The translations under genes were made by a program, and so were the position numbers. The notes below the pieces were generated by a model that made no database searches, was not told the DNA's origin, and was given only the letters and a program-made list of their open reading frames with translations. A DNA stretch of 64,000 bases, from the NCBI RefSeq assembly GCF_011386835.1, contig NW_027052982.1, positions 16,001 through 80,000 of the forward strand, read 5' to 3'. Shown piece after piece: positions 1 through 64,000 of this stretch (within the stretch, counting starts at the first letter, position 1; each line of letters opens with the position of its first letter). Source of the stretch: Chrysemys picta bellii. Taxonomy: Eukaryota > Chordata > Testudines > Emydidae.

Positions 1-1
1 G

Positions 2-211
2 GAGAGAGACAAGGCCAGCAGGAATGCAGAACAGTATAGGAAAGAGTTAACACACCCACAAGTTTTGTTAGAAGAAGTGAGAGCAGCAACTCGCTTCCTT
101 GTAGATGAGAATGAGGCAGCCAAGGCAGCAACAGGCCATCAGAAGTGTAAGCAGAGATTAGTAAATTGCGTGCCCGACTTAGCGCCCATAAAGGGGTGGT
201 AGCAGCTGTAA
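2..211 (+). other. Open coding-like fragment, unassigned
   Basis: Frame 2 stays open from the window edge to a TAG at about 211 and reads as a charged, probably helical stretch (for example ERDKASRNAEQYRKEL, EEVRAATRFLVDENEA). It could be the tail of a retroelement gag-like region cut by the window edge. I do not recognise the family. Bases 212-723 hold nothing I can name. Confidence 0.2.
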
Positions 212-723
212 GGTTGAGAGAGGATTGTGATTTGGAGCCCCCTGGGAAAAAAAGAAATACTTGTTGATGCTGACCCCAAAAACCCATTCAACCTGGTTGG
301 CCACAAATACATAATGTTGTCCCTGTTTCCACAAGGGAGGTTAAACACATAGTTGCAGGAGCTGATCTTCCCACAACAGAGCTGGTCACAGATGTAGTAA
401 GATGGTCTCCTAGTCAGGCCAAGGCTGAGGGTAACCATAAGTCACACAAGCAATTTCCTTAGAAACAGGGTGTAGCCTCCTTTGTTAGGGCAACCGTCCA
501 AACAAACAGTTTAACACAAAAGGGAGAAGATTTGCATCCCAGCAGGGTGGCTGGTAACATGACACTTGTTAGAACCTGAAATGTCCTATATGCAAAATCA
601 CTGTTGTATGCAGCTGTGACAGAAGAACAGAAAGAAAGAAACTGGAAGAGAGAGAAAAAGCAAGAAATGGCAATGCCTTTAAGATGAGCAACTGCCAGAT
701 CTCATTCCCATTGACTTTAGCGT

Positions 724-1049
724 GTGCAGAATCTGGCCCTGAGATTTTTTATTTTAGACACATTGATGGCAGATAATCGAACAAGGAGCAATGGTCTCAA
801 GTTGCAGTGGGGGAGGTCTATGTTGGATATTAGGAAACACTATTTCACTAGGAGGGTGGTGAAGCACTGGAATGGGTTACCTAGGGAGGTGGTAGAATCT
901 CCATCCTTAGAGGTTTTTAAGACCCAGCTTGACAAAACCCTGGCTCTGCTGGGATGATTTAGTTGGGGCTGGTCCTGCTTTGAGCAGGTGTTGGACTAGA
1001 TGACCTCCTGAGGTCTCTTCCAACCCTGATATTCTATGATTCTATGATT
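724..1049 (+). mobile_element. CR1 LINE 3' end
   Basis: The translated stretch contains the conserved end of the CR1 reverse transcriptase ORF (FTRRVVKHWNGLPREVVES, then a FKTQLDKTL-like tail). It is followed by the typical CR1 3' UTR (GGACTAGATGACCTCCTGAG) and terminal ATTCTATG repeats at about 1030-1049. It is a 5'-truncated copy, as usual for this family. Bases 1050-1400 contain no feature I recognise. Confidence 0.88.
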
Positions 1050-1409
1050 TACTAAGCAAGAAACAAAAACAAAAAATGAAAACAACACCTTGCTCTCATA
1101 ATTTGGTGCGATAAAGATACTTTACACACATCTTGTATAGAAATACAGGTGTCTCATCCTATTCACATAGAAGTCAATGGAAAGGCTCCCTAAGGGTGCT
1201 GGATCAGACCCATTGTGTGCATGGCGTCATGTATACGTAGGTTTTAGAAAGGATGCAAATTTCAGCTTTAAACAGAAACCATGTGAAACCCATAACTATG
1301 GTTCATCCCTACCCCGTGCTGCTCATACACATGGGCACTAATACTGTCAGGTCTGACCCGCAGCAGATCAGCAATGACTGCCAGGCTCTGGAAGCTGGGT
1401 GAAGGGACC

Positions 1410-2480
1410 AGGGGCTTAGGTTCTGTTCTTGTCCATCCCATTGGTTGAGGGTAAAGGCCCAGGCAGGGACATGTGCCTCCTGGAGACGAATGCATGGCTG
1501 TGCAGATGGTGTCTATGGGAGGGCTTTGGCTCCCTCAACCATGGGATGCTGTGGTCTGCAGGGAAGAGATTGGGTCCATCTGACCAAGATGGGGCAGAAC
1601 ATCTCGAGTCACCAACTTGCCAACCTAGTGAGCAGGGCTTCAAACTAGGCTCAAAGGAGGCAGGTGACAAAACACCACAAGTAAGTATAAAAAAACAAGG
1701 CAACCTTAACAGAGGGTTAGATTTTGGGAGGGACACGGAAAATTATAATAGGGTATAGAAGGCACAAGAGGGGAATCTGATCAGTATCTTAGATAGCTAT
1801 ACACGAATGCAAGGCAGACGGGGAATAAACAGGAAGAACTGGAAGTATTAGTACATCAGAAAAATTATGATTTAATTGGCATCACAGAGACTTGGTGGGA
1901 TAAGACTCATGACTGGAAGGTTGGTATAGAGGGACATGGTTTGTTCAGGAAGGACAGGCAGGGTACAGAGGAGGGGTTGCAACGTACATCAAGAATATAT
2001 ATATATATGGATTCTGAGGTCCAGAAGGAGGTGAGAGGCAGACGAGTTGACAGTCTCTGGGTAAAGAGAAAAGGAGTAAAAAATAGGGGTGATGTCACAG
2101 TAGGCCTCCTACAATAGGCCACCAAATCAGAAGGTAGTAGATGAGGCATTTCTAGAACAAATAACAGAACTATCCAAAACATAATCCGTGGTAGTAATGG
2201 GGGACTTTAACTACCTAGATATCTGACGAGTACGTTCTTAGGATGTACCGGGGACAACGTTTTGTTCCAAGAATTGGAGGAAGTAACCAGGGGGACAGCC
2301 ATTTTAGACTTGATTCTGACTAACAGGGCGGAATCATTTGCGACTCTGAAGATGGAAAGCAATTTGGGTGAAAGTGATCATGGAATGATAGAATTCATGA
2401 TTGACAGGAAAGGAGTGAGAGTCACAAAATAAGACCATGGAATTAAAATAGCAGACTTTAACAGAGAATTGGTAAGTAAG
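1410..2480 (+). mobile_element. CR1 LINE fragment: end of ORF1 and endonuclease region
   Basis: Bases 1440-1680 match the usual CR1 ORF1 end and inter-ORF region (for example NHGMLWS). Bases 1860-2450 read as a decayed apurinic endonuclease domain: an ETWWD-like motif near 1890, the FRKDRQG motif near 1950, and LDLILTNR and ESDHGMIEFM near 2310-2400. Stops and frameshifts interrupt it. It continues after the insertion at 2481-3105. Confidence 0.82.
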
Positions 2481-3105
2481 TGTTACCAACTCATCCAGGA
2501 TCCTCCCAAAGGCTTAACCTTTGGTGGTGGAGTGGCTGACGACACAGAGTTGAGGTCTTCTTTGAAACCTTTATTTAACAGCAAAGGGCAATCCATACAG
2601 TCATTTCCCCGACTATAAGCCAGCTATCCGTAATAGTCAATACAAGTCTTACCTTTCAATGACCGGGGAGCTCGGTGGGTTGAGATGGATTCACTGTCCA
2701 CATCTTTCTTCCTCAGGCTGATCCTTCTTCCTCCACCTCATTCAGCTCCTCCCTTAACATAAAATTTCCTATGACACTTGCACTGAGAGATCGGAGCTTT
2801 AAAGATGCATTCAAACTAGCAACAGTCAACTACTAGAGCAACTGCACGAATACTTGTTAACCCTTTCCTAACTGCTTGAGAGAGAGAGAAAGAAAACTTA
2901 ATGAAGAACATTCAATTCTACAGTGAATGTGGTATAGCAGGTAAAAACACAGTTAACAGTCAGTCCTGTAATCGGTGCATCAGAGCAGGTAAAACACACA
3001 ACACTCAATTCAGCAGTCAGTGTGGCTGGGCAAGTCACATGCATTCAAAGGGTTAATCTTCAGCTCTGAAAGCAGCAACCAGCAACCTTACCTGTGCACG
3101 CAACA
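2481..3105 (-). mobile_element. LTR-like insertion within CR1
   Basis: The segment splits a CR1 element. It starts TGTTACC and ends GCAACA, so it has TG...CA ends. An AATAAA signal lies on the minus strand near 2570. No exact target duplication is visible, so this is a probable, not certain, solo LTR. Confidence 0.45.
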
Positions 3106-3850
3106 AGGGCAGTTGAGCTCCAGGTGTTCCAGAGGAGGAGACATAAGAGAATTCTCTCTGCTCCTGTAGGACCTTACTGGGAGCTCATGGGAAGAAAACC
3201 TCAAGGAAAAAGGAGTTCAGGAGAGCCGGCAGTCTCAAGGACACAGTATTACAGGCACAACTGCAAACTATCTCAGTGCGAAGGAGAGAGAAGTAGAATG
3301 GTAAGAGGCCAATATGGCTCTATCAGGAGCTCTTTAATGAAGACCTGAAAATAAAAAGGAATCCTACAAAAAGGGGAAAGATGGACAAATTGCTAGTACA
3401 AAAGAATAGCACAAGAACATAGAAACAAAATCAGAAAGGCTAAAGCACAAAATGAGTTAAATAGCGAGGAACATAAAAGGGAAGAACAAGAGATTCTTTA
3501 AATACATTGGGAGCAAGAGAATGACAAAGGGAAGTGTAGGTCCTCTACATAGCGGGGAAGGAGAGCTACTAACTGATGACATCGAGAAAGCAGAGGTGTT
3601 TAATGCCTGTTTTGCTTCAATCTTCACTAGAAAAGTGAATGGTGACGAGATACTGAACACAAGTAATATTAACAAGAGGGAAGGAATACAAGCCAAAATA
3701 GGGAAAGAATAGGTTAAAGAATATTTTCCGTAAGTTAGATGTATTGAGGTCAGCAGGGGCTGATGAAATTCATGCTAGGGTAATTAAAGAACTACCTGAA
3801 GCAATCTCAGATCTATTAACAATTATTTCTGAAAACTCCTGGAGGACTGG
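3106..3850 (+). mobile_element. CR1 LINE fragment: linker and start of reverse transcriptase
   Basis: This continues the CR1 copy interrupted at 2481. Recognisable pieces are KNLKEKGVQE-like residues at 3195-3235, then KYIGSKRMTKGSVGPL near 3505, EKAEVFNACFASIFT near 3585, and a KLDVLRSAGADEIHARV-like RT start near 3735. Several stops show it is dead. The rest of the RT is absent here. Confidence 0.82.
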
Positions 3851-4531
3851 TGAGGACAAGTGGTGCTGACATTTCAAAAGGGGTCTTTGCTTCTGGATGC
3901 CCAACACCTGAGCTGTTTCTGGTAGAGAGGCTGACACACACATGGCTGAGTAGTTCTGTTTCCATCCAACAGAGGGCAGTGGTGAGGACACACACACCTG
4001 TTTGTTACAACAAGGTAGTGCCTTGGGTAACTACATACAATACCCCAAAGCAAAAGGGGACCCGAGTCATGCACTGGGACAACGCAGGGGTCTCTCTGAA
4101 GCCACACCCAACTCGCCCAGTCTCTGGAGCTGTGAAATATTCCCTCAACTCAGCCCCCAGCAACAAACATCATCTTAATCGGTTTCCATGGCTGCAAGCC
4201 CTCAAGGATTCTTTTATATACTCTTCCTAGCTGGAGGCAGGTCTAGAGAGAGCTAAGAGGTGGAGCCAGTCCTGTAACTCCACCCTTTTACGAAGGCTTA
4301 AAAATGGAGCCCCCTGCAGCAAAGCCACCAGTCCTGCCCTGTCCTACACCAAGACAGCCTGTCCTGCCAACCACCTTTCCCTCAGCTACCAAGGCAGTCA
4401 GAGGTCGATCTATCAGCCCAGAGCCCATCCATCAGTATCCAGTCAGAGCTAACTAGAATCTCTGCTTTACCACACACCAGTGTCGGGGTTGGTAATTTAA
4501 GCAGCTAAGTGAGGAAGATGTTGACTCTCTG
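3851..4531. other. Unassigned repeat-like sequence
   Basis: No gene is supported. On the minus strand a GAGTATATAAAAG box at about 4213-4226 hints at another decayed LTR, but no clear ends or target duplication are seen. Confidence 0.25.
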
Positions 4532-5028
4532 TGTCATGACCAGAACGTGGGCAGTCTGACCTAGTGGTCAGAGCAGGTGTCAGCAGTCAGGCCAGGTCAG
4601 CTATCAGGAGGTCAGAGTCTGAGATGGGCCAGAGGTGTCAGGAGGCAGGCAGGGTCAGGTTACCAGGAGATTGGTGTTGAAAGCGAGGTTACAGACAATG
4701 ATCAAATAGCGAAGTCGAGGACGAACCAGGGTCAAAAGCCAGAGTCTAGGGTCTATCACCAGCAGGGTCTGGAGCAGAAGCAGGCACTCAGTCTGTGTTG
4801 TTGCTCAGACGGCTCCCCTTCATGGCTTCCTGGTTTATATACTGGTATCGGCCAATCAGCAGGCTGTGAGGGGCCACCACTCCAGCCCTACTGGGAGTTA
4901 CTTCCTGCTGAACCTGACTTCACAGGGGCCTCCTGTAGCTGCCCAGCCCAGGTCTCCTGTGGAGATGTCGGTGGTGCAAAGCCCCTATGGTCCTAGGTTC
5001 TAGCCCTGCTGGCTCTTACACCTTGCCA
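4532..5028 (-). mobile_element. Probable LTR, minus orientation
   Basis: The minus strand starts TGTGGCAAGG and the segment ends TGTCATGACC on the plus strand, giving TG...CA ends. A TATATAAACC box on the minus strand near 4838 is well placed for an LTR promoter. No exact target duplication is visible. Confidence 0.45.
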
Positions 5029-5085
5029 CACATGGTGTCTGGGGTGGGATTTGATGCAGTGGACTATCCCAGGCATGAAGTAAAT

Positions 5086-5961
5086 CAGGGTTTTCAAACT
5101 GGGGGTTAGGACCCCTCAGGGGTCATGAGATTATTATATGGGGGGTTGTGAGCTGTCAACCTCCACCCCAAATCCTGCTTTGCCTCCAGCATTTATAATG
5201 GTGTGTGATAAAGTTCCTCCTCTATCTTGGTGGGTCCTGCGCTTATTGGCAGATTTGTTCACCTCAGAGATTCACCCTGTGGGTTGGGGAACAGCCCAGA
5301 GACCTTCCCCTCTGGTAGAACCCACAGTCCAGGTCAGTTCCTTCTGTGTCTGATCAGGGAGGCTTGGGGGGAACCCGGTCCCGCCCTGTACTCCGGGTTC
5401 CAGCCCAGGGCCCTGTGGACTGCAGCTGTCTAGATGCCTCCTGGAACAGCTGTGCGACAGCTACAACTCCCTGGGCTACTTCCCCATGGCCTCCTCCCAA
5501 CACCTTCTTTAGCCTCACCACAGGACCTTCCTCCTGATGTCCTTTAACACTTGTACTCCTCAGTCCTCCAGCAGTATGTCCTCTCACTCACAGCTCCTTC
5601 CTCACACCTCACTAACTGGGGGGGAGAGCCTTTTTATACCAGGTGTCCTGATTAGCCTTAATTAATTCTAGTAACTTCCCAATTGGCTACAGGTGTCCTA
5701 ATTAGCCTGCCTGCCTTAATTTGTTCTAGAAAGTTCCTGAGTGTTCTGGAATAGTCCCTGTTATCTTACCCAGGGAAAAGGGACCTGCTTAACCTGGAGC
5801 TAATGTATCTACCTTCGACCACTCTCTTGTAGCCATCTGGCCTGACCCTGTCACAGGTGTTAAATATATAAAAAAGTGTTTTTAATTTATAAGGCGGGGG
5901 GTCACACTCAGAGGCTTGCTATGTGAAAGGGGTCACCAGTAAAAAAGTTTGAGAGCCACTA
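5086..5961 (+). mobile_element. hAT-type nonautonomous DNA transposon, split
   Basis: The outer ends are imperfect inverted repeats (CAGGGTTTTCAAACTGGGGG at the left; AGTTTGAGAGCCACT at the right), typical of Charlie-like hAT elements. A 652 bp LTR sits inside it. The 8 bp target site is too diverged to assign with confidence. Confidence 0.7.
5204..5855 (-). mobile_element. Solo LTR nested in hAT element
   Basis: Ends are TGTGATAAAG and TGTCACA, flanked by the 4 bp duplication GGTG (5200-5203 and 5856-5859). On the minus strand a GGTATAAAAAGGC box near 5632 gives the promoter orientation. The surrounding hAT sequence is continuous if the LTR and one GGTG are removed, so this is a clean insertion. 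Confidence 0.8.
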
Positions 5962-5984
5962 AGGTACATCAGTCCTGAAAATGG

Positions 5985-6720
5985 ATGATGTGGTGAGGGC
6001 ACTGGCACTGTCCACTGTTATATAACAAGAGGCTACCTGAGTCCAGATGGCCCTCAACAGGAATCTGTATGAATACAACAAAAAAACAATCAACTTCTGA
6101 TGAATCAGGTGGCCCAGGACCAAGCCACCCTATGGGAAGGAGTGAGGCAACTGAAAGCCCTGACCACTCTGGGAGGTGGCCATGATGGGATCTGATCCCT
6201 AAAAACCAGCAATTATCTGCAGAACATGATATCATGGGGTATCTCCTCATGTTTGAAAGAGCGGCCAATGTGAGACCAGTGGGGCCATATATCCTCACTC
6301 CTGTGCTGTGTGGGGAGGCCCAGAAGGCCTACTATGACATGGCAGTACAAGCTACTAAAGACAACTCCCAGTTGAAAGCTGAGATACTGGCAAGAGCTGG
6401 AGTGACTACAGTCGTAAGGACCTAGAGATTCCACAGTGGAAGTAGCAGAAGAGCAAAACGCCAAGATCACAACTGTTTGACCTGATCAATCTAACGTGGA
6501 AGTGGCTATGTCCTGAGACCCACAGTACAGAAAAAGACATAGACCTCTTGCTTTTGGACAGCTTCATGAGAGGATTACTGCCAGACCTACAAAGTTGGTC
6601 AAAGTTTGGGTTGGCCAAAATGACTCTTCCTCTTATGATGACCTGGTCACTCTCATAGACAGGCATTGAATGGCCAGAGAGATTTCTTGAACTACTGGCA
6701 AAATTTGGTTTTCCCACCAA
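5985..6720 (+). pseudogene. Retroelement gag (capsid, SCAN-like) fragment
   Basis: Decayed reading frames give YLLMFERAANV near 6240, PYILTPVLCGEAQKAY near 6285, SQLKAEILAR near 6370, then DLINLTWKWLCPE near 6480 and LLLDSFMRGLLPDLQSW near 6550. This order matches the capsid C-terminal, SCAN-like region of Gypsy-type gag proteins (…YL.FERVA…, LAPYLTGKAQ.AY, LK.AIL, and LRGLP). Frameshifts and stops make it a relic. Which retroelement it belonged to is not clear. Confidence 0.6.
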
Positions 6721-7206
6721 TTTCTAATGCTACCTGACCTGCAGCTGTCAGCTAATGGTGGAGTGACTCTGGCTTATATAAAATGGAAGCCAGGAACACA
6801 AAAGGGAGTCTGGGGACTTCAAAATGGAGTTTCTCTGGTATCACTGTCCACCACTATCCCAGTCTTGGGCTCTCCACACAGCTCTGCTGACGCACCTCAA
6901 TCCGACCGGCAACCAGGGCCGCTGAGAGCAGGTTCGGGACCCCCATCAAGAGCAGACCGGCTAAACAGGGCCGACGAGGGGGTGGGGGGAAGCCGGGCCC
7001 CTGGCCTCCTACCAGACCACCAGGCCCCAGAGGGAGCCTGCAGCTGGACGTACCCAGTGACGTGGAGCCACTCTGCATGGGGGGATCGCGGCGCTTTCAG
7101 CCCCAGCCCGGGCTTTTAGGAGACACGGAATAGAAAGACGGCAAACGGTGCCAATGGGTTTTGTAAAACCCCCTCGTGCCACTTCCTCCCCATGGGATTG
7201 TCCTGC
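6721..7206. other. No recognised feature
   Basis: A moderately GC-rich stretch with a minor TATATAAA at about 6775. I see no gene, inverted repeat or target duplication. Confidence 0.3.
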
Positions 7207-7214
7207 CCCAGGCA

Positions 7215-8328
7215 TAGGGCTACCATATGTCCGGATTTCCCCGGACATGTCCGGCTTTTCGGTCTATAAATAGCCGTCCAGGGGGGATTTTTAAAAATCT
7301 AAAAATGTCCGGGATTTCCCCCCGGTCAGCTATTTATAGACAGAAAAGCGGCGGCCAAGCGCCGCTGGGCACCCAAAGCCCCTTCCCGGCTCCCCCCATC
7401 CCCTGCAGCCTTACCATGCTGTCCGGCCCCGCAGCTGTCTTCCCCCTGCTCCGCTCCCCTGAACGCTCTGCCCACCTGCTCCTCCCCTTCCCCTGCTTCC
7501 CGCGAATCAGATCTTCGTGGGAAGTCTGAAAAGAAGCAGGGGCAAGGGGGAGGCAGCAGCAGGTAAGCTGGGGCGGGGGGGTGCGAGGAGGAGAGCTCTG
7601 GGGAGGCGCGGCCCTGGCTGAGCGGTGCCCGGCAACCCCAGCGGCTCCGGCCCAGCTCAGGCCCCAGCGGCTCCAGCCCCGGTTCCGGCCGAGCCCCCCC
7701 GGCCTGGCGCCGGCCGAGCACCTCCAGCCTGGCCCCAAGCCCCGCAACCCCGGCCAGAGCTCCAGCCGGAGTGCAGCCCGATTCCTGGGTTCTTTAAAGC
7801 CATCCCTGGTCAGGGGAAAGGGAGGGGGGGGGTTGGGAGTTTGGGGGGGCTGTCAGGGGGGCAGGGGGTGGAGAGGGGTCAAGGCAGGCAGGTAGCAGAG
7901 GGGGTTGGATGGGTCAGGAGTTCTGCGGGTCTTGTCAGGGGGTGGGGAGCAGTTGGATAGGGCATGGGAGTACCCGGTGGTCTGTCTGGGGGTGTGAATA
8001 TGGGGTGGGGGTATGGATAAGGGTCGGGGCAGTCAGGGGACAGGTAGGGTCGTAGGGGGTTCTCAGGAGGGGGCAGTCAGGGGACAAGATGCAGGGCGGC
8101 TTAGATAGGGGGTGGGATCCTAAGGGGCAGTTAGTGGCAGGGGTCCCAGGAGGGGGCAGTCGGGGACAAGGAGCGGGGGGGGGGGCGTTGGGGGTTCTGA
8201 GGGGGGCAATCAGGGGGTGGGAAGTGGGAGGGAGTGGATGGGGGCAGGGCAAGCATGGGGTTAGAGCGGGGCTCCTTCCCCCCCCCCCAGTGTCTTCTTT
8301 TTTTGCTTGTGGAAATATGGTAACCCTA
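7215..8328. mobile_element. 1114 bp hAT-like element with GC-rich core
   Basis: The ends are inverted repeats (TAGGGCTACCATATGTCCGG at the left; ATATGGTAACCCTA at the right). The element is flanked by a perfect 8 bp duplication CCCAGGCA (7207-7214 and 8329-8336), as made by hAT-type transposases. The inside is extremely G/C-rich (7330-8290), which opens many long frames on both strands. None shows family motifs, so I treat them as chance frames. Confidence 0.8.
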
Positions 8329-8336
8329 CCCAGGCA

Positions 8337-8839
8337 CAACCCACCTGGGATCCCAGGATTCAAACCCACCAAAGCAACAGACCCCCCCGCTGGCCTCCCT
8401 CCCTGAGCGCCTCACTGCTTCGCTCCCAGGGGATAATTTGCCTTCCTTTGCTACTTACCCCCAACGCCCAGCGCCTGGGCTGTCGCTCCCAGTGCTACTT
8501 ACTTAATGCTGTTAAAGGCTTCTACCAGGAAGCCCAACATGCCAGGATCTTGCCATGACATCACCCCCAAACCAGCTGATCTGCCGAGCCAATGGCCTTT
8601 CCTGATTGGGCAGCCTCTTGTCAGGGGAGCAGGGATTGGCTGAGTAACTCCTGGCAGGCCAGGTACCCAAAGGAGGATGTCACACAAAGAAGCTAGTTTC
8701 AACTCGGGCTCTAGGGTGAAAGGGGCTGGGGGAAAGCAAAGCTGGCTGGAGAGATCCGGGGCAGCTTTGGAGAATCTGGCCCTGCCCCCTATTAATGGAC
8801 ATTAGAGCGGTGCCCAAATGCACCAGCCAGGATCATGGT
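8337..8839. other. No recognised feature
   Basis: Ordinary composition. No supported coding region, RNA gene or repeat boundary was found. Confidence 0.3.
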
Positions 8840-9242
8840 CCCTGTGACGGGGTGTCCACACCACACAGGACTGGAAGGGGGTAAGGTGCCCAGGCAGGCC
8901 TATTAACGCCATAGGCTACACCTGGAGGAAGAGCCAGGGAGCAGGGAATTGATGGCAAGCAGGTTCAGCTGGGCAGGAATAGGCCAGGCCTAGAAAGCCA
9001 GGAAGCTGGCAACAGACAGGGCTGCTGCAGGGAAAGGGCAGCCCCTTCCTGGGCAGAGGGGGCCGTGTTTGGAGGCTGCAGAGATGCATAGGCTGCAGTC
9101 CCTCCCTGGGAGGAGGAAGGAGTATTTGGAGCTTGTACTCCCAGAGGAAGGGGGGTGGAGGAGAACCAGGAGTGGTAGGAAACAGTCCAGGGAAGGAGCC
9201 GTGAGGACTAAGAGAGGAAAGCCAAGAACTGCTGGGCTGAGG
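8840..9242 (+). mobile_element. LTR fragment (TGTGACGGGGTGT family)
   Basis: It begins CTGTGACGGGGTGTCCACAC and runs through a segment shared, in inverted orientation, with 30130-30515. The two copies align over about 390 bp (for example GAGCAGGGAATTGATGGCAA in both). The copy is cut on the right by a MITE. Assignment to an LTR class rests on the TGTGAC start only. Confidence 0.5.
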
Positions 9243-9345
9243 ATAGGGTGACCAGACATCCTGATATTATCGGGACAGTCCCGATTTTAGGGGACTTGTC
9301 CCGCGTCCCAACCTTACATTGGTCGGGACGTCTGGTCACCCTATA
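9243..9345. mobile_element. Short palindromic MITE
   Basis: A hairpin-type element of about 100 bp with inverted ends (ATAGGGTGACCAGACATCC and GGGACGTCTGGTCACCCTAT). The same GGGTGACCAGA end motif recurs at 13024 and 48630. Superfamily is uncertain. Confidence 0.7.
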
Positions 9346-9580
9346 TGAGGGAGATTGCAGCAAGCCGGCGCCGCTGGCGCCACTCACCTTCCCTCCTGGG
9401 GCAGCGCGCAGCTGAGCTCCCGGCGCGGGGGCACCAGCCCACGGGGCCCCCTGCCCGGCCGCCAGGAGCCTGCAGACCACAGCCCTGACCCTGCCCTGGC
9501 ACACAGAGCGGCAGCGAGGAGGTCTCGCTACCCTGCGTGCTGCAGCGGGGTGGGGCCTGTAGACTTGGGCAGAGAGCCTG
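9346..9580. other. GC-rich sequence left of the duplicated block
   Basis: This is the last single-copy sequence before homology with 45195 onward begins. No gene is supported. Confidence 0.35.
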
Positions 9581-9619
9581 CCCCAGCCCCCCTCCCCTCG
9601 ACCCGACCTGACCCTAGGA

Positions 9620-11110
9620 AGGGGCCAGAGAGACTGGGAGGGACCTCCCTGCTGGATGCTTCCTGGGAGCCGCTCCAGGTAAGCACTGCTGGGCTCACCT
9701 GGCCCCCTGGGAGGTCCCTCTGGGGGGGCTCCCCTCAGACCCAGTGCTCTGAGCCCCCACCCTGACCCTGTTCCTTCAGCCTCCCCTGCAGTCCCCCCTG
9801 TGCCCCCACCCTCAATCCACTGCCCTCAACCCCCACCCTGACCCTGTTCCCTCAGCCTCCCCTGCAGTCCCCCCTGTGCCCCCACCCTCAATCCACTGCC
9901 CTCAACCCCCACCCTGACCCTGTTCCCTCAGCCTCCCCCGCAGTCCCCCCTGTGGCCCCCACCGTCAATCCACTGCCCTCAGCCCCGGACCCTGTTCCCT
10001 CTGCCTCCCCCACAGTCCCTCCCCTCTCCCCGATTATCTCACCCTGCATGGATGTGGAAATCTGTCCTGGATTCCAGGCTGTCCTTAGCCCCTGGGGCAA
10101 AAGATCAGCAGAGGTTTCCAAAGGGAAGTTTGCAGCCTTTGCTCAGACCCAAACATTTTCATTTAAATAAATAAATACCCAAACCCATCCTGACACCCAT
10201 CTGCTCTTTCCAGATTTGCTGTTATCCCTGTTGAGGCTAAAGTGGTTTGAAAAATTAAAAATCCTTGACACCATTGTGCTCCTTCCTCCTGTGTTGCTCG
10301 TTAATCTGATGGACCTGCCGATAACGAATGGAAATGAATGCCCTGGGAGCAATGTGTCAAGCAGACAGTTTGTGAAGTAGGAATGTGAATGCTGAAGCCC
10401 TCACAAAATGCAGAGGCTTTTCTGAACCTGAGAACTGAAAAAGAGCCAGATCCCCTGCATGGGTTTGAAAGTGACAAGAGCCTAGCGACTAACCAGAGCA
10501 GCATCAGGTTTGACATGACGAGGAGGGTCTGTGTCATGAAGTCTGCATTTCCACTGAGGACTCTTCCATCACCAGGGGAGCGCTGGCGCAGGTCTACCGC
10601 CCAGCACAGCAATGCTGAGAGGTGCTAGTGTAGACCCAATCCACTGCCCTCAGCCCCACCCTGACCCTGTTCCCTCACCCTCCCCTGCAGTTCCCCCTGT
10701 ATCTCCCACCCCAAACCCACTGCCCTCAGTCCCTGCCCTACCCCAAATCTCTTCTTCAGCCTCTCCCGTCATCCCACCCCCATCGCTCCCCCTGCTGTCC
10801 CACCCCCTCAACTTTCCCCCATTCCAGTCCTACTCCCCTCCGTCTCATCCCCTCCAGACCCTGTCCCTCTCCCCAGCCCAGCCCCATTGTCTCCCCTGCC
10901 CCGCCACACTCTACAGAGCTCTCTACCTGTCCCATTCATGCTCCCCTCAGCCCCTACCCTGCTCCCCCCATCCCAGTCCTGTCCCCCTCAGCCCCCCTGA
11001 CTCTCCCAGTCCTGTCCCCCTCAGTTCCTCCACCCTGGTCCATCCCCCACACACCCACCGACTTCCTTGACCTCCCTCCCCCCAATCCCACTGCCTGGAC
11101 TCACCCCCGT
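9620..11110. repeat. C-rich minisatellite, copy 1
   Basis: Imperfect units of roughly 75 bp built on CTGACCCTGTTCCCTCAGCC and CCTCAATCCACTGCCCTCA occupy 9760-10020 and, more degenerate, 10640-11110. Between them lies about 620 bp of non-repetitive sequence (10021-10639) present in both duplicate copies. Long frames here come from the lack of A/T-rich stops. Confidence 0.8.
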
Positions 11111-11119
11111 GCCACTCAG

Positions 11120-11400
11120 GACATGCAGGAAAAAGAAGCAATGGGCTTAAATTGTAGCAAGGGAGATTTAGGTTAGATATTAGGAAAAACTTCCTAACTG
11201 TAGAGGTAGTTAAGCACTGGACAAATTACCTAAAGAGGTTATGGAATAGCAGTCACTGGAGTTTTTTAAGAGGTTAGACAAACACCTGTCAAGGATGGTC
11301 TAGTGTTGTTATTACTCAGTCCTGCCTCAGTGCAGGGGTTTGACTAGATGACCTGTTGATGTCCCTTCCAGTCCTACATTTCCGTGATTCACACTGAATT
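11120..11400 (+). mobile_element. CR1-like 3' end, copy 1
   Basis: Reads LDIRKNFLTVEVVKHW-like residues (11175-11220) and ends with the CR1 3' UTR pattern (TTTGACTAGATGACCTG, then TTCCAGTCCTACATTTCCG). It is a short, 5'-truncated copy. Confidence 0.75.
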
Positions 11401-11418
11401 GCCTTGTGCCACTGTCTA

Positions 11419-11655
11419 CCCTGTTTCCCCGAAAATAAGACAGTGTCTTATATTAATTTTTGCTCCCAAAGATGCGCTAGGTCTTATTTTCAGGGGATGT
11501 CTTCTTTTTCAATGAAGAAGAATACGGTACACATCGGTGGATGCCTTATTATCGGGGAGGTCTTATTATCGGGGGGATGCCTTATATTACAACGAGAGGC
11601 AAAACTGTAAGTAGGCCTTATTTTCGGAGGATGTCTTATTTTCGGGGAAACAGGG
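11419..11655. mobile_element. Mariner-type MITE present only in copy 1
   Basis: A 237 bp element with long inverted ends (CCCTGTTTCCCCGAAAATAA and TTTTCGGGGAAACAGGG), flanked by the TA duplication (11417-11418 and 11656-11657). The matching place in copy 2 (about 47091-47093) has an uninterrupted CTGTCTAGTAG, that is, the empty site with one TA. The insertion therefore came after the duplication, or was lost precisely from copy 2. Confidence 0.9.
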
Positions 11656-11901
11656 TAGTAGTAGTGGCACACAGTTCTCTGACATGCAGGTTTATAACAT
11701 TGTAGTTAATATACACTTTAGAGCATAGCAATTTTAAAGCTCTGCCTGTTCAGACCAACTGAGCTGAAAATTGTGATCTATAGTATTCAAAACTATTAAG
11801 ATGTGGGCTGAAATAAAATCAGCCTGAATTGCTCAACAATATCAATGGAATCAGCATTGCGCTGCTCTATATTGTAAAACGTTACAGTGAAATCTTGCAA
11901 G

Positions 11902-11961
11902 TATTCCATAGCACGCCGCCTTGCCCACGTGTATTCCATAGCACGCCGCCTTGCCCACGTG
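11902..11961. repeat. 30 bp minisatellite, 2 units (copy 1)
   Basis: Two tandem units of a 30 bp sequence starting TATTCCATAGCACGCCGCC. The homologous locus in copy 2 (47338-47547) has seven units. Confidence 0.92.
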
Positions 11962-12950
11962 GTAACTAAGCAGAACATCTTCCTGTTTCAATGTTCTTAA
12001 CTTGTATCCCAGAGCTCCTAAAAGTTGGGGTTTTTTTGTTTTTTTTTTTCAAACACTGAATACTGCTAAGTTATGAGTTTTAACAGTTTTTTTTCTTTTA
12101 AACCACAGCACTGAATGTTATTCTAAAATTTTGTTCCAAATTTTCTTAAACTCCCAGTTTACCTCCAGCTGATGTTCATTGTGAAAAGTATTGCAGGTCT
12201 AATAATAATATTTGGCACTTTTGTAATTCACTGTCCAACCTGTGTTTTGTGCTCTCCTCTGGTGGATTTTTAAAGGATAACTGTATAGCTACCAGCTAAG
12301 GGAGTTAGATCTTGAACTCAAGTAGTAGAAGCTCATGCTTTTAAGTCTGGATGGCTCAGGTTCAATCTTTGGTGACTAGCTATGATGGAGGTTGCTACAC
12401 TTATAATCCCTTTAATCAGAGGTTCTGAATATGCTTTGTTGTAGGCAGAGCTAGCCTATAGTTAAGCAACCGAAAATTTAGAATGGGAAGTGTTGAAATG
12501 TTGGGAAGCCTTATAATTTTGCCAATCTGGCAAGGATGGATGGGGGCGGGGAGAGTGGGAGAGTGAGACAGGACAAGGAATCCAGAGCGGTAGTGGGGGG
12601 CAGTTGAAATCAGATGAGGAGCTGGGGTGGGTTAGACCGCAATAGGATAGACATAGACTGGAGGGGATGGGGAAGAAGGGTCTTTGACTACTAGAGACCA
12701 CTCCATTCAGGAGCCTGGAATAGACCCAGGATTCCTGAGTTTCACAGTTCCTCTTCTGTCAGCAGATATCTGTGAAACCCACTGGCAAAAAAAGTGTCTC
12801 ATCCCCCTATAGAGCTGTTCTATCACATATAGGATGACAACCTACTGCCTCTGCCATCACTTACTCCATTAACTCAAGTGGCAGAAGTCTATGCAGTGGA
12901 TCTAAAGGTTCATCGGCAGGGTTGGAGCCATGCGAGTTTCACGATGATTC
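11962..12950. other. No gene recognised
   Basis: A/T-rich sequence shared with copy 2 (47548-48555). A GGTTCAATC near 12359 resembles a pol III B box, with a weak A-box-like AGTAGTAGAAGC upstream. This could be a tRNA-derived SINE relic, but no cloverleaf is evident. Confidence 0.35.
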
Positions 12951-14440
12951 CACATGCCAGAATTTCTGGGGCAGTTCAGTTTTGATTTTTACAAAAAAAC
13001 CTGGGGAAATGCATACAGAAATAGGGTGACCAGATGCCTAAATAGGGGAATCTCAAGTAGGAGTAGAGAGGTTATTTTATCTCTGTATTTGGCACTGGTG
13101 CAACCACTGCTGGAATACTGTGTCCAGTTCTGGTGTGCACAATTTAAGCAGGATATTGATAAATTGGAGAGTGTTCAGAGAAGAGTCACAAGACTGATTT
13201 AAAGGATTATAAAACATGCCTTATAGTGATCGACTCAAGGACCTCAATCTATTTAGCTTAACAAAAAGAAGGTTAAGAAGGGACTTGGTTATAGACTGTA
13301 AGTATCTACATGGGGAACAAAGAGTTGTTAATGGGCACTTCAGTCTAGCAGAGAAAGGTAGAGCATGAGCCAACGATTGGAAGTTGCCCTGAAGAGACTC
13401 CAATGTCCAGCTCCTGCTCCCTCTGCAAAGGGGACCTGAGGCACCATTACACAAAGAGACAGAGGGTGAAAAATCAGCCACGTCTCACTCAATCCGTGAC
13501 ACACCCAACAGCGGGGTCAGATTCCCAGTGGTTTAATTCCCTTGCCTTCAGGGGAGTGAGGCCTCCGGGGAACGCGACCCATACAAGACGGAAAAGACTA
13601 ATCCCAACTATACATATAAATGATGGGGTCTGAATTAGCTGTTACCACTCAAGAAAGAGATCTTGGAGTCATAGTGGATAGTTCTCTGAAAACATCCACT
13701 CAATGTGCAGCGGCAGTCAAAAAAGCTAACAATGTTGGGAATCATTAGGGAAAGGATAGATAATGACAGAAAATATCATATTCCCCTATATAAATCCATG
13801 ATACAACCCCATCTTGAATACTGCATGTAGATGTGGTCGCCCCACCTCAAAAAAGATCTATTGGAATTGGAAAAGGTTCAGAAAAGGGCAAAAAAAAAAT
13901 CATTCAGGTTATGGAACAGCTTCTATATGAGGAGACATTAATAGGACTGGGACTTTTCAGCTTGGAAAGAGACAACTACGGGGGATATGATAGAGATCTA
14001 TAAAATCATGATTGATGTGGAAAAAGTAAATAAGGAAGTGTTATTTACTCCTTCTCATAACACAAGAACTAGTGGTTATGAAATGAAATGAATAGGCAGC
14101 GGGTTGAAAACAAACAAAAAGAAGTATTTTTTCACACAATGCACAGTCAACCTGTGAAACTCTTTGCCAGAGGATGATGTGAAGTCCAAGACTAGAACAG
14201 GGTTCAAACAAGAACTAGATATATTCATGGAGGATAGGTCCATCAATGGCTATTAGCCAGAAGGGACAGGGATGGTGTCCCTAGCCTCTGTTTGCCAGAA
14301 GCTGGGAATGAGCGACAGGGAGAGGATCACTTGATGATTACTTGTTCTGTTCCTTTCCTCTGGGACACTTGGCATTGGCCACTGTCGCAAGACAGGATAC
14401 TGGGCTAGCTGGACCTTTGATCTGACCCAGTCTGGCCGTT
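12950..14440 (+). mobile_element. CR1 LINE RT C-terminal fragments, copy 1
   Basis: Contains SREVILSLYLALVQPLLEYC and FWCAQFKQDIDKLESVQRR (13060-13195), the thumb region of CR1 RT. Further on, sequence from 13630 reads SSLKTSTQCAAAVKKANN-like residues, then the 3' UTR with DNA motifs such as GGCCGTTCTTATGT (14431). Against copy 2 about 830 bp is missing at about 13408, where copy 2 has 48985-49815. Confidence 0.82.
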
Positions 14441-14597
14441 CTTATGTCCAGGCTAGTTTTAAAAGTCTGAAATAACGAGACTTCCCCGCTATCCTATAGC
14501 CCCCACCGCATCTCCCCAGGCATTTTTCCTGCTGCTCAGGGTAAATCGTCCTTTTCTGAATTTCACCCCAGTCCTCCTAGTTATACCCTCCGTGCTC

Positions 14598-14890
14598 CAT
14601 CCTAAATCATTATTGTTGTTTGTATTCCTGCAGCACTAGGAGCCTGCCCCACTGCGCTAGGTGCTGTACAAACAGAACAAAAAGACGGTTATTCCCCACA
14701 GCGTTTATCATCTCAGTATAAGGCAAGAGACCACAGACAGATGGAGACGGGCAGCTGGGGAGTACAGGGAAATGATCAGACAATACTGGTCGGCGTGGCA
14801 GGCCGTGGTATCAGTGCACCAGCAGCTTGGCGGTTCTCACTTGTTTTCTGCAGGCATCATGGCACGGGAGAGTTCTGAGGGTGGATAATG
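14598..14890 (+). repeat. Turtle-type SINE fragment, copy 1
   Basis: The motif CTGCGCTAGGTGCTGTACAA followed by ACAGAACAAAAAGAC is typical of an abundant sauropsid SINE related to the element at 15480. The body is diverged. No coding potential is supported. Bases 14891-15479 show no feature I recognise. Confidence 0.5.
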
Positions 14891-15479
14891 AGTTCGTTTT
14901 GCAGGTGTTTATGGGGAGCTCCTCCCAAGAGGGAGGGGCCTCACGTATTTAGAACCCCTTAGGTTCCTTCACTGTCCCGCCAACGGAGAGAGACACGGTG
15001 CAGATTTTAAAGGGTTCAGCCTCCACCACCAGGGCCAGATATTCAAAGGTGCTCAGCACCCGACATGCCGACGGCCTGTGAAACCCTGGCCCTGGGTCAT
15101 TTGCTTAGCTAAGGCCTGCCTGGTTCGCTCTCAGTCTCTGCGTCTGTGAGACATTCCTCCTCCCAGTTCACAAAGCTGGACAGGAAACTTCATGATCCTT
15201 TTTGACCAATCCCAGCACTGAAACGAGCAAGGCTAGACAGCGCATAAAGTTTTTACTAGGCCAAGCCAGTGCAGACTAAATGAGGCCAGAGCTCCCAAAC
15301 TGCCCTGGCCTTGCTGAGCTAACACCTATTCCCCATGGCCCAGCCAAATAGCTCCAAATCCTGGCATTTATTTTAAATAAGCCTCAGAAATGTCACTAAT
15401 AACCACATGAAGGGACCCAACCGGTCATGCTGTTAAGCACTCCAGAGTCAGATGCTGCTGGTTTTCTTACAGTTCTAGG

Positions 15480-15786
15480 TAACGTTTGGGGTGGCTGCCT
15501 ATTATTAATCTTACAGTAGCACCTAGAGGCCGTGACAGAGATTGGGCCCCACCATGCAAGGAGCTGTACAAACACATAGCAAGAGACAATCCCAGGTCTG
15601 AAGAGTTTACAGTCTAAATGGGACATAAAGGAAGGATCATTATCCCCATTTTACAGTTGGGGAACGAAAGCACAGAAAGACAATATGAGCTGCTCAAGGT
15701 CACGCAGTGGGTTTGGAGCAGATTTGGGAACTGACCCTAGATCTCCTGAGTCCCTACCCAGGGCACTAACCACAGGCATGTCCTTC
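15480..15786 (+). repeat. CORE-SINE / MIR-type element, copy 1
   Basis: Contains the conserved series TTATCCCCATTTTACAG, then AAGGTCACGCAGTGGG and GACCCTAGATCTCCTGAGT, which is the MIR-like core and tail. A hAT MITE is inserted at its right end. Confidence 0.75.
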
Positions 15787-15794
15787 TCCTAGAC

Positions 15795-16131
15795 CAATGG
15801 TGGGCAACCTGTGGCCCATCAGGGTAACCCGCTGGCAGGCCGCGAGACAGTGTTGGCATTGACCATCCACAGGCACAGCCACCCGCAGCTTCCAGTGGCT
15901 GCAGTTCTGCATTCCCGGCCAATGGGAGCCGCGGGAAGCAGCCCAGGCCGCAGGGATGTGCTGGCCGCCACTTCCCGCAGCTCCCATTGGCCAGGAATGG
16001 TGAACCACGACCACTGGGCGCTGCGGGCAGCCGTGCCTGTGGACGGTCAATGCAAAATTGTCTCACGACCCACCACTGGATTACCCTGACGAGCTGTGTG
16101 CGGCCCGCGGGCTGCAGGTTGCCCACCACAG
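15795..16131. mobile_element. hAT MITE with 8 bp TSD, copy 1
   Basis: Ends are CAATGGTGGGCAACCTG and CAGGTTGCCCACCACAG, a near-perfect inverted pair. They are flanked by TCCTAGAC at 15787-15794 and 16132-16139. The same element and target duplication occur in copy 2 (52200-52536), so the insertion predates the duplication. The 201-codon minus frame over it (15737-16342) is not a gene. Confidence 0.92.
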
Positions 16132-16139
16132 TCCTAGAC

Positions 16140-17170
16140 TGATACCAGACACCTCTGTATCCTTGGGGAACCAGGGTGCAGTATCCAGCCTGACTCATGA
16201 AAGACCCCCGCCTCCCCCCCATCCTCTGCATAAACCAAAACCCATCAGAGGACAAAACTTGCAGAGAGCAGTGAAGGGCGCTGGCAGACACACCTAGACC
16301 CCTCCTGACAAGGGTGATAAGATGAAGACCTCTCCATTGCATTCAGAATGGAGAGCAGAGACAACTCCCCTCGCCTCATCTGCATGGAAGATGGGACAGG
16401 AAGACATCTCAGTTTACATACAGAATGGAGAGCAGAGAACCACACTGAATTCTGGGACCAGAAAAAGCAGGGAAGCACTGCATCCTGGGAATCTCTGCTC
16501 CAGATGCTAATGAACCTATGTCTGCACACACCCAGCTCAGCAATTATCAGACCAATTCTAGTAATGAATCCTTAATTGATATCCAAATACTGAAGCAGCC
16601 TAGTTGCATTGTGAGCTCCCTGGAAGAAAACACCCCCCATAGCCAAGAGGGATCAGCTCCTATTGTCTAGCCTAAAGAAAACTCATGAGTCATCAGTTTA
16701 CCTAAACAAATCTAGTGTTCTCCCTTCAACCATTGTCATTTCTCTACAAAAATCCCTACTCACCCTCTAGTCAGGGTTCTGATGCTTAGATCCAAACTAT
16801 GCATCAGTTCCACTGGAACTCCATCTTCTCCTGACTGATCGTGCTGGGGGCTCTGCCTGTCTCCAGCATTCAGGACCCTCAGCTACCACCATCATCTGGG
16901 AACCCCGACCAGTTCAAGCCTCATGGAGTGGGTGAGATCCCCCCTCTTTCTCTCTCTCGGTTTTCCTTTTTACCTTAGGTATTAACCTTTAATCATGTAT
17001 GTTATGTTGGTTTAGCTCTCCTTGTGTAGTTATTACTATTATTCAATAAATAACTTTTATGGTTAAGTTGGTTGCTTCCCTCTCTCTTGCTGAACTTTAC
17101 TCGTTTGTGTTTTTAGCTTCCCTCATTCACTCTACAGCAACGCTTCTTTTACCTAAGCTAAAGATCCCTG
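16140..17170 (+). mobile_element. LTR of an endogenous retrovirus (family A), copy 1
   Basis: Begins TGATACCAGACACC. The same sequence directly follows a polypurine tract in the retrovirus at 43072, which fixes the LTR start. AATAAA lies at 17045. It is broken at 17171 by another LTR and seems to resume at 18378. No gag-pol-env follows, so it is a solo or truncated LTR. The inner frames have no motif support. Confidence 0.8.
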
Positions 17171-18372
17171 TGTGACGTTGTGCAGTCTATATGGTTTTAT
17201 AAAAATATGATAATAAGTGAATATAATGTAACTGGGATAGTTTTATAATGATTTGATAATAAGTGAATATAATGCAAGTGGGATATACTTCGTGCAAAAG
17301 GTCTCTTGTAAGGTATCATTACAAAGCTCATAATCTACTGAGTGTGATCATCCTATTTGTAGAAATGTACCACTCTTGTATCTAAAACTAGAAATATAAA
17401 ACATAACTCTGAGGGACTATTGTAATTATGTAAAGTATGGGCCATTAAGGATGGTTTTGAATCTTGACGACTCCCATTAACAAGGACCATTGTCTGCAGA
17501 TGGCTGTGTTTACCTGTTAGTCTTCCTGTATATGTGTGTGCTGGGAAGTGGGCAATGAAGTCTTGCAGTGACATGTGATCATGTCACCTGAACTGGAATC
17601 CATCTTTAACCTGGTGCTTTTCCAGTGAGGGGGCGTGGAAACCCAGAGGGACAAAGGGTTCCCGCCTTATGCAAAAGATATATAAAGGGGTGGAAGAGAA
17701 CAGAGGGGAGATGAGCCATCATGAAGAATCCCCTAGCTATCACCTGAGCTGCAACAAGAGCTGTACCAGGAGAAAGAATTGTGCCCAGGCCTGGAAGAAG
17801 TCCAGTCTGAGAAAAAGCTTACTGAAGCATCTCTGAGGGTGAGATTATCTGTATTCAGTTTGATTAGACATAGATTTGCACATTTTATTTTATTTTGCTT
17901 GGTGACTTACTTTGTTCTGTCTGTTACTACTTGGAACCGCTTAAATCCTATTTTCTGTATTTAATAAAATCACTTTTTATTTAGTAATTAACTCAGAGTA
18001 TGTATTAATACCTGGGGGAGCAAACAACTGTGCAGATCTCTCTATCAGTGTTATAGAGGGCGAACAATTTATGAGTTTGCCCTGCATAAGCCTTATGCAG
18101 GGTAAAAGGGATTTATCTGGGTTTAGACCCCATTGGGAGTTGGGCATCTGAGTGCTAAAGACAAGCACACTTCTGTGAGCTGTTTTCAGGTAAACTTGCA
18201 GCTCTGGGACAAGTGATTCAGACCCTGGGTCTGTGTTGGAGCAGACGGGAGTGTCTGGCTCAGCAAGACAGGGTGCTGGAGTCCTGAGCTGGCAGGGAAA
18301 AGAGGAGCAGGGGTAGTCTTGGTATATTAGGTGGCCGCTCCCAAGGGGGTTTCTGTGATCCAACCCGTCACA
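17171..18372 (+). mobile_element. Solo LTR (family B) nested in LTR A, copy 1
   Basis: TGTGACGTTG to CCCGTCACA with perfect 5 bp duplication CCCTG (17166-17170 and 18373-18377). A TATATAAAG box at about 17680 and AATAAA at 17963 give plus orientation. A short internal duplication at 17210-17280 (GATAATAAGTGAATATAATG twice) is absent from copy 2, explaining its shorter length there. Confidence 0.92.
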
Positions 18373-19872
18373 CCCTGCAATGCCCAAAATACTGTGGGGT
18401 TTGCTCATCAAGTAGGTTACTGCCAGTGCAATTGTGTTGTGAGATTGGGGATAGGGACGTGCTGAATCTGGGACACATAAGGGTAACAGCTCGAAAGTGC
18501 TGCTTGACCCAGTCCATGGAGTCCAGAGACATATAAGGGGTCAGTTTGACAGTGCTGATTGACCCGGTCTGCTCAGACTTGCTCTGTTAATGTATGTGTG
18601 GTGTGGGTGTGTTCATCCGGTTCTGGGGCTGGAGAAACCCAGCCCTGGGGAACCTAGGTCCTGCAGTATAGCTCCATTGGGAGGGGACTTGCAGAAGGGA
18701 GAAGTAGAGCTCCATATAAAAACACAAATGACACAAACAGTACACTGATAGAATTACAGAATCCCCTTCCCCAGAAGAGTAACCCGAATAAATGAGCATA
18801 CCCCAAAGTAATGGGCACATCTGGTAACAAGACCCAATCCACCCAGTCCTAATTGCAATCCATTCATAGTCAGCCATGTCAAGCAATGATCCCCAGCCCT
18901 ACATCTCCAGGGGACTGTGTATGGACATGCACTGCTGTCCTCTGTTGAACAAAGCACATCAGACCAGATTAAGTATCTATTAGATTTTATTGTTTTCCTC
19001 TGAATAGCGGAGGAGCTGCTCCTTTCCCTCCTCAAGGGCTGCATTTCTGGAGCTCAGGGTCATGGGCCCCATTTCCAACTGCCACAGGTAAGTGGGTGGC
19101 TAACGAGTGTGATGCGGCCTGTGTATCCATCCATGGAGCATTATGAATGGATCTGCAGAGCAGTGGGTTCGAGAGGAACTTGATTAATGGCACGAAAATG
19201 CCAAACAGTCTAAAACCAATAAAACTGATAAACCCTGGGATGAAATGTAGCAAAAGTCATTCCTATCCGCTCTGGGTTTCTGTCGGGATATTCAGAGGAC
19301 CAGAAAATGTAAGTGGGTGATTTAAATTATCTGCAGTTAATTTAACTCCATAGTTAATCCATGGACCACAAATCTTCAATTACTGGAAGAAACTCTTCCA
19401 CTCAAGAGAGAAAGGCGAATGACGCGGGTGGAACTGAGACTGGATTGATTATAGCCTGAGCAGGCGTATGTGTGACTTGGGTTTGAGGGCAACGGTCCTG
19501 AGGTTCGTTCTCATCATAAAAAATACCAGGCAGTTCGGCAAGATGATCTGTCCCCTGCGCAGGTCTAGAGTCGCCAAGGGTGCTGCAGAGCCGAGCAGAG
19601 CAGGATGCAGCAGCAGAGCTCAGCGGAGAGGGGCAGAGCAGAGGGCAGTTGCACGTCAGAACTGAGAGTTGTGTGTTCAAGCCCATCACCCTCCAGGTGC
19701 ATTGTTTGGACTGGATTAGCAGGGGTGTGGCAGGCCCCGGAGGATGGGTGATGCCTTGACACAGAGCTATGTTGATGGTGCCCGCTGGATGCTAGGGAGA
19801 TGGTGGAATTTGTGGGCCCCTTCTGTTAGTGGGCATGCTGGCAGGGTAGGATTCGATAGTATGGAAAACGGA
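18373..19872. other. LTR remainder, short minisatellite and unassigned sequence, copy 1
   Basis: Bases 18378-18480 probably continue LTR A. Bases 18470-18570 hold about two units of a 55-60 bp repeat (…AAAGTGCTGCTTGACC… and CATATAAGGGGTCAG); copy 2 has an extra unit. From 18600 to the left end of the virus-like element I see no supported gene. Confidence 0.4.
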
Positions 19873-20886
19873 AGTAGTATAAGGACCCTACCGTAAATCA
19901 AACCGTAACACCTCCCCTTGGCCCCTTAAACCCCATCCCTTGACCCCTTAAGCCGCGACTACCTGTCACCTGAAGTCCCACCCATGGGGGGGTATTACTT
20001 CTGGGTTCATGGCGGACAAATGACCGGAAGCAAAGTGTGTTATGTGACCTCTAAGAACTCCTCCCACTTCCCTCTACCAATCAGGAGGGGTTTCAGCCAC
20101 ATAGGACTGCCCCAAGAGCAGATTTGACCAATCGGGGGTGTCCCGGGGCAGGGTGACCCATCCGGAAGTGGATAATGTGACCTCTCTAAGAAGTCCTCCC
20201 ATCGCCCTCTACCAATCGTGATGGGTTTCGGTCGCATAGGACCGCCCCGAGAGCAGATTTGACCAATCGGGGGTGTTCCAGGGCGGGGTGACCCGCCCAG
20301 AAGAGGGTCGTGTGACCCCTTTAAAAACTCCTCCCAGCGCCCTCCGCCAATCAGAGTGCAGCACCATCACCCCATAAGTCCCAGCGCTGGGGCAGAAGAG
20401 GCCATCTTTTACCAAGAACGCGTGCTTTAGAAATCGTGGAAACATGGAGTCCTTCACCACCCCCGTCAGAACTTCAGACTTTATTTTAGCCCCGAGGGCC
20501 TTTGACCATCCGCGGAGAAAGTGCTACATCAGCGACAGTTCCGAGGAGGAGGAGGGAGCGACCGAGGGGAGCCCTTTGGCCCAGCCGTTGATGGATACGC
20601 CGGAACCCGAAACCCAACTGCTTGTGAGACACTCCGATGAGCGTGGTGGCCTCTTGTCGTCCATCCCCCTGGAGGAGGAAGGTGAACACAGCTCAGGGGA
20701 ATCACCAGAGGACAAGGTGAATGGAAAAGACGTCGCTCAGGTAAATGAATGATTAAGAAGTGACAGTTGATGATGGGGTGTAATGGGGTTAGGAACCAGC
20801 GGGTTGTGTAAATCTAAAAACAAGCAGTGGGGTGCTTACTTTCTTTTCTGAAAATCTCTCAACAGCTCGACGATGCCTTTCTAGAG
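19873..20886 (+). repeat. Left terminal inverted repeat, element 1
   Basis: About 1014 bp. It matches the reverse complement of 26446-27980. Homology includes the outer leader, the 135 bp promoter modules, all of exon 1, the intron, and the first 21 bases of exon 2, and stops at CTAGAG. Differences in length are mainly module number (3 here, 7 at the right). Confidence 0.88.
20050..20360 (+). promoter_or_regulatory. Tandem CCAAT-rich promoter modules, left TIR
   Basis: Three modules of about 135 bp start near 20058, 20193 and 20329. Each has an ACTCCTCCC box, a CCAATC box just after it, and most have a second GACCAATCGGGGG box. The module nearest the gene has TTTAAAA at 20320, about 120 bp upstream of the ATG, a likely TATA element. 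By design it resembles a viral enhancer-promoter array. Confidence 0.65.
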
Positions 20887-21012
20887 GCCTTTGAGAACTT
20901 ACACATCGGTAGCCCCGTGGGAGTAAATAGACATAAGCAAAAACAGCTGATGCATGATATGAGACACAGATATCAAGACGAAAATCTGGAAAAGGACAAA
21001 ATGGAAGAATGA
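20444..21012 (+). CDS. TIR gene A, spliced acidic early-type protein (copy 1)
   Basis: Exon 1 is 20444-20740 (99 codons) and ends at CTCAG|GTAAAT. Exon 2 is 20866-21012, after a TTCTTTTCTG tract and AACAG. Both junctions are phase 0, giving 147 residues. Exon 1 has a hydrophobic-acidic segment YISDSSEEEEGA, like a SUMO-interacting or CK2 site, and is rich in Pro, Ser and Glu. Exon 2 (DDAFLEAFENLHIG, then HKQKQLMHDMRHRYQDENLE) is charged and probably helical. AATAAA lies 72 bases past the stop. The gene is unbroken in both element copies. I do not recognise a family; position in the terminal repeat and composition suggest an early regulatory protein, which is inference. Confidence 0.7.
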
Positions 21013-21083
21013 ACCAGCTCAGACTTCCTTATGGAGTCCATTTTTACAGGCGGCTGTAAAAGGTCGTGTTAAACCAGGCGATT

Positions 21084-21089
21084 AATAAA
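21084..21089 (+). terminator. Polyadenylation signal for gene A
   Basis: AATAAA in the sequence ATTAATAAAACG, 72 bases past the stop codon. The next minus-strand gene (ATPase) converges on this site. The same signal is present in copy 2 near 57515. Confidence 0.7.
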
Positions 21090-21388
21090 ACGTATTTATT
21101 TCAATGTGTCAATGTGAATGTGTCCCCTTTCATATTTGTGTTAGTAAAAGACGGTACCAGTAAAAGTCATGTCTAGGCAGCTCTGTTAAAGAAAATCTAT
21201 CACACCCCCAGGGAAGTTGGGAGCTTGAGCGCTATTTCTGAGATGGCCGCTGCTAAATCGTCAGAGGCCGAACATAGTCTAACCCTCCTTTGCTGCGGGG
21301 ACGACTTCATAAGTAATTTTAAAAGGACCAGGTTTCTCTTTACACAGCTAGACATGTTTTCGGTCAGCAAACCCAGCTGTTACAAAGT

Positions 21389-22032
21389 TCATCTCTTTTT
21401 ATACCCGGCTGTTGTTCTTTTCAAAGTATAAACCATCAGCCGGTCTGGAGGGAAAACACCAGTTCTTAGTCTATAAGCTTCTGGTGTGGAAGCATTTAAA
21501 TCCACCACCAGGTAGCCATAAGGTCTTTTGGTAGCATCCTCAAAAGCTTCTAGAAAGAATTCAGCTTTGCAGGGGTACATTTGCCGAGCGAGCGTAGCGA
21601 TTTGTAATTTATCCCTGGGGTTTTTGCGTTTAGGTTAATCGTGTGACTCTTTCCCCCCTGACAAAATACGTTTTGAACTATAAACATAATGCTCAGGTTT
21701 CTGTGATGCACATACTTGGTAAAAGCTTTCTCGATTTCACAAGCAGAGTTCATCAGATCGTCTCTGATAATCATATTTACTTGACTGGTAGGAAACAAAC
21801 GGTCATCGTCAAAAGCATCAGGCAGCCCCTCCACAAAATTGATAAAGGGATATTTACAGAGCAGTTCTTTATACAGAGGTTGCCAACAACTGTAACACCA
21901 CACAACATTCTCAAGCAGAACAGACAGTGTTTGTTTGGCATTATCCAACACATTTTTTATAAAGTAACTTTTCCCGCAGTTGCTAGGCCCCGCGAGAATT
22001 GCAGAAAAGGGGTGTTTCCACCTCATATCCAT
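21389..22032 (-). pseudogene. Viral packaging ATPase (A32/FtsK-HerA type), frameshifted
   Basis: The first frame (22032-21550) has a Walker A motif GPSNCGKS at about residues 16-23 and a Walker B-like NMIIRDDL near residue 87, then the sensor-type HHRNLSIMFIVQN. This matches the genome-packaging ATPase of Polintons and adintoviruses, which threads DNA into capsids. The C-terminal part (MYPCKAEFFLEAFEDATKRP to RLRTGVFPP, down to 21389) lies in the -1 frame. The change of frame falls in an A5-C4 run at about 21618-21625. Length across both frames is about 214 codons, near the family norm. The identical break in copy 2 means it predates the duplication. Confidence 0.85.
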
Positions 22033-22154
22033 TTTTAAAAGCCCTAGGGCAGGTTTTAAACCCTTCTTCTAGGACCCTCTTGTTGTAAACGACTTTCAAG
22101 TGAGTTTAGGACCCTGCAGTGGTGAGCAGCTGGGCGGGGCGTTGGGAATCCCAG

Positions 22155-22229
22155 TGGGGCCTGATTCTGGCAGTTAGGTGCCTAAACCATCAGTTAGGCA
22201 CTTAAGCCCTTTGGTGAATCTGGCCCCCA
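22155..22229. mobile_element. Short palindromic MITE replacing the PolB catalytic region
   Basis: A compact inverted repeat (GGGGCCTGATTCTGG at the left; GAATCTGGCCCC at the right) lies exactly where the polymerase frame stops after Exo II. The same arrangement is found at about 58600-58675 in copy 2. Confidence 0.5.
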
Positions 22230-23935
22230 GAGGTACCCTGAGTGATCAGTTCTAGGCACATCTTTTCCTTCAGTAACTGTCTAACGATGAAGTACGCATC
22301 GTAACCTTTGGAACTGTGAGCTAGGAACGTGTAGTCCCGGAACTCTTTGCCAATAAAGGTCTCAACAAACATAGAAAGACACTCGTCGCCCTAAAATTCC
22401 CAGGATTTTCCCGGCTTTAGGGACATAACAAAAATGTAATTGGGCATGTGCAACCCAGTCTCCTGCGTGCATTCAAAATCATAAAAAAAGGTACTTTTCT
22501 CATGATTCGGGCTTTCTAAGGCTGTCCATAAAACACAGGTGACTGTCTACATCACCAGCGATCAAACCCTGACACTGCTTACATCGCCTCCCTTTACACC
22601 TGTGCCGCTTGTCCACATAAGACTGACACTTATCACACAAAGTTTTAGACAGGCATTCGACTTGTTTTTTCGATGCACAGTCGACGTGTCCGTCTAAACA
22701 CTCTTTGGATCGACAATACAGTCTACAGCTAGGACACTTCAGCTGCACGCCCATGCTGTCCAAGCACGTTACGCTCAAACAGAGGCGGCAACGATACCTG
22801 CAAGAGTGGTCGTGACTGTACGCCATGTGGCAAAACTCACAATAATTTTTCACACCAAACAACTTTTTCACATCCTGAATCCCATAGTAATGCTCATCGT
22901 GCAACAGGATGAAAAAAGTCTTGGGGTACACTGGGCCCCCCGTTTTAAAAAAGCCCCATCCACCTTTCGCCGCATACAGCACCACCTGTATATTGACTTC
23001 TAAATGCTGTTCAAACGTTGCTACGTCACTCAGCAGAACCTTTTTTTGATCTGACCACCCCAGTTTATCATGCAACTTTCTCGCCCCCGCTAACAATTCC
23101 GCATCCGTAGGTTTACGGTCGGACATAACGGCCAAGAGCCCAGCCGCAAAACACAGATTGGTACCGGTGTAAATCAGGTCTACTAAGCATTGTCTCTTTT
23201 TATGGAGGATTTGACTACCGCGGATAGAATTTAAAACTCTACGAGCCCCCCCATCCGTTTTTTACAACTGTCACAACGAGGCGCAACGTCCCATCGAGAT
23301 GCAACTCTCTATTGCTCTGTAGCAGCTTTGAGGCCTGAGTTAAGAACTCCTCAGCAGACAGCTCATCCCTAGTTCTTCTGACTGAAAACAAAGGGTTGGT
23401 TAAATTTCTGCTCTCTAAACGTAACTGAACATAATCATCATAATCACCATTAACGTCATCTAGAACTAACTGTATTCCCCTGTGTATGGCTTCAACAACC
23501 TGCTGAGCTGAATTTATTCCCTCAGGATTGACAAAACGAAATTCCTCACAATACACCGACCCCCCAAATCTAGGTAATTCACGTTGCCAACTTCTCACTC
23601 TCTCCATATACACCTCTGCATTTTCAGGGCTACTTGGGGGTTCCTCTACGGGACTGTCAGTGGCATCTTCTACATCAGATGCTATTTGAGAGTCAGACTC
23701 CGAGGGGCCTCCGTGAGGGTCATCAGAAGGAGACGGGGACCTTCTAGAGAGCCCTCTGGGGAATTTTCTAAACCAGACTCTGCCTGAGAGTCGGGTTCCA
23801 CCTCCCCATTTTCAGACAAGCCAGTTTGAGAGCCTCCAGTAGTGGGCATCTCTTTCTGTTTTTTTCCCTCATTATCTCTTTAGCCTTTTAAAAATTTTTT
23901 ACTGAGACCCTGGCCTGGAACTTTTTGGCCGCCAT
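22229..23935 (-). pseudogene. Protein-primed family B DNA polymerase, N-terminal and exonuclease part (truncated)
   Basis: Reading from 23935 down: a Ser/Glu-rich segment; a module (23613-23239) with DYVQLRLESRNLTNPLF and ELHLDGTLRLVVTVV, typical of Polinton PolB N-termini; then 23135-22500 with HDEHYYGIQDVKKLFG and Cys/His pairs (YCEFCHMAYSHDH, RCRLC) forming the zinc-finger-like region; then the proofreading exonuclease with Exo I FYDFECTQ (about 22470) and Exo II HSSKGYDAYF (about 22290). The usual Asn of Exo II is replaced by Ser. Frameshifts at about 23243 and 22490 and a stop at about 22400 break it. The palm with the DTD motif is absent. Confidence 0.82.
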
Positions 23936-24310
23936 TTCTTTGTCCACCAAAAGCTGTTCCCCCTTTTGTTTACACCTGAGCTGATGTGTACCCTTGAGGG
24001 TGCCCTTTTTACCCAGGCCCCTTTCCACGGCTAGTCACGCCTGCTCAGAGCCCCCTTTTGGAAAAATTGAAGCATTTTTCAAAAAGTCACCCGCCAGAGC
24101 TTTTGCATTTTTGACGTGGTTTCCAGCTCTCCTTTCTTTTAGACCCCTGAGGATATAGCAACCACCAGTATTCTGAACAAAGCCTCATATTTTCCCCAAA
24201 TCTTCATCAGTTTTCTGAATGAAGCATCATACTTTTCCCAAATACTAGAATATTGGGGAGCTGTGATGAGCTTATGGTGTTGGGAGAATGGTCTGTCAGT
24301 CCTTGGTTTT

Positions 24311-25751
24311 TTATTCACAACCCCTAGAGCGCGTATTCCGGGTTTGTGAATGTGTGTGATTTTGCTCAGTTTTCTCAGGGCTTGGTGTGGTGGTGGCCGC
24401 TGAGGAACTGGAGTTATGTTTGCGTGGTTGGTCTTTACCAGAGTCTTTTGTTTTGTCCTTGGGTTTGACGTATATGAGGTTTGGACTGCCCTGATGCTTC
24501 ATCTGCACCCTTGTGCTCAGGGCCGGCGCAACCCATTAGGCGACCTAGGTGGTCGCCTAGGGCGCTACAATTTGGGGGTGGCGACCGCGGTGGTATTTCA
24601 GCGGCGGGACCTTCCGCCGCCTCTGTGGGGGGCGACATTTCGGGGCGGGACCTTCCGCCGTCTAGGGCGGCAGAAAAACTGGCGGCGCTCCTGCTTGTGC
24701 TGTTTTGTGTTAGCGTTGTTAAAGGTCTCAAAGCAGATTGCTGGTTCTTTGGCGGTTCTGGTGGAGGTGTCCCTGTAGCTTCGACTACAGCATTGTCAGG
24801 AAAGCTGCCCGTGCCTATGAGGGGGGAGAAAAGACATTTTACGAAACTGAACTTTACCATCTTTCTCACCCACACCTATGGATTTACTTAAAATACAAAA
24901 CCTCATGAAACAACCAAACAAATAAGCAAAATATATTTACTGGGCTTCGTCCATCCATCAGTCATTGATGCTGGTGAATTTTCCTTTTCAGCTGTCTCTT
25001 TCCTTTTTCTTTTGAGCTTGTTTGCCCTCTCGTGTTTTGACCGTACTGTGAAGCAAACAACATTATAAAACACATGAAACTGTCTTGTAAACTTAAAAAA
25101 ATAAAATATTCGTTAGGGTGTTTTTCTATTTGAAAAGTCACAGCTTTAAAACAAAATCATCCATTTCAGGCTGCACAACAAACACAGGTTTCGAGTTTAT
25201 TTCTAACACTTTAAAAAACAAACCCACAAACATTTTTAAAAAAGACATCTCATTTTGCAAAATAAAAACCAAACTGCTTTTAAAATCCATTGAAAATACT
25301 TTTCAATAAACCCACATGCATTTAAAAGGCACATGGTTGTTCTGTCCACCACCACCACCACCCCTGCCATGTGTGTTTGGGCCTTCAGGTTAAAGAACAA
25401 GCAAAAATGTTAAGTTAGGATTACCCCCAAATCCCTATACAACCAGTGTAATACCTGAAGGTTTTTTTTTTTTAATTTAACAGTATTAAGCACATCTATA
25501 GTTAAAATGGTTTTTACCTTGGCCTGGTGGTGAAATGCAGCTTAAAGTTCCTGGTTCCATGCTAACCAGATCACACTGCAATAAAGCCAGGCACCATTAT
25601 TTACTAAGACAGCATGGCCAAAGAATGGCATTATAGAATATCTATTTTCAGAGTTCAAAACAGGGCGCATACCTCCTCTTGCAGTCCAGCAGCAATTCAA
25701 GAGCGTTTCTGTTGGAAGAGACAGGCTCCAAGCTCCCTGAGGTTTTTATAC
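24311..25751 (-). CDS. Internal spliced transcription unit with two alternative 3' exons (copy 1)
   Basis: Minus strand. A TATAAAA (25750-25744) and CCAAT (near 25790) precede a leader exon ending at 25673 (GAG|GTATGC). Exon 2 (25575-25518) begins after TTTATTGCAG and holds the first ATG at 25560, encoding 14 codons plus one base (MEPGTLSC…). Two later acceptors fit this phase. One at 25045 opens a basic exon (NKLKRKRKE) with a hydrophobic end (YILLICLVV), stop at 24903. The other at 24814 opens a Pro/Ser-rich exon ending at 24311, interrupted by a hAT element at 24518-24693. I do not recognise either product. A basic nuclear or membrane-tail protein is only inference. Confidence 0.5.
24518..24693. 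mobile_element. hAT MITE inserted in a viral exon, copy 1
   Basis: Starts CAGGGCCGGCGC and ends GGCGGCGCTCCTG, with the 8 bp duplication CTTGTGCT (24510-24517 and 24694-24701). It disrupts the 3' exon of the internal transcription unit. The same insertion with the same duplication is in copy 2. Confidence 0.9.
24894..25517. other. Intron and A/T-rich sequence of the internal unit
   Basis: Between the leader exons and the two 3' exons. Long T and A runs and no coding frame apart from the exon at 25045-24903. Confidence 0.35.
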
Positions 25752-25988
25752 CATCCTAACTCTTTGTTTCAAAATAGTCAGCAGGTTGATTGGCTCACCC
25801 CTCCCTAGCATTCCCTTTTGTGGGCTGGGCTGGGGGAATAAGTTGTCTGCACAACTGGGCTGCTTTTCTTTTCTTTTCTTTTTTTTTTCTTTTAGTTCAA
25901 ATACATTTTTCTGTAGGGCCTCTTACAGTGCCCATTCCAAGTGGGGGCCCTTTGCAGATCTCAATGAATGTCTTGGGGTTGTTTTTTA

Positions 25989-26899
25989 TCAAGGTCCCCC
26001 CGGCGCTAAATGTTCTTGGGTTAGGCACAGACATTGCATAGCATAACCTATGGCAGTAACAGTGTTTAATAGGATTTCCAAACACAGCTCAGCACACAGG
26101 CCCCGGATCTTGCAGTTTATATCCACTGAAGTCCAAGTCACACAGTCATGGTGCCGTTGGGCTGGCGTATCTATGACACAGCCCTCACAATCTTCAAAAA
26201 GCTTTTCCCTAAGGCAGTGATTAAGGACAGCATAAACAGCAACGCGTACAATAGTCCGCAGGACTTTTTTTACGCTCACGACGTGGCACTGGCTCAGTTA
26301 GTTCCATGCCAAGCCTCTTCCTAAACTCCTCATAGCCGTCATCCTCGGAGTCCTCTTCAACAATTTGTATCGGCGTTGAGCAGAACCAAGGTGGGCCCAG
26401 TTCATCTTTGCTGCTTGATGCAACGCTGTCCAGGGCCTCCTGCTCCTCTAGAAAGGCATCGTCGAGCTGTCGAGAGATTTTCAGAAAAGAAACAGTGTAA
26501 ATTCCCACTGCTTGTTTTTAAATTTACACAAACCCCCTGCCCCCTGGTTCCTAACCCCATTACACCCCATCATCAACCATTACTTCTTAATAATTCATTT
26601 ACCTGAGCGACGTCTTTTCCATTCATCTTGTCCTCCGGTGACTCCCCAGAGCTGTGTTTGCCTTCCTCCTACAGGGGGGTGGACGACAAGAGGCCACCAC
26701 GCTCATCGGGGTGTCTCACAAACAGTTGGGATTCGGGTTCCGGCGTATCCATCAACGTCTGGGCCAAAGGGCCCTCCTCGGTCGCTCCCTCCTCCTCCTC
26801 GGAACTGTCGCTGATGTAGCGCTTTCTCCACGGATGGTCAAAGGGCTTCGGGGCTAAAACAAAGTCCGAAGTTCTCACAGGGGTGGTGAAGGAGTCCAT
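25989..26899 (-). pseudogene. TIR gene B, spliced; shares exon 1 with gene A, unique Cys-rich exon 2 (copy 1)
   Basis: Exon 1 is 26899-26603, the inverted twin of gene A exon 1, with the same GTAAAT donor. Exon 2 starts at 26466 after CTCTCGACAG. The first seven residues agree with gene A (LDDAFLE), then it is unrelated: an acidic stretch (IQIVEEDSEDDGYEEF), and, after a +1 frame change in an A7 run at 26269-26275, a Cys/His cluster (DCEGCVIDTPAQRHHDC) and a hydrophobic end. Exon 1 here has a nonsense TAG at 26671-26669; copy 2 does not. The Cys/His pattern suggests metal binding. No family is assigned, and no LxCxE motif is present. Confidence 0.6.
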
Positions 26900-27980
26900 G
26901 TTTCCACGATTTCTAAAGCACGCGTTCCTGGTAAAAGATGGCCTCTTCTGCCCCAGCACTGGGACTTGTGGGGTGATGGTGCTGCACTCTGATTGGCAGA
27001 GGGCACTGGGAGGAGTTTTTAGAGGGGTCACATGACCCTCTTCTGGGCGGGTCACCCCACCCTAGAACACCCCCGATTGGTCAAATCTGCTCTCGGGGCG
27101 GTCCTATGCGACTGAAACCCATCGCGATTGGTAGAGGGTGGTGGGAGGAGTTCTTAGAGAGGTCACATTATCCACTTCCGGACGGGTCACCCCACCCTGG
27201 AACATCCCCGATTGGTCAAATCTGCTCTCGGAGCAGTCCTATGCAACCAAAACCCATCGTGATTGGTAGAGGGCGGTGGGAGGAGTTCTTAGAGGGGTCA
27301 CATGAACCCTTTCCGGATGGGTCACCCCGCCCTGGAACTCCCCCATATTGGTCAAATCTCCTCTCGGGGCAGGCCTATGCGGGCGAAAGCCATCCTGATT
27401 GGTGGAGGGCGGTGGGAGGACTTCTTAGAGGGGTAAAATGAACCCTTTCCAGATGGGTCACCCCGCCCTGGAACTCCCCCATATTGGTCAAATCTCCTCT
27501 TCGGGCAGGCCTATGCGGGCGAAACCCATCCTGCTTGGTAGAGGGTGGTGGGAGTAGTTCTTAGAGGGGTCACATGAACCCTTTCCGGATGGGTCACCCT
27601 GCCCTGGAACTCCCCCATATTGGTCAAATCTCCTCTCGGGGCAGGCCTATGCGGGCGAAAGCCATCCTGATTGGTAGAGGGCGGTGGGAGTAGTTCTTAG
27701 AGGGGTAACATGAACCCTTTCCGGATGGGTCACCGTGCCCTGGAACTCCCCCATATTGGTCAAATCTCCTCTCGGGGCAGGCCTATGCGGGCGAAACCCA
27801 TCCTGATTGTTAGAGGGCAGTGGGAGGAGTTCTTATAGAGGTCACATGACACACTTTGCTTCTGGTCATGTGTCCGCCTTGACCCCGGAAGTAATACACT
27901 CATGGATGGGACTTCCGGTGACAGGTGGTCGGGGCTTAAGGGGTCAAGGGGCAGGATTGATGGTAGGGCTTTATACTACT
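26446..27980 (-). repeat. Right terminal inverted repeat, element 1
   Basis: About 1535 bp, inverted relative to 19873-20886. The outer end is AGTAGTATAAAGCCC on the minus strand. It includes seven promoter modules, exon 1, the intron, and 21 bases of exon 2. The outer end abuts a SPATA31-like coding exon. Confidence 0.88.
26985..27850 (-). promoter_or_regulatory. Seven tandem 135 bp promoter modules, right TIR
   Basis: ATTGG-type boxes followed by a GGTGGGAGGAG-like box recur near 26990, 27125, 27260, 27397, 27532, 27669 and 27805, a period close to 136 bp. The outer four are more alike (CCCATATTGGTCAAATC in each) than the inner ones, suggesting recent array growth from the outer side. Confidence 0.75.
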
Positions 27981-29900
27981 ACAACACACCCTTGGAGGCC
28001 CTTGCCTTCCAAAAGGGTGGCTTTGTAAATTTAGTATCCGGTCTTCTTGAACGAGAGTCCTTGGACATTTGGGACTTCACTGTGTTTTGAAGTTTGGCGA
28101 AGGTTTTCTTGAGACACATTAAGATCCGTTTGAGAACTGGATCTTTGCTCCTTGAAGGGGATGGTGTCCTAGCTCTGGAGGCCTTTGCTGGCTTTGGAGG
28201 AGAACTGTCAGGACTCCCAGTTGCTTTCTCCCCGGCTTGCGAAAGCCCTGTTGTACTCGTAGCAATGGACACCATCTTTGGTTGCTTGGTGGGAGCCATT
28301 TTCCCCATTCCATCCTGCGTCTTGCTCCCGTCTGCTGGAAGGAGCCACACCACTGGCATCTTGTTGAGGTTGGATGACGCTGAGGAGTCTCCTGGAGTCC
28401 ATTGCTGTGGAATTCTGGGCAAGTCAGCACCTGCAGAGCCAGCTGGTCTCTTCCGTCGAACCTTATCGCACTTCTTGCAAACTCTGATTGGTGACTGGTC
28501 CCTGGAGAGCTTTGAATTCACAGTTCCATCGAACCCGTGTGGAGCCGTGATGTCTCGAAGACCATGCAGCTCAGCAGATAGTTGGTCTGGCGTTTCTTGC
28601 CCTTTCGATGCTGCTGCCCCAGGATGCGGAGTCACGATGCCCCCGCACGTAGGGTGAGAGAGCCGGCCTCTCTCCTCTGGGGAAGGAGACATGAACCTCC
28701 TCAGGGAATCCTGGATCCTCATGGGCAGTTCCGATCTTTGCTGCACTTGCATCTTTGTAATGTGGACCTCCAGCTGCTTTTTAACGTCCCTCCCAAGGAA
28801 GAGCAGCTCCTCAAGGATGGGAACCACCTCAACCTCGGGCTTTGCCTTCAGGGAAGACAGCTTGGGAACCGGGGGTAGGAAAGCCCGCCGGGATTTCCAC
28901 AGGGCATTCGGCAAACCCCACTCCTGCTGCAGCTTCTTCCGCTGCGTGTGCCAGTCCAACTTCTCCCTGACCTCATTGAGCAGGAAATCGGTCTCCATCT
29001 CACTGAACTCCACCCCAGCTCCCCTGGCTGGGACGGCGTGAGGCAGCTTTGCCGGTGGCTCTGGGTCCAGGGTGAGCAGCCCCCGCTGCATGACGAGATG
29101 GTCACGCTTTATTTGGAGTTCGATGGGGTGGGCAGGCTGTTGTCCCATCGTTGGCAATTCCGCTGTGCTGGGCTTGCCTGGCTCCCTAGGGGGGCAGAGT
29201 GGCCTAGGCAGGGCAGTCTCTCTCACGAGGGGAGCATTTCTGTGAGACTCTCTCACCATCTTAGGAAACGCCTGCATTTGGATCTCCGAGCATTTCTGAG
29301 CCAAGTGATCCTGCAGCTTGACCACTGCCGTGGGCACAAGCGTGGCCAGGATGACATCAGGGGACGCCATGATCCCGTGGGCCTTTTGAGGCAGGGATCC
29401 CAAAGGGCAGGAACCACATGGTTCCTGGGTCTCCTGGGCACGCTGAGGGCTGGTGTCGGATCTCAGGGGTTTTGTTTGTGGAGCCGGAGGCAGAAGAGCC
29501 ATGTGGGGTTTCTGGGGGGTGATCTGCTCTCGCCGGTCTTGTCTGCTGTGGGCAGGAGGCCTGGGGAGAGGCTGGGCTTGGATGGGATGAGTGGATCCTT
29601 CCCAGCCCGCGACAGGCATGATCTCCCTTGTGCGGCAGAGGGGCTCTGACCGAGTCACGGAGGCTTCTCCCAGGGAAAAGGAGCTGTGACTCCAGAGGGA
29701 AGAGGGGATGGATTCCATAGAGGAGAACTGGCTGGCCGCAGATGTCATCACACTCGGCCTGTGGGAGAGAGCAGACAGGGACAGATGGGACATGGCCCTG
29801 CTGAGCAAAGGCGGGGCTTGGGCACAGCCTTCCAACTGTAGTGCAATGGGGCAGTGCCTAGGCATGCATGGCACACCACACTCTGACACAAGGACATCAA
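27979..29900 (-). CDS. SPATA31-like: SPATA31-like protein, large exon
   Basis: An uninterrupted 636-codon frame. Three copies of a helix module occur: IELQIKRDHLVMQRGL (about residue 258), LDWHTQRKKLQQEWGLP followed by AFLPPVP (about 310-330), and LEVHITKMQVQQRSELP followed by RRFMSPSP (about 375-400). This H-x6-Q-x2-WGLP…F-PP pattern is the hallmark of the SPATA31/FAM205 family, which acts in spermatogenesis in mammals. The frame continues upstream without a clear ATG, as expected for an internal or last exon. The stop TAG (27981-27979) is formed where the virus-like TIR begins. Upstream exons at 30825-37079 supply the N-terminus. Confidence 0.65.
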
Positions 29901-30129
29901 CTGGCTGACGAAGGACTGAGAGGGGGAGCTGGCACTCATTTGATCTATAACGATAACCCCTTCGTCACACGCACATGTGCAGCACCTAGCACAATGGGGC
30001 CTTGAGCATGATTGGGGACCTAGTGCTATTTTAATAGAAAGATTAGCTAACAAAAATTGGTTTGGGTGAGGAAGATGTGAGCGTGTGTGTAACCCTTGCC
30101 AGAGCATGTTGTGAAGGCCAAGACCATAA

Positions 30130-30515
30130 ACAGGGGTCAAAAAAGAACTTTACAGCAGATTCCAGACTAGGGACCCTCAACCCAGCAGTTCTGGGCTTTC
30201 CTCTCCCAGCCTTCCCTGCTACTTCCCTGGACTGCTTCCTGCCACTCCTGGCTCCCCTCCTTGCTCTGGGTGCACCAGCTCCAAACACGTCCCCCTTTGC
30301 CCAGGGAGGGGCTGCCCTTTCCCAGCAGCAGCCCCTGTCTGGTGCCAGCTTCCTGGCTTTAGGGGCCCCGCCTAGTCCTGCCCAGCTGAGCCTGCTTGCC
30401 ATCAATTCCCTGCTCCCTGGCTCTTCCTCCAGGGGCACCTGTGGAGTTAATGGGTCTGCCTGGCCACCTTAGCCCCTTCCAGTCCTGTGTGGGGTGGACA
30501 CCCCGTCCCAGGGGG
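30130..30515 (-). mobile_element. LTR fragment, inverted partner of 8840-9242
   Basis: The reverse complement begins GACGGGGTGTCCACCCCACA and aligns to 8845-9240. It lies in an intron of the SPATA31-like gene. The 136-codon plus frame and the 131-codon minus frame over it have no support. Confidence 0.5.
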
Positions 30516-30824
30516 TCATCTGATTGCTGTTTCTTTCAAACACAGCAGGGGCAGGTTCTAGACAGTCGCCTGCTGGGAGATATTGCCGGACAGAAGGATT
30601 TGATCCTACTCACAACCCAGCTTGTGGTCTCTGCATTTAATTTCTGAGAATCCCTCACCTCACTGTCACTGGTATCTCACCTTGGAAGCTAAAGCCTCTT
30701 AGTGGCTTTTTCCCTGTTATTTTAGGATCCTGGAGTGTCTGCTTTTCCCTGCTCCCTCCTCTCTCCATGCACTATCCCCTCCCACCCAGCCCCCAGTCTG
30801 GTGCCCCCCGTGCTGTTGCCTTAC

Positions 30825-30926
30825 GGTATCAGAACTTTATCCAGGTGTCTGGCCACGTACTCTAGCCTCCTCTCAGCGATCCTGAGGGTGTGAGCCAAGG
30901 GGAGCTGCTTCAGGAGCTTGCCGAGG
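30825..30926 (-). CDS. SPATA31-like: SPATA31-like gene, exon 4 (predicted)
   Basis: 102 bases between a TCACTGTTCCACAG acceptor and a GTAAGG donor. It reads LGKLLKQLPLAHTLRIAE and ERRLEYVARHLDKV, a charged helix. Entry phase fits exon 3. I could not find a matching-phase acceptor for the large exon close to 29900, so one junction is unresolved; another small exon may lie between. Confidence 0.5.
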
Positions 30927-31490
30927 CTGTGGAACAGTGAGAGCAGGTAACTGAGTGCAGGCTCTAAGGGGTGCTTTGTGCTGCAGAGCTGAAGGTCCAG
31001 GGTTCGAATCCCGCTGGGAACCCATGCTGGGGGACTGGAGGTGGGGATGGGACCATTACACAGGTGCTGCCGGATCCTACTCACCGTACCAGAAAAGCCA
31101 GCCTTCCTCCTGAACTCTCCACCTCACCTCCCTGGTGTGCACGGGGCTGCTCCCATCAAACATTTTCTCGCCCTCTTGGGAGGGGAGGATGGTCCAGTCC
31201 AGTCGACACAATCTACCGCCCCCCTCCCAGGTTAAATGAGCCGCATGATGCTCAAGGAGGGAATGACCCATTGTATGATGCATGGGGGTGGATTAGAGAT
31301 GGCAACTTCTGCTGAGTGGGAATGAATTGCATGATTCTAAGGAGAATAGTTGCTTGCCTGGTCTATAGGTCGGGGCAGGGGAGGGATTACTAGGGCTACT
31401 GCCCCGGGGGGGGGAGGGGGGGGATGAATTGCATGATGCTAAAGGAGGGGACTGACCCACTGCAGATTTATGGAGGGGGGCATTGCTTAC

Positions 31491-31545
31491 CATGCCTCTA
31501 GGGATGCACAAGCCTCCTCCAACTCATCCTCACAGCGTCCAAAAC
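31491..31545 (-). CDS. SPATA31-like: SPATA31-like gene, exon 3 (predicted)
   Basis: 55 bases between TTCTGGCAG and GTAAGC. With the phase left by exon 2 it reads GFGRCEDELEEACASLEA. The C-x2-ELEEA pattern resembles the short Cys/Glu segment before the large exon of mammalian SPATA31 proteins. Confidence 0.55.
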
Positions 31546-31790
31546 CTGCCAGAAGTGAGACATAAAGGAGACGTTGAGCTGCTTGGGCACCCTCTGCTTC
31601 CTAGTGCCCCAGAGCCCCAGATTTCAGGGACAGCCTGTGAACGGAGCCCCAGCCAGTGCCTCTGCACGACTGTGGGCATGACTGTGCCTTCACAGGAAGA
31701 GGGGAGGCAGGAGGGGGAACAGACCCTATTTCCCTGCTTTGCGTGGGGCCCGAGTCTGCCACCGCAGCTGTGGGGTCAGGGGCTGCTTAC

Positions 31791-31839
31791 CTTTCGGTTT
31801 CTTCCTTTCATCCCTGTGCCTCGTCTTCCTCGGAGAAGC
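31791..31839 (-). CDS. SPATA31-like: SPATA31-like gene, exon 2 (predicted)
   Basis: 49 bases between TGTGCGGCAG and GTAAGC. It reads ASPRKTRHRDERKKPK, a basic stretch just after the membrane segment, as in SPATA31 proteins. Entry phase 0 fits exon 1; exit phase fits exon 3. Confidence 0.6.
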
Positions 31840-33169
31840 CTGCCGCACACAGAGAAAGCAGCAGGGTTATAAGAGAACTCCAATAAAACGGGGATAACAA
31901 TGAGCCAGAGGTGATTGCCATGTGGGGCCAGGGGGCAGTTTTTCCTTGTGGGAGAGTATTGCACTAGGAGGCATCATGGGTAGGCATTGTGCTTTCCTAT
32001 GATGCAGCCAATATAGGACACACAGCACAACCCATACCAGGGGTCACTGGGATAATCCAGGGGTTGGAGGAACAGGGATTGCTGGTACCAGGAGCCTGCA
32101 GAGTTTAGAGGCATTGCAGGAGAGAGCTTCTAAAACTCTGCAGGTTTAAGGACTGCAGGGTATGCAACTAACCACATATACCATGCACCGAATTCAGAGC
32201 TTGGGGGAGAAATCCGACATCTGGACAGCAGTGTTTCCTATATATACATATTTAGGGAATGCATGAGAGAGGGGTTTTATCTGCATGCATTTGGGATGGC
32301 CATGCTACTCCTGAGTGGTGAAGCCATGAATGCGTTATGCAAATCCTCCCAAAGAAGTGCGGATAGAACCCCTATATCATCCTTAAACGGCAGGGGTTTT
32401 ATACCCCAAAAAAACCCAGTTTGGCATGAGTTCAGCCCACTGGCCTGGGAGCTGCTGAGCACTGATGGGCTCTTGATGGCGACCTTAGGATCATCCTCAG
32501 GCCCATTTGGGTGAGTGGTGCTGGTTCTGGTGGCCAGCACTAGGCTAGTCCTGCAGGTAGGGGTGGCATCTGACCCGGAGGCTGGAGAAAGCCGCTATCT
32601 AACATTTGAGGCTGCGGCTGCTGCTTCTTAGCATCTGCACAACGTGCCGCAAGTGGCACATGACCAGGATTCATCAATGAATTTGGTCTGTTGGTTGGAT
32701 CATTAGCTTCCCCAGCCCAGCCTGGGTACTGATGGGGTCAGGGAGTCCAATGTGAACATTGATCCAGTCGCTCCCCGAGGCTGCCGAGATGCCATTTGAC
32801 AAAGGAATAGAAGTGCTGTTGCTGGGTCTGGTTCTCTGCCCAGCCCAGCAGCAGTCATTGGGATATGATGCCTTGTAGATCCCACTCTGCCACCACACCT
32901 GCCAGCCCCAATAGCCCTATACAACGTAAGCTCATGACATTCTCTCCCTCCCTCAATGTGGAGGAAGATATGCATAGCTCCCCCCCGCCAGTTATGAATT
33001 GCACAAACTGGTTTTTAGAATAAACCAAAATCAAGTGTATTAACTACAAAAGGTAAATGTCAAGAGATTATAAGGGATAGCAAACAGATCAAAGCAGATT
33101 ACTGAGCAAATCAAACAAAACACGCAACCTAAGCTTAATACGCTACATTAACTGGTTAATAGTAGAAAG

Positions 33170-33256
33170 CAACAGAGGGTCCTGTGGCACCTTTAAGACT
33201 AACAGAAGTATTGGGAGCATAAGCTTTCGTGGGTAAGAACCTCACTTCTTCTGATA
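33170..33256 (-). mobile_element. Penelope terminal fragment with decayed hammerhead-like core
   Basis: The minus strand reads CAGAAGA, a GTGAG/CCCAC arm pair with a mismatch, GAAAGCTTATGC, then TTAGTCTT and GGTGCCACAG. This matches the other Penelope ends in the window (36305, 38185, 39016). Confidence 0.7.
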
Positions 33257-33984
33257 CTTGGTTAATAGTAGCACATTCTCACCCTAAATGTTGTTTTGTG
33301 CAGGTTGCAAAGTTTCTTGAAGGTAAACTGCACTGATTGGAGCTTAAATATCCAGGTATTCCTTTCACAGGCTAGATCTTTCCCCCCTGGGCTCAGCCCC
33401 CGCCCTCCTCCCCCTCAGTTTAGTTCCTTTGTTTCTCCTGGTGTTTTCAGCAGTCTTCCTTTTTGGGCAGGGAGGTGGTGGAGAAAAACCTAGATTAACT
33501 CACTTCCAAGCCTTCAATAGGATTTGGATATGACAGGAATCCTTTGTCTCCCAGTTTGACCCCCACCCCCAACTCCCTCCTAGTGGAAAAATACCACCAG
33601 TCCAAAATGATGTCCAGTACCAGGTGACATGATCACATGACCCTGCAGTGTCAAAGCAGCATCCCAGGAAACTTCTCAGGAAGGAGGAAGTTTAGTATCT
33701 TCAAAGTCCTAATGGCCCATCCAGGCTGATTGCCTACTGTTTGGTGGGCATTCCCCTGGTGCAAGCACTTTTGTTATTGATACAGAGCCCGTATTCCTAA
33801 CTTCAGATACAGAAATGATACATCCATACAAATAAGATAATCACATTCAGTAAATGAGAACCTTTCCAATGATATCTCACATGATCCATCTTGCATAAAA
33901 CATACCTTAGTTATGCCATATTCATAGAACAATATTTCTATGAAGAATATAGGGCGTAATGTCACAGCGGTGAAGAAGCATGTG

Positions 33985-34330
33985 GACAAGGGCGATCCAA
34001 TGGATATTGTGTACCTGAACTTTCAGAAAGCCTTTAAGAAGATCCCTCCCCAAAAGTTCTTAAGCAAAGTAAGTTGCCAGGGGATAAGAGGGAAGGTCTT
34101 CTCATGGACCAGTAACTGGTTTTAAAGATGGGAAACAAAAAGTAGGAATAAATGGTGAGTTTTTGGAAGAGAGATAAATAGCAACATCCCCCAAGGATCT
34201 GTACTGGGACCAGAGTTGTTCAACATATTCATAAATGATCTAGAAAAGGGGGAGAAACAGTGAAGTGGCCAGATTTGCAGATGATACAAAACTAAAGATC
34301 GTTCAGTCCAAAGCTGAATATGCCCTCCTT
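33985..34330 (+). mobile_element. CR1 LINE RT fragment
   Basis: Reads GDPMDIVYLNFQKAFKKIP (RT motif A region, here with N for the catalytic D) and [19 protein letters not shown] (motif B region). Frameshifts separate them. Confidence 0.85.
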
Positions 34331-35174
34331 GTTCCTAGATCTAGAACTCTGTGTTGGGCTGTATGAAATCACATTTTGTTTGAATGGGCCCCATTTGCCA
34401 AACAAACTCTCCAGAACTCTCTGTATGACTGCCCTGTCCTCATTGTTATTTCCCATCCTGCCAATCTTTGTGTCATCAGCACATTTTTATCAGCAGCAAT
34501 TGTATATTTACGTCCAGGCTACACCTGACGGCAGGTTGCTGCTCTGGCATCTGGCAGGCGCTGATGTCATCTCTAGGTCAGAATGGGGCTGCCCTCCTGC
34601 AATCTCCCGCTAGCCTGTGAGCTGTCAATGCTGTGCTTACATCAGGAGATAGGATGTGGCAACAGCCCAAGGGGGCTGAGCTGCTGAGCTCAGAACTAGG
34701 CAGGAGAGAGGGCATCAGATTTCCCAGGAAAACCCTGGGTCTTTTCAAAGCTTTATGACTCTCAAACCCCTAAGCAAGGGACGTTTTTTCCCTACTTGTG
34801 AAGCAGAATCTCCCAGCCTGAAGTGATAATCTAGTGTTACAAGCACAGAAAAACTTTCATGGTATCGCCTGCCCAAGCATTCCAAAACCATGAGCTGGGC
34901 CCCACCAAAATCATGAGATTGACTTCAAAATAACGATATCTTAAAAACAATTCCTCTGGGGAACTCTTCATTTGCCTTCTGGTGTCTGAGCCGCTAGGGT
35001 GCACTCAATTTACATTTTCCAGCTTCTCTTTGCAACCATGAGGGCTTAAAATGTGCTAACAAATCAGATGAAATGAAATCAAATAAAAAAAGGCGAGATT
35101 CTCAGATAAATCACTTGACTCCAGCAGTGGGAGCTTTAAGAAAAGCACCCTATATCATCAGATAATAAAAAGCC

Positions 35175-35390
35175 CTACCTCTTATCTAACACTTTCAGTC
35201 AGTGGATCTCAAAGCACTTTACAAAGGAGGTCTGTAGCATTAGCCCCCTTTTAGAGATGGGAAACTGAGGCACAGAGAAGAACAGTGACTTATCCAAGGT
35301 CACCCAGCAAGACAGTAGCAGAGACAGGACTAGCGCTTAAATCTCCTGAGTTCTGTCTAGTGTTCTATCCACTAAGGCCACAGTGCATTT
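35175..35390 (+). repeat. CORE-SINE / MIR-type element
   Basis: Contains TCTCAAAGCACTTTACAAA, GAAACTGAGGCACAGAGAAG, CAAGGTCACCCAGCAAG and TGTTCTATCCACTA, in the order seen in MIR-like SINEs. Confidence 0.8.
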
Positions 35391-35629
35391 GAAGTAAGGG
35401 GTCATAGTCAGTACATTCCTGTGGTGTGTGGTGGTTATTTTGGCTCTCCCAATGCCATAGTTGTTGAAGTGACACATTTTGACCTGTGACCTGTGCTGGC
35501 CCAGGGGCATCATTGTTAAAACGAGTTTCCTCACAGCAGGTTCTTGTTAGACCTGAACACAAGTTAACTGGACCATGTCTCCGATGTCCCATTGGGAAAG
35601 TTTAAAAGCCACTGAAGGCCTTGCAGTGC

Positions 35630-36165
35630 ACTGACATACTGGGATTTTCAGAAAGCCTTTGACAAGGCCCTTCCCCAAAGGCTCTTAAGCAAAGTAAGCT
35701 GTCCTGGGATAAGAGGGAAGGTCCTCTCATGGATCAGTAACGGGTTAAAAGATAGAAAACAAAGGGTAGGAATAAAGAATCCATTTCTAAGAATGGAGAG
35801 AGGTAAATAGTGGTGTCCCTCAGTGGTCTGTACTGGGACCAATCCTATTCAACATATTCATCAATTATCTGGAAAAAGGGATAAACAGCGAGGTGGCAAA
35901 ATTTGCAGGCCATACAAAACTATTCAGAATAGTTAAGTCCAAAGCAGACTGTGAAGAGTTACAAAAGGATCTCACAAAACTGGGCGACTGGGCAACAAAA
36001 TGGCAGATGAAATTCAAGGTTGATCAATGCAAAGTAATGCACATTGGAAAACATAATCCCAACTCTACAGATAAACTCCTGGGGGCTAAATTAGCTGTTA
36101 CCACTCAACAAGAGCTCTTGGAGGCACTGTGGATAGTTCTATGAAAACATCCACTCAATCAGCAG
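35630..36165 (+). mobile_element. CR1 LINE RT fragment
   Basis: Decayed frames give LGFSESL-type motif A remains, PSVVCTGTNPIQHI-like remains of motif B, then KSKADCEELQKDLTKLGDW and MKFKVDQCKVMHIG, the region after the RT catalytic YADD in CR1. Confidence 0.85.
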
Positions 36166-36304
36166 TGGCAGTCTGTACTGGGACTTTTGAAGTGATAATC
36201 AAGATAGCCCAGTTTTTTCTCTTACTTAATTGGCCTCTCAGAGTTGGTAAGACAACTCCCACCTGTCTCTGTATGTGTATATATATCTCCTCAATATTAT
36301 GTTC

Positions 36305-36400
36305 CATTCTATGCATCCGAAGAAGTGGGCTGTAGCCCACGAAAGCTTATGCTCAAATAAATTTGTTAGTCTCTAAGGTGCCACAAGTACTCCTGGTTTT
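36305..36400 (+). mobile_element. Penelope end with hammerhead-like core
   Basis: CCGAAGA (36317-36323), a 6 bp arm pair GTGGGC/GCCCAC around TGTA, then GAAA (36341-36344) and GCTTATGC. This order is the catalytic core arrangement of the hammerhead ribozymes known from Penelope-like elements. The core has C where the consensus CUGANGA has U. Confidence 0.7.
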
Positions 36401-36947
36401 TCTATCCTACTTGTTGCTTGGAGGTAATGAATTATTCATTTGATCTTATAATAAATATTTTAACTCGTAATATACCTGTAAATGCCAATTAGAGGCTGCT
36501 CTGTATTTTAATCTGAGCAGAACAAGTCTGTATTTGCATGCTCTTTTCAGACATTTTGTTCTTTGTGATTTTGCTGAATTTAAAGTGTTCATGAAAACTG
36601 GAGGATTCAAGAACAGAGCCTCTTCTTACTGGATCACTATATATGGAGTGATCCCAGCAGGGACAAAATGCCACAGGTATGTCTTATATTAGGTAGCAGC
36701 AAATGTTCTATCATCGCTAGCTGGGGTTGTCGGGGCAGTAAGGAACAACCAATGAATGGAGCCACGAGCTCGGTCTGTGGCCCTGTCTCTCTCTGTGGAT
36801 GTGTCCTGCCAGCCCAATGGGGCCTGGTCAGAACAGGGGGCCTCTGCCCACCCTCCCTCCCTTCCTTCCATGGGGCTGTGTCCAGGCAAGCTCTGCTGAG
36901 AGTGTAGGATGGCTGCAGGGGGGTTGGGGGGGGGGGTGTTCTCCTAC

Positions 36948-37079
36948 CATCCTGCTTGTCCTGGAGAAACTGTGCTGGGTCGCCATGTCCATCCAGATGA
37001 CCAGGACCAGAAGGACGCAGGTGAACAGCACCCAGGGGCTGTCCCAGCAGGCACGGAACCAGCTCTGCGTAATCCCCAT
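36948..37079 (-). CDS. SPATA31-like: SPATA31-like gene, exon 1 with membrane segment (predicted)
   Basis: ATG at 37079, 44 codons, ending in phase 0 at ATG|GTAGGA. Residues 14-29 (SPWVLFTCVLLVLVIW) form a membrane helix with short flanks on both sides; SPATA31 proteins start with a similar single transmembrane segment. The frame is open further upstream but with no other ATG near, so this start is chosen. Promoter not identified. Confidence 0.55.
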
Positions 37080-37239
37080 CCTCGTGCTGGGGAGGACGGT
37101 CTGGACACTGGGCTCCCTGCTGGTGCTGCCACTGGATCTCTCCCGAGAGGCTGTTTGTTCCAGTGACGCATCATAAAGGGCCAGGACCAGGCGGGTCCTG
37201 ACATCACAAAGGGACTGCACGCATCAGAGGTGAGCAAGA

Positions 37240-38720
37240 TCCTCAGCTCCCTACAGCCCCTCCCCAGTGTTAGGGGGCTTATGTTTTTACCCTTTTACTT
37301 TCCTGGTTCTTCTCGCATGAACAGAGCAACAATACCCGAAGTTCAAAGGCGCAAACAATTTGATGTTTATCGGGGTAAACTTTTAGCGAGCATCATTTTA
37401 GTTGCCGTTCTATTTTCAAGTACCATGGTAGCTGTTACACAGGTGCTGGCCTCCTCGTTGAGCATTTTGCGTTTTCGTACACATTTTCCACCCCTGTCAG
37501 CCTTTTGAAGCCATCCCCCACCCACGTCATCCTAGCAACAAGACACACACCACAGACAAACAACGCAAAACACAGATTCATAGTATTCTGGGTTTTTCTT
37601 TCCCTGGCGCCAGCATGCTTGTAGAGTGTCTGAAAAACAAAAGAAACAATTTTTACCCCCTTTGGTGGGGACAGATTATTGCTTAATAATAAAACCAATT
37701 CCTTTTACAAATGTCCTTGCTAATTACAGGAAAAACAGAAGAATTACCTTTAGGCTGTTCTTATTTTGTTTTATAGTCAGGCTAGTGAATTACCCCACTC
37801 ACTAGTCATTTATGAAATTTATGAGGTGGTGTGCCTCAGTTTCCCCTCTTGTACAACAGACCAGGTTTGCAATAGTTTTTTTGCTGTACCAAGCTTTACG
37901 TTTATTTTCAGGTAATAGCTGAGAGACAGCTTTAGATTTTGGCTTTGTACACCCCCCCCCCCCGCCCCCCCCACACACACACACAGCCCTTAGGGTTAAC
38001 CTGTCCCTCTTATTTTCAGGCTTGACTTGTTTTTTCACCTCCCTCTTCTGGAGGGCCATAATCTGAGTCTTCTAGTAGCTTGTTTGCTGGCCAGATGGAT
38101 TTATTATTTCCAAAGTTTTTGTGCTGCTACTTATGGGTAGTTTTCTTCTTCCCCCATCAGTTAGGTAATTTGCATTTACACAGATATGCATCCGAAGAAG
38201 TGGGCTGTAGTCCACGAAAGCTTATGCTCTAATAAATTTGTTAGTCTCTAAGGTGCCACAAGTCCTCCTGTTCTTCCATTTACACAGAGGCTTTCTTGGC
38301 TTGTCTTAAAAGGGACGCATTTCACTTCCACCAGAGTTCTCATTACTTTTCACTTTCATCTCCTGCTTTAAAACACACAGAGATTTGAAAAAGAAAGCAC
38401 AATTTATTGTGGCTTCTTTTGGAGCCCTAATAGGATTTTAATTAAGTACCACATTTTGTTTGCATTTCTTTTACCTCTTTTCCAATATACACTGCACATG
38501 TCCTGGGAAATAGTTTAATTTCCATAACATTATATTAGCCATATTAATTTTACACAAGGTGTAACTGCCTTCCCATGCCCACAGAGTTTTCATGCAACCT
38601 ACCAAAGCGACAGTCCAATCCCCCAGAGCCCCCCCAAGGCTCAGTGTTCCCATCATTGCTCCCCTTTTCCTTTTCCTATGCATGCACAGAACTATTTTTG
38701 CCTAACATTTTTTGCACTGA

Positions 38721-38757
<37 letters not shown>

Positions 38758-39015
38758 ACTGTACCCAGATTACACTCCCATCTTGTACAACCAGAGACAG
38801 CCAGGGGCAGTCAAGTTAAGTTCCAGTAGAAACCCCTGACATTCCTTTAGTGATTTTGATCACATTACTCAATAGTTAAATAATTTGATTAGATTATTTC
38901 TCCACCTGCTGCCTGCAGCAGTCCCCTATAGACCATTTTTGTGGGGAAAGGGACCATTTTTTCTCAGAATAGCTGTAAAGGCTTCTGGGGACAGAAGCAT
39001 CGTGGTGGTAGTAAG
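37240..39015. other. Upstream region with simple repeats
   Basis: Holds a C-rich run followed by a CA repeat (37951-37986), a Penelope end (38185-38275) and a long T run (about 38726-38752). No other gene is supported. Confidence 0.4.
38185..38275 (+). mobile_element. Penelope end with hammerhead-like core
   Basis: CCGAAGA at 38192, arms GTGGGC/GTCCAC around TGTA, GAAA at 38216, then GCTTATGCTCTAATAAATT. It is the same family and orientation as 36305-36400. Confidence 0.7.
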
Positions 39016-39199
39016 TATCAGGGGGTAGCCGTGTTAGTCTGTATCTACAAAAACAACAAGGAGTCTGGTGGCACCTTAAAGACTAACAGATTTATTTGGG
39101 CATAAGCTTTCATGAGTAAAAACCTCACTTTTTCAGATGCATAGAGTGAAAGTTACAGATGCAGGCATTATATACTGACACATGGAGAGGAGGGAGTTA

Positions 39200-39611
39200 C
39201 TTCACAAGTGGAGAACCAGTGTTGACAGGGCCAATTCAATCAGGGTGGATGTAGTCCACTCCCAATAATAGATGAGGAGGTGTCAATTCCAGGAGAGGAA
39301 AACCCACTTCTGTAATGATCCAGCCACTCCCAGTCCCTATTCAAGCCCAGATTAATGGTGTTGAATTTGCAAATGAATTTTAGTTCTGCTGTTTCTCTTT
39401 GAAGTCTGTTTCTGAAGTTTTTTTGTTCAATGATAGTGACTTTTAAATCTGTAATTGAATGACCAGGGAGATTGAAGTGTTCACTTACTGGCTTCTGTAT
39501 GTTACCATTCCTGATGTCCGATTTGTGTCCATTTATTCTTTTGTGGAGGGACTGTCCGGTTTGGCCAATTTATACATGGCAGATGGGCATTGCTGGCACA
39601 TGATGGCATAT
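39200..39611 (-). pseudogene. Penelope GIY-YIG endonuclease domain, severed
   Basis: Just downstream of the insertion, minus-strand frames read YAIMCQQCPSAMY-like residues, then IGQTGQSLHKRINGHKSDI and PVSEHFNLPGHSITDLKV. These are the GIY-YIG nuclease motifs that Penelope elements carry after the RT. In the intact element the two domains form one protein. Confidence 0.8.
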
Positions 39612-39616
39612 ATGAC

Positions 39617-40660
39617 TGTAGTAGTTCCGGGGTGGGGCTCGTCCCTTCCTGGGGCGCCTGGAAGCCAGGCCGCCCCGCTACAAAGCGAATAACAGTTAGG
39701 GCCCCGACCTTTGGGTAGGGGCTAAGCACACAATTGACAGTTCAGGGCTCAGGCCCCTATGCAGGGACTGAGCACACACTTAACAGTTCAGAGCTCAGGC
39801 CCCTATGCAGGGACTGAGCACACAATTAACAGTTCAGAGCTCAGGCCCTTATGCAGGGACTGAGCACACAATTAACAGCTCCGGCCCTGGGTCAGGGCGG
39901 GGCAGCACACCAATAGTCAGTCAGTGGCCCAGGCCTTGTAGCGGGGCTGGGTCAGTTTGGGTTAGCCCAGGCCCTAGGTCAGGGCGGGGCAGCCAACAGA
40001 TAGTCTGTCAGGGGCCCAGGCCCCTTGGACAAGGAGGAGGAGGAGAGACTGCCACCCGGCGCGGGGTGGCAGGGGGGAACACAGGCCCACCCACTCCACT
40101 GTGTTCCAGCCCGGGGCCCTATCCGCAGCAGTCCGTCTGCCGCGCAGTCAGTGGGGATCCTGACCGCAACACACTGACATGGGTTCGGGGTCTGCTATCC
40201 CCGGGCCACTTCCCATCTCCTCCTCCATGGGTACCTGTTCCTCCTGAGTCTCGTCTGCCGTGTCCCAGATCATGGGCTCCTCCGGGCCCCGAGCACCAGG
40301 TAGGTCTGTCGCTCCCTCTGGGCCCTCGGCGGGGGGAAGCTCAGACCGCTCCTCAGGATACCGGGCTCTCGGCAGGCTCGGCCAGTCCTCCTCAGGATAC
40401 CGGGCTCTCGGCAGGCTCGGCCAGTCCTCCTCAGGATACCGGGCTCTCGGCAGGCTCAGGTCCGTGGGAGCTCGGGCACCAGCGTCTGTCCTCTCCCGCT
40501 GCCGGCCAGCTACTGAGCGCTGGGGCCTGGCCTTTATACTTCCTGTCCCGCCCCTTGACTTCCGGGGGGCGGGGACAGGCCGCGGTGGCTCCGCCCACTC
40601 TGGCGGCTTTTCTGGCTCGTCGCTTCCTGGGGCGCCTGGAAGCCAGGCCGCCCCGCTACA
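39617..40660 (-). mobile_element. LTR-like insertion splitting the Penelope ORF
   Basis: 1044 bp with TGTAG…CTACA ends and a perfect 5 bp duplication ATGAC (39612-39616 and 40661-40665). Without the insert the Penelope frame is continuous. Near both ends it has the same 36-45 bp sequence (CCTGGGGCGCCTGGAAGCC…), and inside are arrays of about 50 bp (39738-39890) and 36 bp (40353-40460) units. A GTATAAAGG box near 40538 on the minus strand suggests an LTR promoter. The 294-codon plus frame over it is not supported as a gene. Confidence 0.85.
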
Positions 40661-40670
40661 ATGACATTAG

Positions 40671-42555
40671 TGGATGTGCAGGTGAATGAGCCCCTGATGG
40701 TGTGGCTGATGTGGTTGGGTCCTCTGATGCTGTTGCCAGAGTAGATATGGGGACAGAGTAGGCAACGAGGTTTGCTACAGGGATAGGTTCCTGGGTTGGT
40801 GTTTCTGTGGTGTGGTGTGTAGTTGCTGGTGAGTATTTGCTTCAGGTTGGGGGGTTGTCTGTAAGCGAGGACTGGCCTGCCTCCCAAGGTCTGTGAGAGT
40901 GAGGGATCATTTTCCAGGATAGGTTGTAGATCGTGGATAATGCGCGGGAGAGGTTTTAGCTGGGGGCTGTATGTGATGGCCAGTGGTGTTCTGTTATTGT
41001 CCTTGTTGGACCTGTCCTGTAGTAGGTGATTTCTGAGTACCCATCTTGCTCTGTCAATCTGTTTCCTCACTTCCCCAGATGGGTATTGTAGTTTTACGAA
41101 TGCTTGATAAAGATCTTGTAGGTGTTTGTCTCTGTCTGAGGGGTTGGAGCAAATTCGGTTGTATCTTAGGGCTTGGCTGTAGACAATGGATCGTGTGATG
41201 TGTCTTGGATGGAAGCTGGAGGCATGTAGGTACGTATAGCGGTCAGTAGGTTTCCGGTATAGGGTGGTGTTTATGTGACCATCACTTATTTGTACTGTAG
41301 TGTCCAGGAAGTGGATCTCTTGTGTGGACTGTTCCAGGCTGAGGTTGATGGTGGGGTGGAAATTGTTGAAGTCCAGGTGGAATTCTTCAAGGGACTCCTT
41401 TCGGTCGGTCCATATGATGAAGATGTCATCAATGTAGCGCAAGTAGAGGAGAGGCACTAGGGGACGAGAGCTGAGGAAGCGTTGTTCTAAGTCAGCCATA
41501 AAAATGTTGGCATAGTGTGGGGCCATGCGGGTACCCATAGCAGTGCCACTGACTTGAAGGTATAAGTTGTCCCCAAATCTGAAGTGGTTGTGGGTGAGGA
41601 CAAAGTCACAAAACTCAGCCACCAGGCGTGCTGTGGCCTCATCAGGGATACTGTTCCTGACAGCTTGTAGTCCATCCTCATGCGGAATATTGGTATAAAG
41701 TGCTTCTACATCCATGGTGGCCAGGATGGCGTTTTCAGGAAGAACACCAATGTATTGTAGTTTCCTCAGGAAGTCGGTGGTGTCTCGAAGATAGCTGGGA
41801 GTGCTGGTAGCATAGGGTCTGAGGAGAGAGTCCAAATAGCCAGATAATCCTGCTGTCAGAGTGCCAATGCCTGAGATGATGGGGCGTCCAGGGTTTCCGG
41901 GTTTATGGATCTTGGGTAGCAGATAGAATACCCCTGGTCGGGGTTCTGGGGGTGTGTCCATGTAGATTTGTTCCCATACTGTAGCTGGGAATTTCTTGAG
42001 CAGATGGTGTAGTTTCTTTTGGTATTCGTCAGTGGGATCAGAGGATAGTGGCCTGTAGAATGTGGTCTTGGAGAGTTGCCTGGCAGCCTCCTGTTCATAA
42101 TCTGACCTGTTCATTATGACTACAGCACCTCCTTTGTCAGCCCCTTTGATGATAATGTCAGAGTTGTTTCTGAGGCTGTGGATGGCATTGCGTTCTGTAC
42201 GGCTGAGGTTATGGGACAAGTGATGTTGTTTGTCCACAATTTCAGCCTGTGCAGGTCTGCAGAAGCACTCTATGTAGAGGTCCAGTCTGTCATTTCGACC
42301 GTCAGGAGGAGTCCACGCAGAGTTCTTCTTCTTGTAGTGTTGGTAGGAGGGTTCCTGTGGGTCAGTGCACTGTTCAGTGGTGCGTTGAAAATATTCCTTG
42401 AGTCGGAGACGACGAAAGTAGGCTTCCAGATCACCGCAGAACTGTATCATGTTTGTGGGGATGGTGGGACAGAAAGAGAGTCCCCGAGATAGGAAAGACT
42501 CTTCTGCTGGGCTAACTGTGTGGTTGGAAAGATTGATAATGTTGTTAGATGATAG
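40671..42555 (-). CDS. Penelope-like reverse transcriptase
   Basis: Open from about 42555, with the first ATG at 42450, to the insertion at 40660. RT motifs in order: LPKIHKPGNPGRPIISGIG (about residue 180), ATMDVEALYTNIP (motif A, about 255), SGTAMGTRMAPHYANIFM (motif B, about 310), LRYIDDIFIIW (catalytic YIDD, about 345). The LPKIHKP…RPI box and HFLDTTV are Penelope hallmarks. The enzyme copies the element RNA; this copy lacks its start region and is severed from its endonuclease. The frame runs on into the inserted LTR and stops at 40534, giving a foreign tail. Confidence 0.92.
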
Positions 42556-42558
42556 GAG

Positions 42559-43072
42559 CTGATCACTCTTGGCTATGGGTGGTGTTTTCTTCCAGGGAGC
42601 TCACAGTGCAACTAGGCTGCTTCAGTATTTGGATATCAATTAAGGATTCATTACTAGAATTGGTCTGATAATTGCTGAGCTGGGTGTGTGCAGACATAGG
42701 TTCATTAGCATCTGGAGCAGAGATTCCCAGGATGCAGTGCTTCCCTGCTTTTTCTGGTCCCAGAATTCAGTGTGGTTCTCTGTTCTCCATTCTGTACGTA
42801 AACTGAGATGTCTTCCTGTCCCATCTTCCATGCAGATGAGGCTAGGGGAGTTGCCTCTGCTCTCCATTCTGTATGCAATGGAGATGTCTTCATCTTGTCA
42901 CCCTTGTCAGGAGGGGTCTAGGTGTGTCTCCCAACGCCCTTCACTGCTCTCTGCAAGTTTTGTCCTCTGATGGGTTTTGGCTTATGCAGGGGATGGGGGG
43001 GCGGGTGTCTTTCATGAGTCAGGCTGGATACTGCACCCTGGTTCCCCAAGAACACAGAGGTGTCTGGTATCA
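42559..43072 (-). mobile_element. 3' LTR (family A) of endogenous retrovirus, truncated
   Basis: On the minus strand it starts TGATACCAGACACC right after a polypurine tract (43081-43075). It follows LTR A at 16140-16665 closely, then stops at CAGCTCCTAT, where Penelope sequence starts. The remaining half of the LTR is missing. Confidence 0.85.
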
Positions 43073-43116
43073 AGTCCCCCCGTTGATGGGGTGCTTGCGC
43101 TGAGCGAGTATCCCCA

Positions 43117-44334
43117 TCACATCCTTCCTCCTTGGTACCGGGTCTGATCCTCCATCCATTGCAGCCGCCGCATCAGTCCTTGTATCCAACAAACCAGCAG
43201 AACCAGACCAATTGCTGGTATAATTTGGAAACCGATGATCACCACAATGGGGTGAAGCATGAAATTAAAAAAACCTGTTGCTCTGGGGCTCCACCCAAGC
43301 AAAGTCTCCCACCAAGAGTGATGGCCTGTGTTTTTACCTTAATGGCAATGAGACCCATTCCCAGTGAAATGGGGGAAACCTCCTTGTTGACCTCAGGATA
43401 GGCATTTAAATGTTGTACAGTCCATATAGGCACAGAAAACTTAATATCACAACTAACAATGGTGGTTACATTATAGAAACCATGATTAACGTAAGGCACC
43501 ATAGGTGGACCCCATGTCCATTATTTAATACAATATTACATCTTGTCCTTACACACACACATGCTTTACCAATATAGACAATAACAGACCCCTCTTCCTG
43601 GATAAATCTAAGGAACGTTGAGACTTATTCCCAGGTTACCCACTCATCCCAACCCTTATGGCTAGTTCCAATCAGGGGAGCACATGCAGGTGCAATGTGA
43701 ATTTAAACCAAATTGCTGGCATGAGCTCGTCACCATGTGTGCCCTTTAATGGAATTACCCAGTCTGGGGGACCTTGCTGAATCAAGTCATGTCCAGCTAA
43801 AGTCCAGTTCAGCAGTTCCCAGTTCACAACGAATTGTGTGATATTCTTGCCTGCTGGCGTGATCAGAGACAGCTGCAGTTCCTCTCCAGGTAACGGAGGT
43901 GTCTGAGTTCCAATGACAATGATGACAGGTAGGGGCATGGTTGTTCCCCAATCAGCGGAGGAAACCAGGGTTACCCTGCACGTTCCGCCACCCCGGAGGC
44001 TGTCACTGGGTGTGTTTGATGGTGTACGTCCCGTTCGAGACCACAACGGCTTACAGAAGGATGGGATGGAGTCTGGGGTGGTCTTAGTTTCATAACAAAA
44101 CTTGAGTGACTCTCCGGTGGCACTCTGCGTGCAATTGGCAACGCTTTCCCAGGGGCAACCCGAGGAGTTGCCAACAGCGTAGAACTGGTAGCGACGCTGC
44201 AGGACCAGGGGCTTGCTCACATTCCCATAGAATCCATGCATGTGGCACAGCAGGTTGCCTTCCTGGGTTCCAGCTGGCAAGCCCCTCCCGAGGTTCAGAG
44301 GGATCACAGATACAGCATAGAGCCTGGACAACAT
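43117..44334 (-). pseudogene. Retroviral env (degraded)
   Basis: The first frame (44334-43672) has many N-glycosylation sequons (NVSK, NSSG, NCTQ, NITQ, NWTL) and paired Cys residues, as in a surface subunit. After stops, a second frame (43502-43239) continues with VNHGFYNVTTIVSC, and a third (43302-43117) has a long hydrophobic helix (VVIIGFQIIPAIGLVLLVCW) and a basic tail, as in a transmembrane subunit. Order integrase, env, LTR supports the call. No clear fusion peptide or gamma-type CX6CC motif was seen, so the genus is open. Confidence 0.65.
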
Positions 44335-44639
44335 CAGACTTCAGACACTTACGAACAGCAGGGTGCTGGTGCACCGGTGGGATGTCATGGCTTGTGTACG
44401 GGACCTGTGAGGGGGCAGAGAAGAGAGAAAAACATCCCACACTCCCCCTGTATATACTGGGAGAGACTGGGACCAATATTACAGGGTGAACATGAAGCAG
44501 TGACCTATGTGAGGGTGGCCATAATAAGTTAAGGACTTTTCTGGCCTTTTCCTGTCTTAACATCGGGGTAGGCACTGACCAGCCTACTCGATGCGTATTT
44601 TTCAACGGCTCAAAGCCCTTCCTTCTTGCTGGCCAAGAA

Positions 44640-44800
44640 GGGTGGCCGACAGGATGGAGAAGACAGTTTTGAGGGTCAGGTGGTTTGTCCTTCCATTCTT
44701 TGAGCTGTGAAGAATGAAAACATTTCCGCCAGGGTTTTCCATTTCTCCCATTCAGGATTTCTATCTGATAAACACTGGGGCTGGCCCGATTCACAATAGA
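44640..44800 (-). pseudogene. Retroviral integrase C-terminal domain remnant
   Basis: Reads SPSVYQIEILNGRNGKPW followed by KCFHSSQLKEWKDK. The H-x-SQLK-W ending is the usual end of the SH3-like integrase domain that binds DNA. Upstream pol is missing or too decayed. Confidence 0.65.
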
Positions 44801-44809
44801 CGGGATGGA

Positions 44810-45194
44810 CTCCGTACCGGGGCAGTGGGTTGTGGGGGAGCTCCCTGCATTTACTCCGTTTTCCGCATGATCTGAGACAAAGCATTAATGAGGATGCTGA
44901 GGGGCTGGTGATCATATTTTCCCATATCCTCCCCTAAATTCACCAGCTCCTTCCAAATCATGTTGCTAAGGGTCTGCTTGGGTCAGCGCTGGCCAGGGTT
45001 GTGGGAGGTAGGGGAATTAAGTTTGGGAGGGTGCCTGGCGGAGTGAGGACCATTATTTGTAAATGCGATAGCCTGCACGGGCTCTGAGGTAGTCTTTTTG
45101 CTGACATGTCTTTTCAAGATACCAGTTTCTCGCAGCAAATCCCCTGCCTGTTTGATTTTTGCCACTAGTTCACTCCAGGTTAGGTGTTCTAAAT
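44810..45194 (-). pseudogene. Retroviral fragment at the duplication junction
   Basis: Reads LTWSELVAKIKQAGDLLRE, then ILINALSQIMRKTE after stops. It is probably part of the same retrovirus but I cannot assign the gene. The frame is cut at 45195 by the start of the second duplicated block. Confidence 0.4.
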
Positions 45195-45339
45195 CCCCAG
45201 CCCCCCTCCCCCGACCCAACCCTAGGAAGGGGCCAGAGAGACTGGGAGGGACCTGCCTGCTGGATGCTTCTGGGAGCCGCTCCAGGGAAGCACTGCTGGG
45301 CTCACCTGGCCCCCTGGGAGGTCCCTCTGGGGGGGCTCC

Positions 45340-46795
45340 CCTCAGACCCATTGCCCTGACCCTGTTCCCTCAGCCTTCCCCACAGTCCCCCCTGTGCCCC
45401 CCACCCTCAATCCACTGCCTTCAGTCCTCACCCTGACCCTGTTCCCTCAGCCTCCCCTGCAGTCCCCCCTGTGCCCCCACCCTCAATCCACTGCCCTCAG
45501 TCCTCCTGACCCTGTTCCCTCTGCCTACCCCACAGTCTCTCCCTCCCCTCCCCCCGATTATCTCACCCTGCATGGATGTGGAAATCTGTCCCGGATTCCA
45601 GGCTGTCATTAGCCCCTGGGGCAAAAGATCAGCAGAGGTTTCCAAAGGGAAGTTTGCAGCCTTTGCTTAGACCCAAACATTTTCACTTATAAATAAATAA
45701 ATAAATACCCAAACCCATCCTGGCACCCATCTGCTCTTTCCAGATTTGCTGTTATCCCTGTTGAGGCCAAAGTGGTTTGAAAAATTAAAAATCCTTGGCA
45801 CCATTGTGTTCCTTCCCCCTGTGTTGCTTGTTAATCTGATGGACCTGCCGATAATGAATGAAAATGAATGCCCTGGGAGCAATGTGTCAAGCAGACAATT
45901 TGTGAAGTAGGAATGTGAATGCTGAAGCCCTCACAAAATGCAGAGGCTTTTCTGAACCTGAGAACTGAAAAAGAGCCAGATCCCCTGCATGGGTTTGAAA
46001 GTGACAAGCGCCTAGCGACTGCCCAGAGCAGCATCAGGTTTGACGTGTCGAGGAGGGTCTGTGTCATGAAGTCTGCATTTCCACTGAGGACTCTTCCATC
46101 GCCAGGGGAGCGCTGGCGCAGGTCTGCCGCCCGGCACAGCAATGCTGAGAGGTGCCAGTGTAGACCCAACGCACTGCCCTCAGCCCCCGCCCTGACCCTG
46201 TTCCCTCAGCCTCCCCTGCAGTCCCCCCTGTACCTCCTACCCCAAACCCACTGCCCTCAGCCCCCGCCCTGACCCTGTTCCCTCAGCCTCCCCTGCAGTG
46301 CCCCCTGTACCTCCCACCTCAAACCCACTGCCCTCAGCCCCGCCCTGACCCTGTTCCCTCCGCCTCCCGCGCAGTCCCCCCTGTATCTCCCACCCCAAAC
46401 CCACTGCCCTCAGTCCCTGCCCTACCCCAAATCTCTTCTTCAGCCTCTCCTGTCATCCCACCCCCATCGCTCCCCCTGCTGTCCCACCCCCTCAACTTCC
46501 CCCCCATTCCAGTCCTGCTCCCCTCCGTCTCATCCCCTCCAGACCCTGTCCCTCTCCCCACCCCGTCCCACTCTACACAGCTCTCTACCCTGTCCCATTC
46601 ATGCTCCCCTCAGCCCCTACCCTGCTCCCCCCATCCCAGTCCTGACCCATCCCCCTCAGCCCCCCTGACTCTCCCAGTCCAGTCCCCCTCAGTTCCTCCA
46701 CCCTGCTTCCCCTGGTCCATCCCCACACACCCACCGACTTCCTCGACCTCCCTCCCCCCAATCCCACTGCCTGGACTCACCCCCGTGCCACTCAG
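45340..46795. repeat. C-rich minisatellite, copy 2
   Basis: Counterpart of 9620-11110. Units are at 45350-45545 and 46160-46790; the second array has more regular units here than in copy 1. The non-repetitive 45546-46155 lies between. Confidence 0.8.
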
Positions 46796-46799
46796 GACA

Positions 46800-47075
46800 T
46801 GCAGGAAAAAGAAGCAATGGGCTTAAATTGTAGCAAGGGAGATTTAGGTTAGACATTAGGAAAAACTTCCTAACTGTAGAGGTAGTTAAGCACTGGACAA
46901 ATTACCTAAAGAGGTTATGGAATAGCAGTCACTGGAGTTTTTTAAGAGGTTAGACAAACACCTGTCAAGGATGGTCTAGTGTTGTTATTACTCAGTCCTG
47001 CCTCAGTGCAGGGGTTTGACTAGATGACCTGTTGATGTCCCTTCCAGTCCTACATTTCTGTGATTCACACTGAAT
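46800..47075 (+). mobile_element. CR1-like 3' end, copy 2
   Basis: Same element as 11120-11400, with the same truncation. It is followed by an empty mariner site at about 47092. Confidence 0.75.
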
Positions 47076-47337
47076 TGCCTTGTGCCACTGTCTAGTAGTA
47101 GTGGCACACAGTTCTCTGACATGCAGGTTTATAAAATTGTAGTTAATATACACTTTAGAGCATAGCAATTTTAAAGCTCTGCCTGTTCAGACCAACTGAG
47201 CTGAAAATTGTGATCTATAGTATTCAAAACTATTCAGATGTGGCTGAAATAAAATCAGCCTGAATTGCTCAACAATATCAATGGAATCAGCATTGCGCTG
47301 CTCTATATTGTAAAACATTCCAGTGAAATCTTGCAAG

Positions 47338-47547
47338 TATTCCATAGCACGCCGCCTTGCCCACGTGTATTCCATAGCACGCCGCCTCGCCCACGTGTAT
47401 TCCATAGCCCGCCGCCTCGCCCACGTGCATTCCATAGCACGCCGCCTCGCCCACGTGCATTCCATAGCACGCCGCCTCGCCCACGTGTATTCCATAGCAC
47501 GCCGCCTCGCCCACGTGTATTCCATAGCACGCCGCCTTGCCCAAGTG
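47338..47547. repeat. 30 bp minisatellite, 7 units (copy 2)
   Basis: Seven tandem 30 bp units of TATTCCATAGCACGCCGCC-type sequence. Because 30 is divisible by 3, all frames on both strands repeat, giving false repetitive proteins. Copy 1 has two units. Bases 47548-48555 match 11962-12949 and hold no recognised gene. Confidence 0.95.
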
Positions 47548-48555
47548 GTAACTAAGCAGAACATCTTCCTGTTTCAACATTCTTAACTTGTATCCCAGAG
47601 CTCCTAAAAGTTGGGGGTTTTTTTGTTTGTTTTTCAAACACTGAATACTGCTAAGTTATGAGTTTTAATTTTTTTTTCTTTTAAACCACAGCACTGAATG
47701 TTATTCTAAAAATTTGTTCCAAATTTTCTTAAACTCCCAGTTTACCTCCGGCTGATGTTCATTGTGAAAAGTATTCCAGGTCTAATAATAATATTTGGCA
47801 CTTTTGTAATTCACTGTCCAACCTGTGTTTTGTGCCCTCCTCTGGTGGATTTTTAGAGGATAACTGTATAGCTACCAGCTAAGGGAGTTATATCTTGAAC
47901 TCAAGTAGTAGAAGCTCATGCTTTTAAGTCTGGATGGCTCGGGTTCAATCTTTGGTGACTAGCTATGATGGAGGTTGCTACACTTATAATCCCTTTAATC
48001 AGAGGTTCTGAATAGGCTTTGTTGTAGGCAGAGCTAGCCTATAGTTAAGCAACCGAAAATTTAGAATGGGAAGTGTTGAAATGTTGGGAAGCCTTATAAT
48101 TTTGCCAGTCTGGAACGAACATCCCATCTGAGGGATGGGGGCGGGGAGAGAGGAGAGTGAGACAGGATCAGGAAACTGGGACAAGGAATCCAGAGCGGTA
48201 GTGGGGGGCAGTTGAAATCAGATGAGGAGCTGGGGCGGGTTTGACAGCAATAGGATAGACATAGACTGGAGGGGACGGGGAAGAAGGGTCTTTGACTACT
48301 AGAGACCACTCCATTCAGGAGCCTGGAATAGACCCAGGATTCCTGAGTTTCACAGTTCCTCTTCTGTCAGCAGATATCTGTGAAACCCACTGGCAAAAAG
48401 TGTCTCATCCCCCTATAGAGCTGATCTATCACATATAGGATGACAACCTACTGCCTCTGCCATCACTTACTCCATTAGCTCAAGTGGCAGAAGTCTGTGC
48501 AGTGGATCTAAAGGTTCATCGGCAGGGTTGGAACCATGCGAGTTTCACAATGATT

Positions 48556-50865
48556 CCACATGCCAGAATTTCTGGGGAAGTTCAGTTTTGATTTTTACAA
48601 AAAAACCTGGGGAAATGCAGACAGAAATAGGGTGACCAGATGCCTAAACAGGGGAATCTCAAGTAGGAGTAGAGAGGTTATTTTATCTCTGTATTTGGCA
48701 CTGGTGCAACCACTGCTGGAATCCTGTGTCCAGTTCTGGTGTGCACAATTTAAGCAGGATATTGATAAATTGGAGAGTGTTCAGAGAAGAGTCACAAGAC
48801 TGATTTAAAGGATTATAAAACATGCCTTATAGTGATAGACTCAAGGACCTCAATCTATTTAGCTTAACAAAAAGAAGGTTAAGAAGTGACTTGGTTATAA
48901 GTATCTACCTGGGGAACAAAGAGTTGTTAATGGGCACTTCAGTCTAGCAGAGAAAGGTAGAGCGTGAGCCAACGGTTGGAAGTTGCAGCTAGACAAATTC
49001 AGACTGGATAGAAGGCATACCTTTTCAATGGTGAGAGTAATTAATAATTAACAATATACTAAGGGTTATGGTGTTTTTCTAAAAGCTATCCTCTAGTTCT
49101 ATGTCTGTGTTATACAGGCGGTGAGACCAGGTGATCACGGGATCCCTTCTGGCTTTATAATCTCAGAACTAGGTACATCAATTCACATGCAAAATTCTCA
49201 TTGAATTCAATAGGTGTCCTTGCCCTGTGGCTTGTGGTGCGGGCTGCAGCAGGGGCCGTACAACCCCTCTCGCAGCTTCCTAGGGCCCCCTCTCATGACT
49301 CTGTGCATCTGTGTCTGTCATTGTCGTCCTCTCCCCTCCCCCTGCCCCGCTCTCCCAATGTGTCCTGATATTTCACTCTTGCGATCTGGTCACCCTAGCT
49401 GAGGATCCCTGGACTGAACCTGGAGTAGAGGGCAGGCCCCGGTTCCCCTACCAGCCACCGAGGGTGAGGCATAGACCAGTGGGGCAGTGAACAGGAAGAC
49501 TGCCAGGGTCACTGCAGGAGTGACAGAGAATTGAAGGACTGTACTCCAGCAGGGGGGGAAATCCTGAGTGACCTGACCAGGGGGCTGAGTCACAAAGAGG
49601 AGGATGCGGTTCCCGGAACAAGAGAGGAGCTGCAGCCTGAAGAGAACAGACTGTGTGACGACATGCAACCATGGAAAGGGTGTTGACCTTGGAGCTAATC
49701 CACGGAGTGACCAGCAGGAGGTGTCAAACGAACACCCCATGAGTGGCACACCCGGTCACACTCCCATTGTGCCACGTGCTGAACTCGCATCTACAGGGGG
49801 ACACGGTCCCTGCCCTGGAGAGACTCCAATGTCCAGCTCCTGCTCCCTCTGCAAAGGGGACCTGAGCCACCATTAAACAAAGAGACAGAGGGTGAAAAAT
49901 CAGCCACGTCTCACTCAATCCGTGACACACCCAACAGCGGGGTCAGATTCCCTTGCCTTCAGGGGAGTGAGGCCTGCAGGGAACGCGACCCATACAAGAT
50001 GGAAAAGACTAATCCCAACTATCCATATAAATGATGGGGTCTGAATTAGCTGTTACCACTCAAAAAAGAGATCTTAGAGTCATAGTGGATAGTTCTCTGA
50101 AAACATCCACTCAATGTGCAGCGGCAGTCAAAAAAGCTAACAATGTTGGGAATCATTAGGAAAAGGATAGATAACGACAGAAAATATCATATTCCCCTAT
50201 ATAAATCCATGATACAACCCCATCTTGAATACTGCATGTAGATGTGGTCGCTCTACCTCAAATAAGATCTATTGGAATTGGAAAAGGTACAGAAAAGGGG
50301 GAAAAAAATGATTCAGGGTATGGAACAGCTTCCATATGAGGAGACATTAATAGGACTGGGACTTTTCAGCTTGGAAAGAGACAACTACAGGGGATATGAT
50401 AGAGGTCTATAAAATCAGGATTGATGTGGAAAAAGTAAATAAGGAAGTGTTATTTACTCCTTCTCATAACACAAGAACTAGTGGTTATGAAATGAAATGA
50501 AGAGGCAGCAGGTTGAAAACAAACAAAAGGAAGTATTTTTTCACACAATGCACAGTCAACCTGTGAAACTCTTTGCCAGAGGATGATGTGAAGTCGAAGA
50601 CTATAACAGGGTTCAAACAAGAACTAGATATATTCATGGAGGATAGGTCCATCAATGGCTATTAGCCAGAATGGACAGGGATGGTGTCCCTAGCCTCTGT
50701 TTGCCAGAAGCTGGGAATGAGCGACAGGGAGAGGATCACTTGATGATTCCCTGTTCTGTTCATTTCCTCTGGGACACTTGGCATTGGCCACTGTCACAAG
50801 ACAGGATACTGGGCTAGCTGGACCTTTGATCTGATCCAGACTGGCCGTTCTTATGTCCAGGCTAG
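48556..50865 (+). mobile_element. CR1 LINE RT C-terminal fragments, copy 2
   Basis: Contains the same LYLALVQPLLESC and FKQDIDKLESVQRR segments as copy 1. An extra stretch, 48985-49815, continues the CR1 end (GACCAGGTGATCACGGGATC near 49125) and then unrelated sequence. The block resumes with homology at GAGACTCCAATGTCCAGC (about 49820). Confidence 0.82.
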
Positions 50866-51002
50866 TTTTAAAAGTCTGAAATAACGAGACTTCCCCGCTA
50901 TCCTATAGCCCCCACCGCATCTCCCCAGGCATTTTTCTTGCTGCTCAGGGTAAATCGTCCTTTTCTGAATTTCACCCCAGTCCTCCTAGTTATACCCTCC
51001 AC

Positions 51003-51295
51003 GCTCCATCCTAAATCATTATTGTTGTTTGTATTCCTGCAGCACTAGGAGCCTGCCCCACTGCGCTAGGTGCTGTACAAACACAGAACAAAAAGACGGT
51101 TATTCCCCACAGCGTTTATCATCTCACTATAAGGCAAGGGACCACAGACAGATGGAGACGGGCAGCTGGGGAGTACAGGGAAATGACAATACTGGTCGGC
51201 GTGGCAGGCCGTGGTTTCAGTGCACCAGCAGTGCACGGTTCTCACTTGTTTTCTGCAGGCATCATGGCACGGGAGAGTTCTGAGGGTGGATAATG
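51003..51295 (+). repeat. Turtle-type SINE fragment, copy 2
   Basis: Counterpart of 14598-14890. It keeps the longer CAAACACAGAACAAAAAGAC form that copy 1 lost by a 2 bp deletion. Bases 51296-51884 show nothing recognised. Confidence 0.5.
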
Positions 51296-51884
51296 AGTTC
51301 GTTTTGCAGGTGTTTATGGGGAGCTCCTCCCAAGAGGGAGGGGCCACACGTATTTAGAACCCCTTAGGTTCCTTCACTGTCCCTCCAACGCAGAGAGACA
51401 CGGTGCAGATTTTAAAGGGTTCAGTCTCCACCACCAGGGCCAGATATTCAAAGGTGCTCAGCACCCAACATGCCGACGGCCTGTGAAACCCTGGCCCTGG
51501 GTCATTTGCTTAGCTAAGGCCTGCCTGGTTCGCTCTCAGTCTCTGTGTCTGTGAGACATTCCTCCTCCCAGTTCACAAAGCTGGACAGGAAACTTCATGA
51601 TCCTTTTTGACCAATCTCAGCACTGAAATGACCAAGGCTAGACAGCGCATAAAGTTTTTACTAGGCCAAGCCAGTGCAGACTAAATGAGGCCAGAGCTCC
51701 CAAACTGCCCTGGCCTTGCTGAGCTAACACCTATTCCCCATGGCCCAGCCAAATAGCTCCAAATCCTGGCATTTATTTTAAATAACCCTCAGAAATGTCA
51801 CTAATAACCACATGAAGGGACCCTGCCGGTCATGCTGTTAAGCACTCCAGAGTCAGATGCTGCTGGTTTTCTTACAGTTCTAGG

Positions 51885-52191
51885 TAAAGTTTGGGGTGGC
51901 TGCCTATTATTAATCTTACAGTAGCACCTAGAGGCCGTGACAGAGATTGGGCCCCACCATGCAAGGAGCTGTACAAACACATAGCAAGAGACAATCCCAG
52001 GTCTGAAGAGTTTACAGTCTAAATGGGACATAAAGGAAGGATCATTATCCCCATTTTACAGTTGGGGAATGGAAGCCCAGAAAGACAATATGAGCTGCTC
52101 AAGGTCACGCAGTGGGTTTGGAGCAGATTTGGGAACTGACCCTAGATCTCCTGAGTCCCTACCCAGGGCACTACCCACAGGCATGTCCTTC
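51885..52191 (+). repeat. CORE-SINE / MIR-type element, copy 2
   Basis: Counterpart of 15480-15786, including TTATCCCCATTTTACAG and AAGGTCACGCAGTGGG. Confidence 0.75.
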
Positions 52192-52199
52192 TCCTAGAC

Positions 52200-52536
52200 C
52201 AATGGTGGGCAACCTGCGGCCCATTAGGGTAACCCGCTGGCAGGCCGCAAGACAGTGTTGGCATTGACCATCCACAGGCACAGCCACCCGCAGCTTCCAG
52301 TGGCTGCAGTTCTGCATTCCCGGCCAATGGGGGCTGCGGGAAGCAGCGCAGGCCGCAGGGATGTGCTGGCCGCCACTTCCCGCAGCTCCCATTGGCCAGG
52401 AATGGTGAACCACGACCACTGGGCGCTGCGGGCGGCCGTGCCTGTGGATGGTCAATGCAAAATTGTCTCGCAACCCACCACTGGATTACCCTGACGAGCT
52501 GTGTGCAGCCCGTGGGCTGCAGCTTGCCCACCACTG
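52200..52536. mobile_element. hAT MITE with 8 bp TSD, copy 2
   Basis: Same ends as in copy 1 (right end CCCACCACTG), flanked by TCCTAGAC at 52192-52199 and 52537-52544. Confidence 0.92.
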
Positions 52537-52544
52537 TCCTAGAC

Positions 52545-53587
52545 TGATACCAGACATCTCTGTGTTCTTGGGGAACCAGGGTGCAGTATCCAGCCTGACT
52601 CATGAAAGACACCCCCCGTCTCCCCTCCCCGACCCATCCTCTGCATAAACCAAAACCCATCAGAGGACAAAACTTGCAGAGAGCAGTGAAGGGCGTTGGG
52701 AGACACACCTAGACCCCTCCTGACAAGGGTGACAAGATGAAGACATCTCCATTGCATACAGAATGGAGACCAGAGACAACGCCCCTAGCCTCATCTGCAT
52801 GGAAGATGGGACAGGAAGACATCTCAGTTTACGTACAGAATGGAGAACAGAGAACCACACTGAATTCTGGGAGCAGAAAAAGCAGGGAAGCACTGCATCC
52901 TGGGAATCTCTGCTCCAGATGCTAATGAACCTATGTCTGCACACACCCAGCTCAGCAATTATCAGACCAATTCTAGTAATGAATCCTTAATTGATATCCA
53001 AATACTGAAGCAGCCTAGTTGCATTGTGAGCTCCCTGGAAGAAAACACCACCCATAGCCAAGAGTGATCAGCTCTTATTGTCTAGCCTAAACAAAACCCT
53101 TGAGTCATCAGCTTACCTATAAACAAATCTAGTGTTCTCCCTTGAACAATTGTATTTTCTCTACAAAAATCCCTACTCACCCTCCAGTCAGGGTTCTGAT
53201 GCTTAGATCCAAACTATGCATCAGTTCCACTGGAACTCCATCTTCTCCTGACTGATCGTGCTGGGGGCTCTGCCTGTCTGCAGCATTCAGGACCCTCAGC
53301 TACCACCATCATCTGGGAACCCCGACCAGTTCAAGCCTCATGGAGTGGGTGAGATCCCCGCTCTTTCTCTCTCTCGGTTTTCCTTTCTACCTTAGGCATT
53401 AACCTTTAATCATGTATGTTATGTTGGTTTAGCTCTCCTTGTGTAGTTATCACTATTATTCAATAAATAACTTTTATGGTTAAGTTGGTTGCTTCCCTCT
53501 CTCTTGCTGAACTTTACTCTTTTGTGTTTTTAGCTTCCCTCATTCACTCTACAGCAATGCTTCTTTTACCTAAGCTAAAAATCCCTG
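52545..53587 (+). mobile_element. LTR family A, copy 2
   Basis: Starts TGATACCAGACATC. AATAAA lies near 53462. It is broken at 53588 by LTR B, exactly as in copy 1. Confidence 0.8.
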
Positions 53588-54745
53588 TGTGACGTTGTGC
53601 AGTCTATATGGTTTTATAAAAACATGATAATAAGTGAATATAATGTAACTGGGATATGCTTCGTGCAAAAGGTCTCTTGTAAGGTATCATTACAAAGTTC
53701 ATAATCTACTGAGTGTGATCATCCTATTTGTAGAAATGTACCACTCTTGTATCTAAAACTAGAAATATAAAACGTAACTCTGAGGGCCTATTGTAATTAT
53801 GTAAAGTATGGGCCATTAAGGATAGTTTGGAATCTTGAGGACTCCCATTAACAAGGTCCATTGTCTGCAAATGGCTGTGTTTACCTGTTAGTCTTCCTGT
53901 ATATATGTGTGTGCTGGCAAGTGGGCAATGAAGTCTTGCAGTGACATGTGATCATGTCACCTGAACTGGAATCCATCTTTAACTTGGTGCTTTTCCAGTG
54001 AGGGGGGGTGGAAACCCAGAGGGACAAAGGGTTCCCGCCTTATGCAAAAGATATATAAAGGGGTGGAAGAGAACAGAGGGGAGAGGAGCCATCATGAAGA
54101 ATCCCCTAGCTATCACCTGAGCTGCAACAAGAGCTGTACCAGGAGAAAGAATTGTGCCCAGGCCTGGAAGAAGTCCAGTCTGAGAAAAAGCTTACTGAAG
54201 CATCTCTGAGGGTGAGATTATCTGTTTTCAGTTTGATTAGACATAGATTTGCACATTTTATTTTATTTTGCTTGGTGACTTACTTTGTTCTGTCTGTTAC
54301 TACTTTGAACCATTTAAATCCTACTGTCTGTATTTAATAAAATCACTTTTTATTTAGTAATTTACTCAGAGTATGTATTAATACCTGGGGGAGCAAACAA
54401 CTGTGCAGATCTCTCTATCAGTGTTATAGAGGGCGAACAATTTATGAGTTTGCCCTGCATAAGCCTTATGCAGGGTAAAACGGATTTATCTGGGTTTAGA
54501 CCCCATTGGGAGTTGGGCATCTGAGTGCTAAAGACAAGCACACTTCTGTGAGCTGTTTTCAGGTAAACTTGCAGCTCTGGGACAAGTGATTCAGACCCTG
54601 GGTCTGTGTTGGAGCAGACTGGAGTGTCTGGCTCAGCAAGACAGGGTGCTGGAGTCCTGAGCTGGCAGGGAAAACAGGAGCAGGGGTAGTCTTGGTATAT
54701 TAGGTGGCAGCTCCCAAGGGGGTTTCTGTGATCCAACCCGTCACA
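53588..54745 (+). mobile_element. Solo LTR family B, copy 2
   Basis: TGTGACGTTG to CCCGTCACA, with CCCTG duplications at 53583-53587 and 54746-54750. It is 44 bp shorter than in copy 1, which has the internal duplication. Confidence 0.92.
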
Positions 54746-56301
54746 CCCTGCAACGCCCAAAATACGGTGGGGTTTGCTCATCAAGTAGGTTACTGCCAGT
54801 GCAATTGTGTTGTGAGATTGGGGATAGGGACGTGCTGAATCTGGGACACATAAGGGTAACAGCTTGAAAGTGCTGCTTGACCCAGTCCATGGAGCCCAGG
54901 GGCATATAAGTGGGGACAGCTTGAAAGTGCTGCTTCCTCCAGCCCAGAGAGTCCAGAGACATATAAGGGGTCAGATTGACAGTGCTGATTGACCCGTCGG
55001 CTCAGACTTGCTTTGTTAATGTATGTGGGGTGTGGGTGTGTTCATCCGGTTCTGGGGCCGGAGAAACCCAGCCCTGGGGAACCTAGGTCCTGCAGGATAG
55101 CTCCATTGGGAGGGGACTTGCAGAAGGGAGAAGTAGAGCTCCATATAAAAACACAAATGACACAAACAGTACACTGATAGAATTACAGAATCCCCTTCCC
55201 CAGAAGAGTAACCCGAATAAATGAGCATACCCCAAAGTAATGGGCAAATCTGGTAACAAGACCCAATCCAGCAAGTCCTAATTGCAATCCATTCATAGTC
55301 AGCCATGTCAAGCAATGATCCCCAGCCCTACATCTCCAGGGGACTGTGTATGGACATGCACTGCTGTCCTCTGTTGCACAAAGCACATCAGACCAGATTA
55401 AGTATCTATTAGATTTTATTGTTTTCCTCTGAATAGCGGAGGAGCTGCTCCTTTCCCTCCTCAAGGGCTGCATTTCTGGAGCTCAGGGTCATGGCCCCCA
55501 TTTCCAACTGCCACAGGTAAGTGGGTGGCTAACGAGTGTGATGCCGCCTGTGTATCCATCCATGGAGCATTATGAATGGATCTGCAGAGCAGTGGGTTCG
55601 AGAGGAACTTGATTAATGGCAGGAAAATGCCAAACAGTCTAAAACCAATAAAACTGATAAACCCTGGGATGAAATGGAGCAAAAGCCATTCCTATCCGCT
55701 CCGGGTTTCTGTCGGGATATTCAGAGGACGAGAAAATGTAAGTGGGTGATTTAAATTATCTGCAGTTAATTTAACTCCATAGTTAATCCGTGGACCACAA
55801 ATCTTCAATTACAGGAACAAACTCTTCCACTCAAGAGAGAAAGGCGAATGACGCGGGTGGAACTGAGACTGGATTGATTATAGCCTGAGCAGGCGTATGT
55901 GTGACTTGGGTTTGAGGGCAACGGTCCTGAGGTTTGTTCTCATCATAAAAAATACCAGGCAGTTCGGCAAGATGATCTGTCCCCTGCGCAGGTCTAGAGT
56001 CGCCAAGGGTGCTGCAGAGCAGAGCAGAGCGGGATGCAGCAGCAGAGCTCAGCGGAGAGGGGCAGAGCAGAGGGCAGTTGCACGTCAGAATTGAGAATTG
56101 TGTGTTCAAGCCCATCACCCTCCAGGTGCATTGTTTGGACTGGACTAGCAGGGGTGTGGCAGGCCACGGAGGATGGGTGATGCCTTGACACAGAGCTGTG
56201 TTGATGGTGCCCGCTGGATGCTAGGGAGATGGTGGAATTTGTGGGCCCCTTCTGTTAGTGGGCATGCTGGCAGGGTGGGATTCAGTAGTATGGAAAACGG
56301 A
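54746..56301. other. LTR remainder, minisatellite and unassigned sequence, copy 2
   Basis: Counterpart of 18373-19872. The short repeat near 54840-54990 has an extra unit (CAGCTTGAAAGTGCTGCTTC). No supported gene. Confidence 0.4.
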
Positions 56302-57317
56302 AGTAGTATAAGGACCCTACCGTCAATCAAACCGTAACACCTCCCCTTGGCCCCTTAAACCCCATCCCTTGACCCCTTAAGCCGCGACCAACTGTCACCT
56401 GAAGTCCCACCCATGGGGGGGTATTACTTCTGGGTTCATGGCGGACACATGACCGGAAGCAAATTGTGTCATGTGACCCCTCTAAGAACTCCTCCCACTT
56501 CCCTCTACCAATCAGGAGGGGTTTCAGCCACATAGGACTGCCCCGAGAGCAGATTTGACCAATCGGGGGTGTCCCGGGGCGGGTTGACCCATCCGGAAGT
56601 GGATAATGTGACCTCTCTAAGAACTCCTCCCACCACCCTCTACCAATCGTGATGGGCTTCGGTCGCATAGGACCGCCCCGAGAGCAGATTTGACCAATCG
56701 GGGGTGTTCCAGGGCGGGGTGACCCGCCCAAAAGAGGGTCGTGTGACCCCTTTAAAAACTCCTCCCAGCGCCCTCTGCCAATCAGAGTGCAGCACCATCA
56801 CCCCATAAGTCCCAGCGCCGGGGCAGAAGAGGCCATCTTTTACCAAGAACGCGTGCTTTAGAAATCGTGGAAACATGGAGTCCTTCACCACCCTCGTGAG
56901 AACTTCGGACTTTGTTTTAGCCCCGAGGGCCTTTGACCATCCGCGGAGAAAGCGCTACATCAGCGACAGTTCCGAGGAGGAGGAGGGAGCGACCGAGGAG
57001 GGCCCTTTGGCCCAGCCGTTGATGGATACGCCGGAACCCGAAACCCAACTGCTTGTGAGACACCCCGATGAGCGTGGTGGCCTCTTGTCGTCCACACCCA
57101 TGGAGGAGGAAGGCGAACACAGCTCGGGGGAGTCACCGGAGGACAAGGTGAATGGAAAAGACGTCGCTCAGGTAAATGAATGATTAAGAAGTGACAGTTG
57201 ATGATGGGGTGTAATGGGATTAGGAACCAGCGGGTTGTGTAAATCTAAAAACAAGCAGTGGGATGCTTACTTTCTTTTCTGAAAATCTCTCAACAGCTCG
57301 ACGATGCCTTTCTAGAG
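56302..57317 (+). repeat. Left terminal inverted repeat, element 2
   Basis: Counterpart of 19873-20886, with three promoter modules (near 56485, 56620 and 56760) and a TTTAAAA near 56751. Confidence 0.85.
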
Positions 57318-57443
57318 GCCTTTGAGAACTTACACATCGGTAGCCCCGTGGGAGTAAACAGACATAAACAAAAACAGCTGATGCACGATATGAGACACAG
57401 ATATCAAGACGAAAATCTGGAAAAGGACAAAATGGAAGAATGA
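56875..57443 (+). CDS. TIR gene A, spliced (copy 2)
   Basis: Exon 1 is 56875-57171 and exon 2 is 57297-57443; splice sites and phase are as in copy 1. Exon 2 differs from copy 1 by three bases, all synonymous (Asn, Lys and His codons). Exon 1 differs by several amino acids; here residues such as RKRYISDSS and EEGPLAQP agree with the right-arm exons, so copy 1 holds the derived versions. Product unrecognised. Confidence 0.7.
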
Positions 57444-57833
57444 ACCCGCTCAGACTTCCTTATGGAGTCCATTTTTACAGGCGTCTGTAAAAGGTCGTGT
57501 TAAACCAGGCGATTAATAAAACGTATTTATTTAAATGTGTCAATATGAATGTGTCCCCTTTCATATTTGTCTTAGTAAAAGACGGTACCAGTAAAAGTCA
57601 TGTCTAGGCAGTTCTGTTAAAGAAAATCTATTACACCCCCAGGGAAGTTGGGAGCTTGAGCGCTATTTCTGAGATGGCCGCTACTAAATCGTCAGAGGCC
57701 GAACATAGTCTAGCCCTCCTTTGCTGCGGGGACGATTTGCTAAGTAATTTTAAAAGGACCAGGTTTCTCTTTACACAGCTAGACATGTTTTCGGTCAGCA
57801 ACCCCAGCTGTTACAAAGAGGCCTGCCAATAGT

Positions 57834-58477
57834 TCATCTCTTTTTATACCCGGCTGTTGTTCTTTTCAAAGTATAAACCACCAGCCAGTCTGGAGGGAAA
57901 ACACCAGTTCTTAGTCTATAAGCTTCTGGTGTGGAAGCATTTAAATCCACCACCAGGTGGCCATAAGGTCTTTTGGTAGCATCCTCAAAAGCTTCTAGAA
58001 AGAATTCAGCTTTGCAGGGGTACATTTGCCGAGCGAGCGTAGCGATTTGTAATTTATCCCTGGGGTTTTTGCGTTTAGGTTAATCGTGTGACTCTTTTCC
58101 CCCTGACAAAATACGTTTTGAACTATAAACATAATGCTCAGGTTTCTGTGATGCACATACTTGGTAAAAGCTTTCTCGATTTCACAAGCAGAGTTCATCG
58201 GATCGTCTCTGATAATCATATTTACTTGATTGGTAGGAAACAAACGGTCATCGTCAAAAGCATCAGGCAGCCCCTCCACAAAATTGATAAAGGGATATTT
58301 ACAGAGCAGTTCTTTATACAGAGGTTGCCAACTACTGTAACACCACACAACATTCTCAAGCATAACAGACAGTGTTTGTTTGGCATTATCCAACACATTT
58401 TTTATAAAGTAACTTTTCCCGCAGTTGCTAGGCCCCGCGAGAATTGCAGAAAAGGGGTGTTTCCACCTCGTATCCAT
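57834..58477 (-). pseudogene. Viral packaging ATPase, frameshifted (copy 2)
   Basis: Same as 21389-22032, with Walker A GPSNCGKS and Walker B NMIIRDDP, where the residue after the acidic pair has changed from Leu to Pro. The A5-C4 frame change is at about 58063-58070. Confidence 0.83.
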
Positions 58478-58671
58478 TTTTAAAAGCCGTAGGGCAGGGT
58501 TTTAAACCCTTCTTCTAGGACCCTCTTGTTGTAAACGACTTTCAAGTGAGTTTAGGACCCTGCAGTGGTGAGCAGCAGCTGGGCGGGGGGTTGGGAATCC
58601 CAGTGGGGCCTGATTCTGGCAGTTAGGTGCCTAAACCATCAGTTAGGCACTTAAGCCCTTTGGTGAATCTG

Positions 58672-60231
58672 GCCCCAAGAGGTACCCTGAGTGATCAGTT
58701 CTAGGCACATCTTTTCCTTCAGTAACTGTCTAACGATGAAGTACGCATCGTAACCTTTGGAACTGTGCGCTAGGAACGTGTAGTCCCGGAACTCTTTGCC
58801 AGTAAAGGTCTCAACAAACATAGAAAGACACTCGTCGCCCTAAAATTCCCAGGATTTTCCCTGCTTTAGGGACATAACAAAAATGTAATTGGGCATGTGC
58901 AACCCAGTCTCCTGCGTGCATTCAAAATCATAAAAAAAGGTACTTTTCTGATGATTCGGGCTTTCTAAGGCTGTCCATAAAACACAGGTGACTGTCTACA
59001 TCACCAGCCATCAAACCCTGACACTGCTTACAGCGCCTCCCTTTACACCTGTGCCGCTTGTCCACATAAGACTGACACTTATCACACAAAGTTTTAGACA
59101 GGCATTCGACTTGTTTTTTCGATGCACAGTCGACGTGTCCGTCTAAACACTCTTTGGCTCGACAATACAGTCTACAGCTAGGACACCTCAGCTGCACGCC
59201 CATGCTGTCCAAGCACGTTACGCTCAAACAGAGGCGGCAACGATACCTATAAGAGTGGTCGTGACTGTACGCCATGTGGCAAAACTCACAATAATTTTTC
59301 ACAGCAAACAACTTTTTCACATCCTGAATCCCATAGTAATGCTCATCGTGCAACAGGATGAAAAAAGTCTTGGGGTACACTGGGCCCCCCGTTTTAAAAA
59401 AGCCCCATCCACCTTTTGCCGCATACAGCACCACCCGTATATTGACTCCTAAATGCTGTTCAAACGTTGCTACGTCACTGAGCAGAACCTTTTTTTGATC
59501 TGACCACCCCAGTTTCTCCTGCAACTTTCTCGCCCCCGCTAACAATTCCGCATCCGTAGGTTTACGGTCGGACATAACGGCGAAGAGCCCACCCACAAAA
59601 CACAGATTGGTACCGGTGTAAATCAGGTCTACTAAGCATTGTCTCTTTTTATGGAGGATTTGACTACCGCGGATAGAATTTAAAACTCTACGAGCGCCCC
59701 CATCCGTTTTTTACAACTGTCACAATGAGGCGCAACGTCCCATCGAGATGAAACTCTCTATTGCTTTATAGCAGCTTTGAGGCCTGAGTTAAGAAATCCT
59801 CAGCAGAATTTATTCACTCAGGATTGACAAAACGAAATTCCTCACAATACACCGACCCCCCAAATCTAGGTAATTCACGTTGCCAACTTCTCACTCTCTC
59901 CATATACACCTCTGCATTTTCAGGGTTACTTGGGGGTTCCTCTATGGGACCGTCAGCGGCATCTTCTACATCAGATGCTATTTGAGAGTCAGACTCCGAG
60001 GGGCCTCCGTAAGGGTTATTAGGAGCAGACGAGGACCTTCTAGAGAGCCCTCTGGGGAATTTTCTAAACCAGACTCTGCCTGAGAGTCGGGTTCCACCTC
60101 CCCATTTTCAGACAAGCCAGTTTGAGAGCCTCCAGTAGGGGGCATCTCTTTTTGTTTTTTTTCCTCATTACCTCTTTAGCCTTTTTAAAAATTTTTACTG
60201 AGACCCTGGCCTGGAACTTTTTGGCCGCCAT
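58672..60231 (-). pseudogene. Family B DNA polymerase N-terminal part (copy 2)
   Basis: Same modules as copy 1: zinc-finger-like region at 59596-58928, Exo I FYDFECTQ and Exo II HSSKGYD after a frameshift. An internal deletion of about 165 bp near 59805 (joined within CAGCA) removes most of the N-terminal module that copy 1 keeps at 23345-23515. Confidence 0.78.
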
Positions 60232-60605
60232 TTGTTTGTCCACCAAGAGCTTTCCCCCTTTTGTTTACACCTGAGCTGACGTGTACCCTTGAGTGTGCCC
60301 TTTTTACCCAGACCCCTTTCCACGGCTAGTCACGCCTGCTCAGAGCCCCCTTTTGGAAAAATTGAAGCATTTTTCAAAAAGTCACCTGCCAGAGCTTTTG
60401 CATTTTTGACGTGGTTTCCACCTCTCCTTTCTTTTAGACCCCTGAGGATATAGCAGCCACCAGTATTCTGAACAAAGCCTCATATTTTCCCCAAATCTTC
60501 ATCAGTTTTCTGAATGAAGCATCATACCTTTCCCAAATACTAGAATATGGGGGAGCTGGGATGAGCTTATGGTGTTGGGAGAATGGTTTGTCAGTCCTTG
60601 GCTTT

Positions 60606-62040
60606 TTATTCACAACCCCTAGAGCGCGTATTCCGGGTTTGTGAATGTGTGTGTTTTTGCTCAGTTTTCTCAGGGCTTGGTGTGGTGGTGGCCGCTGAGG
60701 AACTGGAGTTGTGTTTGCGTGGTTGGTCTTTACCAGAGTCTTTTGTTTTGTCCTTGGGTTTGACGTATATGAGGTTTGGACTGCCCTGATGCTTCATCTG
60801 CACCCTTGTGCTCAGGGCCGGCGCAACCCATTAGGCGACCTAGGTGGTCGCCTAGGGCGCTACAATTTGGGGGCGGCGACCGCGGCGGTATTTCAGCGGC
60901 AGGACCTTCTGCCGCCTCTGTGGGGGGGGCGGCATTTCGGGGCGGGACCTTCCGCCGCTTAGGGCGGCAGAAAAGCTGGCGGCGCTCCTGCTTGTGCTGT
61001 TTTGTGTTGACGTTGTTAAAGGTCTCAATGCAGATTCCTGGTTCTTTGGCGGTTCTGGTGGAGGTGTCTCTGTAGCTTCGACTACAGCATTGTCAGGAAA
61101 GCTGCCCGTGCCTATGAGGGGGGAGAAAAGACATTTTACGAAACTGAACTTTACCATCTTTCTCACCCACACCTATGGATTTACTTAAAATACAAAACCT
61201 CATGAAACAACCAAACAAATAAGCAAAATATATTTACTGGGCTTTGTCCATCCATCAGTCATTGATGCTGGTGAATTTTCCTTTTCAGCTGTCTCTTTCC
61301 TTTTTCTTTTGAGCTTGTTTGCCCACTCATGTTTTGACCGTACTGTGAAGCAAACAACATTATAAAACACATGAAACTGTCTTGTAAACTTAAAAAAATA
61401 AAATATTCGTTAGGGTGTTTTTCTATTTGAAAAGTCACAGCTTTAAAACAAAATCATCCACTTCAGGCTGTACAACAAACACAGGTTTTGAGTTTATTTC
61501 TACCATTTTAAAAAACAAACCCACAAACATTTTTTAAAAAAACATCTCATTTTGCAAAATAAAAACCAAACTGCTTTTAAAATCCATTGAAAATACTTTT
61601 CAATAAACCCACATGCATTTAAAAGGCACATGGTTGTTCTGTCCACCACCACCCCGCCCCCACCCCTGCCATGTGTGTTTGGGCCTTCAGGTTAAAGAAC
61701 AAGCAAAAATGTTAAGTTAGGATTACCCCCAAATCCCTATACAACCTGTGCAATACCTGAAGGTTTTTTTTTTTTTTAATTTAACAGTATTAAGCACAAA
61801 TATAGTTAAAATGGTTTTTACCTTGGCCTGGTGGTGAAATGCAGCTTAAAGTTCCTGGTTCCGTGCTAAACAGATCACACTGCAATAAAGCCAGGCACCA
61901 TTATTTACTAAGACAGCATGGCCAAAGAATGGCATTATAGAATATCTATTTTCAGAGTTGAAAACAGGGCGCATACCTCCTCTTGCAGTCCAGCAGCAAT
62001 TCAAGAGCGTTTCTGTTGGAAGAGACAGGCTCCAAGCTCA
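60606..62040 (-). pseudogene. Internal spliced unit, promoter and start lost (copy 2)
   Basis: Splice sites are kept: exon 2 at 61879-61822, alternative exons from 61342 (to 61200) and from 61111 (to 60606). However, a 61 bp deletion has removed the TATA box, and the exon 2 start ATG is ACG at 61864-61862. This copy is probably silent. Confidence 0.5.
60813..60990. mobile_element. hAT MITE in viral exon, copy 2
   Basis: Same element and duplication CTTGTGCT (60805-60812 and 60991-60998) as at 24518-24693. Confidence 0.9.
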
Positions 62041-62216
62041 CCCCTCCCTAGCATTCCCTTTTGTGGTCTGGGCTGGGGGAATAAGTTGTCTGCACAACTG
62101 GGCTGCTTTTCTTTTCTTTTAGTTCAAATATATTTTTCTGTAGGGCCTCTTACAGTGCCCATTCCAAGTGGGGGCCCTTTGCAGATCTCAGTGAATGTCT
62201 TGGGACTTGTTTTTTA

Positions 62217-63131
62217 TCAAGGTCCCCCCGGCGCCAAATGTTCTTGGGTTAGGCACAGACATTGCATAGCATAACCTATAGCAATAACAGTGTTTAATAG
62301 GATTTCCAAACACAGCTCAGCACACAGGCCCCGGAGCTTGCAGTTTATAGCCACTGAAGTCCAAGTCACACAGTCATGGTGCCGTTGGGCTGGCGTATCT
62401 ATGACACAGCCGTCACAATCTTCAAAAAGCTTTTCCCTAAGGCAGTGATTAAGGACAGCATAAACAGCAACGCGCACAATAGTCCGCAGGACTTTTTTTA
62501 TGCTCACGACGTGGCACTGGCTCAGTTAGTTCCATGCCAAGCCTCCTCCTAAACTCCTCATAGCCGTCATCCTCGGAGTCCTCTTCAACAATTTGTATCG
62601 GCGTTGAGCAGAACCAAGGTGGGCCCAGTTCATCTTCGCTGCTTGATGCAACGCTGTCCAGGGCCTCCTGCTCCTCTAGAAAGGCATCATCGAGCTGTCG
62701 AGAGATTTTCAGAAAAGAAACAGTGTAAATTCCCACTGCTTGTTTTTAAATTTACACAAACCCCCCGCCCCCCCCCCGATTCCTAACCCCATTACACCCC
62801 ATCATCAACCATCACTTCTTAATAATTCATTTACCTGAGCGACGTCTTGTCCATTCACCTTGTGCTCCGGTGACTCCCCTGAGCTGTGTCTGCCTTCCTC
62901 CTCCAGGGGGATGGACGACAAGAGGCCACCACACTCATCGGGGTGTCTCCCAAGCAGTTGGGTTTCAGGTTCCGGCGTATCCATCAACGGCTGGGCCAAA
63001 GGGCCCTCCTCGGTCGCTCCCTCCTCCTCCTTGGAACTGTCGCTGATGTAGCGCTTTCTCTGCGGATGGTCAAAGGCCCTCGGGGCTAAAACAGAGTCCG
63101 AAGTTCTCACTGGGGTGGTGAAGGAGTCCAT
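62217..63131 (-). pseudogene. TIR gene B, spliced (copy 2)
   Basis: Exon 1 is 63131-62835 and is fully open here. Exon 2 starts at 62694 with LDDAFLEEQEAL, then the acidic stretch and, after the same A7 frame change (about 62497-62503), the Cys/His cluster (DCDGCVIDTPAQRHHDC). If the A7 shift is not bypassed, the protein ends about 80 codons into exon 2. Confidence 0.6.
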
Positions 63132-64000
63132 GTTTCCACGATTTCTAAAGCACGCGTTCCTGGTAAAAGATGGCCTCTTCTGCCCCAGCACTGGAACTTG
63201 TGGGGTGATGGTGCTGCACTCTGATTGGCAGAGGGCACTGGGAGGAGTTTTTAGAGGGGTCACATGACCCTCTTCTGGGCGGGTCACCCCGCCCTAGAAC
63301 ACCCCCAATTGGTCAAATCTGCTCTCGGGGCGGTCCTATACGACCGAAACCCATCGCGATTGGTAGAGGGTGGTGGGAAGAGTTCTTAGAGAGGTCACAT
63401 TATCCACTTCCGGACGGGTCACCCCAACCTGGAACATCCCCGATTGGTCAAATCTGCTCTCGGAGCAGTCCTATGCAACCGAAACCCATCATGATTGGTA
63501 GAGGGCGGTGGGAGGAGTTCTTAGAGGGGTCACATTAACACTTTCCGGATGGGTCACCCCGCCCTGGAACTCCCCCATATTGGTCAAATCTCCTCTCGGG
63601 GCTGGCGTATGCAGGCGAAACCCATCCTGATTGGTAGAGGGCAGTGGGAGGAGTTCTTAGAGGGGTCACATGAACCCTTTCCGGATGGGTCACCCCGCCC
63701 TGGAACTCCCCCATATTGGTCAAATCTCCTCTCGGGGCAGGCCTATGCGGACCAAACCCCTCCTGCTTGGTAGAGGGCGGTGGGAGTAGTTCTTAGAGGG
63801 GTCACATGAACCCTTTCCGGATGGGTCACCCTGCCCTGGAACTCCCCCATATTGGTCAAATCTCCTCTCGGGGCAGGCCTATGCGGGCGAAACCCCTCCT
63901 GCTTGGTAGAGGGCGGTGGGAGTAGTTCTTAGAGGAATCACATGAACCCTTTCCGGATGGGTCACCCTGCCCTGGAACTCCCCCATATTGGTCAAATCTC
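62680..64000 (-). repeat. Right terminal inverted repeat, element 2 (incomplete)
   Basis: Inverted relative to 56302-57317. At least six promoter modules are visible (near 63229, 63360, 63495, 63631, 63767 and 63903) before the window ends. Confidence 0.85.

What the first reader, a model, noticed from the sequence alone, without database searches (positions are those of the whole stretch)
19873..27980. Terminal inverted repeats that contain a shared first exon: one N-terminus, two different proteins
Seen directly: both long repeats of the virus-like element include promoter modules, a 99-codon exon 1, a conserved GTAAAT donor, the intron, an AACAG/GACAG acceptor and the first seven codons of exon 2. 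Repeat homology stops exactly there (CTAGAG), and the two unique second exons begin: helical and charged on the left (gene A), acidic and Cys/His-rich on the right (gene B). The terminal repeat works as a portable promoter plus N-terminal cassette. I know of no described Polinton or adintovirus layout of this kind, though I cannot search.
Basis: partly seen in the sequence, partly recalled or inferred. Interest (0 to 1): 0.88.

Follow-up and report, generated by a model that had tools for sequence, protein, structure and literature searches.

The report
Virus-like element with duplicated first exon
A decayed virus-like element in an animal genome carries the same promoter-like region and first protein-coding segment in both of its mirror-image ends, so that two different genes would begin with the same protein start; the layout is real in the DNA and has a precedent in a chicken herpesvirus, but it has not been shown to be expressed.

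Summary
The element (19873-27980) begins AGTAGT, ends ACTACT and has long inverted repeats (1014 bp left, 1535 bp right). Both carry tandem promoter-like modules, a 99-codon ORF, a GTAAAT donor, an intron, an acceptor and 21 nt of exon 2; homology then stops. Exon 2 is unique at each end: 48 codons left, 81 right. New: the locus is duplicated in the window with its left host flank (copy 2 at 56302-64000), so copy 2 is not an independent insertion. Right exon 1 has a stop in copy 1 and is open in copy 2. It is a remnant: 8.1 kb, broken replication genes, no target-site duplication. Before the duplication exon 1 was more alike between ends than neighbouring repeat DNA (2 of 297 against 17 of 268 fixed differences), but synonymous differences are missing too, which points to homogenisation, not protein-level selection. 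Best reading: fossil Maverick/adintovirus-like provirus with a shared promoter-plus-first-exon cassette. Marek's disease virus pp38/pp24 is a close precedent. No independent relative or RNA evidence could be obtained.

The parts
19873..20886 (+). left terminal inverted repeat; starts AGTAGT
26446..27980 (-). right terminal inverted repeat; ends ACTACT on +
20042..20354 (+). left promoter-like tandem modules, period 135, 2.3 copies, with CCAAT boxes
26989..27857 (-). right promoter-like tandem modules, period 136, 6.4 copies, with CCAAT boxes
20444..20740 (+). exon 1 of gene A, 99 codons, open
20741..20865 (+). predicted intron of gene A, GTAAAT...AACAG
   Evidence: splicing not tested
20866..21012 (+). 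exon 2 of gene A, 48 codons plus stop; first 7 codons shared with gene B
21084..21089 (+). AATAAA poly(A) signal downstream of gene A; an opposite-strand signal lies at 21095
26603..26899 (-). exon 1 of gene B, 99 codons, broken by an in-frame stop in this copy
26467..26602 (-). predicted intron of gene B, GTAAAT...GACAG
   Evidence: splicing not tested
26221..26466 (-). exon 2 of gene B, 81 codons plus stop, acidic, 6 Cys
25989..26297 (-). Cys/His-rich ORF overlapping the end of gene B in another frame, open in both copies of the locus
21550..22068 (-). remnant of a P-loop (packaging-ATPase-like) gene; identity by recalled motifs and a sub-threshold Pox_A32 match (E 0.068)
22202..23811 (-). 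broken pieces that look like the N-terminal part of a protein-primed PolB (exonuclease-type motifs recalled, no library match above cut-off)
24690..25560 (-). predicted third spliced gene C (coding exons 25560-25518, 25045-24941, 24814 to about 24690; TATA 25752, CCAAT 25795)
56302..64000 (+). second copy of the element, part of a segmental duplication, cut by the window end

Best explanation
This is the shortened, decayed remnant of a Maverick/beta-adintovirus-like provirus, later copied with host DNA by a segmental duplication. In the virus that left it, the long terminal repeats were not only replication ends: each carried a promoter and the first coding exon, intron and acceptor of an accessory (probably early regulatory) gene. 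Transcription ran inwards from both ends; each transcript was spliced into an end-specific second exon, giving two proteins with the same 106-residue acidic N-terminus (99 from exon 1 plus 7) and different C-termini. The repeat boundary lies 21 nt inside exon 2, so the whole cassette, splice sites included, is repeated, and exchange between the ends would keep the two N-termini alike. Shown: anatomy, repeat boundaries, open frames, duplication, decay. Inferred: splicing, expression, viral function, regulatory role.
For: Repeat arms and sharp boundary. (AGT)2//(ACT)2 ends as in vertebrate Mavericks (sequence). PolB-like then ATPase-like pieces point from the right end towards the centre, the published module orientation, with accessory regions outside the modules. 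Splice signals in 4 of 4 copies; exon 2 frames at both ends open in the phase set by exon 1. CCAAT boxes upstream of both exons: 5 in 571 nt left, 11 in 1081 nt right, none in reverse orientation. Poly(A) signal after gene A. Exon 1 nearly identical between ends before the duplication (2 of 297 fixed differences) while noncoding repeat DNA was not (17 of 268; Fisher p 2e-4; 17 promoter and 15 intron gap columns set aside; p 0.003 if five neighbouring intron differences beside a gap count as one event, 0.005 if dropped). Right exon 1 of copy 2 is open, so the stop in copy 1 most simply came after the duplication. A further in-phase spliced gene model in the same element suggests introns in its accessory genes.
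Against: No RNA evidence and no independent element. The likeness of exon 1 between ends is not a protein-selection signature: both fixed differences change the amino acid, and 5.5 synonymous ones were expected at the noncoding rate (3.9-4.2 with the intron cluster dropped or counted once) but none seen (P 0.004, or 0.015-0.019). Single-copy changes in exon 1 look neutral: 23 nonsynonymous, 7 synonymous, expected nonsynonymous fraction 0.71, p 0.69. No 6-bp target-site duplication (AACGGA against ACAACA), so the two ends may not come from one insertion. No capsid or integrase match among the 18 element pieces scanned with Pfam; PolB and ATPase pieces gave no match above cut-off.
Confidence: 0.62

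Rival explanations
1. Repeat overreach without function: the terminal repeat of one ancestor grew inwards (terminal copying or unequal exchange) and took in the 5' half of one real spliced gene; at the other end this left a partial gene fused by chance to a downstream frame. Only one of A and B was ever a working gene.
For: Repeat boundaries falling inside genes are known by-products of repeat expansion (general knowledge). The left end has 2 module copies and the right 6 in each locus copy, so the repeats were changing. Gene A shows a weak sign of constraint between locus copies (10 synonymous, 8 nonsynonymous, p 0.013, pooled row among seven coding comparisons printed, uncorrected); gene B does not. 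Single-copy changes in exon 1: left 7 nonsynonymous and 6 synonymous, right 16 and 1.
Against: The boundary lies just past a usable acceptor, and both second exons are open in the right phase (0.088 and 0.013 by chance). Gene B exon 2 is the longer and less chance-like of the two.
Confidence: 0.18
2. Chimera of two insertions: the left end comes from one Maverick copy and the right end from another, joined by deletion (or inversion) between them; A and B are end genes of different variants and the pair never sat in one virus.
For: No target-site duplication; 8.1 kb against the published 12.7-24.6 kb of intact elements; the ends differ in module number, and in the outermost repeat the right copy differs from both left copies at 21 of 150 aligned sites, which includes later change in that one copy, 67 gap columns (some of them at segment ends) set aside.
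Against: Both ends carry the same end motif in inverted orientation; exon 1 was nearly identical between ends. Within one family each parent would be expected to carry the repeat at both ends, so the design would survive.
Confidence: 0.15
3. Exon 1 is a self-contained, unspliced small gene present twice in the repeat (102 codons left); the exon 2 frames are coincidence.
For: Unspliced, the left ORF stops three codons after the donor.
Against: Consensus-like donor and acceptor, in-phase exon 2 frames at both ends, seven shared codons directly after the acceptor, and an intron that is the most divergent inner part of the repeat (11 of 125 fixed differences plus indels; five of the 11 lie together beside a gap).
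Confidence: 0.05

Closest known systems
Marek's disease virus pp38 / pp24
   Same: [quoted passage not shown] pp38/pp24 act in lytic infection (PMC8398467, abstract and passages; PMC10284419, passages and a supplementary-figure legend).
   Different: Herpesvirus with internal and terminal long repeats; the passages I saw do not describe the shared part as a separate upstream exon with the acceptor inside the repeat. Here the element is Maverick-like and the shared part is a whole exon plus 7 codons.
Vertebrate Mavericks / Polintons (Barreat and Katzourakis 2021, PMC8097293; section 7 and passages seen)
   Same: (AGT)2//(ACT)2 ends, long inverted repeats (46-1447 bp there), accessory regions outside two core modules that point to the centre.
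   Different: The paper reports no introns in genes of intact elements and, in what I read, no coding exons in the repeats; here accessory genes look spliced, the right repeat is 1535 bp, there is no TSD and the element is 8.1 kb.
Adintoviruses, beta clade (Terrapene box turtle reference)
   Same: The beta-clade reference comes from a turtle; adintovirus accessory genes called oncoids are defined by short motifs (passages seen).
   Different: No LxCxE motif in exon 1, A exon 2, B exon 2 or the overlapping ORF of copy 1. The founding paper was not held, so whether its reference has exon 1 in the repeat is unknown.
HSV US1/US12 pair (recalled)
   Same: Recalled: 5' exon and intron in the short repeats shared by two different unique-region genes. 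The passages I saw of one HSV review (PMC7824580) did not state this.
   Different: Recalled: the shared exon there is noncoding.

Membership tests
vertebrate Maverick (intact, as described in PMC8097293) | 5'-(AGT)2//(ACT)2-3' or another listed end motif | tested here: met
   AGTAGT from 19873 and ACTACT ending at 27980; definition
vertebrate Maverick (intact, as described in PMC8097293) | terminal inverted repeats | tested here: met
vertebrate Maverick (intact, as described in PMC8097293) | 6-bp target-site duplication | tested here: not met
   AACGGA left, ACAACA right; no exact 6-mer shared between 19850-19885 and 27965-28000
vertebrate Maverick (intact, as described in PMC8097293) | eight intronless core genes, 12.7-24.6 kb | tested here: not met
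   8108 bp; only broken PolB-like and ATPase-like pieces seen; no capsid, protease or integrase match among 18 element ORFs or pieces scanned with Pfam (one search lists 54 stop-to-stop ORFs) or 9 with NCBIfam. Hence described as a Maverick-derived remnant, not an intact member
adintovirus | PolB with N-terminal OTU-like domain, hexon recognisable by BLASTp, rve integrase with chromodomain | tested here: inconclusive
   PolB-N ORF: no library match and AlphaFold model at mean pLDDT 32.9, unusable; hexon and integrase not found in the pieces scanned
pp38/pp24-type repeat-junction gene pair (works like) | shared promoter and N-terminus in an inverted repeat, different C-termini in unique sequence | tested here: met
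   DNA layout only
pp38/pp24-type repeat-junction gene pair (works like) | both proteins expressed | not testable with these tools
   no RNA or protein data

The most novel reading that the evidence does not exclude
A Maverick/adintovirus lineage evolved terminal repeats that double as a promoter plus first-exon cassette: because exchange between the ends homogenises the repeat, two regulators at opposite ends of the genome are forced to keep one common N-terminal domain while their C-termini evolve freely. As far as my searches reach it would be the first coding exon described inside Maverick repeats.
Probability: 0.4. Interest if true: 0.68.

Novelty: new variant of a known kind. Interest (0 to 1): 0.52.

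Why it matters
If intact relatives share the layout, it shows that the ends of Mavericks can carry coding exons as well as replication signals, and that accessory genes of these elements are spliced although core genes are reported intronless. It would give a second, unrelated virus group with the repeat-junction gene-pair design of Marek's disease virus, and a testable rule: repeat exchange should keep the N-termini in step. For annotation it means that plain ORF calling on such elements would miss both genes.

Tried and rejected
Independent insertion of copy 2: rejected, because the alignment runs from host DNA through the left border (18470-23358 with 54899-59807). Protein-level selection as cause of exon 1 likeness: not favoured, no synonymous fixed differences where 3.9-5.5 were expected. 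Domestication of gene A in the host: only a weak hint (p 0.013, uncorrected, pooled gene A row among seven coding comparisons printed; CpG weight of 8 assumed; the ATPase comparison was gapped and not counted). LxCxE-type oncoid: no motif in four pieces of copy 1. Identity of the Cys/His-rich ORF: Pfam at E up to 5 none, PHROGs and NCBIfam none, solved structures six weak partial matches (best E 0.029, adenylyl cyclase), AlphaFold mean pLDDT 50.7, unusable, so no fold search was run. Weak sub-threshold Pfam matches of other pieces (RNA_helicase, Pox_A32, MetW, DUF4910, DUF1513, LMP1; E 0.03-0.5) and one in NCBIfam were not used, apart from Pox_A32 as a hint. ATPase ORF against solved structures: none. 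Relatives: IMG/VR scans with four window ORFs confirmed none; two PolB-motif patterns gave 0 and 6 contigs; of the six, three were checked for inverted repeats of 40 nt or more (none), one of these was read for ORFs, which look phage-like to me; three were not looked at. GTDB scans, two, confirmed none. Papers: nine searches; 6, 10, 19, 26, 52, 74 bear on Mavericks/adintoviruses and repeats, 31, 50, 64 on herpesvirus and adenovirus repeats.
Full report
What was checked. The finding says that both long repeats of a virus-like element carry promoter modules, the same first exon, an intron and the start of exon 2, and that two different second exons follow. The inverted-repeat scan finds the arms (20048-20803 with 26540-27295, 92% over 756 nt; 20840-20887 with 26445-26492, 98%). 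Aligning the ends gives 71 of 74 identical positions before the start codon, 274 of 297 in exon 1, 115 of 123 in the intron with 15 gap columns, 21 of 21 in the first seven codons of exon 2, and loss of homology within a base of CTAGAG. The left repeat is 1014 bp (19873-20886), the right 1535 bp (26446-27980). The length difference lies mainly in a tandem module of about 136 bp: 2.3 copies left, 6.4 right. CCAAT occurs 5 times in the left and 11 times in the right repeat upstream of exon 1, never in the reverse orientation.

The two genes. Gene A: exon 1 20444-20740, exon 2 20866-21012, 147 codons in all, followed by AATAAA at 21084 and an opposite-strand signal at 21095. Gene B: exon 1 26899-26603, exon 2 26466-26221 on the minus strand, 180 codons in all, with an in-frame stop in exon 1 of this copy. 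Under a dinucleotide Markov model the chance that the frame is open as long as seen is 0.014 for exon 1, 0.088 for the unique part of A exon 2 and 0.013 for that of B exon 2; exon 1 was picked after the fact, the second exons were not free to choose a frame. Exon 1 is acidic (pI 4.41), as is B exon 2 (pI 4.3, six Cys, no His).

The locus is duplicated. The window holds a second copy of the element at 56302-64000, cut by the window end, inside a segmental duplication of host DNA: 18470-23358 aligns with 54899-59807 through the left border at 96.9%. The copies are therefore paralogs, not two insertions. They give four copies of exon 1, called L1, L2, R1, R2. R2 is open, so the stop in R1 is most simply younger than the duplication.

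What the four copies say. In ungapped columns, differences fixed between left and right ends (taken as older than the duplication) number 6 of 143 in the proximal promoter/5' region, 2 of 297 in exon 1, 11 of 125 in the intron and 0 of 21 in the shared part of exon 2; 17 and 15 gap columns in promoter and intron were set aside. Exon 1 against the noncoding parts: Fisher p 2e-4. Five of the 11 intron differences lie together beside a gap; counted as one event the p is 0.003, dropped 0.005. The longest interval without fixed differences, 235 nt, lies in exon 1 (permutation p 0.001). In the outermost repeat, where only three copies are in the window, the right copy differs from both left copies at 21 of 150 aligned sites; 67 gap columns, some at segment ends, were set aside. 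But both fixed differences in exon 1 change the amino acid, and at the noncoding rate 5.5 synonymous ones were expected (P of none 0.004; 3.9-4.2 and P 0.015-0.019 with the cluster treated as above). So the likeness of the two exons is better explained by exchange between the ends than by selection on the protein. A gene-conversion tract after insertion would look the same as exchange in the virus. Changes seen in one copy only are as expected without selection: 23 nonsynonymous, 7 synonymous, expected nonsynonymous fraction 0.71, p 0.69; by end, left 7 and 6, right 16 and 1. Locus copy against locus copy, gene A has 10 synonymous and 8 nonsynonymous changes (p 0.013, uncorrected; pooled row among seven coding comparisons printed); the gene B exons, the overlapping ORF and the PolB-N ORF show no such excess.

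What kind of element. The ends read AGTAGT...ACTACT, the commonest end motif of vertebrate Mavericks (PMC8097293, section 7 read in full, other passages by term search). [quoted passage not shown] it also says that 96% of the loci are degraded. Here, minus-strand pieces with a P-loop (21550-22068) and with recalled PolB exonuclease motifs and Cys-rich segments (22202-23811) point from the right end to the centre. None gave a library match above its cut-off, so their identity rests on recalled motifs, order and orientation. No integrase, protease or capsid match appeared among the 18 element pieces scanned with Pfam. There is no target-site duplication. I therefore call it a Maverick-derived remnant and not an intact member. 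The host ORF at the right border is SPATA31/FAM75-like (Pfam PF14650, E 8e-16).

Splicing in this lineage. A third gene model on the minus strand between gene B and the PolB pieces has coding exons 25560-25518, 25045-24941 and 24814 to about 24690 (its 3' end was set by hand), with GT/AG boundaries at the two introns, compatible phases, a TATA box at 25752 and CCAAT at 25795. It fits the view that accessory genes of this element were spliced. It too is a prediction.

Precedent and novelty. In Marek's disease virus pp38 and pp24 share promoter and 65 N-terminal residues and lie at opposite junctions of the long unique region with its inverted repeats (PMC8398467, abstract and passages; PMC10284419, passages and a supplementary-figure legend). 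The design is thus known, in another virus group. My searches showed no description for Mavericks or adintoviruses (seen as listings; passages of PMC11071296 and PMC10812802), but the founding adintovirus paper was not held, so absence from print is not established.

Verdict. The anatomy is real and unlikely to be chance; the shared-exon reading is the best explanation (0.62). Function in the living virus is inferred, the present copies are decaying, and the missing target-site duplication leaves a chimera of two insertions open. No independent element could be examined: the genome search did not complete (12 tries), and scans of the other collections confirmed no relative.

Noticed in passing
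9581-27768 with 45195-64000: Large direct segmental duplication, about 93-98% identical by main block (short edge blocks 86-89%), offset 36.4 kb at the element's left border and about 36.2 kb further right, containing the element and host flank.
   Followed up: yes
27979-29889 (-): SPATA31/FAM75-like ORF of 636 codons runs into the right end of the element; its stop codon is made of one host base and the first two bases of the element.
   Followed up: partly
24690-25560 (-): Predicted three-exon spliced gene with its own TATA and CCAAT boxes and a basic stretch that looks like a nuclear localisation signal.
   Followed up: partly
25989-26297 (-): Cys/His-rich ORF overlapping the end of gene B in another frame, open in both copies of the locus.
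   Followed up: partly
21200-21379 (-): Small ORF after the ATPase-like pieces, roughly where the published Maverick map has gene pm; identity not tested.
   Followed up: no
20444-20740 and copies: Exon 1 differs more between locus copies (15 of 297 left pair, 20 of 297 right pair) than host flank (3.1-3.8%); 9 of the 30 single-copy changes are CpG transitions.
   Followed up: partly
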